Source of the DNA: Allodiplogaster sudhausi
Lineage: Eukaryota > Nematoda > Chromadorea > Rhabditida > Diplogasteridae
NCBI GenBank assembly: GCA_945643635.1
Contig: CALZFC010000097.1
Location: 239,501 to 303,500, forward strand
DNA: 64,000 bases
Direction of reading: 5' to 3'
In this document: in pieces, positions 1-64,000 of the stretch
Position numbering within the stretch: position 1 is the first letter of the stretch
How the letters are laid out: each line of letters begins with the position of its first letter
The notes under the pieces: model-generated
Told to the model about the DNA's origin: nothing
The model's database searches: none
The model's input: the letters and a program-made list of their open reading frames with translations, nothing else
Program-made: the position numbers and the translations under genes

Positions 1-171
1 TCTTTATTCTTTATTTACTTACATATAAAGTTTATATTTTTACATTTTTATTTCTTAAAAACTTTTTTTTAAATCAAGGGTATAATTTATTTTTTTTCAG
101 TAATGTTTATGTTAAAAAAAATTAAAACTTTCCCCGCACTATAATAGTGCTTTTCCTTTTTCCTTCTTCAG

Positions 172-1477
172 TGTTTTCTACTACTGGGAACAGAATGCGG
201 AGATCGTGCGTAGCGAATGGTTCAAGTCGTACGTCATCGGAAGAGATGTTAGCCGATTTTGCGGACAACTTTTCAAGTAGTTTTGGCGCCAATTTGAAAT
301 TTAAAGTCCTTCAGAAAAAAATAGATTAAATATTCTGATCTACAGATTCTGTTGACCTGGCTACCGATGGTGCTGATTGTTGTGCTGAATGTCGTAATGG
401 TCGTGATGCTCACCGCCATTCATAAGAGATCGAAAAAGTGCGAACTTATTTTGAACTTCTTTTCCCTCAATCATTCTTTTGTTCGATTCAAATAGTTGCT
501 TCTTCTGAATCACTTGCATCATTGACTAGAAAAATATATAAATAATTCGGGAAAAAATAATAATCATCATAAAATGAATATTTTCTATTATACAGTATTT
601 CGTATAATGACATATGTTTGTATATATAAATATAGTAATAAATATTATCGATTAATAATATAGTCGTCTTTTAGCAAGAAGCGTGCCTCGGACAGCACGC
701 GCATCATGGCGCTTCTCCTCACGACGGCCGCCTCCTTCGTGCTCTGCCATCTCCCTCGCGTCCTCTACCGGCAGATCCCGCAGAACGGCATCACCACCTT
801 CTTTGACGTCTCCTCCAGAATCGTCGATGTGCTACCGTAAGAATATTTCTTACGCACACTGAAAATAAGGAAATTCGAGAGAGTGTGCAATCAGAGAGAG
901 CGCTGTATCCTTTGAGGATTTTTACAGGAAGGAAGGAAATGATATTCAGTTTTGTCAGCGGATTTGGACTTATGTTAGGATTTTAGGATAACTTGGGTAA
1001 CTAGTTTAACCATGTGCTATCCACGTTCTATCTTTGTGGGCGGCAGACGATTGAATATTTCACATAGAAATGCGAAAGTGTGGGAAAAGTTCTTTCTCCG
1101 CCACCACATCCGGAATGGACTTGCTCAGTCGCATTGTATCTCTAGTATGCAGTTCGGTCATCAACTTTGCTGACATTATTTTAATGGTTAAAATAAAATG
1201 CTGCCGTAGTGCAATATGTTGTTTGTCGACAACATAATATAGCTTTGTAAATGGGGTAAATTTAAGTTTTTCCAGTTTCGTCATCAACATGTTCCTCTAT
1301 TCCGTGTGCTCGGGCGAGTATCGCCGTGTCCTTCGCAGTTCTTGCCCTTTCCGAAGCCGCCGCGCCGGAGTCGTCCCAACGAGTATTGCGGCGGCGGCGG
1401 GACAGAGATCGTTGGCGCCGACCTCGGCTAGAAGTGGCGCCGTGCAAAGCAGCGGGTCAGCACCATCAGAACATTGA
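172..1477 (+). CDS. 3' part of a rhodopsin-type GPCR gene (cut by the window edge)
   Basis: Only the last exons are in the window. An exon at about 172-276 encodes an extracellular-loop-like stretch (FYYWEQNAEIVRSEWF); its splice donor is uncertain. Exon 346-437 encodes TM5 (TWLPMVLIVVLNVVMVVML) and the start of loop 3. Exon 675-836 encodes TM6 (IMALLLTTAASFVLCHLPRV) and the start of TM7. Exon 1276-1477 encodes the end of TM7 (INMFLYSVCSGEYRRVL) and a Ser/Ala-rich tail ending in TGA. Phases join cleanly across the last three exons. The loop after TM5 is rich in Lys/Arg and TM6 ends in CHLPR, as in peptide-type class A receptors, so a plasma-membrane neuropeptide or orphan receptor is inferred; the ligand is unknown. 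A broken copy lies at 13390-14037. Confidence 0.7.
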
Positions 1478-2130
1478 TAAGAATGATTAGCGAGCGACGA
1501 ATGATATATATTCAATGCTTACTGTAATAAGATGATAATAAAGTAAAATTGAACAGATCAATCAAGATATCATGCATTGCTGGCTGGGTACTTTTTTTTT
1601 TAGCATTTCATAACAAATATCTCCTTATTCTCTTTCATATTAACTTATAACAGTTAAAATTTAAAAAAAAAGAACGTGACTTGGTCATTTGCTAATTTGT
1701 ATTAAAACCAACATCTTAGAAAAAGTACTTTAGAGCGTCAACCATCTCAACCATCTCCACGCTCAGCTCGACTGGACCAGCTACGAGGCTTTCCAATGTA
1801 TATTGATTGCAGAATGTGAAAAACTATTTATTGATTCGTCGAAATAAATAGCAAAGTTACTGGTTGCATGTAAAAATTGACTGCAAAACGATTACCTCTA
1901 GCATCAAAACATTTTAATACTACCTGTTAAACAATTAATTTAAGAGTACATGTATACATACTTGTATTTGGCTGACAATGAGGTAGATAAGAAATCACTT
2001 TCCAAAACGGTAGCCTACGTAGACAATGACAAAAGTACATATGTTGCTGATTTCACAGGCACTCATTGACTACAAGTTTCTGTCCTCCTCTTAAGACAGG
2101 ATGTCCATAAGACTCGAGCAGGGCCCTTTT
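1478..2130. other. intergenic, part of the duplicated unit
   Basis: No supported gene. The AT-rich stretch from about 1500 to 2090 recurs almost unchanged at about 14100-14690, downstream of the second copy of the GPCR tail, so it belongs to the tandem segmental duplication. Confidence 0.6.
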
Positions 2131-3740
2131 ACGACCTGCCCTAGGAATTTTTTTTCGAGTTTGTTCATGAAAATTGGTTACAGTATACAACTCGACGTGG
2201 CCAACAAAATAGGCTATATTTCAAACTTGAAAAAAATTTTCCGCGCGGGACCCGGTGCAGTAATGTTAAAAATTTCACTTGTCATAACTCGCTTAAAACA
2301 TATAGTTAGACAACCATCGAGGTGTTATTGTATAGCTTTTTTAAGGGGCTTTATTTTTTTATGTTGATGATGTTTTCATAAAATTTCATTTAGGCCCTAA
2401 AATACGGCCCTGAATATTGGCCAACTTAAGTATTTTATGCTCATTTCTGCAGAACGGCTCCTATATAGGCTTAAAGTGCGTGAAATTTGCTACAACATAT
2501 GTCTCTTTCAAAAGAAATAAACGTCTATCTCTTAGGTTCCCAAACGCTTGAACACGATCCAGTGTAAACTGTAACACCGTGCAAGCGCATTCTTCGATCC
2601 ATTACTACGCTCAATGTCAATATTACAAAATCGTAAGTACATCATCTAAGAGCACTCACGGAGATCTTCAAATGTTCCATACATTATTTTATTGAAAAGT
2701 TTCAATTTATATGGGAAATTTCGTTATGTACAATTAGAAGGTTTAAAAAACTACTTTAAAAACATTTTCGCCTGTCGAAACATACATCATAAGAAAGAGG
2801 ATGCAATTTGCTACAAGATGAACCCCTTTCAATGGAATTCCATGCAAACGATCTTTTGTTATAAATCATAAAGTAGTGCCAGTAGCGTCGCTGTCATTTC
2901 GCCCAAGATTTCACATTTTAGGTTATTCCAATTGGAATATTCCAATCCTTTTTTTTAAACACTTTTTCCATAAGGCCTTGTTATACTACTATTATGGCTA
3001 ATAAAAAAAGATCGTATGCATGGAATTCCATTGAAAGGGGTTCATCTTGTAGCAAATTTCATCCTCTTTCTTATGAGGTATGTTTCGACAGGCGAAAATG
3101 TTTTTAAAGTTGTTTTTTAAACCTTCTAATTGTACATAACGAAATTTCCCATATAAATTGAAACTTTTCAATAAAATAATGTATGGAACATTTGAAGATC
3201 TCCGTGAGCGCTCTTAGATGATGGAATTACGATTTTGTAATATTGACATTGAGCGCAGTTATGGATCGAAGAATGCGCTTACACGGTGTTACAGTTTACA
3301 CTGGATCGTGTTCAAGCGTTTGGGAACCTAAGAGCGAGACGTTTATTTCTTTTGAAAGAGACATATGTTGTAGAAAATTTCACTCACTTTAAGCCTATAT
3401 AGGAGCCGTTCTGCAGAAATGAGCATAAAATACTTAAGTTGGCCAAAAACCGCCTTCGAAAATATTCAGGGCCGTATTTTAGGGCCTAAATGAAATTTAA
3501 TGAAAACATCATCAACATAAAAAATAAAGCCCCTTGAAAAAGCTATCCAATGATACCTCGATGGCTGTCTAACTATATGTTTTAAGCGAGTTATGACAAG
3601 TGAAATGTTTAAAATTACTGCACCGGGTCCCGCGCGGAAAATTTTTTTCAAGTTTGAAATATAGCCTATTTTGTTGGCCACGTCGGGTTGTATACTGTAA
3701 CCAATTTTCATGAACAAACTCGAAAAAAAATTCCTAGGGC
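2130..3740. mobile_element. foldback (inverted-repeat) element, about 1.6 kb
   Basis: Two arms of roughly 700 bp, about 2136-2860 and 3006-3735, are imperfect reverse complements around a spacer of about 150 bp. For example CGACCTGCCCTAGG near 2136 is answered by CCTAGGGCAGG near 3735, and the words around 2815-2850 are answered near 3015-3050. No transposase-like ORF is present; the roughly 90-codon ORFs in both arms are just mirror images. The corresponding place in the second copy of the locus (about 14690) has no such element, so it inserted after the duplication or was lost there. A related, diverged element is at 52331-52945. Confidence 0.75.
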
Positions 3741-4571
3741 AGGCCTTGATCGATACTGACATGCTCTCTTAAATATTTCAACAAAGCCCCTTTTCCACTG
3801 TGAACAATTACAGTTTTGAAAAGTTCCATGTTGTAACTAAAGTACTTTTGTTTAGAAAGAGTACATTGTATATTACGTAACAACACGGAATCACTGATCG
3901 GAGAACATGAAAGGAAAAAGATAACTCCTAATAATAGATTATGCTGTAAAACAAAGCCCAGACAACTTTCTATTCTGCAAATGCTATCAATTGAATGCTA
4001 TATTTAAACGTTATAAATTGTCGAAAAACTTATTGTTAGATACTCGTGCTAAAGTTGGTCCTGAACGAGAGTGTAGCCGGATCCAGCTTCTTGAGCATGC
4101 GACTTGGAAAGAACGCGTACATGAATTCTTCCCTGAAAAGAAAAGAAAAAATATTTCCAGCTATACGCGACAAAGAGATTTAAGAATGAGAAAGAAGGGG
4201 AAGACAGGAGGGGGGTCTTTTTCGTTTAACTTAATAAAAATGAAAGGTGTGTCGAACATAAAATACATTGTTCTTTGACGCCTCTCTACCAGGAAGAATT
4301 ACAGAGCAGCGGAACAAGTGATTGTGAGATTAAATAGCTAATCTGTTTTTTCCTATCTTTTATTATGAAACAAAAGGACAACGGACATCAAAAACCAGTG
4401 ATAATAATAAAAAAGAGAGAATTTTTAACCTGAAAACGCGCAGAAAGAGCATAGAAGAGATTGGGTTGAAGAAGTTCGACAGGAAGACTGCACACGTGAT
4501 GAAAGTCACCAATACGCTGGGCACCGGTATCCCTGAGAGTCATTGGCTTCATAAATAAAGAGGGTTCTAAA
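3067..4571. repeat. 1505-bp direct repeat, copy 1 (left flank of LINE)
   Basis: Matches 8674-10178 at a constant offset of 5607 bp with about seven differences noticed by eye. It contains the right half of the foldback element, the 3' flank of the chemoreceptor gene and a duplicate of that gene's exon 8 (about 4430-4532, minus). Copy 1 ends exactly where the LINE 3' tail begins. The second genomic unit (about 14690-15470) has the native part only once, so the duplication is specific to the LINE insertion site. Confidence 0.85.
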
Positions 4572-4705
4572 TCAATCAATCAATTTATACGGTGGAACAT
4601 TGATATGTAACACACGTGGTAAAATTATTAAAATAAAGAAATAAAACATAATAAACAGAAAATCGGGACATAGGGAAATAAGAGATAATGGATACAAGAG
4701 GAAGA

Positions 4706-7459
4706 CTAGGCGAGAGTGAGAGACTGTGGAGATTCCTTACTTAGAGAATTAAACTGTCTGGAGGCCCTAACAAAGTATGCATTTGCCCTGCATTTAAGTT
4801 TAGAATTCTGGATATGAAGATTAAAGGAGAGACCGCGGGTTCTAGAGTGCTTGAAAACGAGATGGTGAGGGCACTTGTTAGATAACCTAGTACGACCAAA
4901 TATAAGCTTGCGCATGAGGTCTTGATCAATAGCTTCTCTACGATTTGCTAAAGAAGGCAGATTGAGGGCTCTATTCCGCTGTTCGCTATGAGGCATAGAA
5001 TTGTAATCATAACCTAGACACCTATGAAAAATGCGACGAGTTACATAATTCTGAACTTTCTCAAGAGTGCGAATATCTTTCAAAAGAAATGGAGAATAAA
5101 CAGTTGTGCAGAATTCCAAAATAGAACGAATGTAGATGCTATAGGCAGAGATCAATACACACGGTTTACGGGTACGAAGGGCTCGAAAAACGCTATATGC
5201 TTTAGACAAGGCTTTGGATGCTATAGTGTTGCAATGCCTAGAAAAAGTAAGATTGGAATCTACGAAAACTCCAAGGTCACGGAAGTAATCGACAGACTTA
5301 ATGAGATTGCCGTTAATGTAATAGGGAACTTTGGGATTAACTCTGCCAATATGGAGGACTGCAGTCTTATCATGGGCAAGGGGAAGCTGCCAATCATCCG
5401 CCCAGGCAGAAAGGGCATCTATCGCGTTCTGTAAAGCGCTTCTATCTTCATTTCTACCGAATGCCTTATATATCTTAACATCATCAGCAAAACATTTGGC
5501 TAGTACTCCGTATCGGGACACAACATACGGAAGATCAGAAGTATAAATAATGAAAAGAAGTGGACCAATTACGCTTCCTTGTGGTACACCACTTTCTACC
5601 AAATGTGACCGAGAGACAACATTACCTACGCGTACGGCAAATGATCGATTACTAAGGAAAGCAGATATCCACTTAATGACTAGAGGAGGGAAAAGAAACT
5701 GTTGTAACTTATATAGGAGCTTAGGGTGGCTGACCCTATCAAAAGCCTTAGAATGATCAAAATAGACAACATCGCTAGTCCGTTGAAAGGAAAGGGAGCG
5801 GGTCCAATATTCAACAGCATCTAACATTTGTAACTCAATGGATCTCTTTCTACGGAAACCAAATTGTTCATCAGGAAGAATATCAAAGGACTCACACCAC
5901 TTGTATAATTCACGACAAAGGACTCTTTCAAAAACTTTAGAAAAGAAGCATGTTATGCTAACGGGCCGATAATTTATTGGGTCATGAAAGGGAGGCTTCT
6001 TACGAATGGGGACTACTACAGAGTGCTTCCAGATTTGAGGAACAACCGAATTCGAGAACGAATAATTAAATATATATTCTAAGGATATGCTAATAGGAAG
6101 AGCCAACTGTTTAAGGAAATGTACATTAAAATTATCTGGGGTTTTACAAGACGAATTAGACCATCGTTCAATTACATTACATATAACATGTCTAGGAAAA
6201 TTAAGAGAGAAATCGGGAGGCCTGCTATTTCTACACGAAAGAGATGGAAAATGACCATTGTCTGTAACGAATGACTGTGCAAAGGTGGTGGCCAAGAGTT
6301 CAGCCTTTTCTATATCCGATGATAAGTTATTACCTAAATTGTCGATCAAAAGATCCACTCCATGCGACTTATCAGAAATGCGCTTACGTACATACCGGTA
6401 GAACAAATTAAGATTTTTGGAATCGATAATAGTCTTCTCAACACTTCTAGCATACTTGCTAACTTGGGAGTTATAAAGCGAATTGATACGGGAGAATGCA
6501 GCTAATTATTCGGGGGTCTTAAGAATGAGGGATTGTTGCCAAGACTTAAATCTCTTAGTGCGAAGACGATGAATATGATCCGGGAGCTTCTCACCATTTA
6601 GGCGAATACGCTTATAGGGGACAAACATAACTTCGACAAGACGAAGGGCGGATTCAAGTTGGCCATACATAGCATTAATATCGGTGGTACGGTGGTGACA
6701 AGAGAGGAGGTTCTGTGAAAGTAGGAAAACGGATGCGGCTTGGTAATCAACATTGCGGAAATCGCGGACAAAAGTGTAAAGAGGGAAAGAATGGGTGATA
6801 TTAATTTTTGCAGATACAGATAAATGGTCTGAAGAGGCGAATGGTGGGAGGATGGAAACGTTTGAAAGAAGGCCGGGCGTATTCGATAGAATGAGATCTA
6901 AAATGTGCTGGTTGCAGGTTGCAGAAGGGGTGTGCTGGGCAAGATTTGCCGTGGTTACAAAATCATAGAATAATGTAGCTTGAGAGGGAACACCTTGGGA
7001 AGAAAAAGATGCGGTCCAAGTAAGATCTGGGAAGTTAAAATCTCCTAAAATAACGGAAGGATGAGCGCATGAGGAAAGATCTCTAAGATGCTTAACAAAC
7101 AGAGAGTTACCTTCGGCAGGGCAAGCGGGAGCGCGGTAGACAATTATCATACGAATCATATCATTATCAAAGTGCAAATCAGCAGCTAGCAGCTCAAAAG
7201 AATTGGGATGAGAGAGAGAGAAAGTAATATCAGCAGAGATGGTGGAAGAAATTATGAGGGCGACTCCGCCTCCTTTCCGTCTAATGCGATCTCTACGGTA
7301 ACAGTTATAATGAGCGGAGTGTTCATTGAGAAGAAAGGAATCTAAAACAGTTGATTTAAGCCAGGTCTCAGTAATGCATATAACAGGGATACTTTGCTTA
7401 AGGAGTAGTGCTAATTCATCACATTTGTTTGTAATTGACCTAGAGTTGAAGAGGATCAT
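4706..7459 (-). pseudogene. LINE ORF2: AP endonuclease plus reverse transcriptase, one in-frame stop
   Basis: The first half (7459-6506) is an exonuclease/endonuclease/phosphatase-fold endonuclease with ITETWL, a RRKGGGVALI stretch, ILGDFNFPDLTW and SDHLSVSA. It reads to a TAA at 6508-6506. The same frame continues without a break into the reverse transcriptase half, which shows NYRPVSITCFFSKVFE, EQFGFRRKRS, DHSKAFDRVSH, GVPQGSVIGPLLF and the catalytic box FADD, then a C-terminal region ending at 4706. The enzyme would nick target DNA and copy its RNA by target-primed reverse transcription in the nucleus. Because the only visible damage is one stop codon in the linker, this copy is probably inactive but young. 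The true start may lie upstream of 7459, since the frame is open back towards the end of ORF1. Confidence 0.85.
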
Positions 7460-7497
7460 ATCTACGGTTCGACTTGTATTCCTTCGATGTTCATTTC

Positions 7498-8523
7498 CTA
7501 GTTTGAATTAGAGAATAGGGGGGAATAGGGATTGTAACTTGTGAAATTGGGGGGAGGAGGGATAGGGTGGTGAAGAAGAGAGTCGCGACGGTCAGAGAAA
7601 GCACGTGATCTCTGGTACTGCGTTCGCTGCACTTGTGGCCAGTCACGTGACTGGACTCTCGGCTGATCACGTGGCTGGTCACGTGCCCGAGAGTGCGACT
7701 GGTTCGGCTGGCGCGGCCTCACGAAGAAGGAGGAGAGGTCAGGCGGAGGGCGAGGAGGGCGGGGATCGATCCCTCGCTGGGCCAACGTGAGACTGGGGCG
7801 GAGATAGCAGCGGCCAAATCCGGGGAGAGAGCGGAGAGAACGGCGAGCAGCCCGGATGCACTGCACTTCTGCTTGAGATGTGGGCATGATGATCTTCACC
7901 AAGGGAACAGTGCCAGGATTGGCTCGAAGTCGGTAGACTGCCACCGGGAGGAAAGGGATACCGAGCCCGGAGAGCATGTGAAGAACAGCCTCACGATCAC
8001 GAACGGCGCCATCGATAGGGCAGGAGGCGTTGGGGAGGGGGAGACCGGAGAGGACCATGGCACGGAGCCTCTCCTTCCGGTCTTCGCGTTCCTCGGGGGT
8101 CTCTCTTGAGAACTCCCACTCGCCGGAGGGGTTTGGCGGAGGGAGAGGTTGAGGAGGACCGGCAGCAGATGGATGGCGGGTGGGAGAGGCCATCAGGACA
8201 TCCGTGGCAGCAGGCACAGCGGGGATGGGAGGAGGGGCAGAGAGAGAAACTTTCAGCTGACTTTGAAGATCAGTGATGGCGGCCTGCTGCTCCTTGCACT
8301 GCTCCTTGAGAGCGGCGTGGTCTGCCTCAAGGACGACGAGCCGGTCGACGAGGCCATCGAGGAATTGGACGAGAAGATGAGAGTCCGAGGCGGCGTCTGA
8401 GGTCGACGGGGAAGACGGATTGGACTCGAGAGGGCGAGACCGCTTGACAGAAGGCGCCTTCTGTAAGAGAGAGGCGAGAAGGGAGCCGAATTGAGAGGGC
8501 GAAGAGGGGGCATCGGAAGACAT
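7498..8523 (-). CDS. LINE ORF1 protein (341 aa)
   Basis: Starts at an ATG (8523). The Ser/Pro-rich N-terminus is followed at about residues 52-90 by a predicted coiled coil (FLDGLVDRLVVLEADHAALK onwards). After a Pro-rich linker comes a region of about residues 145-245 that includes ERLRAMVLSGLP, REAVLHMLSGLG and AVYRLR, resembling the RNA-binding domain of ORF1 proteins of CR1-like elements, and then an Arg/Gln/Pro-rich basic tail. The likely role is RNA binding and ribonucleoprotein assembly for retrotransposition. It ends at TAG 7500-7498, just before the ORF2 start. The reading frame is intact. Confidence 0.75.
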   Translation of the reverse strand: MSSDAPSSPSQFGSLLASLLQKAPSVKRSRPLESNPSSPSTSDAASDSHLLVQFLDGLVDRLVVLEADHAALKEQCKEQQAAITDLQSQLKVSLSAPPPIPAVPAATDVLMASPTRHPSAAGPPQPLPPPNPSGEWEFSRETPEEREDRKERLRAMVLSGLPLPNASCPIDGAVRDREAVLHMLSGLGIPFLPVAVYRLRANPGTVPLVKIIMPTSQAEVQCIRAARRSLRSLPGFGRCYLRPSLTLAQRGIDPRPPRPPPDLSSFFVRPRQPNQSHSRARDQPRDQPRVQSRDWPQVQRTQYQRSRAFSDRRDSLLHHPIPPPPNFTSYNPYSPLFSNSN

Positions 8524-8673
8524 CGTAACTGATTCGGTGCCTTAGAAGAGAGAATGGCCCCAGGCACGAGGGCTGCAGCAGAAGATGCTCTTGTACGGAC
8601 GGGTAGAACTTGCGGACAATCGGCAGAGAGCCGCCGTCCGCTACCGAGACAGAGAGCGCTATGAGGATATTTT

Positions 8674-10178
8674 TTTCTTATGAGGTATGTTTCGACAGGC
8701 GAAAATGTTTTTAAAGTTGTTTTTTAAACCTTCTAATTGTACATAACGAAATTTCCCATATAAATTGAAACTTTTCAATAAAATAATGTATGGAACATTT
8801 GAAGATCTCCGTGAGCGCTCTTAGATGATGGAAATACGATTTTGTAATATTGACATTGAGCGCAGTTATGGATCCAAGAATGCGCTTACACGGTGTTACA
8901 GTTTACACTGGATCGTGTTCAAGCGTTTGGGAACCTAAGAGCGAGACGTTTATTTCTTTTGAAAGAGACATATGTTGTAGAAAATTTCACTCACTTTAAG
9001 CCTATATAGGAGCCGTTCTGCAGAAATGAGCATAAAATACTTAAGTTGGCCAAAAACCGCCTTCGAAAATATTCAGGGCCGTATTTTAGGGCCTAAATGA
9101 AATTTAATGAAAACATCATCAACATAAAAAATAAAGCCCCTTGAAAAAGCTATCCAATGATACCTCTATGGCTGTCTAACTATATGTTTTAAGCGAGTTA
9201 TGACAAGTGAAATGTTTAAAATTACTGCACCGGGTCCCGCGCGGAAAATTTTTTTCAAGTTTGAAATATAGCCTATTTTGTTGGCCACGTCGGGTTGTAT
9301 ACTGTAACCAATTTTCATGAACAAACTCGAAAAAAAATTCCTAGGGCAGGCCTTGATCGATACTGACATGCTCTCTTAAATATTTCAACAAAGCCCCTTT
9401 TCCACTGTGAACAATTACAGTTTTGAAAAGTTCCATGTTGTAACTAAAGTACTTTTGTTTAGAAAGAGTACATTGTATATTACGTAACAACACGGAATCA
9501 CTGATCGGAGAACATGAAAGGAAAAAGATTACTCCTAATAATAGATTATGCTGTAAAACAAAGCCCAGACAACTTTCTATTCTGCAAAAGCTATCAATTG
9601 AATGCTATATTTAAACGTTATAAATTGTCGAAAAACTTATTGTTAGATACTCGTGCTAAAGTTGGTCCTGAACGAGAGTGTAGCCGGATCCAGCTTCTTG
9701 AGCATGCGACTTGGAAAGAACGCGTACATGAATTCTTCCCTGAAAAGAAAAGAAAAAATATTTCCAGCTATACGCGACAAAGAGATTTAAGAATGAGAAA
9801 GAAGGGGAAGACAGGAGGGGGGTCTTTTTCGTTTAACTTAATAAAAATGAAAGGTGTGTCGAACATAAAATACATTGTTCTTTGACGCCTCTCTACCAGG
9901 AAGAATTACAGAGCAGCGGAACAAGTGATTGTGAGATTAAATAGCTAATCTGTTTTTTCCTATCTTTTATTATGAAACAAAAGGACAACAGACATCAAAA
10001 ACCAGTGATAATAATAAAAAAGAGAGATTTTTTAACCTGAAAACGCGCAGAAAGAGCATAGAAGAGATTGGGTTGAAGAAGTTCGACAGGAAGACTGCAC
10101 ACGTGATGAAAGTCACCAATACGCTGGGCACCGGTATCCCTGAGAGTCATTGGCTTCATAAATAAAGAGGGTTCTAAA
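8674..10178. repeat. 1505-bp direct repeat, copy 2 (right flank of LINE)
   Basis: Direct copy of 3067-4571, beginning immediately after the LINE 5' end. It contains the right half of the foldback element (about 8674-9372) and then native sequence including exon 8 of the chemoreceptor, continuing without break into the rest of that gene. Substitutions seen between the copies include those near 3224/8831, 3925/9532 and 3982/9589. Confidence 0.85.
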
Positions 10179-12468
10179 CAGTATACTAAGTTACATTTTT
10201 ACATGTAAACAATCTCTGAATCAATTTAATGGAACTCAGGCAAAAGGCGCGAATTCAAAAATGGGTTTAAATTACGATATCAACTTACGATTGAGCAACA
10301 TGGCGCCACTAACGACGTAGCCAGAGTAGGTGAGAATCGGAACGATCGACTGCGAGACGAGACCAAAGGATACTTGTTGCTGATCGATCGTAGAGTGACT
10401 GATTCGGCCTAATAATTATTGGTTTGCTACTCGAGAAAATAGCTATGTTTAAAAGAATAAGTACGTCAAATTGCGGGGGTGTACTTATAATTATTGCCGA
10501 TCTCGAAAAGGATGATGCCACATTCTTGGCATATGAAGAAGAAAAGATTGGTTAAAGTCGTGAAATCCAGAAATGAACACTCTGCGCTTGGAGTAGTTTT
10601 GTTTATTCGTTATATATGTAATTCTAGCGACCTGCTTCCTGAATCTGTCGTCTGATGAAGAGCAGAATGCGAAGATTGACAGCGAGTGCCGCCACGTTGA
10701 GCAGGCCGAGGTAGGTGAAGAGGGCCTAGGTGAAGTATTTTTATAAATCTATATTTAGCTCCCGAAGTTTTCAAAAATACATATGTTATACCCATTTTTT
10801 TAATACGATCCCTGAATTCCATCCATCCTTTGCGCATCCACATGTATTTTCTCATGCTTTCTGACTTCCTTGACCAAATTTCAACGCGCGGAATTTCTGA
10901 CCGACGGATTTGAAGCATGAAAAATACACTACAAAATCTCGGGCAAAGCAGGCTATATTTTCAAAAGATGTTATGCGACTAGCAACGTCTGTGAGAAGTG
11001 TGGGAAGAAATCTAGAGAGCTGAAAAATTTTGAAATAGTAAATATTAAAAAGTTTAAAATACAGACAGACAAGACTGAGAAAGTAGTGATGTCATGAAAA
11101 TAATTTAACTAATTAGTGAAACACACCAAAATCGCATGCGCCGACCAGGGAGACGAGATGAGCAGAGCGCAACAATCATTCGGCACAATGACACCGGTGA
11201 AGGCGATCGAGCAAATATAGACGACCTGGAAACGAATCTTCTTTCTCTCTTTCTCTAACAATCTCTTTCTCTGTCTGTCCCTTTCCCTCGCTTTCTCTAA
11301 CAATCTCTTTCTCTGTCTGTCTCTTTATATCTCTTTCTCTAACAATTTTCATCACTGTCTGTCTCTTTCTCTCTCTCTGGTTCCTACCTAACTTTCTCTA
11401 TCTCATACTTTTGACTGGATGAGAAACCAAAATGAGTCTAACAGAGAAGAGCAACTATAAAATAGATCAGCAATCGCTTTTACGAGCTGATAAAAGTAGC
11501 ATATCAAGAATAAAACAAAAACACACGACTGGAATGCAGAAAGGCGCAGCGATCGCGAGAAGGCGAAACCATGTCACCTTGACATTGTGTACAATGCAGA
11601 GAAGGCGAGTGATCGCGATGGCCTTGAAAAAAAAAAATAAGTAAACAACGAGAGGTAATCACATATATAGAGAAAATTGTTTTTACATAAAATAAATTCA
11701 CGGTTGTGTCAGGCCCATCAATTTATATTTCTCAACCCAAAAATTTTAATAGTTATTGCAATTTAAATAAGACAAAAAAAGAGATAAACAAAAGTGACCA
11801 ATTCGAGCGACTGCGACATGTAGAACATCATTGTCGGCGTTTGCTTCATGATCGAACAGGGAATGATCGGGATCGCGACGCCCTTTCTGCATCGGAGAAT
11901 AATAGATAAAAAAAATATATATATATTAAAATAAATATTTTTTAAATAATTTTTAATATTTTAAGTAGTTGATTTTCGCTCACCCGCCACTGGCGGAGAG
12001 TGCGAGTAGCAGCGCGTAATTCTGCAGCGACGATGGAAACATTAAGATGAACATGCCGAAAGTCATGAAGACGACCGAATGCTGTAGATGAAAACAATTT
12101 GATCTTTTCATCAACATTATAGATGAAAAAAGAAAAAAATTTCAAGCTGTATTTGAACTTTCCACGTACTTGATTTGCGTGGACCATAAACTATCAACTA
12201 TCAACTATCAACCGGGAGTATATAATTATGATTCTCTCAGCTTAAATGCATTTAGCGAGAAATTCTTTTCTTTTTACAGAAACAAGAAGAAAAAAAGGAA
12301 TACTTTGTATCGCTCGTAAACTCCATGTTTTCTCTTGATGGTGTAAATGAGAAAGATTGCCGGAAGATATCCGGGAATGGTCGCGAGCGAGTTGCGCAGC
12401 GTTACTGCCCAGTACTCGGACAGGATCTCGGTTGTCATCCGGATGACTTGCTCAAAGGACGTCTCCAT
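9970..12468 (-). CDS. nematode seven-helix chemoreceptor, copy 1 (312 aa, 8 exons)
   Basis: My splice model is 12468-12304, 12081-11984, 11886-11790, 11622-11527, 11225-11127, 10725-10632, 10408-10289 and 10139-9970. It sums to 939 nt with all phases consistent and no stop. Hydrophobic segments in order: SLATIPGYLPAIFLIYTI (TM1), FMTFGMFILMFPSSLQNYAL (TM2), an MMFYMSQSLELVTF segment followed by AIAITRLLCIV (TM3), FRLLAIAAPFCIPV (TM4), VVYICSIAFTGVIV, then ALFTYLGLLNVAALAVN (TM5), FGLVSQSIVPILTYSGYVV (TM6) and VLVTFITCAVFLSNFFNPIS (TM7). Length and exon pattern fit nematode serpentine chemoreceptors, expected in ciliary membranes of sensory neurons. The subfamily (str, srx, srv and so on) cannot be named from sequence alone. 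The acceptor of exon 4 is the atypical CAAG. The last exon could instead splice at 10036. Confidence 0.75.
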
Positions 12469-12589
12469 TCCACGGGAACGGTTTCTTGGCAGGTCAAGGT
12501 GTGCACAATTCAGGGAAAGCTTTATGGAACAGCATACACACTCTTTTATATGTCCTTCTCGTTTTATTTAGTTTCTGTCAATTGTAATT

Positions 12590-13376
12590 ATCACTGGTTT
12601 TTGATGTTCGTTATCCTTTCTTTCATAATAAAAGATTAAAAAAATAGATTAGCCAGTTGATCTCAAAATCAGTTGTTCCGCTGCTCTGAATCTTTTTCCT
12701 GGTAGATCAAAGAACAAAGAAATATGTTCGACACACTTTTGCTTTTTTTTATTATATGAAACAAAAAACCCTCTCCTGTCTTCCTGTTCTCTCTCATTCT
12801 TTAATCTCTTTGTCGCATTTTGCTGGAAATATTTTTTTCTTTTCTTTTCAAGGAAGAATTCCTGTTAGCTTTCTTCCCAAGTCGCATGCTCAAGAAGCTG
12901 GATCCCGCTACTCTCTCGTTCAGGACCAACTTTAGCACGAGTATCTAAGTTTTTTTTTTGACCAATTTTCAATTTTTGACCAATTCATAGCATTCAATTG
13001 ATATCATTTGCAGAATAGAAATTAGTCTGGGCATTTACAGCATAATGTATTATTAGGAAATATATTTCCTTCTTTAATGTTCTCCGATCAGTGATTGCGT
13101 AATATATGTACTCTTTCTAAACAAAAGTACTTTAGTTACAACATCGAACTTTTCAAAACTGTTATTGTTCACAGTGGAAAAGGGGCTTTGTTATAATATG
13201 CTAGCCGAGGACAGAAACTTGTAGGCAATGAGTGTTTGTGAGATCAGCGACATACTTTTGTCATTGTTCTTATCTACCACATTCTCAGCCAAATACAAGT
13301 ATGTACATATCATTCGTCGCTCGCTAATCAATCTTATCACTGTTCTGATGGTGCTGACCCGCTTCTTTGCGCGGCG
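12590..13376. repeat. inverted duplicate of the downstream receptor flank
   Basis: Reading the minus strand gives a shortened copy of about 14030-15302. The words around 13347-13376 are the reverse complement of 14028-14060 (GPCR tail), and those near 12595-12620 are the reverse complement of about 15275-15300. The left arm lacks roughly 500 bp present in the right arm. It begins where similarity between the two chemoreceptor units ends, so it marks a rearrangement breakpoint. Confidence 0.7.
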
Positions 13377-13389
13377 TCGCTTTTCGTCG

Positions 13390-14037
13390 TGCTCCCGCAG
13401 AACGGCATCACCACCCTCTTTGACGCTTCCTCCAGAATCGTTGATGTTCTACCGTAAGAATGCACCGAAAATAGGGAAATTCGAGAGTGTGCAATCAGAG
13501 GAAATACACAACATTCAATATTGTCAGTGAACTTATGTTAGAATTTTAAGAGTAGAATTTTGAGCGTGAGTAATTGGTGAGCACTAGTTTAACCATGTGC
13601 AGACGTGATATCTTTGTCTGAGGTAGACGATTGAATATTACACATAGAAAATGCGAGTGCTAAAAGTTTGGGAAAAGTTCTTTCTCCGCCACCACATCCG
13701 GAATGGATTTGCTCAGTCGCATTGTATCTCTAGTATGCAAGATCGGTAATCAACTTTGCTGACATTATTTTAATGGTTGAAATAAAATGCTGCCGTAGTG
13801 CAATATGTCGTTTGTCGACAACATAATAAAGTTTTGTAAATGGGGTAAATTCAAATTTTCAGTTTCGTCATCAACATGTTCCTCTATTCCGTGTGCTCGA
13901 GCGAGTATCGCCGTGTCCTTCGCAGTTCTTGCGCTCTCCACAGCCGCCGCGCCGGAGTCGTCCCGACAAGTATCGCAGCGGCGACGGCCGGAGAGAGATC
14001 GTTGGCGCCAAGCTCGGCAAGAAGCGGCGCCGCGTAA
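13390..14037 (+). pseudogene. truncated copy of the rhodopsin-type GPCR (last two exons only)
   Basis: A fragment of the TM6-TM7 exon (about 13390-13453, with the donor CTACC/GTAAG kept) is joined on its 5' side directly to the inverted duplicate, so everything from the N-terminus to TM6 is missing. The final exon (13863-14037) encodes FVINMFLYSVCSSEYRRVL as in the first copy. It then reaches a premature TAA at 14035-14037, where copy 1 has a sense codon and continues. It is a 5'-truncated relic created by the segmental duplication. Confidence 0.75.
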
Positions 14038-15187
14038 AGCAGCGGGTCAGCGCCATCAGAACAGTGATAAGAGTGATCAGCTAGCGGCGAATGATATATA
14101 TTCAATGTTTAGTGTAATAAGATGATAATAAAGAAAAATTGAACAGATCAATCAAGATATCATGCATTGCTGGCTGGGTACTTTTTTTTAGCATTTCATA
14201 ACAAATATCTCCTTATTCTCTTTCACATTAACTTATAACAGTTAAAATTTAAAAAAAGAACGTGAATTGGTCATTTGCTAATTTGTATTAAAACCAACAT
14301 CTTTGAAAAAGACGTGTACTTTAGAGCGTCAACCATCTCAACCATCTCCACGCTCAGCTCTACTGGACCAGCTACGAGGCTTTCCAATATATATTGATTG
14401 CAGAATGTGAAAATACTATTTATTGATTCGTCGAAATAAATAGCAAAGTTACTGGTTGCATATAAAAATTGACTGCAAAACGATTACCTCTAGCATCAAA
14501 ACATTTTAATACTACCTGTTAAACAATTAATTTAAGAGTACATGTATACATACTTGTATTTGGCTGACAATGAGGTAGATAAGAAATCACTTTCCAAAAC
14601 GGTAGCCTACGTAGACAATGACAAAAGTATGTTGCTGATCTCACAAACACTCATTGACTACATCTAGTCCTCATCTAACAGATTTCAACAAAGCTCCTTT
14701 TTCACTATGAACAACTATAGTTTTGAAAAGTTCGATGTTGTAACCAAAGTACTTTTGTTTAGAAAGAGTACATTGTATATTACGTAACAACACGGAATCA
14801 CTGATCGGAGAACATGTAAGAAAATACATGTTTCCTAACAATAGATTATGCTGTAAAACAAAGGCCAGACAACTTTCTATTCTGCAAATGCTATCAATTG
14901 AATGCTATATTTAAACGTTATAAACTGTCCAAAAACTTATTGTTAGATACTCGTGCTAAAGTTGGTCCTGAACGAGAGTGTAGATGGATCCAGCTTCTTG
15001 AGCATACGACTTGGGAAGAAAGCGAACATGAATTCTTCCCTGAAAAGAAACGAAAAAAATATTTCCAGTTATACGCGACAAAGAGATTAAAGAATGAGAG
15101 TGCACGGGAAGATTGGATAAGTTTTTTAAAAATATATTTAAAGCAAAAGTGTGTCGAACATAAAATACATTGTTCTTTGACGCCTCT

Positions 15188-17785
15188 CTACCAGGAAGAA
15201 TTATAGAGCAGCGGAACAACTGATTGTGAGATTAAATAGCTAATCTGTTTTTTCCATCTTGTATAATGCAAAAATGGACAACGAACATCAAAACTGTGAG
15301 AATAATAAAAAGAGATATTTTTTAACCTGAAAACGCGCAGAAAGAGCATAGAAGAGATTGGATTGAAGAAGTTCGACAAGAAGACTGCGCACGTGATGAA
15401 AGTCACCAATACGCTGGGCACCGGTATCCCTGAGAGTCATTGGTTTCATAAATAAAGAGGATTTTTTAAACAGTACACCAAGTTACATATTTACATGTAA
15501 GCAATCACTAAATCAGTTAAATGGAACTCAGGCAAAAAGGCTAGAATTCAAAAAATAGTTAAAATTTAGATATCAGCTTACGATTGAGCAGCATGGCGCC
15601 GCTAACGACGTAGCCAGAATAGGTGAGAATCGGAACGATCGACTGCGAGACGAGACCAAAGGTCACTTGTTGCTGATCGATCGTTGAGTGACTGATTCGG
15701 CCTAACAATAATTAAAAAAAATATATATTTAATTTTTTTGATACCCGAGAAAATGCATATCTTAAAAATATATATAATTAGGTCAAATTTCGGGGGTGTA
15801 TATTGCTGATCTCGAAAAGGACGTTGCCACATTCGGACTCCTAGAAAATTCCAGTACCAGGCCGGATATTCCGAAGAAAGTTTGTGAATATGTTATTGTA
15901 TGATATATGTATGTTAAAATTGAATATTTAAAGAATAAGAAAAGAGGAGTTGAATTCCCTAAAAGATAGAAATGAATACTCAGAGATTATAGTAGTTTTG
16001 TTTATTCATTATGCATATGTATATATAAATGTGCAGACCTGCTTCCTGAATCTGTCGTCTGATGTAGAGCAGAATGCGCAAATTGACAACGAGCGCCGCC
16101 ACGTTGAGCAGGCCGAGGTAGGTGAAGAGGGCCTAGGAGAAATATACTGTTTTTTTTACTACATATTACTTTCCCGATGTTTCCAAAAAAACATATTTTA
16201 CACCCATTGTTTTTAAAACACGATCCCTGAATTCGATCCATCCTACGCGCTTCCACATGCATTTTCTCACGCTTTCTGACTTCCTTGACCAAATTTCAAC
16301 GAGTGGAATTTCTCACCGACGGATTGAAGGCATGAAAAATACGCTACAAATCTCGGACAAAGCAGGCTACATTTCAAAAGATGTCACGCGACTAGCAACG
16401 TCTGTGAGAAGTGTGGGAAGAAATCTAGAGAGCTAAAATAGTAAATATTAAAAAGTTTAAAACACAGGCAGACAAGACTGAGGAAGTGGTGATGTCATGA
16501 AAATAATTTAACTAGTTTGTTAAACGCACCAAAATGGCATACGCCGACCACGGAGATGAGATGAGCAGAGCGCAACAATCATTCGGCACAATGACTCCGG
16601 TGAAGGCGATCGAGCAGATATAGACGACCTTGAAAGGAATCTTCTTTCTCTCTTTCTTTAAGAATCTCTTTCTCTGCCTGTCTCTTCCCCTCTCTAGTTC
16701 TCAAAGTCGAACACACGCTGAAGCTTGTGGCGCCAAAAGCAATAGCGAGCACAAAGAGTTCAGCTAAGAAAATCAATTAAAATAGCTAAGGAATTTCTCT
16801 AATTAGCTGATAAAAATTAAGCATCAAAAAAGAAACACACGACTGGAATGCAGAAAGGCGCAGCGATCGCGAGCAGGCGAAACCATGTCACCTTGACATT
16901 GTGTACAATGCAGAGAAGGCGAGTGATCGCGATGGCCTTGAGAAAAATAATAGGTAAGCAACAATTATAGGTAAGCCACAACAAGTAGTAAACAACTAAA
17001 GGTAAACAAAAAAATTTTGTTATAAAAGAAATATATACATGATTGCGCCAGGCTCATCGATTCATGTATCGGCTTTTCTCAACCCATTAAATTGTGATAG
17101 AAGTAGTAATAAAAAAAAACGAAAAACAAACAAAAACTGATGAAATAGAACAAAAGTGACCAATCCGAGCGACTGCGACATGTAGAACATCATTGTCGGC
17201 GTTTGCTTCATGATCGAACATGGAATGATCGGGATCGCGACGCCCTTTCTGCATCGGAGAATAATAGATAAAAAATATATATACATTCAAACAAATATTC
17301 TTTAAATAATTATTAATATTTTAAGTAGTTGATTTTCGCTCACCCGCCACTGGCGGAGAGTGCGAGTAGCAGCGCGTAATTCTGCAGTGACGATGGAAAC
17401 ATTAGGACGAACGTGCCGAAGGTCATGAAGACGACCGAATGCTGTAGATGAAAACAATTTGATCTTTTTCATCTACATTGTTGATGGAAAAAAGATCAAA
17501 ATTGTATGTGAACTTTCCACGTCCTTTGATTTCGCCCTATTACAAACTCTCATCCGGGAGTATATAATTATGATGCTTTCGGCGGCATTAGGACAGAAAT
17601 AAGAAGAGAAAAGTAAATACCTTGTATCGCTCGTAGACTCCTTGTGTTCGCTTGATGGTGTAGATCAGGAATATTGCCGGAAGATATCCGGGAATGGTCG
17701 CGAGCGAGTTGCGCAGCGTTGCTGCCCAGTACCCGGCCGGGATCTCGGTTGTCATCCGGAAAACTTGCTCAAAGGACGTCTCCAT
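15188..17785 (-). CDS. nematode seven-helix chemoreceptor, copy 2 (336 aa, 8 exons)
   Basis: Tandem paralogue of the 12468-9970 gene with the same exon sizes: 17785-17621, 17441-17344, 17248-17152, 16936-16841, 16628-16530, 16132-16039, 15701-15582 and 15429-15188. The total of 1011 nt is open and in phase. The N-terminus reads METSFEQVFRMTTEIPAGYW against METSFEQVIRMTTEILSEYW in copy 1, and the TM5, TM6 and TM7 segments are almost identical. The longer C-terminus comes from read-through of the last exon; a donor at AG/GTTAAA could shorten it. Expected to be a plasma-membrane chemosensory GPCR with unknown ligand. Both copies look intact. Confidence 0.75.
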
Positions 17786-17939
17786 TCCACGGGAAACTTA
17801 AGCACGGTTTCTTGGCAGTTCAAGGTGTGCACAATTCAGGGAAAGCCTAATGAAACAGGATATACACTCTTTTCTATGCACTTCTCGTATTCTTTCAGTT
17901 TCTGTCAATTGTGTCTACCCTCTCTCTCTCTCTAGTTCC

Positions 17940-18756
17940 ATTGTCCCGCACAAAGAGGTAAAGCTCATCATTTCGATGCACTTTCGCACGCTAGTACAAC
18001 TAGTGGGAGAGAGAGAGTGAGAGATAGAGAGAGAAAAGAGAATAAGAGAAAAAAGAGAGAACGAGAAAGATGAAAGAAAGAAAGATAGAATAGATGCGGC
18101 GCACACTTCTGACATAAATGTGAATGCATGTGCACATATCTGTTTAAAAAAGAAGGAATCGACGGTGTTGTTCAAATTGAAACAATGATACGTGTTCAAA
18201 ACGGCCAGCCGGAAGAATTACAGCAGAATATGACAACTTTTCTCGTTCGATAAAGATTTTAAGATTTTTTTAAATGTAAAATTGAAATAGAATGTGTTCA
18301 AATGTTCATTTATGAACTATGTATAAAGTAAGAAAGATGTATGTATGTATGTATACATACATGTCAAGTAGAAAAAAAAACATAGATCGGAAGAACCTGG
18401 CTCGGACCTCACACGGCGGTCTTCAATGCGTCTCATTTTATTCGCTTTTTTGACGTCTACGAAGCGAAGGGAAGTTTCACTTCACTTTGTTTTAAAAATT
18501 GGAGATTGCACACTACCGTAGTCCTCTTTGATATCTACGTAAGAGGTGTTGGCAACTGACAGAAACATCGTTAGCAGAGCAAAGGCTGATGGTTTTATGA
18601 TTTTCTGAAGTTATGCAATAATGAAGATAGATAATTGTAGGCAGTGTTCTTAGTATGACACTTAGTCATTAATAACAGTCATAGGCAAGTTATTTAAACT
18701 GTAACTAAATTCTATAATCGGATCTAAAAATTAAAGATCTTCCAATAAAATTCTTT
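17940..18756. other. no gene seen; GA-rich stretch
   Basis: The upstream flank of chemoreceptor copy 2 contains a purine-rich low-complexity run (about 17998-18090) and short TGTATGTA repeats near 18340. No coding exon is supported. Confidence 0.5.
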
Positions 18757-19178
18757 TAGCGACATTGGACAGAACAAGGAAGACAAGTGAGCAGGAAAGC
18801 GAATACAATTTGGTGCGAGACGGAAAGAAAAGAGTGTTTTCTGGTTGTTGCCTTTGTGATACGTGGGATTTCTTTCACCATTCTGAGAAAACCGAGCCAC
18901 TTTGAACGGTTCATGTGAAAAAAACGCCCAATTGTAATCTGTTGGACGCATATATTATGTGTCATAATGGCCAATATGATCTCATTGTTATGCCAGACAA
19001 AAAAAGTACCAGACAGTAAAGTAATGTCGCATAAAACAATGGATAATGCCCTCGAGGTCACAATTGACAAGAGAGATGTAGTTGAATTGTACTTGTAACA
19101 CCTTGCCGCACTTACTGCGGAAGGTTGACACAAGTACAATCCTGTGAGCGAAGAGAATGTCCTGTGGGAAAGTGGCAT
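18756..19178 (-). CDS. unassigned 140-codon ORF with hydrophobic segments
   Basis: An uninterrupted minus-strand frame starts at ATG (19178) and includes a hydrophobic stretch (ALSIVLCDITLLSGTFFVW) and another near its end (IVFAFLLTCLPC). It is not recognised. Given the neighbourhood it might be part of a serpentine receptor exon, but no paired exons with matching phase were found. It may equally be a chance ORF. Confidence 0.2.
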   Translation of the reverse strand: MPLSHRTFSSLTGLYLCQPSAVSAARCYKYNSTTSLLSIVTSRALSIVLCDITLLSGTFFVWHNNEIILAIMTHNICVQQITIGRFFHMNRSKWLGFLRMVKEIPRITKATTRKHSFLSVSHQIVFAFLLTCLPCSVQCR

Positions 19179-19641
19179 TGTGAAAGGATGGTCAACTTTG
19201 TAAGAAAGATATGTACATGCATTCTATTCCATATCGACACAATTCGCCTACACCATCTTTTTTCCGTTTTCTGTGAACCAGCTGGCCTCCAGTATGAAGC
19301 TACATTAACAATCTGATCTTATTTCGACCAAGGAGCACGTACACTTCACGTGAACGAAAAATTATTTTAAAGGTCTACTGCTTTCAAAAAGGGAAATAAA
19401 ATGAGCTAAAATTCAGCTAATTCAATTTCTCTACATTTTTCCCCACAGCTCTCATTGTCTCATAGAATGGGGTTTTTTTTCAAGTAATTACAACTTGCAT
19501 ATTCCTGCAACTTTTTCGTTTTCCAACACGAGCATTCATTTCTCTTGAAGTAATCGACTGCCATACGAATTCTCTGAAATGACTTTATTGTACGAAATCT
19601 TCACAGGCATTTTTATTTTCGAGAAACATAAAGATTTTTCA

Positions 19642-19923
19642 TCACGAGGATGGCACATGCCCATCTTCATGTCTAATAGGTCCATCATTCTCCACCTGAT
19701 ATTGGCTCTCGTAATTGTGATTCTGGTCTTGATTGTCCTCACTGCTCTCTGAGCTCTCTGAAGATCCTTGAGAGCCGGAAGCAGGCGTACGGTGATAGTG
19801 AGGGTACGTGCCGTATTCGCTACCTACAGTATCCCAGTTACCGTACTCTTCCGTGCTCTTTTGAGCACATGCGACAGAAGTAACGTCTGCCCAGTGTAGA
19901 TGGTGATGATGATGCTGCCCTGG
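19642..19923 (-). CDS. His/Ser-rich open stretch, possible 3' exon of a secreted protein
   Basis: The frame has biased composition: HHHHLHWADVTSVACAQ, then Tyr/Gly-rich sequence, then Ser/Glu/Asp-rich repeats (GSSESSESSEDNQDQNH). It ends in TGA at 19644-19642. The same frame upstream, after a splice acceptor near 20013, encodes HHYHHQPKSGGHS, but a TGA (19926-19924) separates the two parts. It is therefore either a broken gene or an exon read in another way. No family is recognised. Confidence 0.3.
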   Translation of the reverse strand, partial: PGQHHHHHLHWADVTSVACAQKSTEEYGNWDTVGSEYGTYPHYHRTPASGSQGSSESSESSEDNQDQNHNYESQYQVENDGPIRHEDGHVPSS

Positions 19924-20380
19924 TCAGGAGTGGCCGCCACTCTTTGGCTGATGATGGTAATGGTGCGAATGCTTCAGAAACTGCCACACACCGCGCGTCT
20001 TGTCACAGTGCAGCTAAAATGGAAGAGTGAAGAAGAGAATTGAGAAAATATTAGTTAAGATCAGGAATGCCCGAAACCAGGCACGGTCCGCACCCCGGCC
20101 CATTCCTGCTTTTGGGATTGATAAGATAAGAGAGAAATGTATGAAAAGGTGCTACTCACGGTAACAACATTTTGCTTCGTCGCCCTCGTCTTCTGATGTA
20201 TTTTCTTGTTTCCGTGGAAGAGTTGAATGATGACGAGTTTGGGCTGAAGTAGTTATTCTTTTTTTTTATTGGTGTCAATAAATTACTTTTCCTTTAAGAA
20301 CACGAGTGAAGGAGGCTGGATTCAGTAGGATATCTAATACCTGATAGCGAGGGAGAGAGAGAGCGCTAGAGAGATAGAGG

Positions 20381-20413
<33 letters not shown>

Positions 20414-20632
20414 TGAGAGAGAGAAGGAGGGAGAGGGAGAAAAGAAAGTTAGTTACAGACATTGGTGTACGGCGCTGCATCGCAGATGACGAAGCCTTGC
20501 TTGGCGCACACGCCAGAGACACGACGCATGATGGAGCAGGTGGAGAGACGCCAGTGAGAGGAGAGCGGAGGCCGCTTGGGAAGAGAGTGCGGCGAGCGGA
20601 GAGGGCAGCAGAAGGCTAGAAAAGAGGATAAA

Positions 20633-20664
<32 letters not shown>

Positions 20665-20849
20665 GAACATGCACTGAAGGAAAAAAGAGCCTCTTAATTT
20701 GAATTATGCTTCTTATATTCTACATATTCTTCAAACATTGTCTAAAGTCTATTGTAGTGATGCTATTCACTTGAAATTAGGGAAAATGTATGTATGTATA
20801 TTATATACAAATGGGAAAATATTTATTATGCCTATTCTTTCGCTAACAC

Positions 20850-21052
20850 GGCTTCGTGGTCGTGGTGGTGGAGGTGGTCGAGCTGGTGGTGGTGCTTGTC
20901 CAGGTAGTCGTCGTCGTCGAGGGTGTCGTGGTGGTTGTCGTAGTTGTTGTTGTCTGGGTGGCCATGCATGCTTCGGCTTCTTTTAATAGTGACACTTGCA
21001 GCAGCATCATCATCAGGAATATGGCCAGATCCATGCCTTTCCCGAGAGCCAT
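20850..21052 (-). CDS. signal peptide plus Thr-rich exon (mucin-like secreted protein)
   Basis: ATG at 21052 opens a hydrophobic leader (MDLAIFLMMMLLQVSLLKEA within the first 27 residues). About 35 residues of almost pure Thr with Ser and Pro follow, coded by ACN triplets. A donor-like GTGTTAG follows at 20849. Downstream minus-strand pieces (about 20620-20450 with Cys-rich potential, 20247-20155, 20013-19930) may be later exons, but I could not find a splice model with consistent phases. Thr-rich linkers like this also occur in the egas-type genes further right, so relation to them is possible. Confidence 0.4.
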
Positions 21053-21059
21053 GCCACGT

Positions 21060-22000
21060 TCGTCCTCTTCACGCGTGAAACTGCTCGAGTAAATAGCACA
21101 GAGGCTCTCCCTCTTTCATCTCGGTTGAAACTCATTAGCAATCGGCGCACAGGTGAAAACAGCCAAAGCAGCCCCTATACTCTTTTCGCTTTCTCTCTGA
21201 CTCCTCCTCCCCCCCTCTCACCCGAGGCACGTTTCACTTTCCTCTGCAACTTGATCATGCAGCCGGGCCGAAATTTATGACTATCGTGCGGAGAAGCTTC
21301 TCCCTCTCCTTCTTTATTCCAAACATTATTTTATTACACATATCCAAGCGACAGTACAAAGAGAAAAGGAAACAAATATATACAACTATTGCCTGAAATT
21401 TGTTAGGTAAATAATGAGTCTCCACTGCAAATATACATAATTAATAAAATATCAAAAATTTCCATCGGGAAGTCCTAGTCGTTCAAATCATCGATATCTC
21501 GTGTGACGCAAACGTAGAGTGAAGACAACTGTACCGGAGGCGCTTGAGTAAAAAAACGCATTGTACAATTATTAAAATCACACTAAGAAGCTATTATCTT
21601 AAAAAAGTCAGCCCGATAAGAGTCCGATTCTGCGATTTAAAAGAATCTGTGTATTCTCGTTTCGGTTCTAAAGCCGCATTATTCGCCTATTGGCCTTTTT
21701 TCCTAAACATAACTATCACAATAAAATCAGCGTCGATCTTTTCCCAAAATTGTCAGAGGGGCAATAAAAATTTTCGACAAGTAGAGTGTGGGAAAAAGAA
21801 ATAGAAATGGATTGATATCGCAGATTCGAATATGTCGATGATATTGCATAGTACATTTGTCGTTCAATCGTATATTCTAACATACGAGTTCACATTCTTC
21901 GTGAAGTGCGCCGTTTAGAATATTCGATGTGAAATTAACACTTTCGATTTCGCCATTAATTCTTGGTGAGGCTTTCATTTCATCTCTTCTCATCGTTGAA
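21060..22000. other. intergenic region before the REEP gene
   Basis: No exon is supported. It presumably holds the promoter of the gene starting at 22003; no specific element can be named. Confidence 0.4.
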
Positions 22001-22002
22001 GA

Positions 22003-23640
22003 ATGGCCGATTCCGTCGTCAGCGACTACGTTTCTCGTCGTCTCAAACGTGGCGGAAAGAAGGCTTCCGTGGATCAGGCCGTCGCCACGGGCGTCGACCT
22101 TGCGAAGGTAAGATTACCTTCTCATTCTATCTTTATTTTTCCTCAGTTTAGATCATAATTTTTTTTAAACTAAATATATCTATTTTTTTAAATAAACAAA
22201 CAGATAAATTAATAACTATTTCCAGAACGATCTCCACTGCTTCCTCTACAAGAGCCACGGAGCAAACGTCGACCAGTACATCAACATCATCGAGCAGCGC
22301 ATGCAGTTGAAGAGGGAGCAGGTACCGGAGGGAAGATCACATTTTCAAGAAGAATATGAATAAAATGGAAAATATATGCGCCAAATATGTTACCAAATTG
22401 TAGAAAGATAAGGCGAAGGATGATTACTTTCAATCTCTTCTATCTCATCTATCGGAGAGCACAAGTTGATTGTACGAATCCGATGTAGTCTAGTGGTTAT
22501 GATTTGCGTCTCACATGCATGGCCGGGGTTCGATTCCCCGCATCGGAATAAACTTTTGCCTTATTTGCATCCGATGATTTAGGTTTATTCCCTTTATTTG
22601 GAATCCCTGGCACCGATCCGCGCTTTATCGGCCCTCGTTCATCCTTGACTCTACTTCTGCTATCACTGAAGAGAACTTTCTTCTGTACCTTGAATGCGCG
22701 CTCTTATTCTCGCTGGCTAATGCGCGTATGAGAATGTGAAGAGCGCGGCAATTTGAATTATCGACTAATTATGCTGTGATCGCCTTCCTTTAATAATGCG
22801 TCTTGATTCAATAAAAGAAGTAATATATTATGACTGTCTTTAAATTCGCATTAATTTTGCAGCTTTCCTACATCGTCGGCGGTCTCGTCTGCCTCTACCT
22901 CATCTTCGGAGGACTCGCCAACTTCATCTGCGGTTTCATTGGCTTCGCCTACCCGTGCTATGAGTCGGTCAAGGTGAGAGTGTTTTTTATTTCCCAATCT
23001 AAATGAACGAAGTCTGCATTCACTGCTCTAAAATCTAAATCGTAAAAAATATCCCTACCACTGAAAAAGCATGACCGCATTTCCTTGCAATTAGTGATGC
23101 GCTGCTTAAATAATCGACATCCTAGGCCGTCCGGAGCGTCGGCAAGGAGGACGACACGAAGTGGCTGATCTACTGGACGGTCTTCGCCGCCTTCTCGCTG
23201 CTCGACTGCTTCGCGGAGCCGATCATGCACGTCTTCCCCGTCTACTTCATCGCCAAGGCGCTCTTCCTCATGTACCTCTACCTGCCGCAGACCAACGGAG
23301 CCCAGTTCCTCTACAAGGTCGAATATCCTAAAAATATGAGAAGATTCGCATATTCGAAACAATCCTTGGAAATAATTAGAATATTCGAAAGAATTCTAAG
23401 AAGGTTCGCATATTCGAAGAAAAAACCCGGACTTGGATATCCCAAATACAAAAAGGAATTCCTACCGTGCTGAAACACTTTTTAAAATTGCATTGTATTT
23501 TTTATTACATATAAAAGAAAATCATATTCCAGGCTTACGTCGATCCGGCCGTGACGGCTCTCGACAAGTACCTCGATTCGCGGAAGGGAGAGCAAGCGTC
23601 GGCAGCGGCCGCCAGGGAACCTTCTCAGCAGTCTTCCTAG
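22003..23640 (+). CDS. yop-1: REEP5/YOP1-type ER-shaping protein (TB2/DP1/HVA22 family, 203 aa)
   Basis: Five exons: 22003-22107, 22226-22321, 22863-22973, 23126-23317 and 23533-23640. They total 612 nt with clean GT-AG junctions. The protein has a short cytosolic N-terminus, two hydrophobic hairpins (LSYIVGGLVCLYLIFGGLAN and a second around IYWTVFAAFSLLDCFAEPIM), and the family signature FIGFAYPCYESVKA followed by DDTKWLIYWTVF and YLPQTNGAQFLYK. REEP5/Yop1 proteins wedge into ER tubule membranes and generate curvature together with reticulons. Length and domain layout are normal for REEP5. The start codon is the first ATG of the conserved exon. The symbol is by family resemblance to the Caenorhabditis gene, not by orthology analysis. 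Confidence 0.92.
22479..22548 (+). tRNA. tRNA-Glu-like sequence, possibly degenerate
   Basis: Seven perfect acceptor pairs (TCCGATG with CATCGGA), a D arm GTCTAGTGGTTATGAT as in eukaryotic tRNA-Glu, and a perfect five-pair T arm (CGGGG TTCGATT CCCCG) with B box. The anticodon arm plus variable loop is about two bases shorter than usual and pairs poorly, so CTC (Glu) is suggested by overall similarity only. The internal A and B boxes look usable by RNA polymerase III. It lies in intron 2 of the REEP gene, same strand. Confidence 0.55.
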
Positions 23641-25340
23641 GAGCCGGATTCCTATCCCCTCCCCTCACTCTCCATCTCGCGTCCCCCACAGATAAAGGAA
23701 TTATACATAAGGCTGGCATCCATCGGAAGTTCATATTTGAAAAAAAAAATAAATGTGAAAACGGATTCTATTAATGTTATTTTGTTTCTTTTAAAATTAT
23801 TATGCTGAAGACTGCTTAGATTGTAAAATAAACGATGGCTGATAAGATATAAACTAAAGTTTGGTTAGTAAAACAGAACTGAAATTAATAATTAATAGTT
23901 CAAATTGCCCACTCGCCGATATTTTCTGATGTAAAACTCCCAAAAGACTAGGAATTGTATTTGACACGTGAAAAGTTCAGAAATGATTACAATTTCCACA
24001 GAGGATGACAGCGTTTTGTGCACTCTTCTCTAAATTCATATTCAATATTCAATTACAAAGGTAATCTTTTTGCAACAGCGCCGAATGGATATCCTTCCGG
24101 ATGAAGTGCCTGTGGAACATTATTCATGATTTCGACTTGCAATGTTGTTGGCCGACTGCCGACTCGACCAAGGACTGCACGACGCTGACAAAAACAGTTG
24201 TAGATGTCAAACATCTTGTATCCAGAAGAAGGAAATGAATCCAGTCGGTGAAATAGTTTGTAATTCTCTCTCTCATTCTTCATGGGCCCTATGCATTTCC
24301 AACGCTCTCCCACTAGCCGAAACGGGTGGCAGAGCAGAACGGTAGGCATTCACGCTGTGTAAAACCCAGCAAATGTAGGTTGCTGGCTGCAATGACTTCT
24401 CAACCCGTTGAGTCCATTGTTGAAATCATACTTCACAGGATCATTTCTGTAGTGTGTAGTTCACAACATGCATAACTGCGTGCCGATCCCAATCCGCGAT
24501 GAACGGTGAAATGGGCGGGGCACGAGCGGGAAACTGCCCTTCGGGGCTTGAGGACCGCGGCCGCCGGAAGGCAACTTTTGGTGGCTTGTGCCCGGCTCTT
24601 CTGAGCGGTTTACTTCCTAAGGTTTTTCTTCCTTCCACGCGTCGACAGCTTTCCCTTGCACTTGTTTTCACTAATACGATGAATATAAACAAATTACGCT
24701 GGCAACTAAAGATTTCCCCGAAATGAAACAAGAGAACCAAAAGGATTAAAATGAATACGCGCGTATTATTCGTTCAGTTCGCATGCGACAGGGTTAGCAG
24801 TCAGACAAGTTTATCAGCACAAAGAGAGAGTCCAGACAGCCGAGGAGAAGGGTCAGCTCAGGCGACAGGGAAGGGCATTGGTCCCGAGGCGTGGTGGTCG
24901 TCGAGGGGAACAAGAACAAGGGGAGAATACATACATAGATAAAGTAAGCGATGCTACAAACTATACACAGTACGCTTTACAAAAACAACACAATAATGAC
25001 ATTAAAAACTTTTATACGGTCTCCATCCATTTCTCAACATCTCTCCCCAATCAACTTCATGTTCTTGCACACAGTCAAGGCATTCAAAGAACTAAGAAAT
25101 CCCCGTCAAGTATAGGACGCTGGAGTCATATGTATAAGAAGAATGGACAGAAATCGTAGCTCTGGCTCCTCTGCATTTGACCGAGAAAATCTTTCGCCTT
25201 TTACTAAAGATTTCCGTGCAGAGGAGCAACTATGAGATTGCCCACTTTTTGGATCCCACTCGAAAGAGCGGGGCAAAGGTATCACACAAGTAATTTGAAC
25301 TTTCATCTGTTTTTCAAATTATTTCGAACAGTCTCTCAAT
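23641..25340. other. intergenic, no supported gene
   Basis: A polyadenylation-like AATAAA lies shortly after the REEP stop (near 23748). The rest contains only short ORFs without recognisable domains. Confidence 0.4.
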
Positions 25341-25346
25341 CACAAT

Positions 25347-25664
25347 AGAGAGATGTGTAGGCGCCAAACGGCTGATTTTCCCACGGTCCTAGAGGCCATG
25401 CCCCCTTTTCCTACTGTCTGCTTCATGCACACCGCGGATTTCTGGGGAATCCCCCCATGACGTCATCTTTCTGTGGGATGTGATATGGAGTAATAGCTTA
25501 GGTCTTAGAGGGGATCGCCCACACAAACTCACATCTCACAGAAAGGTGACGTCATAGGGGGATTCCATAGAAATCTGCGGGGTGCATGAAGCAGACAGTA
25601 GGAAAAGGGCGCGTGGCCTCTAGGACCGTGGGAAAATCAGTCGTTAGGCGCCTACACATCTCTC
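25347..25664. mobile_element. small inverted-repeat element (MITE-like), about 320 bp
   Basis: Arms of roughly 130 bp are imperfect reverse complements. The outer word AGAGATGTGTAGGCGCC at 25347 is mirrored by GGCGCCTACACATCTCT ending at 25664, and the inner arms contain ATGACGTCA and GTGACGTCAT. No coding capacity. Target duplications could not be fixed by eye. Confidence 0.7.
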
Positions 25665-26698
25665 TTACAATCCATCCTTTCAATCACAGTCTTCGCTCCC
25701 AATCCCAGTCTTTCCTCTCAGTCCACTTTTCAATTTTCGGCTTTTACCGTGATAAGGAGTGAAATCGTTATATTTGCATTCATTATGTACTCGGAAGAAT
25801 ATTTTGCGCATCCTCGAAACAGAGGAGAGCAGCCATTAATCAGAAGGAGGAAAAAGAGAGTTGCTGCCCGATTGATCTACCGCCTAAAATATATTAATTT
25901 GTCAGCTAAATTAGAATGGTTCTTTAAAAAAAACGATTAGATCAAAATTGGTAAATAAAATAGATGGTAAAAATAATAACTTTTTCTCTCACAAATAAAA
26001 GAACCGACACCTGTCTAATGATATTCATGCCATCTTCTCCATAGCTTGTATTGAGGACATCGATCGTGGACAGTGCTAAATAGTATCGTGCTTTTCTTTT
26101 CGAGAATCAATTAATTTTTGCAGAAGCGCGAGAAATTTAAATTGCTTGATCTTTTTTGTCGTCTCACGATATTCGCAGAACTCGCCAGTTCTATTCGTCG
26201 AGCACTGGCAGACGGTTTCGTTGCCGGGCAACGAGAGCTCGCACGTGGCTGCCGGGTCAGCCACGACGCACTTGTTCTCGTGGATCTGCCCATCGCTCTC
26301 GATATATCCACCGCAGTCTATAATGGAAAAATTATCTTTCTAAAAGCTTTCGTAAAATACTGGTATATTCTAATCTCTCTCTGAATTAGCATATTCTACA
26401 TTCTTCTTTAAACTTGCATATTCCACTTTTTTGAACTAGTATGTATATTCTAAAATTTTCATCCAGCATATTCTAATTTAATTCTGAACTAGAATATTCA
26501 AGCTTCGTTTTTAACTAGCATAGTCTAATTACTTTCTCTCACTCGATACTCTGGTCGTTGTCGTAGTTGTCGGCGTGGTCGTAGAGGTGCCCACTGAGGT
26601 CGCAGTTGATTCCGTGTCTGTTGATATCACTGACAATGAGCTTATAGCAAAATTAGAATACTTTAATCTACGAAATCTCTTAACACATGATGCCTGTC

Positions 26699-27035
26699 TG
26701 TAATGAAGCTAGCGCGCTTCTACGTTGTCGTGTGGATGTGGAGAAGACGAGGGAAAGTATGTGACACTTCTTTATCACCAAACTTGGCCCCAAAGGCAAC
26801 AACTAAATAGGACAAGGCAAGGGAAACGCAACCGCTCTAAAAGAGCTCAACCAGGCAGACTCAATAATATATTCTTAAAAGTCACGAAATGAATGAGAAG
26901 CTGACGTGTCATAACAAAAGACACCGCTCTCTAACTACAAGCATTCATAGAATGCACAACCAATGGCACTACAACTAGAGTGCACTTACATGGAATGGGG
27001 AGAAAGGAATGAGGTGGGAGGGGATCACTGTGACA
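26699..27035 (-). repeat. 3' LTR of the gypsy element
   Basis: 337 bp, TG...CA on both strands. Differs from the other LTR at three positions that I can see: near 26759, near 26817 and near 27029. Flanked on the left by TGTC. Confidence 0.95.
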
Positions 27036-27045
27036 TCCCCCTCCT
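27036..27045 (-). other. polypurine tract
   Basis: AGGAGGGGGA on the coding strand immediately before the 3' LTR; the usual primer site for plus-strand DNA synthesis in LTR elements. Confidence 0.8.
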
Positions 27046-29183
27046 ATCGATGCGGGCGTCCTCGACCGCCACGCTTGAGTGTCGCTGACTGCTGATGAGT
27101 GGAGAGAGGTTCTGCTTGCTGCTGCCTGGACTGGATGGAGTGCCGTTGTTGCTGTTCGGGATGAAGTCGCTCGTTACCATCAGGTCACTTGAATTCGCCG
27201 CCACCAGATCGCTTGAGATGGAGTCGCTTGAGGGTTTGCCCTTCGTAGTCGGCCCGCTGCTCGTCCCGTTGTCGTCGCTCGTTGTCCATCGTACCAGCTC
27301 CTGCAGCAACTCCTCATTCTCCTCACTGTTCTTGCTCTCTCCAGCCAAACAGTTTATCCTTCTCTGCATTCTCTTCTTATTCAATTCCCCGATCTGACAC
27401 TCTTCTGCTACCTTTCTCAGCTGATCAAAAGGAATGATGAGTTGCTCCTTACTACCTTCCTTTTTCACTCTCGCTGAGTTCTCTGTCACATCAATAACAC
27501 GGAAAGGCCCGCTCCATTCTGGTGTCAACTTCGGTACCGTATCCCCTCTTCCTACGGGTACTCTCACCAGCACTCTCTCACCTTTCCTTGGGTACTCTTT
27601 CTCTTCTACTCGATTCTTCCTATCATAATTGCTCTTCATTTTCCCGATTTCCTTCCTAGCGCGTTCTGCCGCTTCTTCTCTCGCCATTCGCATCCCCTCC
27701 ACTAGCTCTCTCGCATAGTCTTCTACTTCTACTGGCTTCTTTCCAACCTCTGCAAGTCTCTCTCCAAGTGGTCTCGGTTCTCTACCATATACTAAGAAGT
27801 ATGGGCTCATGCCAGTAGTGAAATGCGGCTTCGTATTATAAGCATAAACACAGAATGGCAGCATTTCGTCCCATTTCTCCTTCTCTTTCACCTTCTTCTG
27901 GAGCAATCTGATAAGGGTTCCGTTCAGTCTCTCGCACATGCCATTCTCGCGTGGAACATATCCCTTCGTCAAGATGTGCTTCACTTCTAGGATCTCAAGA
28001 ATATGGCTAAGAACGCGGTTCACGAATTCTCCCCCTCTATCAGACACCAGATTCTGCGGGAGACGACCTTCAGCTATCCATCCCCAGCAGAATTTCTCTG
28101 CTACTTCTTTTGCTCCCTTCGTCTGCATTGCAAATGCGGCTCCAAGCTTAGAGAAACAATCGATAACTGTCAGCATGTATCGATTACCCGAGAGAGATGT
28201 TCCCACCTCCATCACATCGATTGCCACTGTCTCGAATGGCTCTCCCACTACCATCGGCTTCAAAGGTGGCACCATCTCCTCTCTCACATTGAAAAGCGTA
28301 CATTCTCGGCACTTCTCGATGTACTCTCTAATGTCCTGGTTCATACTCGGCCAAAAGTACTCTTTGAGCTTCTTCTTCGTCTTGCTCACTTCCCAGTGTC
28401 CACCTAACTTTCCATCATGAAATTGCTCCAAAACTTCAGCACGCAGCTCTTCTGGGACGTAAAATTTACGCCCTCCTCGCGCTCCCTCTACCATCAGCAG
28501 ACCATTCTCTTCCGACCAACGGAATCCCTTCTCGCGCACCATTTTCTCCATTACTCCTTCCAACTTTCCCTTCATCTCACCGGCGAAAGCGTCGTCTTTC
28601 AACTTCTCGCGCCATCGCTCTCGCGTTCCTCCTAGGGACAGCGAGTTCACTACTCGCTCGATCTCGGCTTTCTCCTCTTGGGCCGATTCACTCGTTTCTG
28701 CTCCTGGCACTAACTCTCCTTTGCTCAGTGCGTCTGCAACCTTATTTGCCTTCCCTTTCACATACTCGATTGTGACATCACAAAACTGCAGTTCCAATGC
28801 CCATCTCATGATCCGCGCAGAAGTTGTTCTTTCACTGAAAAGCGCTTTCAACGGCATGTGGTCCGTTCTCACCACTACTCGCGTTCCAAAATAGATCGGC
28901 TTGAATTTGCGCAGCGCGTACATGACTGCTAGAGCTTCGCTATCAGTCACGTGGTACCTTCTCTCCGCTGGCGTGCACCTCTTCGATGCGAAGTACAAAG
29001 GATGGAAACAACCATCCTCCCCTTCCTGAGTCAAGACTGCTCCTACTGCTACTTGGCTCGCATCACAGTAGATCACAAAGGGTCTCTCTCCCTTCAAAGC
29101 CGCGTTCACGTCTGGCTGTGCTAGAATTGGAGCAGAAATGAACATCTCTTTCAGTTCCTCGAATGCTCTCTGCTCCTGCTCTC

Positions 29184-29263
29184 CCCACTTCCACTCTACC
29201 TTCTCACTCGTCAGTCTGGTCAACCCACTTCCACTCTACCTTCTCACTCGTCAGTCTGGTCAA
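29184..29263. repeat. 40-bp tandem duplication in gypsy pol
   Basis: The block starting CCCACTTCCACTCTACC occurs twice with a 40-bp period (29184 and 29224). Since 40 is not a multiple of three, it breaks the pol frame. Confidence 0.9.
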
Positions 29264-29332
29264 CACACTCGCCTTCTCCGAGAACTTGAAGACAAACTTT
29301 CTATAAAAAGATGCCATTCCAAGGAATCTTTT

Positions 29333-29338
29333 CAACTC
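29333..29338. other. 6-bp target-site duplication, left copy
   Basis: CAACTC immediately before the element end ATGATGAGTGTG, repeated at 45065-45070. Removing one copy plus 29339-45064 restores the gypsy reading frame as REVKELKRFLGMASFYRKF. Confidence 0.95.
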
Positions 29339-29368
29339 ATGATGAGTGTGCTGACCGTCTTGACCGGT

Positions 29369-29715
29369 CGAAATTTTTCTAAGTCCAGAAAGTCCTGTTG
29401 AAATTTTCACCGGTTATTTTTCTAAGTCCAGAACTCCCGTTGAAATTTTCGACCATTAATTTTTCTAAGTCCAGAACTCCCGTTGAAATTTTCGACCATT
29501 AATTTTTCTAAGTCCAGAACTCCCGTTGAAATTTTCATCCATTATTTTTCTAAGTCCAGAAGTCCCCGTTGAAATTTTCATCCATTATTTTTCTAAGTCC
29601 AGAAGTCCCCGTTGAAATTATCATCCATTATTTTTCTAAGTCCAGAAGTCCCCGTTGAAATTATCATCCGATATTTTTCTAAGTCCTGAACTTAGAATTG
29701 AAATTTTTCCCGTTC
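29369..29715. repeat. 43-bp tandem repeats at the left terminus, about 8 units
   Basis: Unit ATTTTTCTAAGTCCAGAACT and onwards (about 43 bp), with units varying slightly (CGACCATT or CATCCATT at the end). Mirrored at about 44688-45034. The word AAGTCCAG also recurs in the tRNA-like modules further in. Confidence 0.9.
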
Positions 29716-29734
29716 CACCTCGTTCTTGACCTGT

Positions 29735-30295
29735 GGAAATATCACAAGTCCAGGATCCCGACGGGAACCGAACCTGGGTCGCTTGCGTCGTAAGTCCCTG
29801 TGTTACCAATCGGCTATTCGTCCATCATACCAAGTTGTATGTGAAGAAGTAGACATTCGTGTGGCAGTGATCATACATCAGAGATCACACATCAATCACC
29901 GGAGGGGGGGTATTGTCAGGTCCAGATTTCTGCTAGTCGAAATATCACAAGTCCAGAACACTGAGAGGAATCGAACCTGAGCCGCTTGCGTCGTATGTCG
30001 TGACGTTACCAATGGGCTATTCGGTCATCATACCAACTTGCAAGTGAAGATGTAGACATTCGTGTGGAATGTGATCATACATCACATGATCACAGATTAT
30101 ATCCAAGGGGATAATATTTTTCAGCTAGTCGAAATATCACAAGTCCGGAATAAATAGAGCAATTGATATTGACCCAAGGAGGAATCGAACCTGAAACCTT
30201 TCGATTTGAAAACAAACTCACTACCAATGAGCCAATCGGCCGTCATACCATCTCGCAACTGAATATGTAGACATGCAAACGTGTATGTGGTAGTG
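29735..30295 (-). repeat. three tRNA-like modules in the left arm
   Basis: Read on the minus strand, three modules of about 110-190 bp each contain GGTATGA, an A-box-like TTGGTA/ATTGGTA word and a B box (GGTTCGATTCC, or GGTTCGGTTCC in the outermost). The A-to-B spacing is tRNA-like, and each ends with GGACTTGTGATATTTC. They are centred near 29790, 29985 and 30215. Stems are only partly paired, so they are tRNA-like rather than functional tRNAs. The plus-strand mirror copies are at about 44105-44668. Confidence 0.6.
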
Positions 30296-30524
30296 ATACA
30301 TATTTTCCACCAAGTCAAAACCCCTCGTGAATAATTCAGATACAGGAATATTTTCCAAGTCCGAAACCCCCGATGAATATTACTTTTAAAATATTCCAAG
30401 GTCAGGAAGAATGAATAATGATAGGAATTGAGCGAAACGTAAGCTAATTTATCATGCAATAACATGTAGTGACATGAAAAGAAAAAAACCGGAAGCGAAC
30501 ATATTCTCCAGTGTACATGTACTA

Positions 30525-30731
30525 TCATAAATGATGACCAAGTCTTTCTCTGTACTTTCTCTTTATGTTCTCAATAAATTTAATATAACGCCAACGAATT
30601 CTATTTATATCTGTACTGTTCTTAATGGAATGTATTATGAAATAACTTAACGCCCACGCAATAATGAAAATAACATATGATTTATGTACATACAAGTTAG
30701 AGAAAGAAAGAAAAGTTACGAAAAATGTCAT
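30525..30731 (-). CDS. small ORF with one hydrophobic segment (left arm)
   Basis: 68 codons from ATG, with a hydrophobic stretch (SYVIFIIAWALSYFIIH) followed by a basic tail (RIRWRYIKFIENIKRKYRER). It lies just downstream of, and on the same strand as, the small gene at 31151-30896. The mirror copy is at 43671-43877. Possibly a small membrane protein of the element; chance is not excluded. Confidence 0.3.
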   Translation of the reverse strand: MTFFVTFLSFSNLYVHKSYVIFIIAWALSYFIIHSIKNSTDINRIRWRYIKFIENIKRKYRERLGHHL

Positions 30732-30895
30732 ATAGGCTATGATGCATGTCTTATCAGCGTTCAGGATCTAGAGAGGATGCTACCAGCGCCAAGGCGGACA
30801 AGTTAGAAATAGTGCATACAAAAGGAGAGTCAAATCACAAACAGTACATTGATCACGAAAGCTACAAGATGCGGACAGTTACGAAGCTTCCTTCT

Positions 30896-31151
30896 CTATG
30901 CAATAGTAATATTGAAAGTGACTTTGCTGCCCTTCTCGATATGGAAGACGATCTGTCCCTCCTTGCCTATAGCCACGTTTTTGACAGTTTCTTCCTCATC
31001 GTTTTCCACCTAAAAGCAAATGATTTTAAATAAAATGAAGTGTCAAAGAACAAACCTTTTCGTATGCTTTCCCGTCCGCGCGTATTCGTTTGCCAATGCT
31101 AGCTGGACGTTTATTTGAAGGAAGTGATGTGGATGCATTCGCGGTTGACAT
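30896..31151 (-). CDS. small two-exon gene of the Maverick-like element (69 aa, left arm)
   Basis: Exons 31151-31056 and 31009-30896, mirror of 43251-43346 and 43393-43506. The basic N-terminal part (SNKRPASIGKRIRADGKAYE) joins through a 46-bp intron to an acidic part (ENDEEETVKN), then GQIVFHIEKGSKVTFNITIA. Both exons are in frame with GT-AG ends. Not recognised; it could be a DNA- or protein-binding accessory factor. Its start codon is 36 bp from the divergent polymerase start, so both genes probably share one control region. Confidence 0.55.
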
Positions 31152-31187
31152 GTTTGCAGATTCTCAGTCTATCACCTGTCAAGAATC
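31152..31187. promoter_or_regulatory. 36-bp divergent start-to-start spacer
   Basis: Only 36 bp separate the ATG of the small gene (minus) from the ATG of the polymerase gene (plus). Any shared promoter must overlap the first exons. No TATA-like motif is obvious. Confidence 0.45.
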
Positions 31188-34100
31188 ATGAAGCGCGCAA
31201 GCAATGATGGAAACGACAGCATCGCCAAGAAGGCACGTAGCGACATCCAAGTAAGAAATAAATATTATCTATCAAATTATTAACTTGCTGTATATAGGAA
31301 AAATTACCTTGAATTATATAGAAATTTTGAAATAAAATAGGAGCGAGATAAAGAGCAGCTGTCTTCTACCTCTACGGCTGTCCATTATGATCGAAGACTT
31401 GTGCCGTACAGCGACACAAGCAGTGACAGCAGCAGCGGTAGCGGCAGCAGCAGCAGCGCCAGCAGCAGCAACGAAGAATACGTATGTACACATCTTTCTA
31501 TTCTATTTTTCAAGATTATTTTTCTAGATATTTTTTTCTTCAATTTTACTCAATGGACCAGTTATTTATTATTGTTCAAAGGTGTAATTATTATAACAGT
31601 CTGACAACGAAATGTACGTCGACAATGAAACGGCAAGCGACAGTGGCAGCTCGTCGGGGGATGACGACAGTGTCTATGAAGACAGTGACGAAGAGGAAAT
31701 GGATGATGAAGAGGAAGTCGAGGAAGAAGAAGAAGTGGAAGTATTCAATTTGTTATATTTCTGTTGTTTTTAAAGGATAATTTTTTATTTCAAATGTTAA
31801 ATATAATAGGGCCCTCTCCATATTGACGGTGTGCTGCATGAGGTCAAAGACTTTTACAAAGTGGAAGACCTCTCGAGAAGCAGAAACAAGAGGTTCCGGG
31901 TGCAACAGGAAGACATCTCCATTCGATTCCGCAAACTGGCCAAGAGAACAAATGATCTCGATGGACTCTTTGACCTGGTCAGTTTGTTTTTACAGAACTA
32001 TACAATTTGAAAGTTTACAATTATACGTTGTGATATTTCTGTATGAACGCATTAATGTTTCATTATAAATTTTTAGGTCATGCTTGACGTACTCGAGGAT
32101 AGTAAGCCACCTCAACATGGAAGCGACCTTCGTGTCTCGGTCGCCATTAACCAAGAAGGCCAAGCAAGGGCCTACTACATGAAGCCCTCAGTATATTCGG
32201 ACAATATTCCGAACATACTGCGCAAGGAGATCTCATTTGCGAACACGTCAACAGGAGTGGCAACACCGCTTCTGCTCAGCGAGGTATGTACATTAGATCA
32301 AAGTATTTTCAATTTATTGTAATCCATTTATTATGTATCTTTTAGCTTCACGTTAGGATCTCGTGGATAGATGTGCCCACCGGATCCGGAAATCGTTCTT
32401 TCGCCAAAAAGAATGATTGGACTAACATTACAAAGGCCAAAGGTTTGCAAAATCGAAATTATTGTTTATACAATGTTCAGGAACTTATAATGTTACTATT
32501 TTATTAAATTTATTACAGGCAAGAAGGACTGCCTTGCAAAGGCCATTGCAATTGGCATGGCCTACCTTGACCGTAAGAATGACGCCCTCAGATGGAGGTC
32601 AATCTCGCGTCATGAAGGACGACAACAGAAGGTCGCAGACCTCTACCACAGGGAATTTTCGATACCGAAGAAGAGCAGCTACACTATTGACGACGTGAAG
32701 CTCTTCCAAGAGAACATGCCAGGCGTCCAGCTGGTCTTGTTTTATGGTGACAAACCAGGAAAGGCAGTCTTTTCCGGCGATTACATTGACGACAACAGCG
32801 TAATTGGACTTCGTCTTCGCCGAGGCCACTTTGACCACATTAAAAGAGTCTCCACATTCTTCAGTTAGTCATTTTAATTATATTTTAAGTACATGTAAAA
32901 TATTTATTTTCAATTTAAGATCGCCACTTTTACTGCTCACTATGTGATGTTTTGGACAATGCTGCATCGGCACACTACTCGTGCCCTGTCAACTGTGACA
33001 AATGTGGAACGCGCGAGAAGGACATGTGCAATGGGCACGGTGCACACAAGTGTGAGGCTTGTGGCGTCGTCTGCCACAACGAAGAATGCCTGACAAGGCA
33101 CCAAGAGAAAGGTTATCAAATTTGTTTAAATATTTGTAAATATATATTTTATCCTAGGAACTCACGGAGGTCGTTCCTTCTGTGAGATTCTCGACAAGTG
33201 CCCAAACTGCCACCATTCCAAGGGCGAGAAACGAAAGGGTCGTCCTCACCAATGCGGCTTTTCCTACTGTGCTACTTGTTGTGAGGACCGTCCGGAAGGC
33301 CACAAGACGTGCTACGTCTCAACTATCCCGCCCCTGTCAAAGACGTTCAAGAAGAAGACGATAGTATTCGACATCGAAGTAAGAATTTTATTAATTTTGT
33401 CTATTAAAATTTTTTTATTGTTTGAATATAATTCTTCTTTATCTTCAGACACTATTTTATTATTATTATTTGTTTTACTCAGACTCGCATTGTGAAGAAT
33501 AAGAGGGGGGCAAAGATGCACGTGCCCAATCTGATCATTGCCCTTCGCTCGTGCGGAAAATGCGAAAGAGAGCTGCCCAAGGACGTTTACGATGTCACAT
33601 GCAGTTGTGACCACTGTGGAGGGAGGAGGCTCTGGCAGTGGCAGGCGCTGGACAACCCCAAGAAGAGGATCATCGAAGAGTTCTGCGACTGGGTGTTCGG
33701 CGACGAACACAAAGGCTTCACCGTTGTCGCCCACAACCTCCGCGCGTTAGTATTTATCCTTTTATATAATTCTTAATTTTAAATTGGATTATTTATCATT
33801 TTATTTATTAATATGCTATCAAGGTTTGTTATTTTAGCTACGATGGCCAGTTTATTCTGCGCCATCTGTGCAGCGACAGAAGCACAGTCGCGCCCTCCGA
33901 GTTGATCATGGCCGGAAGAAAAATCATGAAACTCGAGGTCAACAACGTCAGAATGGTTGACTCGCTGAGCTTCCTCTCCATGCCTCTCGCCTCGTTCCCC
34001 AAGGCATTCGGAATCAAGGAATTGAAGAAGGTATCTTAAAAAAATTTATTAGAAATACTTCAATTTAAATATTTAGGGCTACTTTCCGCACCGCTTCAAC

Positions 34101-36030
34101 CGCCCTGCCAACTACCAATACATGGGTGAGCTGCCGGACAAGAAGTACTTTGGGTACATGTCGATGCGCGATGAGGCGAGGACTGCATTCGACTCGTGGC
34201 ACGACGAGTACAAGCGCCAGGACTTGGCATTCGACTTCCGTCTGGAGATTGAAGCTTATTGCTTCTCCGACGTCGTTCTCCTGCATGAGGGCATTCGCAC
34301 CTTTGATGCGGAATGCTTTGGCGCCACAGGTGTTCACGTCTTTCACGAGAGCGTGACGGCAGCCAGTGCGGCCATGCGTGTCTTCCGCCGCAAGTTCCTC
34401 AAGAAGGACCTCCTGGCTGTCGAGAAGCCGATCACGGCAGAGGACAAGCAGAGTCGCCTGGCACTCAAGATGCTTGCGTAAGTATTAATATATATATTTT
34501 AATTTATTAAACAATATTCCACTTTTAGCTACCTGAGGAAGACCAAGGGAGTGCATATCCGTGACGCGCAGCACGGCGGCGAGAAGAGAATCAAGGGAAC
34601 TCGCTACCGTGTTGACGGATTCGTCAAGAGGCCGAGCAAGAAGGATCTCATCATCGAGGTACATTTGCTATTTTGATAAAAAAAAACAATTATATTCAAC
34701 ATTTATTGTTTGTTCATTTGTATATGTTTCTAGTTCCTTTGATACAACATATATTTTAGATCCACGGCTGCTACTGGCATGCCTGTCGTTGCCGCTACTC
34801 GGACCACACGATGGTTCGTGGCCGACGTGCAGCCCTCATCCGTCAAGAAGATGAGGCGCGACTCCAGCATCTCAGACGCAAGCACAAGGTCGTCGTCATC
34901 AGAGAGTGCCAGATCGAGAAGAGACTCAAGAAGGACGACAAGATACGGCAATTCTTTGCCGACTACGAGATTGGGGTTAGAATTTTTTACTTATTTCATT
35001 TAATAAAAATAAATGTACATTTACAGGAGCCTCTCAATCTTTACGACGCCTTCTTTGGCGGGAGATGCGAGGTCTTCCGCATGTACGCGAAACCAGAGCC
35101 CGGGTACACGATCCGCTACCTCGACGTCTGCAGTAAGTATTTTTAAGAATAATCATAAATATTATTTAAATAAGTAATTGAAAATATTTCTTTAGGTCTG
35201 TACCCGTACACGAACAAGTACAGGCCTTATCCTGTGGGTAAGGGCAAGATGGTGGACGTCTCGAGGATCCAGACGCCCATCACGAAGCCGGAAGAGCTGA
35301 CGATTCAAGGATTCGTCAAGTGCACAGTAAGCTGAAAATTTATTAATTAAAACATTTATTAAAGTATGTTATTAGGTCCTGCCGCCGACTCGTCTCTTCG
35401 TTCCCGTTCTGGCGCTTCGTTCTGGCGGCAAGAATGTCATGCCTCTGTGTGCCGCATGTGCCGAGAAGATGGATCCCTACACTCTCGGCTGCCAGCACAG
35501 CAAGAAGGAGAGACAGTTCGTCGGCACCTTCGCCACCGTCGAACTCATCGAGGCCCTCAAGTGCGGCTACCAGATCCTGAAGATCCACTCGGTTCGTTTT
35601 AAATAAATTTTGGTAGAAGTACATTTTATTTAAACAAAACAGTAAATTTTATTTAGGCGCGCCACTACAAAAAGTGGTCGCTCTATGAGCGGAACGCGGC
35701 CACTGGAGAAGTTACCCACGGTGTCCTGTCCGAATACATGGACACGTGGGTCGGCAAAAAGACGGTATATTTTATTTTGTTTGATTATTTGTCTCTTGTT
35801 ATATTTATATTTTATAGGAGGCATCCGGGTGGCCTGCTTCCGCGGACACTGAAGAGAAGAAGAGCGCGTTCATCACGCGCTTCGAGGAGAGGGAAGGAAT
35901 CCGCTTGAATGCGGAAACTATCGCTCACAATCCCGCGGCCAGACAAGTCTCCAAGCTGATGGCCAACTCGCTTGTCAGTTTAAAATTTTTTGAATACATA
36001 TTGTTTTATTTTTATATGAATGCGAGATAA
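31188..36030 (+). pseudogene. protein-primed family B DNA polymerase, truncated at motif B (left arm)
   Basis: Nineteen exons with introns of about 46-120 bp: 31188-31250, 31341-31481, 31600-31740, 31810-31977, 32077-32283, 32346-32442, 32519-32863, 32920-33111, 33158-33378, 33483-33745, 33838-34030, 34077-34477, 34529-34658, 34760-34975, 35027-35132, 35196-35326, 35376-35591, 35657-35764 and 35818-35973. They sum to 3495 nt (1165 codons) in phase. Order: Ser-rich and acidic N-terminus (about 35-115), Cys/His-rich zinc-binding region (about 388-515), Exo I VFDIE (about 521), Exo II NLRAYDGQ (about 610), Exo III YCFSDVVLL (about 738), an HGCYWHACRC nuclease-like insert (about 855), motif A DVCSLYP (about 960) and the start of motif B KLMANS (about 1160). 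The exon ends at a GTCAGT donor; beyond it lies rearranged sequence, so motif C (DTDS) and the thumb are absent. It is a relative of Maverick pPolB but should be catalytically dead. Confidence 0.9.
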
Positions 36031-36540
36031 AGAGCAGCTGTCTTCTACCTCTACGGCTGTCCATTATGATCGAAGACTTGTGCCGTACAGCGACACAAGC
36101 AGTGACAGCATTGCTTGCGCGCTTCATGATTCTTGACAGGTGATAGACTGAGAATCTGCAAACATGTCAACCGCGAATGCATCCACATCACTTCCTTCAA
36201 ATAAACGTCCAGCTTCCCTGTGTTACCAATCGGCTATTCGTCCATCATACCAAGTTGTATGTGAAGAAGTAGACATTCGTGTGGCAGTGATCATACATCA
36301 GAGATCACACATCAATCACCGGAGGGGGGATATTGTCAGGTCCAGATTTCAGCTAGTCGAAATATCACAAGTCCGGAATAAATAGAGCAATTGATATTGC
36401 CCCGAGGAGGAATCGAACCAGAACCTTTCGATTTGAAAACAAACTCACTACCAATAAGCCAATCGGCCGTCATACCATCTCGCAACTGAATATGTAGACA
36501 TGCAAACGTGTATGTGATAGTGATACATATTTTCCCAAGT
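36021..36540. repeat. scrambled second copies of outer-arm sequence
   Basis: Three pieces are joined: 36021 to about 36112 copies 31341-31430 (polymerase exon 2) in direct orientation; about 36113-36213 copies 31203-31098 inverted; about 36214-36352 copies roughly 29799-29938 direct, then jumps to a copy of about 30122-30310. The mirror is at 37862-38381 in the right arm. Confidence 0.85.
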
Positions 36541-36899
36541 CCAAAACCCATCGTGAATAATTCACCATTGTATTATTTCCCAAAACATTATTGAACTGTC
36601 TAAATCTTACAAGTCCAGTTATGCATTTTATCATATTCAATATATAACAATCACGATGAGGCACAATTCTCGAGAACAGATTTTTCACGAATATTATTGA
36701 GGGTGACATTGTGAAACACTGCAGATTGGATTCTCTGGTTGGCGACGATACAAGAATTGCAGAGACGAATATGTGTCATGTTGTTGGTCGTAGTGTCGTT
36801 AAGCTTTGCACAAACGTTGCAAACGGCAATGACGATGAATCGGTGGCTTTTCAAGAGGTGTCCGTGATTGCTTACTTGAGATGGCCGTTGGAAGGCATC

Positions 36900-37502
36900 C
36901 TCTCCTGCTTCTGCACCTGCTGCAACTAGTACAACTATTGAATCTAAAGGAAAGAACATTGCTGAAACTATGCCTGTTCCTTCTGTAGAATCCAATATCG
37001 AGAAAAAGGCTTTTAACTGTGAAGATTGCGGAAATGTATTCTCGACTGGTTTTAATCTACGTCGACACATTAAGCGCGCTCACAGTGGTGAGGAAATTTA
37101 TCAGCCACGTCATGCACGTTACATTCGACCCCTTGGTACTATTCAACTACTCACAGACGAATCTGATAACGTCTATGTGCAGTTCCGCCCCTTTGACGAC
37201 TGAGGCAGTCATTACTTGAAAAATTCAATCAGGTCAAATGGTTCGTTCCCAGTCTTCTTCATCTTCATCTTCTTCGTCTTCCATTTCCTCGCATTCAAAA
37301 ACTTCGCGTAAGGAAAAGGTTTTGTTTAAAATTGCATGTTTTTGAATTTTTTCTATATATCATTCATTTTCAGCTTCGTGAACGCAAACGAAGGTTTACT
37401 GCGACTGCAAAGGATGAACCTAAGGCAAAGGTATACTTTTCTCGTGCTCTTGCAATTTCACCATTTGTTATAAATTTGCAGAAGAGCTTCAAAGAACTCG
37501 TT
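36900..37502. other. unique centre of the palindrome (603 bp)
   Basis: The two arms stop matching after the shared GGCATC/GATGCC at 36899 and 37503. The spacer holds a C2H2 finger ORF and the first exons of a Ser/basic gene, both on the plus strand. It is the only non-duplicated part of the element. Confidence 0.9.
36970..37203 (+). CDS. C2H2 zinc-finger ORF in the palindrome centre (77 aa)
   Basis: Contains one classical finger, CEDCGNVFSTGFNLRRHIKRAH (first part CEDCGNVFSTGFNL; C-x2-C-x12-H-x4-H with the expected Phe and Leu), then a Tyr/Arg-rich tail ending in TGA. The frame is open upstream to 36880 (Ser/Pro/Ala/Thr-rich), across the arm junction, so the original gene may have been longer with its 5' part lost when the palindrome formed. 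Possible DNA-binding regulator or element cargo. The ATG at 36970 is the first in frame. Confidence 0.55.
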   Translation: MPVPSVESNIEKKAFNCEDCGNVFSTGFNLRRHIKRAHSGEEIYQPRHARYIRPLGTIQLLTDESDNVYVQFRPFDD

Positions 37503-37751
37503 GATGCCTTCCAACGGCCATCTCAAGTAAGCAATCACGGACACCTCTTGAAAAGCCACCGATTCATCGTCATTGCCGTTTGCAACGTTTGTGCAAAGCT
37601 TAACGACACTACGACCAACAACATGACACATATTCGTCTCTGCAATTCTTGTATCGTCGCCAACCAGAGAATCCAATCTGCAGTGTTTCACAATGTCACC
37701 CTCAATAATATTCGTGAAAAATCTGTTCTCGAGAATTGTGCCTCATCGTGA
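37238..37751 (+). CDS. Ser-rich basic protein gene spanning centre and right arm (135 aa, 3 exons)
   Basis: Exons 37238-37318, 37374-37430 and 37482-37751, with introns of 55 and 51 bp. The N-terminus is MVRSQ plus a run of about ten Ser, then basic sequence (RERKRRFTATAKDEPKAK). The third exon crosses the arm boundary at 37503 and encodes FQRPSQVSNHGHLL, VCNVCAKL and RLCNSC; the two Cys-x2-Cys pairs suggest a zinc site. The part in the right arm is duplicated in the left arm (36899-36651, minus) without its 5' exons, which shows that the right side keeps the original arrangement. Family not recognised. A donor-like CAA/GTAAGC inside exon 3 could give another splice form. Confidence 0.5.
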
Positions 37752-38371
37752 TTGTTATATATTGAATATGATAAAATGCATAACTGGACTTGTAAGATTT
37801 AGACAGTTCAATAATGTTTTGGGAAATAATACAATGGTGAATTATTCACGATGGGTTTTGGACTTGGGAAAATATGTATCACTATCACATACACGTTTGC
37901 ATGTCTACATATTCAGTTGCGAGATGGTATGACGGCCGATTGGCTTATTGGTAGTGAGTTTGTTTTCAAATCGAAAGGTTCTGGTTCGATTCCTCCTCGG
38001 GGCAATATCAATTGCTCTATTTATTCCGGACTTGTGATATTTCGACTAGCTGAAATCTGGACCTGACAATATCCCCCCTCCGGTGATTGATGTGTGATCT
38101 CTGATGTATGATCACTGCCACACGAATGTCTACTTCTTCACATACAACTTGGTATGATGGACGAATAGCCGATTGGTAACACAGGGAAGCTGGACGTTTA
38201 TTTGAAGGAAGTGATGTGGATGCATTCGCGGTTGACATGTTTGCAGATTCTCAGTCTATCACCTGTCAAGAATCATGAAGCGCGCAAGCAATGCTGTCAC
38301 TGCTTGTGTCGCTGTACGGCACAAGTCTTCGATCATAATGGACAGCCGTAGAGGTAGAAGACAGCTGCTCT

Positions 38372-41300
38372 TTATCTCGCATTCATAGAAAAATAAAACA
38401 ATATGTATTCAAAAAATTTTAAACTGACAAGCGAGTTGGCCATCAGCTTGGAGACTTGTCTGGCCGCGGGATTGTGAGCGATAGTTTCCGCATTCAAGCG
38501 GATTCCTTCCCTCTCCTCGAAGCGCGTGATGAACGCGCTCTTCTTCTCTTCAGTGTCCGCGGAAGCAGGCCACCCGGATGCCTCCTATAAAATATAAATA
38601 TAACAAGAGACAAATAATCAAACAAAATAAAATATACCGTCTTTTTGCCGACCCACGTGTCCATGTATTCGGACAGGACACCGTGGGTAACTTCTCCAGT
38701 GGCCGCGTTCCGCTCATAGAGCGACCACTTTTTGTAGTGGCGCGCCTAAATAAAATTTACTGTTTTGTTTAAATAAAATGTACTTCTACCAAAATTTATT
38801 TAAAACGAACCGAGTGGATCTTCAGGATCTGGTAGCCGCACTTGAGGGCCTCGATGAGTTCGACGGTGGCGAAGGTGCCGACGAACTGTCTCTCCTTCTT
38901 GCTGTGCTGGCAGCCGAGAGTGTAGGGATCCATCTTCTCGGCACATGCGGCACACAGAGGCATGACATTCTTGCCGCCAGAACGAAGCGCCAGAACGGGA
39001 ACGAAGAGACGAGTCGGCGGCAGGACCTAATAACATACTTTAATAAATGTTTTAATTAATAAATTTTCAGCTTACTGTGCACTTGACGAATCCTTGAATC
39101 GTCAGCTCTTCCGGCTTCGTGATGGGCGTCTGGATCCTCGAGACGTCCACCATCTTGCCCTTACCCACAGGATAAGGCCTGTACTTGTTCGTGTACGGGT
39201 ACAGACCTAAAGAAATATTTTCAATTACTTATTTTAATAATATTTATGATTATTCTTAAAAATACTTACTGCAGACGTCGAGGTAGCGGATCGTGTACCC
39301 GGGCTCTGGTTTCGCGTACATGCGGAAGACCTCGCATCTCCCGCCAAAGAAGGCGTCGTAAAGATTGAGAGGCTCCTGTAAATGTACATTTATTTTTATT
39401 AAATGAAATAAGTAAAAAATTCTAACCCCAATCTCGTAGTCGGCAAAGAATTGCCGTATCTTGTCGTCCTTCTTGAGTCTCTTCTCGATCTGGCACTCTC
39501 TGATGACGACGACCTTGTGCTTGCGTCTGAGATGCTGGAGTCGCGCCTCATCTTCTTGACGGATGAGGGCTGCACGTCGGCCACGAACCATCGTGTGGTC
39601 CGAGTAGCGGCAACGACAGGCATGCCAGTAGCAGCCGTGGATCTAAAATATATGTTGTATCAAAGGAACTAGAAACATATACAAATGAACAAACAATAAA
39701 TGTTGAATATAATTGTTTTTTTTTATCAAAATAGCAAATGTACCTCGATGATGAGATCCTTCTTGCTCGGCCTCTTGACGAATCCGTCAACACGGTAGCG
39801 AGTTCCCTTGATTCTCTTCTCGCCGCCGTGCTGCGCGTCACGGATATGCACTCCCTTGGTCTTCCTCAGGTAGCTAAAAGTGGAATATTGTTTAATAAAT
39901 TAAAATATATATATTAATACTTACGCAAGCATCTTGAGTGCCAGGCGACTCTGCTTGTCCTCTGCCGTGATCGGCTTCTCGACAGCCAGGAGGTCCTTCT
40001 TGAGGAACTTGCGGCGGAAGACACGCATGGCCGCACTGGCTGCCGTCACGCTCTCGTGAAAGACGTGAACACCTGTGGCGCCAAAGCATTCCGCATCAAA
40101 GGTGCGAATGCCCTCATGCAGGAGAACGACGTCGGAGAAGCAATAAGCTTCAATCTCCAGACGGAAGTCGAATGCCAAGTCCTGGCGCTTGTACTCGTCG
40201 TGCCACGAGTCGAATGCAGTCCTCGCCTCATCGCGCATCGACATGTACCCAAAGTACTTCTTGTCCGGCAGCTCACCCATGTATTGGTAGTTGGCAGGGC
40301 GGTTGAAGCGGTGCGGAAAGTAGCCCTAAATATTTAAATTGAAGTATTTCTAATAAATTTTTTTAAGATACCTTCTTCAATTCCTTGATTCCGAATGCCT
40401 TGGGGAACGAGGCGAGAGGCATGGAGAGGAAGCTCAGCAAGTCAACCATTCTGACGTTGTTGACCTCGAGTTTCATGATTTTTCTTCCGGCCATGATCAA
40501 CTCGGAGGGCGCGACTGTGCTTCTGTCGCTGCACAGATGGCGCAGAATAAACTGGCCATCGTAGCTAAAATAACAAACCTTGATAGCATATTAATAAATA
40601 AAATGATAAATAATCCAATTTAAAATTAAGAATTATATAAAAGGATAAATACTAACGCGCGGAGGTTGTGGGCGACAACGGTGAAGCCTTTGTGTTCGTC
40701 GCCGAACACCCAGTCGCAGAACTCTTCGATGATCCTCTTCTTGGGGTTGTCCAGCGCCTGCCACTGCCAGAGCCTCCTCCCTCCACAGTGGTCACAACTG
40801 CATGTGACATCGTAAACGTCCTTGGGCAGCTCTCTTTCGCATTTTCCGCACGAGCGAAGGGCAATGATCAGATTGGGCACGTGCATCTTTGCCCCCCTCT
40901 TATTCTTCACAATGCGAGTCTGAGTAAAACAAATAATAATAATAAAATAGTGTCTGAAGATAAAGAAGAATTATATTCAAACAATAAAAAAATTTTAATA
41001 GACAAAATTAATAAAATTCTTACTTCGATGTCGAATACTATCGTCTTCTTCTTGAACGTCTTTGACAGGGGCGGGAGAGTTGAGACGTAGCACGTCTTGT
41101 GGCCTTCCGGACGGTCCTCACAACAAGTAGCACAGTAGGAAAAGCCGCATTGGTGAGGACGACCCTTTCGTTTCTCGCCCTTGGAATGGTGGCAGTTTGG
41201 GCACTTGTCGAGAATCTCACAGAAGGAACGACCTCCGTGAGTTCCTAGGATAAAATATATATTTACAAATATTTAAACAAATTTTATAACCTTTCTCTTG

Positions 41301-43214
41301 GTGCCTTGTCAGGCATTCTTCGTTGTGGCAGACGACGCCACAAGCCTCACACTTGTGTGCACCGTGCCCATTGCACATGTCCTTCTCGCGCGTTCCACAT
41401 TTGTCACAGTTGACAGGGCACGAGTAGTGTGCCGATGCAGCATTGTCCAAAACATCACATAGTGAGCAGTAAAAGTGGCGATCTTAAATTGAAAATAAAT
41501 ATTTTACATGTACTTAAAATATAATTAAAATGACTAACTGAAGAATGTGGAGACTCTTTTAATGTGGTCAAAGTGGCCTCGGCGAAGACGAAGTCCAATT
41601 ACGCTGTTGTCGTCAATGTAATCGCCGGAAAAGACTGCCTTTCCTGGTTTGTCACCATAAAACAAGACCAGCTGGACGCCTGGCATGTTCTCTTGGAAGA
41701 GCTTCACGTCGTCAATAGTGTAGCTGCTCTTCTTCGGTATCGAAAATTCCCTGTGGTAGAGGTCTGCGACCTTCTGTTGTCGTCCTTCATGACGCGAGAT
41801 TGACCTCCATCTGAGGGCGTCATTCTTACGGTCAAGGTAGGCCATGCCAATTGCAATGGCCTTTGCAAGGCAGTCCTTCTTGCCTGTAATAAATTTAATA
41901 AAATAGTAACATTATAAGTTCCTGAACATTGTATAAACAATAATTTCGATTTTGCAAACCTTTGGCCTTTGTAATGTTAGTCCAATCATTCTTTTTGGCG
42001 AAAGAACGATTTCCGGATCCGGTGGGCACATCTATCCACGAGATCCTAACGTGAAGCTAAAAGATACATAATAAATGGATTACAATAAATTGAAAATACT
42101 TTGATCTAATGTACATACCTCGCTGAGCAGAAGCGGTGTTGCCACTCCTGTTGACGTGTTCGCAAATGAGATCTCCTTGCGCAGTATGTTCGGAATATTG
42201 TCCGAATATACTGAGGGCTTCATGTAGTAGGCCCTTGCTTGGCCTTCTTGGTTAATGGCGACCGAGACACGAAGGTCGCTTCCATGTTGAGGTGGCTTAC
42301 TATCCTCGAGTACGTCAAGCATGACCTAAAAATTTATAATGAAACATTAATGCGTTCATACAGAAATATCACAACGTATAATTGTAAACTTTCAAATTGT
42401 ATAGTTCTGTAAAAACAAACTGACCAGGTCAAAGAGTCCATCGAGATCATTTGTTCTCTTGGCCAGTTTGCGGAATCGAATGGAGATGTCTTCCTGTTGC
42501 ACCCGGAACCTCTTGTTTCTGCTTCTCGAGAGGTCTTCCACTTTGTAAAAGTCTTTGACCTCATGCAGCACACCGTCAATATGGAGAGGGCCCTATTATA
42601 TTTAACATTTGAAATAAAAAATTATCCTTTAAAAACAACAGAAATATAACAAATTGAATACTTCCACTTCTTCTTCTTCCTCGACTTCCTCTTCATCATC
42701 CATTTCCTCTTCGTCACTGTCTTCATAGACACTGTCGTCATCCCCCGACGAGCTGCCACTGTCGCTTGCCGTTTCATTGTCGACGTACATTTCGTTGTCA
42801 GACTGTTATAATAATTACACCTTTGAACAATAATAAATAACTGGTCCATTGAGTAAAATTGAAGAAAAAAATATCTAGAAAAATAATCTTGAAAAATAGA
42901 ATAGAAAGATGTGTACATACGTATTCTTCGTTGCTGCTGCTGGCGCTGCTGCTGCTGCCGCTACCGCTGCTGCTGTCACTGCTTGTGTCGCTGTACGGCA
43001 CAAGTCTTCGATCATAATGGACAGCCGTAGAGGTAGAAGACAGCTGCTCTTTATCTCGCTCCTATTTTATTTCAAAATTTCTATATAATTCAAGGTAATT
43101 TTTCCTATATACAGCAAGTTAATAATTTGATAGATAATATTTATTTCTTACTTGGATGTCGCTACGTGCCTTCTTGGCGATGCTGTCGTTTCCATCATTG
43201 CTTGCGCGCTTCAT
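38372..43214 (-). pseudogene. protein-primed family B DNA polymerase, truncated at motif B (right arm)
   Basis: Mirror of 31188-36030; each exon boundary is 74402 minus the left-arm coordinate, from ATG at 43214 to the read-through stop at 38372. All exonuclease motifs, the Cys-rich region, motif A and the motif B start are kept, and the same C-terminal loss is present. One amino-acid difference from the left copy was seen (Leu for Ile just upstream of Exo I, near 41083). Sharing the same truncation shows that the polymerase was broken before, or by, the inverted duplication. Confidence 0.9.
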
Positions 43215-43250
43215 GATTCTTGACAGGTGATAGACTGAGAATCTGCAAAC

Positions 43251-43506
43251 ATGTCAACCGCGAATGCATCCACATCACTTCCTTCAAATAAACGTCCAGC
43301 TAGCATTGGCAAACGAATACGCGCGGACGGGAAAGCATACGAAAAGGTTTGTTCTTTGACACTTCATTTTATTTAAAATCATTTGCTTTTAGGTGGAAAA
43401 CGATGAGGAAGAAACTGTCAAAAACGTGGCTATAGGCAAGGAGGGACAGATCGTCTTCCATATCGAGAAGGGCAGCAAAGTCACTTTCAATATTACTATT
43501 GCATAG
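43251..43506 (+). CDS. small two-exon gene of the Maverick-like element (69 aa, right arm)
   Basis: Exons 43251-43346 and 43393-43506 (32 and 37 codons). Identical to the left-arm copy described at 30896-31151, again 36 bp from the divergent polymerase start at 43214. Confidence 0.55.
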
Positions 43507-43670
43507 AGAAGGAAGCTTCGTAACTGTCCGCATCTTGTAGCTTTCGTGATCAATGTACTGTTTGTGATTTGACTCTCCTTTTGTATGCACTATTTCTAAC
43601 TTGTCCGCCTTGGCGCTGGTAGCATCCTCTCTAGATCCTGAACGCTGATAAGACATGCATCATAGCCTAT

Positions 43671-43877
43671 ATGACATTTTTCGTAACTTTTCTTTCTTTC
43701 TCTAACTTGTATGTACATAAATCATATGTTATTTTCATTATTGCGTGGGCGTTAAGTTATTTCATAATACATTCCATTAAGAACAGTACAGATATAAATA
43801 GAATTCGTTGGCGTTATATTAAATTTATTGAGAACATAAAGAGAAAGTACAGAGAAAGACTTGGTCATCATTTATGA
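43671..43877 (+). CDS. small ORF with one hydrophobic segment (right arm)
   Basis: Mirror of 30731-30525. It starts with ATG 165 bp after the small gene. Its TGA overlaps an ATG opening the next frame (ATGA), which runs to 44281 through the first tRNA-like module and is unlikely to be coding. Confidence 0.3.
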   Translation: MTFFVTFLSFSNLYVHKSYVIFIIAWALSYFIIHSIKNSTDINRIRWRYIKFIENIKRKYRERLGHHL

Positions 43878-44104
43878 TAGTACATGTACACTGGAGAATA
43901 TGTTCGCTTCCGGTTTTTTTCTTTTCATGTCACTACATGTTATTGCATGATAAATTAGCTTACGTTTCGCTCAATTCCTATCATTATTCATTCTTCCTGA
44001 CCTTGGAATATTTTAAAAGTAATATTCATCGGGGGTTTCGGACTTGGAAAATATTCCTGTATCTGAATTATTCACGAGGGGTTTTGACTTGGTGGAAAAT
44101 ATGT

Positions 44105-44668
44105 ATCACTACCACATACACGTTTGCATGTCTACATATTCAGTTGCGAGATGGTATGACGGCCGATTGGCTCATTGGTAGTGAGTTTGTTTTCAAATCG
44201 AAAGGTTTCAGGTTCGATTCCTCCTTGGGTCAATATCAATTGCTCTATTTATTCCGGACTTGTGATATTTCGACTAGCTGAAAAATATTATCCCCTTGGA
44301 TATAATCTGTGATCATGTGATGTATGATCACATTCCACACGAATGTCTACATCTTCACTTGCAAGTTGGTATGATGACCGAATAGCCCATTGGTAACGTC
44401 ACGACATACGACGCAAGCGGCTCAGGTTCGATTCCTCTCAGTGTTCTGGACTTGTGATATTTCGACTAGCAGAAATCTGGACCTGACAATACCCCCCCCT
44501 CCGGTGATTGATGTGTGATCTCTGATGTATGATCACTGCCACACGAATGTCTACTTCTTCACATACAACTTGGTATGATGGACGAATAGCCGATTGGTAA
44601 CACAGGGACTTACGACGCAAGCGACCCAGGTTCGGTTCCCGTCGGGATCCTGGACTTGTGATATTTCC
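44105..44668 (+). repeat. three tRNA-like modules in the right arm
   Basis: Plus-strand versions of the left-arm modules. The first (about 44153-44235) has TTGGCTCATTGGTAGTGAG as A box with a possible D arm, and GGTTCGATTCC as B box about 45 nt later. The second is near 44375-44440 and the third near 44575-44645. Each is followed by the shared tail GGACTTGTGATATTTC. Confidence 0.6.
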
Positions 44669-44687
44669 ACAGGTCAAGAACGAGGTG

Positions 44688-45034
44688 GAACGGGAAAAAT
44701 TTCAATTGGAAGTTCAGGACTTAGAAAAATATCGGATGATAATTTCAACGGGGACTTCTGGACTTAGAAAAATAATGGATGATAATTTCAACGGGGACTT
44801 CTGGACTTAGAAAAATAATGGATGAAAATTTCAACGGGGACTTCTGGACTTAGAAAAATAATGGATGAAAATTTCAACGGGAGTTCTGGACTTAGAAAAA
44901 TTAATGGTCGAAAATTTCAACGGGAGTTCTGGACTTAGAAAAATTAATGGTCGAAAATTTCAACGGGAGTTCTGGACTTAGAAAAATAACCGGTGAAAAT
45001 TTCAACAGGACTTTCTGGACTTAGAAAAATTTCG
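44688..45034. repeat. 43-bp tandem repeats at the right terminus
   Basis: Mirror of 29369-29715, about eight units, ending 30 bp before the element end. Confidence 0.9.
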
Positions 45035-45064
45035 ACCGGTCAAGACGGTCAGCACACTCATCAT

Positions 45065-45070
45065 CAACTC
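45065..45070. other. 6-bp target-site duplication, right copy
   Basis: CAACTC directly after the element end (CTCATCAT), identical to 29333-29338. Confidence 0.95.
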
Positions 45071-48000
45071 TTTCACCTCTCGCGGCGCTTGCAACTCGAT
45101 TATTTTCTGCACTTTTGCTGCATCCATTTTCACTCCTTCGCGCGTCACCATATGCCCAAGATACTCTACTTCTGCTTGTGCAACCCGGCACTTCTGAGCC
45201 TTCAACTTCAAACCATGTTTTCTGAAGGCTTCCAAAACCTTCTCAAGCATCTGCGCGTGCTCTTCCTGCGTCTCCGTGGCAATCAGAATGTCGTCAATGT
45301 AGACGGCCACCTGATCTCCAAGCAAATCAGCCAAAATTCGCTCCATTAACCGCTGGAATGTGGCTGGTGAAGTACTCAAACCAAAAGGCAGTACATTGAA
45401 CTCGTACAGTCCACCCATCGTGCAGAAGGCAGTCTTCTCCTTAGACCCCTCCTCCATTTCTACTTGCCAATACCCCGCCATCAAATCCAGAGTGGTGAAC
45501 CACTTCTTTCCGCTCAGCTTCTGAATTGTCAAATCAATTCGCGGCAGAGGATACGCGTCCTCTCTCACCACCGAGTTCAGCTTCCTATAGTCTACGCACA
45601 ATCTCAATGTTCCGTCCTTCTTCTGCGCTATCACCAAAGGAGAGGCCCAAGGGGAGTTGCTGTCTCTGATTACCCCCCTCCTCTTCATATCAGAAAGCAT
45701 CTCCCGCACTTTCGTCTGCACTCCCAATGGCACTGGCCTTCCTTTCTGCTTAATGGGGCGAGCTTCACCAGTGTCATTCACGTGCTTGACCATGCTCGTT
45801 CTCCCCATTTCTTCTTCTGTCACAGCAAACACTTCCGCGTTCTGCTTTACTACTCGTCTACACTCTTCGTTCTCTATCGCGCCCTGCTTCTCCACAAGCT
45901 GCAAGACTACTTCTGCTCTCTCGCTCGACACTTTCTCTCGCTGCTGTTTCTTCTCGGTCTCTACTTCGCTCTCAATTAGCACAAAATCGGCTTTTCTCCA
46001 CTCGCCGACTTTCTCGCCCTTGTTCAGTATCAGCGGAGTCTGCTGCAAGTTCATCACTTGCACCCTCCTTCTACCCGCTGTTCTCTGCATTACTCCTCCA
46101 CTCAGTCCATGCAACTCGCTAGAAAGAAAACTGCGCGTTCCATCTGTTGGTGCCTCCAGCATGACATCCTTCTGAGCCAGTGGTCCGATGTACACTCGTT
46201 CGACCACTACTGCTGGCTCTCCCTTTTCCTCTCTCTCTGTCCAGCACCCATCCCACAGCTCAATCGTGTTCTGTCCCAGGAGAACTTGCCACCCGTTCTC
46301 GACAACATACACGCCAACCTTCTTCTCGTTCCCGTTCATTTTCAACTGGACTAATGCTTTCCCCACTACGCGCAATTTGCTCGCCGCCGCGTCCAAGAGC
46401 TCCTCCTTTGTCTCTCGCCACTCTATCTGCGTGCCTGCTTCTTCTACTTGCTTCATGACCCCCTGCGGAATCGTGGTGATCTCCGCTCCCGTGTCAAGAA
46501 CAGCATCCGGAATGACGACACCGTTTATCGTCACTTCCGTCTTCTTCAGTGGCCTCCAGAAGACTCCTTCTTCCTCGTCCACTTCTCTCACCTGCTCGTT
46601 CTCTCTCGCACTCTCTTTCCTAGGCACATCTTCTACTTCGCGCATGACATTGCTTGTCGTTCTCGACATGTTCGTTGTGCACTGCCAGGCCATGTGGCCA
46701 CGTCCTCCGCAGCTATAACACTTCACAGGAGGTCTCGTGCTTCCGAGCGCGTTCCCGTTCTCTCTCGGAATACTCGTAATATTCCTCACATCTTGTGTCG
46801 GTTGCGGCCGACTCTCACTCGCACTCGGCACAAAAGGACGCGCTCCGGGGTTGAACTCTCCTCCCGTCCTCTGTCCGCTCTGCCCTTGATGGCTCGTCTG
46901 CTGCTTGTGGCCAAAGCGTGGCCCAAACAGTCTCGGTCCCCTACTCTTCTCTGGCTCTCTGTGTCCCTCTCTCACATTCACAGTAAACGGATTTCTACTG
47001 CTCGCCCCTGCTGCCAACTTCGCGCCTCTCTGCTCTACTATCTCCATTCTACTCGCGTGCTCTTTCACTTTCTCGTACTTCTCTCGCTTGTCTGCTCTCT
47101 CCATCACTTCAATCAGTTCGCGGTAGTAAGTCCACTCTCCCAGCTGCTTCAGCAGCTTCTTCGCCATTATCGGTGCAAGATGCTTCTCAGGCATCTCAGG
47201 GAATGCCCTATCCGCCATCTCTTCCACTCGCATGCAGAATGAACTAACACTCTCGCTACTTCTCTTCGACATCTCCTCCCAATCTCGCATCGCTTCGTAC
47301 TCTTGCATGGTCTGGTCTCCTTTCAACCTCTCTCGCATTTTTGCCTTCATATCTTCATAGGTTGCTACCCGTTTCCGCGCAAAAGAGTTGAAAATCGTCT
47401 CTGCCTCTCTCTCCAAATGGTTCTTCAACAACTGAGTCATCTGCTGATCCGAAGCAATTGGCCTATACTTCATCTCCAATCTGCTCAAGAATGCGTCGAA
47501 CTTCTTCAAGCCCCCTTTCCCATCAAACATTCCTACAGGCGGCATAGCCATTGACAACATTGCACTCGCTTGCTTCTCACCTAGTAATCCCGCGGCAGAA
47601 CCCAACATGCTCTCACTTTGACTACTCCCCGCTCTCTCACTTTGACTGCTATACGCTTTCTCCAGTCCATGCGGCACCCCTTCTATACGTCCACCACCTA
47701 CTCCTTTGCTCTTTCTCACCCCACCTGGAATGAACAACGAATCGGACTGACATTCAGAAGAATTCGACTCGTTCCTTCTTCTCGTCTCCTTCTCTCCTGC
47801 TCTTCTTCTTCTCTTCTCACTGCCGCTGAAGGCGCTCTCGCCCGGATGCTCCTGGAATGAAAATTGATTGCTGTCTTGCAACTCGATTTTCCTCATCATT
47901 TCATTCATTTTTGCTTTCATTTCGGTCACTTCAATCATTAACGCATGCTTACTGGCAGAACTACCTTGTAAAGAGACAATTTCATCATTCTTCTCACCTT

Positions 48001-48472
48001 CCGGCGGATCCTTGATGACGCCTTCGTCTCTTCTCTCCTCCTCCAGCCACGCCTGCTTCATTTGCAACGAATCGTTTAGCACCTTCTCAACGTTCTGGCA
48101 AATGCTAATCATGGCATGGAAATACTTCTTGCTATCTTCGGTTGCCTGGCTCATCATCAAAATAGCAGTATCACAAATCTGAGCCTTGGTCGGCTTGGAC
48201 CCTTGGCTCCTTGCTCGCTCGAAATATCTCTGCATAGTTTGGCTCACCTGCACATTCTGGAGGAGCACTTCGAGCTCCCTCCTCTTCTCTTCCACTGCTC
48301 TTCTGTTCTTCTCTTCCTCGTGGAGCAAGCCGCGTAGCTCCTTTCTCTTCTTCTCGCTCACTCGCTGCCACTTCTCGGCTTCTTCTATCTGCGCGTCTGC
48401 CTTGCGCTTCTCTACGTCTTCTCGCCGCCTCTTCTCCATTTCGTCATCTTCTTGATCGAATTCGTTCGTCAT
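45065..48472 (-). pseudogene. gypsy gag-pol, N-terminal part: Gag, protease, reverse transcriptase
   Basis: A continuous frame from ATG 48472 (the frame is open a few codons upstream from a GTG) to the Maverick insertion. The N-terminus is a long charged coiled coil (about residues 10-75), followed by a capsid-like region. A CCHC zinc knuckle CYSCGGRGHMAWQC is at about 585, the aspartic protease VLDTGAEITTIP at about 658, and the RT between about 905 and 1135 with PWASPLVIAQKKDG, LRLCVDYRKLN, FNVLPFGLSTSPATFQ and the catalytic YIDD at about 1058. Gag and Pol are in one frame, with no frameshift. The frame is cut at REVKE and runs into element sequence. Confidence 0.93.
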
Positions 48473-49019
48473 CTCTCCTGAACGAATCACACGTCAGAAA
48501 TTATAAACGAAAACAAAACACGCTCCGCACACGATACACGCTTCACAACAACAATCACGCGTCAATTCAATCACCAATAACACGCGCAACACCTTCAATT
48601 CGCCGTGATAAACGCGACACACGCGGCTTAAAATCACTAGGCGTCTCTCAATTCACACCTCGCACACAGCCACTCACACCTCGCGAATCACACCGCCCTC
48701 TTCTCCACACCACACCACGCACACGCTCACACTTCGCACCTGAAAGACCCCCTTCTTTCGATTCAGTCGCGCAAAGCCCCCTCGCTTTCTCTCGACAGGT
48801 GCTCTTGCTCTCACAGCACTTTCCAGAAGTCCCCTCACTTCTTTGACGATCACCAGTTGTCGAACACCAGCCACGGACACCAGCTTCTACCAGCAGACCC
48901 CCCTCTGCACACCACCTTCTCGCCCAGCACACAGCTCAGGAGACCCCCCTCTCCTCTTTCCTGCAAGGCGAAACTAACTCGTCCCTCGCAAGCTGCGTCA
49001 CTGGAAGATCCTCGTCGAT

Positions 49020-49038
49020 TCGCACGGTTCGGCCCCCA
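49020..49038 (-). other. primer-binding site
   Basis: TGGGGGCCGAACCGTGCGA on the coding strand directly abuts the 5' LTR; it begins with the TGG expected of a tRNA 3' end complement. The tRNA was not identified. Confidence 0.7.
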
Positions 49039-49375
49039 TGTAATGAAGCTAGCGCGCTTCTACGTTGTCGTGTGGATGTGGAGAAGACGAGGGAAAGGAT
49101 GTGACACTTCTTTATCACCAAACTTGGCCCCAAAGGCAACAACTAAATAGGACAAAGCAAGGGAAACGCAACCGCTCTAAAAGAGCTCAACCAGGCAGAC
49201 TCAATAATATATTCTTAAAAGTCACGAAATGAATGAGAAGCTGACGTGTCATAACAAAAGACACCGCTCTCTAACTACAAGCATTCATAGAATGCACAAC
49301 CAATGGCACTACAACTAGAGTGCACTTACATGGAATGGGGAGAAAGGAATGAGGTGGGAGGGGATCACCGTGACA
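49039..49375 (-). repeat. 5' LTR of the gypsy element
   Basis: 337 bp, followed on the plus-strand right side by the duplicated TGTC (49376-49379). About 99% identical to the 3' LTR. Confidence 0.95.
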
Positions 49376-50779
49376 TGTCGTATCAGTTGTGATGGTCGAA
49401 CCTGCAACCGTCGAAGAAGTAGTCGCTGAAATAGGATGCAAACATATTATTATCAACGTACATATATTTGTTGAGATCAATGACTTTACAGTTCATAGCA
49501 ATGTTCAACATTACTCCTCTAAAGATTTAGCTCTTAAAAATGTACGAAGTTAGATATGTACAAAAGTAGTATGCATGGACCTGTCGAGGGATCGGTGGTG
49601 ATGCTAGAACCAGTAACTGGCGAAGAAGTGGCCGCTGAAGCAGTGGTGAAATAAGTTTTTTCCTCTTCATAAGCCGTTATTTTAGAATATTTCAGCTATT
49701 TGAAAGCATATAACAAATAGCTAAACCAGAGCATTGACATATGCACGGCCCTCCAAACCGCGCGGCTTCCTGCAAGTCATTTTGGGCTGCTCCGCTGATA
49801 CGCAGTTTTCATTTCAACATGAAAGATGATACCGAATATACATACATATACCGTAGTTTTGCATCTTTGACCGTATAAAAACCAAATTTTCTAAGGCTTT
49901 TCCGTTCGAGAGTTCGGAAAATTCGTAAGTTTGGCCTAATATGGTCATGTTGGCCGCCCGAACTTGTCTTCGGAGCAACCAAAACGCATGAGAAGGCTAG
50001 ACGCGCTGGGCAATGCTTAGACCAAGATCTTTTTCACTGGCTGGAGGGCTGTATATATGACCATAAAAATAATGGCACACCTTGGAATATTCAGAAAAAA
50101 AAGAAGAGAGAAAAAACCATTTTTTTTAATTTGGAGTTTTTTTTAACTAATATGTATTGGTCAGTTCTACCGGAAGTCATTGTAGTGGTCGGCACGACGT
50201 TCACCAAGGTTGTCGAAATCGTCGCAGCTGACGACGTGGTCTGTACTTGAGTGGTCGTCGTTGTGGATGTCGTGGTTGCTGAAAAGAAGCAAATTCGTAT
50301 TCAATAAACAGTAATTCTAATGTAAATAAAATGAAATATTTACTCTCAGCAGCGCACGTCGCTTGTGGGTCAAAGCCGAGAGTTTGTCCTGAGTCGTCGA
50401 AGCGGTAAAAGTCATAGTCGCCCAAGTAGCAGCTGGCCGTTGGCGAAGTCGTCTCCCAACTTCCACTGTCGAGCAAAATCTAGACAAAAATGGCTAAATT
50501 CAAAAAAAAAATCTGCAGCCTCTCGTTTCCCCTTTACAGCAGTGCCTAGAAATAGTAAGTTCAAGAAATTTTTTTTTACAATTATGAATTTTTTTAACTT
50601 CTTAAACATCTCACCAGATTTTTTTTGCCTTTGGTGCACGAGACGACGCTGCATGGATCCTCCGTGTTCTGCTGCACCAAAGAAGAGTCGCAAGAGTAGC
50701 CGGGCGGACAACTCGTGGCTAGAGCCATGGGAGTGCAGCTGAGGCAGTAGCCGATTCTATCTGATCAATTCATAAATCG

Positions 50780-52050
50780 GTGTTTCATTTTCCACGTTCA
50801 CAATTGAAAAAAAAACAATTACCAATGAGATAGTTCATTTAGTTTTCATCTTTCGTAAAGCAAAACACAAAATTACAGTAATCTGAATATTAAAGGAGGT
50901 ATCCGGGGAATAATTAACCTATGTTTTGTTCTATGTGAACAAGTTCATCTTGGCATAAAACATACATCCATAAAGTTTGAGCGATTTTCTTCCATTACAT
51001 TCTGAGCAATAGGAAAGTGAAAACTGGCGGGTAGAGAATTAGCTACGGTAGGTCAGAGCCGCCCTCCTATTTCTCATGCTCTCTCGACAGAGGGACAGGC
51101 AACATTATCTCTTGACGAATCTCTCGCCATGGCAGCGGATGGGGATTGTTGTCTTTCTGTCTTGACGAATCTCTCGCCATGGCAGCGGATGGGGATTGTT
51201 GTCTTTTGCTTCCTGCTTAGTTGTATTTCGCGGAACTTCTTTCGGCTCCACATCGCCAACTTCTTAGACTCACCGCTTTACTTCAAAACAAAGGCACCAA
51301 ACACTAAAAAAACAGCTAGGGCAGAACGTCCCGTGCCTCTCAAAAGTACTTCCATTCATAAACAAAAGGAACGTTGTCTCCGCGTCTTGCATGTATGAGC
51401 CTAACGATTGGGTTTCATTGGCGAAAAAAAGTATTTTTCTATTCCGAGAGAAAGCCAATTCTGCGCGCTTATTGCATGACCTGTGCTAATGCTGGAGTAT
51501 ATGTAGTTGTAGATAACTTGAAGGATATCCTGGAATATGTACATATATTGGCATTGAAACAAACTGCAACACTACCAAAATACCAAAACTCTTGCTCAAA
51601 ATGTTTGCTCTCGTTTCTAAATTCCAGCCTGTGATCACTTAATTGCTTGTGTGGGCTTCCTTGTTCTCACTGCTGATGTGAGGTGGTCTCTTGGTCAGAA
51701 TGAGCAAGAAAACGGAAAGAAAGTGCAAAGAAGGACAGGTTGTAAAGAGAGGTTGTAAAGAGGCAAAGCTGCTCCGGTGTAGCTTGGGCTCGTCACCCGT
51801 GGGTGACTCTCATCACTTGTGTCATCTCTCGTCTGTGCTCTCAATCCTCGCCCATTCAAGCCTACAGCTCATGTTCTCGTTCAGCCGGAGAAGCCAGGAG
51901 AACAAGTCTGCAGGACTAAGCTTTGGTTCGTTGACTTCCTTAAGCATTGTCTATCAGTCCACCAATCCGTTGTTCTCTTTCTGCTCCTCTTTTTCATTAC
52001 TTCTTTCTCCTCTCTCTCCTCTCTCTCTCTCTCCCTTTCTCTTCTTGCTA
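50780..52050. other. intergenic, with a 50-bp tandem duplication
   Basis: No supported gene. A block starting TCTTGACGAATCTCTCGCC occurs at 51110 and again at 51160. The missing first exons of egas-type copy A would be expected here but were not found. Confidence 0.5.
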
Positions 52051-52051
52051 T

Positions 52052-52052
<1 letters not shown>

Positions 52053-52128
<76 letters not shown>
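52053..52128. repeat. (CA)n microsatellite
   Basis: About 38 uninterrupted CA units following a CT-rich run. Confidence 0.98.
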
Positions 52129-52132
<4 letters not shown>

Positions 52133-52330
52133 CCTTTCTTCTTCGTATAAGGACAGAAAAATTCACAAAAGATGCGCTTTGATCTGCGTGGGAAGGATAC
52201 AGAACGAAATGTCGCAGATTTTCCAAGTTAAAAAAAACCTTTTCGTTCCTGGGCAGAGTCAGACAGCATTGATCACTCTAGTGCTCAAGCAATAGCAATA
52301 GCAATAAGCAATAGGCCCAATCGGGCTATA

Positions 52331-52945
52331 CAGCTGTATAGAGCATGAAAAGCGCTTTCGAATGGACTATTGGGTTTAGGAAACTTAGGATGCGCTTAAG
52401 TTTCCTAATCGATTATCCCTGAGCGGCAGTGCAAAACTGCACTTCATAATCATTTTCGCACGTCCAAACATAGACCATAAGAAAGAACGTGAAATTTGCT
52501 ACAAGCTGAACCCCTTTTAATAATCCTTCAAGTCTACAATTTTTTGTTATAAGCAATAAATGTTGGGCCGGTAGTGCCCTTTTCATCGCGCCCAATAATC
52601 CATATTTTTAGTTTATTTGAATTAGAATATTCCAATTATTTTTTAAGCGCCCTTCCTTGAAGAATTGTTATAAGTAGATGCCCTAGTCTGTTGATTTATA
52701 ATAAAACTTCATAGACTCGGGATTTTATTGCAAGGGGTTCAGCTTGAAGCAAATTTCACGTTCTTTCGTGTGGTGTATGTTTCGGCATACGAAAATGATT
52801 CTGAAGTAGTTTTTCTAAGCCGCAGACGTGCTGATTTGCACTGCCACTCCGGGATAATCGATCAGGAAACTTCAGCGCATCCTTTTTAAGTTTCCTAAAC
52901 CCAAGATACCACTCGAAAGCTCTTTTCATGCTCAATACAGCTGCC
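52331..52945. mobile_element. second foldback element, related to 2130-3740
   Basis: Inverted arms around a centre near 52640. TACAGCTGTATAGAGCATGA near 52331 is mirrored by TCATGCTCAATACAGCTG near 52940, and GTTTAGGAAACTTAGGATGC is mirrored by GCATCCTTTTTAAGTTTCC. The inner word GGGGTTCAGCTTGAAGCAAA resembles GGGGTTCATCTTGTAGCAAA of the element at 2130-3740, so both belong to one diverged family. No ORF. Confidence 0.7.
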
Positions 52946-53319
52946 GTGCCTTCATTCTCAAGGAAGTTCGGTCAGGGGTCCCGGAACTTGAAAAAAATTG
53001 TTCTGAGGTGTGCGGGAATTTTCCCGGACTTTTTATATGCTATAGCATGGAACCTCGGAGGTTTTCTTGACCGCTCCGGGAAAGATACCGGACCGATTTT
53101 GCTCAAATGTACCCAGCGCTCCGGGAAAGATCCCGAATCTTTGAAATCGAGAGAAATAGCGTGTAAACGTGTAGGCACAGACAAACCTACTCGAGATATG
53201 GTTTGTCTGGCCTCTCTCATTTCGTGGTTATCTTTAGTTTTCTCTCGCAGTCAATGCAATTTCTGGGAAATAACGCTCACCGACCCTCGAACCTATGTCG
53301 CGTTTAGGTTCGGGGGATA

Positions 53320-53610
53320 TTTTTCTAGGCATCTTTCTTTCTTTCTTTGTTTCTTAGCTTGTTACCTACTTACTTTTTTCTTTCCTTCTTACTTTGTTTC
53401 TTACTATCTTTCTTTCGTTTTTTCCTACTATCTTTCTTACTTTATTTCATACTTATTTTCTTTCCTTCTTTCTTACTTTTTTTCTAAGTTATCTATTCTT
53501 ACTTACTTCCTACATTTTTTCTCCTTCTCTTTCCTTATTTCATACTTTGCCTCCTACTTTCATCCTTGCTTTTTCTCTTTCAAACTTTATTTCTTACGTC
53601 TTTCCAGAAA
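53320..53610. repeat. TTTC/TTAC-rich low-complexity tract
   Basis: About 290 bp of pyrimidine-rich imperfect repeats. The ORFs across it are compositional. Confidence 0.85.
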
Positions 53611-54009
53611 GCTATGAATTCCAACGAAAAAGTTGCACCTTCATTCTCAAGAACTATATATTTTCTCACTTTAATTTTTAGAGAATTCATCCGGTTCTCC
53701 GTCAAATACGACCAAACCGGAGAAAAGCGATGCAATTTGAGCCAAAAAATGAAAAAAAAAATCAAGTCGTCATTGTTACAAGTCAAAATTGTCTTTTCTT
53801 TCCAATGGAAGTCTGACCTTCTTTGCAGTGCAGGAGGAGGAACAGCTTACGACGAAATTCTAATTTGAAAATTTATATCAATGTAATAAAATATTCCTCA
53901 TTCCTCATTCTCAACTTCATCGCGGCTGGTCGGCTCTCGCTCCGGCTCTCGACAGAAAGGGAATCCCTGCCCGTCGCTTGGACAACCGGGCAGAGTATTC
54001 GTCCGTGTG

Positions 54010-56808
54010 ATGCAGCAAGATCTTCGCATCGGTTTTCTGAACTGCCGAACGCTCCGAACGGCCGACAGACTCGTCGAATTTGAGAACACCGTCAGTTCTG
54101 TACCATTTGATGTCATCGGTCTTTCAGAAGTTCGGCGCACAGGCCTCACCGCTGTCACATTAAAGGCATCAGGACACCATCTCTTCGCATATGGTGAGGC
54201 TTCATCAAAGGGAACTGGATTCTACGTTCATAAGAAATGGGCCGGTCACTGCGATTTTCATCATATCTGTGACCGACTATCTTTTCTTGATGTGACGTTG
54301 GACCGATGCCAACTACGCCTCATTGTCTGCTACGCCCCCACATCGGCATACTGCGATAACACTTACACGGGTTTTCTCGACAAACTTCAGACGCTGCTCG
54401 TTAACTCTGCTGGTCGTGTTCAGCTTCCGGGTGGCGGAGTTCGACGGGTAGTTCTCCTGGGGGACTTCAACGCCAAGATTGGAAGCCGTGTGGGTGCAGA
54501 GATGTATGTTGGCCGGCATGGCCTTGGCCGACGCAATGACCGCGGCCAGATGCTCAACGAATTCTGCGAGGAGAATCGGCTTCATATCATGAATACCCGG
54601 TTCGACAAACGCAACTCTAGGAAGTGGACATGGCGTTCTCCCGACATGATTACGCGCAACGCTATCGACTATGTGCTCTGTCGGGACCAATCCATTTTCC
54701 TTGACGTCTCGGTCGTTGGCTCTTTGCGCTTTGACAGTGATCACCGCATGCTGATGGCCCGTGTCCGCATTCCACTTCGTCCAACTCGTAGACACAGGGC
54801 GTCTCAGCCACGCGGTCGAATCAACAGGCCTTTGTTCGACGTTGCGCTCACACATCTCTCAGCAGGAGTGGATATGACACAGTATCCCAACGTCACCAAC
54901 ATTATATCCCTCGCCGCTAAGATTGCGAACGAACCAGAACAGAAGCCATCACTGTCAAATCGGACACAACAGCTCTTCCAGCGGAGACATCAACTACTTA
55001 CAGCCCGTGTCACGCGTGCATCCCGAGTCGAACTCTCGGTCTGCTGCAAAGCGCTCCGAGTATCTTTGAAGGATGACATTCGTCGACGTAATCTCTACGC
55101 TGTTGAAAGAGCTGTCCGAAAAGGCCGAGGATTAAGAAAAGCCCTGCAGCAATCTGAGGTGTCACTTACTCAACTCTGCCAATTGAAGTCTCCTAATGGA
55201 CGCGTCGTCAGCAACCGCAGTGAAGTTGCCGACATCGTGCAGCGGTTCTATAATGGTCTGTTTGCTGTTCCAATTCCACCTCGGCAGCAGATCTACATCA
55301 CGACCGAGGCTCTTCCACCGATTTTACCTTGCGAAGTCCAAAAGGCAGTAAATCGGATGCGGCAAGGGAGCTCCCCTGGTCCAGACAGAATCACGGTTGA
55401 GATGCTTCACGCTGGAGTTAACATCCTGTCTCCTCATCTTGCCGTCCTCTTCAATCGCTGTCTGGATGAGGGACGTGTGCCTGACTCCTTTGCCGACTCG
55501 GTGCTATCGTTGATTTTCAAGAAAGGTGACCCGCTCGACATTGCCAACTACCGTCCAATTGCGCTACTCTCCTGCGTGTACAAAGTATTCTCTTCAATTC
55601 TTGGTGCGCGGATGGAAGAGACACTGCAATTCAATCAAGCAGTCGAGCAAGCCGGATTCCGCAAGAAGTACTGCACTACTGACCATATCCATGTAGTCGT
55701 CGAAATGCTGCAGAAGGCAACCGAGTATGAATTTCCACTCTATCTCATATTCGTTGACTTCCGGAAGGCCTTCGACAGCGTTCGATTCGATGCCCTTTGG
55801 CCCGCCCTCCATCGCCAAGGCGTACACCCGATGATCATATCCATCCTTCAGAATATCTACGATTCAGCTGAAGTTCGGGTACGCCTTCGAGGCCAAACTG
55901 TGCCAATCAACGTGCAGCGAGGAGTTCGACAAGGTGATAACATCAGTCCCTCCCTTTTCTCTGCTGTCGTGGAAGAAGTGTTCCGAAACCTAGACTGGTC
56001 TGATCGCGGCATAAACATAGATGGCATTCAAATGCACCACCTCCGTTATGCTGACGACATTGTCCTGTTTTCCCATTCCGCGAAGGAAGCAGCGGCGATG
56101 CTCAGTGAGCTGTCAGCCGCAAGTGAAGCCGTCGGCCTTTCCATTAACACCTCGAAGACCCAGGCTATGACCAATCGAAGCCGCAAACCTCTCTTTGTTT
56201 CAGGTCAAACCATCGACTACGTGGACACCTTTGTCTACCTTGGACAACTGGTAACATTTAAATCCAATCCGGCCCTCGAGTTAAACAGGAGAGTGCGGGC
56301 AGGTTGGGCAGCTTTCAATCGCTTCTACGACTTCCTCACAAACAGGAGAGTTGACGTTGCCCTCAAATGCCGCGTTTACCAAACTAGCATCGAGCCTGTG
56401 CTGTTGTATGGTGCGGAAACGTGGGCACTTCGTCTACAAGATCGCCGCCGCCTCATTGTGTGCCAGAGGAAAATGATGAGAAAAATGGCCGGAGTCACTC
56501 TCCTCGAACATCGGACGAATGACTGGCTCTTCGACAAAATTCCTATTCCCGATATCCGAGTACGAGCCATGGAGAGGAAGTGGAAATGGGCCAGTCTGAT
56601 TGCAAAAATGGATGGAGGACGCTGGACAAGACGAGCCGTGGAGTGGAGACCGTGGAAATGGAAAAGACATGCTGGACGCCCCCGAGAACGATGGCGTGAC
56701 GAATTCGACCGCAACCTGTCCACCACTTGGATGCGAACCGCAGTCATGAAACCCGATGCCTTTCATCTTTCCTTCACCCACCGGGCCCAGTCCCTGATTG
56801 TGGAATAA
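54010..56808 (+). CDS. RTE-clade non-LTR retrotransposon ORF (AP endonuclease plus RT, 932 aa)
   Basis: One uninterrupted frame. The N-terminal endonuclease has LRIGFLNCRTL, GLSEVRRTG, YAPTSAY, VVLLGDFNAKIGS (about 158), NAIDYVLC and SDHRMLM (about 245). The reverse transcriptase has SPGPDRITVEML, ANYRPIALLSCVYKVF, FVDFRKAFDSV, GVRQGDNISPSLFS and the catalytic RYADDIVLF (about 680). The C-terminus (RHAGRPRERWRDEFDR) is typical of RTE elements. No ORF1 is present, as usual for RTE. The 3' UTR is very short and ends in GAATAAACTTTGAAACTTTGAAT, resembling the short 3' ends of this clade. The intact frame suggests a recently active copy. Confidence 0.9.
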   Translation: MQQDLRIGFLNCRTLRTADRLVEFENTVSSVPFDVIGLSEVRRTGLTAVTLKASGHHLFAYGEASSKGTGFYVHKKWAGHCDFHHICDRLSFLDVTLDRCQLRLIVCYAPTSAYCDNTYTGFLDKLQTLLVNSAGRVQLPGGGVRRVVLLGDFNAKIGSRVGAEMYVGRHGLGRRNDRGQMLNEFCEENRLHIMNTRFDKRNSRKWTWRSPDMITRNAIDYVLCRDQSIFLDVSVVGSLRFDSDHRMLMARVRIPLRPTRRHRASQPRGRINRPLFDVALTHLSAGVDMTQYPNVTNIISLAAKIANEPEQKPSLSNRTQQLFQRRHQLLTARVTRASRVELSVCCKALRVSLKDDIRRRNLYAVERAVRKGRGLRKALQQSEVSLTQLCQLKSPNGRVVSNRSEVADIVQRFYNGLFAVPIPPRQQIYITTEALPPILPCEVQKAVNRMRQGSSPGPDRITVEMLHAGVNILSPHLAVLFNRCLDEGRVPDSFADSVLSLIFKKGDPLDIANYRPIALLSCVYKVFSSILGARMEETLQFNQAVEQAGFRKKYCTTDHIHVVVEMLQKATEYEFPLYLIFVDFRKAFDSVRFDALWPALHRQGVHPMIISILQNIYDSAEVRVRLRGQTVPINVQRGVRQGDNISPSLFSAVVEEVFRNLDWSDRGINIDGIQMHHLRYADDIVLFSHSAKEAAAMLSELSAASEAVGLSINTSKTQAMTNRSRKPLFVSGQTIDYVDTFVYLGQLVTFKSNPALELNRRVRAGWAAFNRFYDFLTNRRVDVALKCRVYQTSIEPVLLYGAETWALRLQDRRRLIVCQRKMMRKMAGVTLLEHRTNDWLFDKIPIPDIRVRAMERKWKWASLIAKMDGGRWTRRAVEWRPWKWKRHAGRPRERWRDEFDRNLSTTWMRTAVMKPDAFHLSFTHRAQSLIVE

Positions 56809-56829
56809 ACTTTGAAACTTTGAATAAAA

Positions 56830-57560
56830 TATACGAAAAAACATCTTCATGTAAAAGGATTTTTGTGCGCATGACACACTGTTTTCTCCGGGAACTTTCC
56901 CTCACCACTCAAGATTTTCTCCAGGAACTTTCCGGGACCAGTGCGGGAATTCTGAAAGTTCCCGCACCGCTCCCGGAACTTTTACCATAGAATGAAAGCG
57001 CGGCTGTATAGGTTCGGTTCTACTAAAATGAGAAATACGTTGTCTGTGCTCCATCAAACATGAAAATCTATAACAAATTGAAAATTGAAAGCATTTTCAC
57101 TTTTTTTTATTTTTTTGTTGTTTAGAGCAATTAGGATGCAAAATTTAATTTCTATATCTCAACAAACTGCGGCGCAGTGACCTCAGACGTGCATCCAACT
57201 CGCCTCCCAGCGCGGCGAGCCTAATAATTCAAGCCGTCATAGCGAACGAAAGAGACATTTTCTGATGACTAGACCACTTCCAATCGATTCCTCATACCGG
57301 AAAACACCCATAAGGAACTTTTGAACAAAATCAAAGCCGGTCGATTTCGGCCAGGCCATTTGGATACTCTCGCAAATCGCGTCATATATCCATCCTCAAT
57401 GTTTTTTTTTTTGAAAACGCAGCCAACTCTTGGCGAATACTCGTCATTTTCAATGTAAATATTAGCGAAACGGCCGCCTTCTTTTATCATGTACTCGTTA
57501 TTAAACCTTGCATTATTAACATTATGCTAGTAGAATGATTTTTTTCTTCTTTCATTTTCA
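56830..57560. other. intergenic, no gene seen
   Basis: Begins with CCGGGAACTTTCC-type repeats (about 56885-57000) that resemble CCCGGAACTTG words before the RTE element near 52975, so the LINE and the pyrimidine tract may have inserted into one older repeat. The remainder is AT-rich and lacks coding potential. Confidence 0.4.
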
Positions 57561-57565
57561 AACTT

Positions 57566-60500
57566 TTATTTTTCAACGAGAATTTTTATGACGACTGCGA
57601 GCAGCGCGATGACTTCGAATAGAAAGCACACGCAGAGTGCGAGGAGAATCCCACCAAAGCAGCCGACGTTCGACAGGAACCGTGAGAACTGCAATTTAAA
57701 AAAAAATAAAATTTTGATTTAAATTTCCCGCCAATCACTCCAGTACCGTCATTGCTCGCTCTTCGACGAAATAACGTGTGTTCTCCTGAAGAGCCAAGGC
57801 GATGCTTACGAGAATGACGTCATTATCGCCAGCATTGGAAATGCTCGTCTTCTGTCAAACAGATTTTGAATGTCAAGACCCAGTCTGGATATGAGCTTTA
57901 AATGAGGACGATCATCGATAAATAATTAATGCAGGTTCGAATTGCCGCGTCCGCCCTTGAGTCATATTCTCGCGTTCTTCTTTGCAGAACACACAAAGCC
58001 ACTGCGTGAAAAGAGCACGAATGAAAGGGAGTGCGAAAGGCTGCGGCAATTGAAAGCTCACATAATATTTTAACTGATCCTCTTTAAAATAAATTGAAAA
58101 ATAGCTAACTGAAAGTGCGCCCTTTGAAACGGCCACGTTGAACTGAGAGAAGCGGCAAGGCAGACGGCAGCTGTGCGCGCACTCTGGCCACGACGCGTAG
58201 TTCTCTCCACGCGAGGACAGTGTGGATAAGATGCAGGAGACTAGATAGAATACTACCAATGTTCTTTAATAAGTCTGTATGTCTGGATTGGGACCAAAGA
58301 TAAAAGAAGAAATACCCTGGCTAACTCCACAGGTTGTCGCTGAAGCTGGTCGCTGATAAGTGGCATCCATGCAGCCACATTCTTGCTGCAGCACGTCCTG
58401 GTAGCACGAGCGGTAGCAGCCCTGACATAAGCGTATTTTGGGTTCTTTTTCTATTTCTTCACATAATAAAACAATTCTGGTTTAATAGAATCAGTTTCAG
58501 GAAACGCATTCATATGAAATGCTGCCGAGTAGACCTCGAGTGTGAAGGCGCCCGGGTAGTACGAGCGAGCTCGATGGCCATTTGTTAGCTTGCCATCGGA
58601 ATGAGCGCAGACATCTCTTGAGTTGGTTGACAGGAGGTTATAGTCATTCTGCAAGGAAATTAGACGCTCTAACCATAAAACGAATTGGTGCGCAACGTTT
58701 GGCATTAGGAAAATTTTTTTGTCTACAGTGTCTTATATCTTATAGACTCAGAAAAAAAAGAAACAAAAAAAACAGTAAAAATAGTACGGCCGAGATTGTG
58801 AGACGAAAACTTTTCCACGATGCCTCGACGACGACTCTAAATTAACTAAAAATTGTTCGCATACATATAATTGATATATTATAAACATATATAATATTAA
58901 ATATCTCACGCTGAGCTGTCGGCCAGTATGACAGTGTCCGTTGCATGGACAAAGACACGCAAAGAAGCGGTGTCTGTCCACGGAAAGTATTCAGACTGGT
59001 TAATCGACAGACCCGTGAAGATTCCTGTGGGACGCATATTCATTCATTAATCTATGTTTAGTCACTACCCCTGAAAATGGCAAAATCACCGACCTCCGCG
59101 ACTTCCGGTCATGCGAGTTTGATAGAAGAAGCTCTCGTTGAAATAATTAAAAGTAAAGCAGTTGCCCATGGATGGGTCGAAGGAGGAAGAAAGTGAGCTA
59201 TATTATTAAACATTGCTTTAAGTATTGCATTTATATTATATATGTATAATATAATAAACATAGTCTATCGATAAGAAAAACTGGCAAACATAACGCTTGA
59301 CCGCTGACCTAACGGGGATCTCCTTACGTTCGTAGCTGAAGAAACGAAAGAGATCGGAGACATCCCAGGAGAAAGCTGAGAGCTGTTCGGAAGAGTAGTT
59401 AGAGAGCATAGAAGGTAGCAAAACTGTCATGGCAGCCGAATTGATGCCCGATTGGTCGACAGTCTAATCGTCTTTGATTTGTTTCGTCAGAAGCAGCTTT
59501 CTGCCGTATTATTTCCACTTGGCACAATATTCACAATTGACCATTTTTTGTTATCTCAAACTTTACGATGTTGAAGAAATTGAAAGTAAACCTGTGTAAT
59601 AATGTTCACGCCATCATTCCCGTAGGTTGTATTGAGAAGCGAAATCGTTGATAATGCTAAAGTATGTATGTACATGAATATCAAATGTTGCAAACGAACA
59701 AGTGTGGCTTGCATATTCTAAAAATAGCCAAAAAATGGATAGAGAGAAACCACATTTTTTTAGTTGACACTGTCTTCTACGAATATTTGAAGGCGATTAT
59801 AGCCTCACAATCCTCCCTTTGTGTCCTTTTTTTTCTAGGCTTACGATATTCGCAGTATTGGCCTGTGCGCGTTGGTGAGCATTGACAAATGGTTTCGTAT
59901 GTCTCTGTGAGGTTACAAGTCGCCATCGGGTCAGCCACGACGCACTTGTTCTCATAGAGATTCCCGTCGCTCTCGATGTAGCCGCCACAATCTAAAATAT
60001 TTATAAAATTACGACCTTACATAATATATCGCTTCAGTCTGCAACCTTTTTCTGCAAGAAAGTCTTTTGTTAACTTCTTACCAGACACTGTCGCAGACGT
60101 TGTGCTAATGGAAGTGGAGGAAGAGGTGCTCGCAGATGTCGGTGGAGCATCTGTGATGGCCACCATTGCCGTACTCGTAGAGTCTGGCAAGTTTCAAAAA
60201 GCTTATTCTGCACTTCTTAATTAAAAATAAATCCCAAAAGTGAATAGACAAAAAATTTCTCTCGCAAGTATAAGTTGTCGTCTACCTGTCGATGCTGGAC
60301 TTGAACTTGTTACTGAAGAAGTAGATATTGCAGCAATTGTGGTTCCTGTAGTGACCAAAGTCGGAGCCGTATCTAGAATGGTCATCAATCCATTGTTCTC
60401 TACTTTTAGGAACAGTCATACCGTACGACGTTGGAACCAAGGAGGTGCTGGAGGACGATGCTGATGATGTTCTCTGCGATGCGGTGAAAGTCGAAGTCGT

Positions 60501-62447
60501 ATAAGGTGCTGTCGTGGTCGCTCCCGCCGTAGTCTCTTCCGTTGTAGTCGTTTCCATCGCCGTCGTTTCTGTGGTCGTAGTTTCCGTGGTTGTCATTTCC
60601 GTGGTCGTAGTTTCCGTCGTTGTTGTCGTAGAGGTCGTCGCGGCTAAAGATTTCTTAAACTTCTTCCTGAAGCCATTTCAGTCTAGAATTTCACAGGATT
60701 AAAATAACAAGAAAAGACAATACTCGGAACGGTGCACGTTGCCTCTGGATTAAATCCCGTATTCCGTCCAGTGTCATCAAAACGATAAAAGTTGTAGTAG
60801 TCGCCCAAGTAGCAGCTGGCCGTCGGCGACGTTGTCACCCAGGAGCCGCTATCGAGTGACACCTGGAAATTACCGTATCCACCCAGTAACGGCCCGAATT
60901 AGCAAACCAACTTAGCTTTGAGAGCCAAGAGAACCAATTAATCGGTGTATGTGTACTACCGTGTATTTTATATAAGGAAATCAGGGCAAATTTCGGCCTT
61001 TGTTCTCCGTTCATATCCATTTTCCCTCACCAGCAGCTGACTGTTAGCCGGGCACGAGACGGTACTGCACGGGTTCTCCGTATTCTGCTGCACCAAGGAG
61101 GAGTCGCAAGAGTAGCCTGAGGGGCAATTCGAGGATATCGCCATTGGATCGCAGCTGCGGCAGTAGCCGAAGCTACCTTAAAGAAGGACGATCACCGAAA
61201 ATACAGTAATGTGCGTTCAAACGTACAAATACTTCGAACGGAAGTTCGTTTAATTACTCAAAAATGTACGGTAGACTAGGAATGTGCATGTGTTTTTTGA
61301 AGCGGGTTGTTATTGCTGTTATATCTATTTGATAATGTTTTGCGTAACAAGAATTTATAAAAACATTATCTAAAACAAATGAACCAAAAGGTGATAAAAC
61401 ATTCACCATAACAATTTCTTCAAATCCTTGCAATTTTATTTTCCCGCGATGGGTACGTGGCCGTGAAGTTGGGATTCTACCGATGGGTTCTGCTTTTCCC
61501 TGGCAAACCAATCACAAATTCATTCAAAATTTGCATTTTAAAGTTCATTATACTTGAATATGGAACTTTCTTGTACATTTTCATTTACATATTCTTTTTC
61601 TGCATGCCCCAGACTATTCGAAAATAACTAAGATGGTTCATTTATCGTCAATGACTTTTCGGTGAACTAGGAAAAGGTGGTAAATAAAATTAATTTTATT
61701 AAAAAAATTAGTTTACATACTCAATAAAATCTGCATATTTCACCACAGTTTGTTTTGGTTTTCATTTTGTCTAAACCAGGTCGATATCACCGTCTCTCCC
61801 TACTTCCTCCTCCTTTTCTCTCTTACTCCATTTGCTCGTATCGTTCGCAGTGACGCATGTACAGGAAATTGGGTAGTAGAGCAAGACAGCCGTGCTGTCT
61901 AGACCTGCACCATCGAAGACAATCCAGGTATTCTAAACATTATGGCTCATTTATTGTAGAGTAATACATTTTAGCGGAAATCTGATACGTGCTATTTTTT
62001 CCTAAATATTTTATCTTTTATGATGCTCAATCGGACAGATTCATTCGATCTCCGTCAACAAAAGACTAGAAAAGATCCGAGCAACAACGAACATTATCCT
62101 GACAGACTGGCACGCCAGAGACGTCGTTGCCGTGTGAGTCTTGCTATAAGAAGAGGTTTTAAAAACTACTTTAGTATCCTTTATGTAGGATATGCACCTT
62201 GATGAAGACCCGTTTTTCCCGTTAATTTGGAATTCTTTCACATTTAGCTTTCTGATATGTAAATTACAGTAGTAAAACATTTGAAAAAATAAAAATAAAT
62301 AATGAGAATATTTCTGACACATCTGAGGTAGCCGACGCTGCAGAGGACCATCCGACGAACATCGGGAGTCTGAGTGAAGCACGCCGAGCCGTCGTGCGCG
62401 ACCGATACGGACAGCGAGCATGAAGGGTCGGTGCAGCCCTGTTGGCC

Positions 62448-62490
<43 letters not shown>

Positions 62491-62704
62491 AAACATGACC
62501 AAAATGGGGCTATTTGGATTGACTTTTACTCATGGTTTTCTTTGAATCTGAGAAACATGCAAATTGTGGTGGTGAAGACCAGTCAATATAACGCAAAATA
62601 TGTATAATAGCAACGTTCGTGATCAATTAGAAAAGAAAATCATTGGCGTACGTACAGTCGGCTGTGCTGATGATTAAAATGAGCGCAGCAAGAAGATGCA
62701 ACAT
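57566..62704 (-). CDS. egas-type degenerin/ENaC family protein with EGF and Thr-rich domains (694 aa, copy B)
   Basis: Eighteen exons: 62704-62656, 62446-62321, 61176-61031, 60862-60724, 60643-60422, 60372-60286, 60183-60082, 59991-59845, 59656-59592, 59463-59309, 59197-59094, 59024-58910, 58836-58788, 58648-58535, 58421-58316, 58240-58110, 57851-57747 and 57688-57566. They total 2085 nt, all in phase. Order: signal peptide (MLHLLAALILIISTAD), Cys-rich modules, LGDYYNFYRFDDTG module, Thr/Ser-rich mucin stretch, EGF-like exon (CQCSPTRTGQYCEY), then the degenerin ectodomain with SFDPSMGNCFTFNYF, GIFTGLSINQSEYFPW, GCYRSCYQDVLQQECGC and WPECAHSCRLPC, ending in a pore-type helix NVGCFGGILLALCVCFLFEV. 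This is the layout of Caenorhabditis egas genes (EGF plus ASIC). The helix keeps the conserved Glu, but the G-x-S filter position reads A-L-C, and TM1 is replaced by a signal peptide. Channel function is therefore uncertain. Confidence 0.82.
62455..62488. repeat. (GA)n simple repeat in intron 1
   Basis: Run of GA units upstream of exon 2 of the egas-type gene, on the coding strand a (CT)n tract before the splice acceptor. Confidence 0.9.
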
Positions 62705-62719
62705 GGTTTCTAAAAAAAA

Positions 62720-63051
62720 ATTATGACATATCAGTTGAACGTTCACGAGATAATGGAGATGCCATTTTGCAACGCATGCCATACACACAAGAAAATAAAG
62801 CGTTGAGAACGCGTTTTGGCCATATCGTTGGGGTTGAAAGCGTTGAGAATGACGCTTTTAGAGGCGCCTCGGCCGACTTTTTGGAAAGCGTAGACCCCCC
62901 AACGCTTTTCAGGTTTGCAAAGCGTTGATCGCAACGATTTTCAGCTTTGCAAAGCGTTGATCGCAACGCTTTTCATTGCAAAGCGTTGCGGAGTACGCTT
63001 CCCAAAATTATCTGCGATCGGCTTCTCTCTTCATTACCACTATCATTCGCA

Positions 63052-63093
<42 letters not shown>

Positions 63094-64000
63094 ACTGTCT
63101 CTCTCACTCTCTTTCACTTTCTCTTCACTGTCTCTCTCGTTCTCTCTCTCTCTCTGTCTCTCTCTTCACTGTCTCTCTTATTTAACAGGTTGTTAACTCT
63201 TCCACTTTGTCTAACATTCGTCGTGTTAATGATTTGGAAAAGAAAAAAAAACATTTAGTCACATTAATGGAGATTGAAAGCTTTTGGGTTTTGGAAAGCG
63301 TTAGAAATACTCTGCGGCCGGAAAATTGTTTTCTGATAAGTATTGAAATCATATGACACACTAAATATGTATTTAATTTCGTGATATTTTTTGGTCTCCA
63401 ACTCTTTTAGTTTTGTTTATATTGTTAATTTGACGTAGCTGAATAAGCTACTCACTTCCTCTTTCATCTTCGATTCGACAAGGAAGTCGCTGACCTTTGG
63501 GGCTTTCTCTGTCTGCTCATGCAAGTTCCGACCTACGCGCCAAAATCGAATACGGCAAATGTGTTAGCAAGGCGGATCAATACCCTCTTTTCGTCTGGTA
63601 CAGTGAATGGAGCCTAGTTATACAGCGAAATTGTACAGTGAAGGATAGAAATCGTGGCCTTCTCACTTATTTCTATTTTGCTAATTTTAACTTTGTTGAC
63701 TATCTTATATTCTATGTGCTTTGCTTTAGAATTCACTCATCGTGGAAGGGTTGAACTTTTACCTCGTACGAATTAATCCTCGCTCAGTTTTTCTGTCTAC
63801 TAGTCGTTGTTTGACTAATTTCTGTAAAAAATTCCTTGTTCTTTTTGACCTATATTTATTCTATTTCAGAAAAAAATGCCGTTGTTAGATGTGTACCGGG
63901 TTTTAAATCTGTGAATAAGTCTCCCTATGCTTGTAAATGTTGCATTCTTGTTCTGTTTGAAGGATTGTTATTTCCTGTACTCACACAAAAATAAACTGTA
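62720..64000. other. repeat-rich upstream region of the egas-type gene
   Basis: AAAGCGTTGA-based direct and inverted repeats lie at about 62780-63000 (units such as TTTGCAAAGCGTTGATCGCA repeated two to three times). A (CT)n-rich tract lies at about 63055-63180. Beyond 63200 the sequence is AT-rich with no supported exon; the 85-codon ORF at 63497-63754 has no recognisable domain. Confidence 0.55.

Follow-up and report, generated by a model that had tools for sequence, protein, structure and literature searches.

The 64,000-nucleotide stretch of the Allodiplogaster sudhausi genome analyzed here (the window) contains a palindromic, non-autonomous Maverick/Polinton derivative, which probably originated through snap-back replication of a linear, protein-primed DNA followed by integration in trans. 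The palindrome spans positions 29339–45064 and comprises two inverted arms of 7,561 and 7,562 bp around a centre of 603 bp, enclosed by a 6-bp target-site duplication (TSD). The arms show eight differences (seven positions and one 1-bp indel), and the outer termini of the element are ATGATGAGTGTGCTGACC. The two near-identical inverted arms, the 603-bp centre, and the clean 6-bp TSD had been described in an initial annotation of this DNA, and are borne out by the comparison of the arms and by the restored reading frame of the gypsy retrotransposon that hosts the element. The features are collected in table 1.

Table 1. Features of the palindromic element and its insertion site, in window positions.
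Feature	Position	Strand	Basis or remark
Host gypsy RNase H-integrase frame, opposite side of insertion	27025..29223	-	
Left TSD, CAACTC	29333..29338	.	gypsy pol frame restored with one copy
Left arm: end A, scrambled piece, part of end B	29339..36899	+	arm comparison, mapping onto ordinary ends
43-bp tandem repeats, 7.4 copies, left terminal region	29373..29690	+	
tRNA-like unit, subterminal	30170..30241	-	weak, 24.7 bits vs Rfam cut-off 29
Small two-exon open frame, divergent from polymerase gene	30896..31151	-	read directly
Family-B DNA polymerase gene, 5' part, 19 exons, ends at motif B in intron 19	31188..35973	+	
Second copy of segment 31343-31431, from polymerase exon 2	36022..36110	+	mapping onto ordinary ends
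Inverted copy of end-A promoter piece 31101-31209	36106..36214	-	mapping onto ordinary ends
End-B subterminal piece, left-end orientation	36215..36899	+	
AAGGCATC, left half of 8-bp inverted repeat at fold-back joint	36892..36899	+	in closest ordinary end B examined, spacer 603
End-B C2H2 zinc-finger exon, cut by fold-back joint	36898..37200	+	
Centre, 603 bp; contiguous ordinary end-B sequence together with right inner arm	36900..37502	.	mapping onto ends, joint comparison
GATGCCTT, right half of 8-bp inverted repeat	37503..37510	+	
Right arm, left arm inverted	37503..45064	-	arm comparison
Mirror copy of truncated polymerase gene, right arm	38429..43214	-	
43-bp tandem repeats, 7.8 copies, right terminal region	44696..45030	-	
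Host gypsy gag-protease-RT frame, interrupted by insertion	45002..48490	-	
Right TSD, CAACTC	45065..45070	.	

A search for a full Maverick with the same termini recovered ordinary relatives of 13–18 kb in this genome, running from end A, with the polymerase gene, to end B, with a zinc-finger gene. Among the ordinary or deleted relatives, nine have termini that can be read, and exact 6-bp TSDs flank seven of these; C29 retains 5 of 6 bases and C262c has none. C18, a tenth relative, has termini that are not readable. An inverted repeat with a best match of 372–870 bp is found in seven of the nine relative pairs compared, against 7.56 kb in the window element; the inverted match of C19 (707 bp) is displaced from one terminus, and that of C18 (1,373 bp) includes 300 bp of mirrored flank. 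C262b, the one relative scanned for genes, has matches to rve (1.3e-9), Chromo (9.9e-8), and Peptidase_C5, an adenovirus-type protease (9.2e-5, above cut-off), AAA/A32/FtsK-like matches below the cut-off, and a 435-aa open frame (L014:3956-5260), considered as a possible double jelly-roll major capsid gene, without Pfam match but with 14 homologs. The integrase and chromodomain matches, together with those to the protease and the ATPase-like ones, identify the family of the window element as Maverick/Polinton, as the initial annotation had supposed.

Mapping onto the ordinary ends shows that end A occurs twice in the window element, whereas the end-B terminus is absent. The arm had been taken for one Maverick end, duplicated as an inverted repeat in place of the rest; the duplication stands, but the arm as a single end is ruled out, being composed of parts of both ends and a scrambled piece, with extra template switches. 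B-box matches lie in the left arm at 29764, 29967, 30181, and 36409 and are mirrored in the right arm. Full-length matches to the fused arm were found only at the two window arms (genome DNA search, best 40 of 366 candidates), and the left centre joint has a single occurrence genome-wide as an exact pattern, which rules out the palindrome as a multi-copy family: the window copy is a private product and no member of a uniform family. Since the fusion is single copy, the evidence that it moved is a single TSD.

In both arms, all 19 polymerase exons have open frames and their phases agree; two exons show one amino-acid change each between the arms. Exon 12 matches the viral and organellar Pfam family DNA_pol_B_2 (2.1e-7). 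Of the 19-exon polymerase gene first reported for each arm, the open exons hold, but they form the 5' part only; the gene ends in intron 19, after motif B and before motif C, and is therefore without the later exons, including the DTDS motif, of the ordinary relative L013. A protein search with exon 12 returned one fragment (39% identical) and one with exon 7 was uninformative; PHROGs gave weak matches only for six pieces, and PDB sequence searches and scans of viral contigs with the polymerase exons gave nothing useful. By mapping onto the ordinary ends, the integrase, ATPase, and protease parts of the family are absent from arm and centre, and a genome search for integrase (best 150 of 326 candidates) gave no match at the window locus. 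The window copy is a non-autonomous derivative, as had been suggested, and no complete Maverick.

The insertion interrupts a young gypsy retrotransposon, the LTRs of which match at 99.1% over 338 bp. The two flanks are different halves of this single gypsy element, and the gypsy frame is continuous across the joint once one CAACTC is removed. The 6-bp TSD agrees with insertion by the Maverick route, the route first proposed.

The palindrome is explained by the closest ordinary end B examined, because this carries an 8-bp inverted repeat with its halves exactly 603 bp apart, as expected for snap-back template switching. Outside the window, 11 end-B copies were examined, and one of them has the perfect repeat with this spacer; at 99.85% identity, it ranks closest among the first eight compared. 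The remaining ten have a one-base difference in the left half. The computed frequency of a random inverted joint sharing at least 8 bp is 2.3e-4. Microhomology is not uniform, given that joints 1–3 inside the window arm share just 0–2 bp and the fold joint of a second palindrome, C16, no more than 3 bp, a mismatch included; a third fold joint, in C325, shares 6 bp. The genes of Mavericks point to replication from protein-primed ends. The starting molecule would have been a linear Maverick with a right end made of the centre, the end-B piece, the scrambled piece, and end A, and copying would have begun from that right end, presumably outside the chromosome and by protein priming. Past the centre, the new strand would have snapped back on itself at the interrupted inverted repeat and used itself as template as far as the terminus, producing a molecule with two identical end-A halves, which an integrase supplied in trans by an intact Maverick relative could then have inserted into gypsy pol with a 6-bp duplication.

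Symmetric forms recur in the genome. There are at least seven A–A loci, the window included, six of the seven with 6-bp TSDs; these counts are lower bounds because the genome DNA searches scored the best 40 of 301, 366, and 179 candidates (the B marker search covered the best 150 of 154, the polymerase exon search all 118). C16, the second palindromic A–A element, has other breakpoints, a 268-bp centre, the TSD CCCGTT, and arms 99.97% identical over 6,542 bp. Same-end pairs within 20 kb are facing rather than back-to-back at 14:0 for the B marker (130 of 138 matches used, eight second fragments left out) and 6:1 for the A promoter (38 of 40 used, the other two lying in the window arms). For the polymerase exon marker (102 of 114 used, after omission of the lone locus C186 and 11 second fragments), the window is the sole facing pair, against two back-to-back and two same-direction pairs, because the other A–A loci are without the exon on one or both sides. 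Three of the facing B-marker pairs have a polymerase marker between them and eleven are counted as B–B; both termini were read at three B–B pairs (C17 at 1.52 Mb, C245, and C262 at 2.67 Mb) and part at C340, with no perfect TSD among those with termini read, and the stretches fetched for C35 and C5 contain no family terminus. A–B pairs number 61, counted as adjacent facing markers, some of them checked as single elements. Interior sequence common to four A–A loci (C30, C251, C237, and C259) has no match among 19 ordinary or deleted stretches (L009–L027) and occurs at several sites with different TSDs; as four loci share it, one of the symmetric forms has apparently spread. With seven A–A loci and eleven B–B marker pairs, the class of foldback Mavericks proposed at first is better supported than a single locus would allow, but not as a uniform family, the window copy being private. 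The mirror-image copies elsewhere in the genome suggest that Mavericks replicate like small linear DNA viruses and then insert.

It is unlikely that an ordinary or shortened A–B Maverick was inserted first and became palindromic later, in the chromosome, through break-induced fold-back repair or recombination of nearby inverted copies. Chromosomal repair also gives short-homology template switches, break repair gives palindromes, and mirrored flanks, expected if some palindromes arise in this way, are present at C325 (941 bp at 100%), C262 at 2.67 Mb, C18 (an A–B element), and C251, where an inner terminus is followed by mirrored flank. However, the flank stretches compared at C97 (the window locus), C237, and C30 are without similarity and those at C16 have one 17-bp match (E 0.004), and the window TSD directly adjoins two end-A termini. 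Formation in place would need copying to halt exactly at the terminus, repeatedly, in view of the TSDs at most A–A loci, and the shared interior sequence at sites with differing TSDs also argues against it. Considerably less probable is an assembly artefact, whether from tangled repeat ends or from a read that was folded or chimeric. The mirrored flanks at C325 and C262 (2.67 Mb) are suspicious, and assembly tangles may account for some symmetric loci, but hardly for the window locus: an artefact should mirror the flanks, whereas here they are different gypsy halves with matching LTRs and an exact TSD, the arms differ from each other, the centre runs once through ordinary end-B sequence, and the new joint lies at a pre-existing inverted repeat. 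A simple assembly fold-back is rejected on the arm differences, the unmirrored gypsy flanks, and this joint. In a further reading, a foldback-type transposon of separate origin, its inverted repeats long and internally repetitive, would have captured a piece of a Maverick polymerase gene. The 43-bp tandem repeats of the terminal regions, a feature also of Foldback and Galileo elements, would fit this reading, but it is so improbable as to be refuted, since ordinary relatives are delimited by these same termini, with the tandem repeats and 6-bp TSDs, and C262b among them has integrase, protease, and ATPase-like matches.

The window element can be compared with several known systems. With the local Mavericks/Polintons it shares its termini, the 6-bp TSD, a family-B polymerase gene, and the relative with integrase, protease, and ATPase-like matches, and it differs in its doubled end A, truncated polymerase, and missing integrase, protease, and ATPase parts. 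Symmetric defective genomes of adenoviruses, Ad12 SYREC among them, are linear protein-primed replicons in which one end, duplicated in inverted orientation, replaces the other, a feature seen in the A–A structure of the window element and recurrent in this genome; SYREC is packaged in virions in cell culture, whereas the window element is integrated, with a TSD, in an animal genome. Foldback and Galileo also have long inverted repeats of tandem sub-repeats flanking a short centre, but have other transposases and TSD lengths and no polymerase. A further system, from yeast, involves chromosomal origins, fork strands, and integration by homologous recombination, in contrast to the transposon end and integrase-type TSD of the window element. 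In the human cytomegalovirus variants AD169 and Towne, an inverted duplication from the left end takes the place of a right-end region (PMC2885757). These are herpesviruses, the replication of which is not protein-primed, and their symmetry concerns part of the genome only. Among the titles and abstracts found on Polinton or Maverick repeats, foldback, or palindromic forms, none describes a palindromic Maverick.

Copying off one end would be expected to leave palindromes whose snap-back joint lies at an inverted repeat already present, and counting A–A and B–B forms in genomes makes the protein-primed model testable from sequence alone. Very long inverted repeats are explained without a new transposase, and the model outlines how a virus-like transposon could give rise to defective and possibly interfering relatives of itself. 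Tentatively, the symmetric Mavericks might be regarded as a satellite class of recurrent snap-back A–A and B–B genomes, which would need one end type and the integrase of intact relatives, and of which at least one A–A lineage with several kb of cargo (the four loci with common interior sequence) would have become established and spread. If this reading is true, palindromic Mavericks would preserve, as molecular fossils, the traces of protein-primed replication outside the chromosomes of an animal germ line.

The palindrome in the window spans 29339-45064 (15,726 bp) and consists of two arms, 29339-36899 and 37503-45064, which differ at 7 bases plus a single 1-bp indel; between them lies a centre of 603 bp. 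It is hosted by a gypsy-type retrotransposon, with gag-protease-RT on one side and RNase H-integrase on the other, whose LTR-like direct repeats (26699-27036 and 49039-49376, 338 bp) are 99.1% identical and whose reading frame closes once the element and one CAACTC copy are taken out. Comparison of the flanks, 2 kb on each side, revealed no mutual similarity. Elsewhere in the window, 776-17912 holds long repeats arranged in blocks, both direct and inverted (e.g., 3067-4571 vs. 8674-10178, 99.5%), with LINE-like frames at 4706-8523 among them.

A search of the genome assembly (351.8 Mb, 382 contigs) with the terminus as query gave at least 47 matches (40 of 301 candidates scored), many of them paired facing each other 7-18 kb apart. 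Ten such facing pairs were taken for comparison: at one side all have terminal repeats or sequence of the type of the zinc-finger-gene end (end B), and in nine the opposite side has polymerase sequence (end A); C340a lacks the polymerase and C114a lacks most of end B. An exact 6-bp target-site duplication (TSD) is present in seven of the nine readable elements, with 5 of 6 bases matching in C29 and none found in C262c; C18, the tenth element, is outside this count. Gene content was read from one element, C262b, the interior of which matches integrase (1.3e-9), chromodomain (9.9e-8), and adenovirus-type protease (9.2e-5), with ATPase-like matches below cut-off, and end B of which holds a C2H2 frame. 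On these predicted genes the family is a Maverick/Polinton, following the defining gene list in passages of PMC4028283. A candidate capsid frame of C262b has 14 homologs, two of them named Pristionchus proteins, which suggests that the host is a nematode.

Mapped onto these ordinary (A-B) elements, 29339-36022 is the counterpart of end A. Ordinary end B, followed from outward to inward, runs through 36222-36899 and then directly into the reverse of 36892-37502, so the centre and right inner arm represent ordinary end B, and the new joint is the left one, 36899/36900. The closest of the eight ordinary end-B copies first compared, that of C262c (99.85% identical), carries AAGGCATC and GATGCCTT at a spacing of exactly 603 bp. 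The left half of this inverted repeat has one mismatch in the other seven copies, and likewise in three compared later: two from the C17 1.52-Mb element, one at each of its ends, and one from the left end of C340 3.66 Mb. Joining at the perfect inverted repeat reproduces the observed centre, and eight or more shared bases at a random inverted joint have a frequency of 2.3e-4. The joints inside the arm share 0-2 bp, judged by eye; since both arms contain them, either they existed before the fold-back or the fold-back copied them. Full-length matches to the fused arm were confined to the two window arms (40 of 366 candidates scored), and the fold-joint pattern occurs once in the genome.

The outermost part of each arm consists of 43-bp tandem repeats, followed inward by three outward-pointing tRNA-like units. 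The element holds eight of the nine B-box matches in the window (0.14 expected), although the top tRNA-like unit of the arm, at 24.7 bits, falls short of the cut-off (29); these modules may act as pol III promoters or represent a SINE of tRNA origin that was captured. Outside the element, ARAGORN reported a tRNA-SeC at 22479-22548 whose B box is perfect; this could be either a genuine tRNA or a repeat resembling one. No function was found for the small two-exon frame. The 19 exons of the polymerase gene are all open, with consistent phases, in both arms; Pfam DNA_pol_B_2 matches exon 12 above the family cut-off (2.1e-7) and exons 11 and 14-15 below it. For exon 14 (34760-34975), located between the exonuclease part and the polymerase part, PHROG gave a weak match of endonuclease type (E 0.1). 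The gene ends in intron 19, past the motif-B exon, and that of an ordinary relative continues with further exons and a DTDS motif. Past the break the arm continues with a second copy of part of exon 2, the promoter piece in inverted orientation, and a subterminal stretch, in that order.

Features of the window element and of other loci with end A at both termini (A-A); C- and L-numbers denote contigs or loci of the assembly and stretches taken from them
Feature	Position or sequence	Strand	Remark
TSD, C97 (window)	CAACTC		6 bp
TSD, C16	CCCGTT		6 bp
TSD, C237	AATACG		6 bp
TSD, C30	CGCAAG		6 bp
TSD, C251	TTTGTC		6 bp
TSD, C259	TCTGCG		6 bp
A-A common interior, several kb	L033:600-5540, L034:3262-7850		in several A-A Mavericks
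Tandem tRNA-like modules, A- and B-box-like sequences	29764-30241, mirrored in right arm	(-)	subterminal repeats
Small two-exon open frame	30896-31151	(-)	divergent from polymerase gene

Same-end pairs recur in the genome; they were counted as adjacent markers at most 20 kb apart, from typed coordinate lists. Ordinary A-B pairs number 61, with a spacing cluster near 9.5 kb. The A-promoter marker gave six facing pairs, one back-to-back (19.9 kb apart), and one in the same direction. The polymerase-exon marker speaks against such recurrence: besides two back-to-back and two same-direction pairs it gave a single facing pair, the window, as the other A-A loci have lost this exon from one arm or from both. 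C259 is a seventh A-A locus, from two genome DNA searches combined. For the B marker, 14 pairs face each other and none is back-to-back; a polymerase marker intervenes in three, leaving 11.

The A-A element C16 (14,350 bp, centre 268 bp) has breakpoints that differ from those of the window element; its arms align in stretches of 6,542 bp (99.97% identical) and 515 bp (99.8%), differing in a short rearranged stretch close to the right end. No more than 3 bp, with one mismatch, are shared at its fold joint. The duplicated end is shorter in C30 (~1.9 kb) and C251 (~2.2 kb), the latter with an additional inner terminus and then a mirrored flank. Interior stretches are common to C30, C251, and C237 (96.6% over 3.7 kb for C30 vs. 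C251), and the C237-C30 alignment spans the joint of end A with this interior. C259 has an 87% match to 1 kb of this interior; C253, C103, C10, and C46, each read at one end, carry it too. It has no match in 19 ordinary or deleted stretches (L009-L027), and the open frames tested in it gave no significant Pfam matches. This shared interior suggests that one A-A form was copied to several sites.

Among the B-B loci, C17 1.52 Mb has arms of 4,130 bp (99.6%) but lacks a TSD and is damaged at the left terminus; C245 is flanked by CACGTG and CACGTT; C262 2.67 Mb has mirrored flanks; and C340 3.66 Mb is further rearranged, with end-A sequence past the right marker. The B-B class is therefore supported more by the counts than by clean termini. 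In the stretches read at C35 and C5 there is no family terminus; those of C35 are mirror images over 932 bp and match no family end. At C248 (1455797-1473089), four integrase matches alternate in orientation with a period of 10.76 kb, an arrangement that may reflect duplication of a palindromic Maverick from a divergent subfamily.

At the Maverick loci C18 (L021/L022), C325 (L036-L038), and C262 2.67 Mb (L050/L051), one outer flank repeats the other in inverted orientation, and such loci are either assembly tangles or in-place inverted duplications. We suspect one or the other for C325, itself among the A-A loci, where the flanks around the palindrome are fully mirrored and TATAAC is found solely at the outermost termini pair of the tangle.

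In function, the closest parallel is offered by symmetric adenovirus genomes. Passages of an adenovirus-packaging review (PMC5033970) make no mention of them. In cytomegalovirus AD169 and Towne, an inverted duplicate of the left stands in place of a right-end region (PMC2885757). ODIRA in yeast, as described in PMC4689423, also uses a pre-existing interrupted repeat, of the same kind as that at the window fold joint. No title or abstract found on Polinton/Maverick repeats, foldback, or palindromes describes such a symmetric form.

The joints show template switching. Copying would begin at the protein-primed end and proceed inward, and the new strand would snap back at a short inverted repeat, placing the starting end at both termini; the genes of the ordinary family suggest that priming is by protein, that the linear intermediate is free, and that integration takes place in trans. 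The main rival, fold-back repair in the chromosome after insertion, may account for the mirrored-flank loci, yet two exact termini with a TSD are not easily explained that way, and we consider this rival unlikely. Snap-back during copying would work from whichever end is the start, which would account for A-A as well as B-B forms, and the integrase should require just two good termini, both of which a symmetric molecule would provide.
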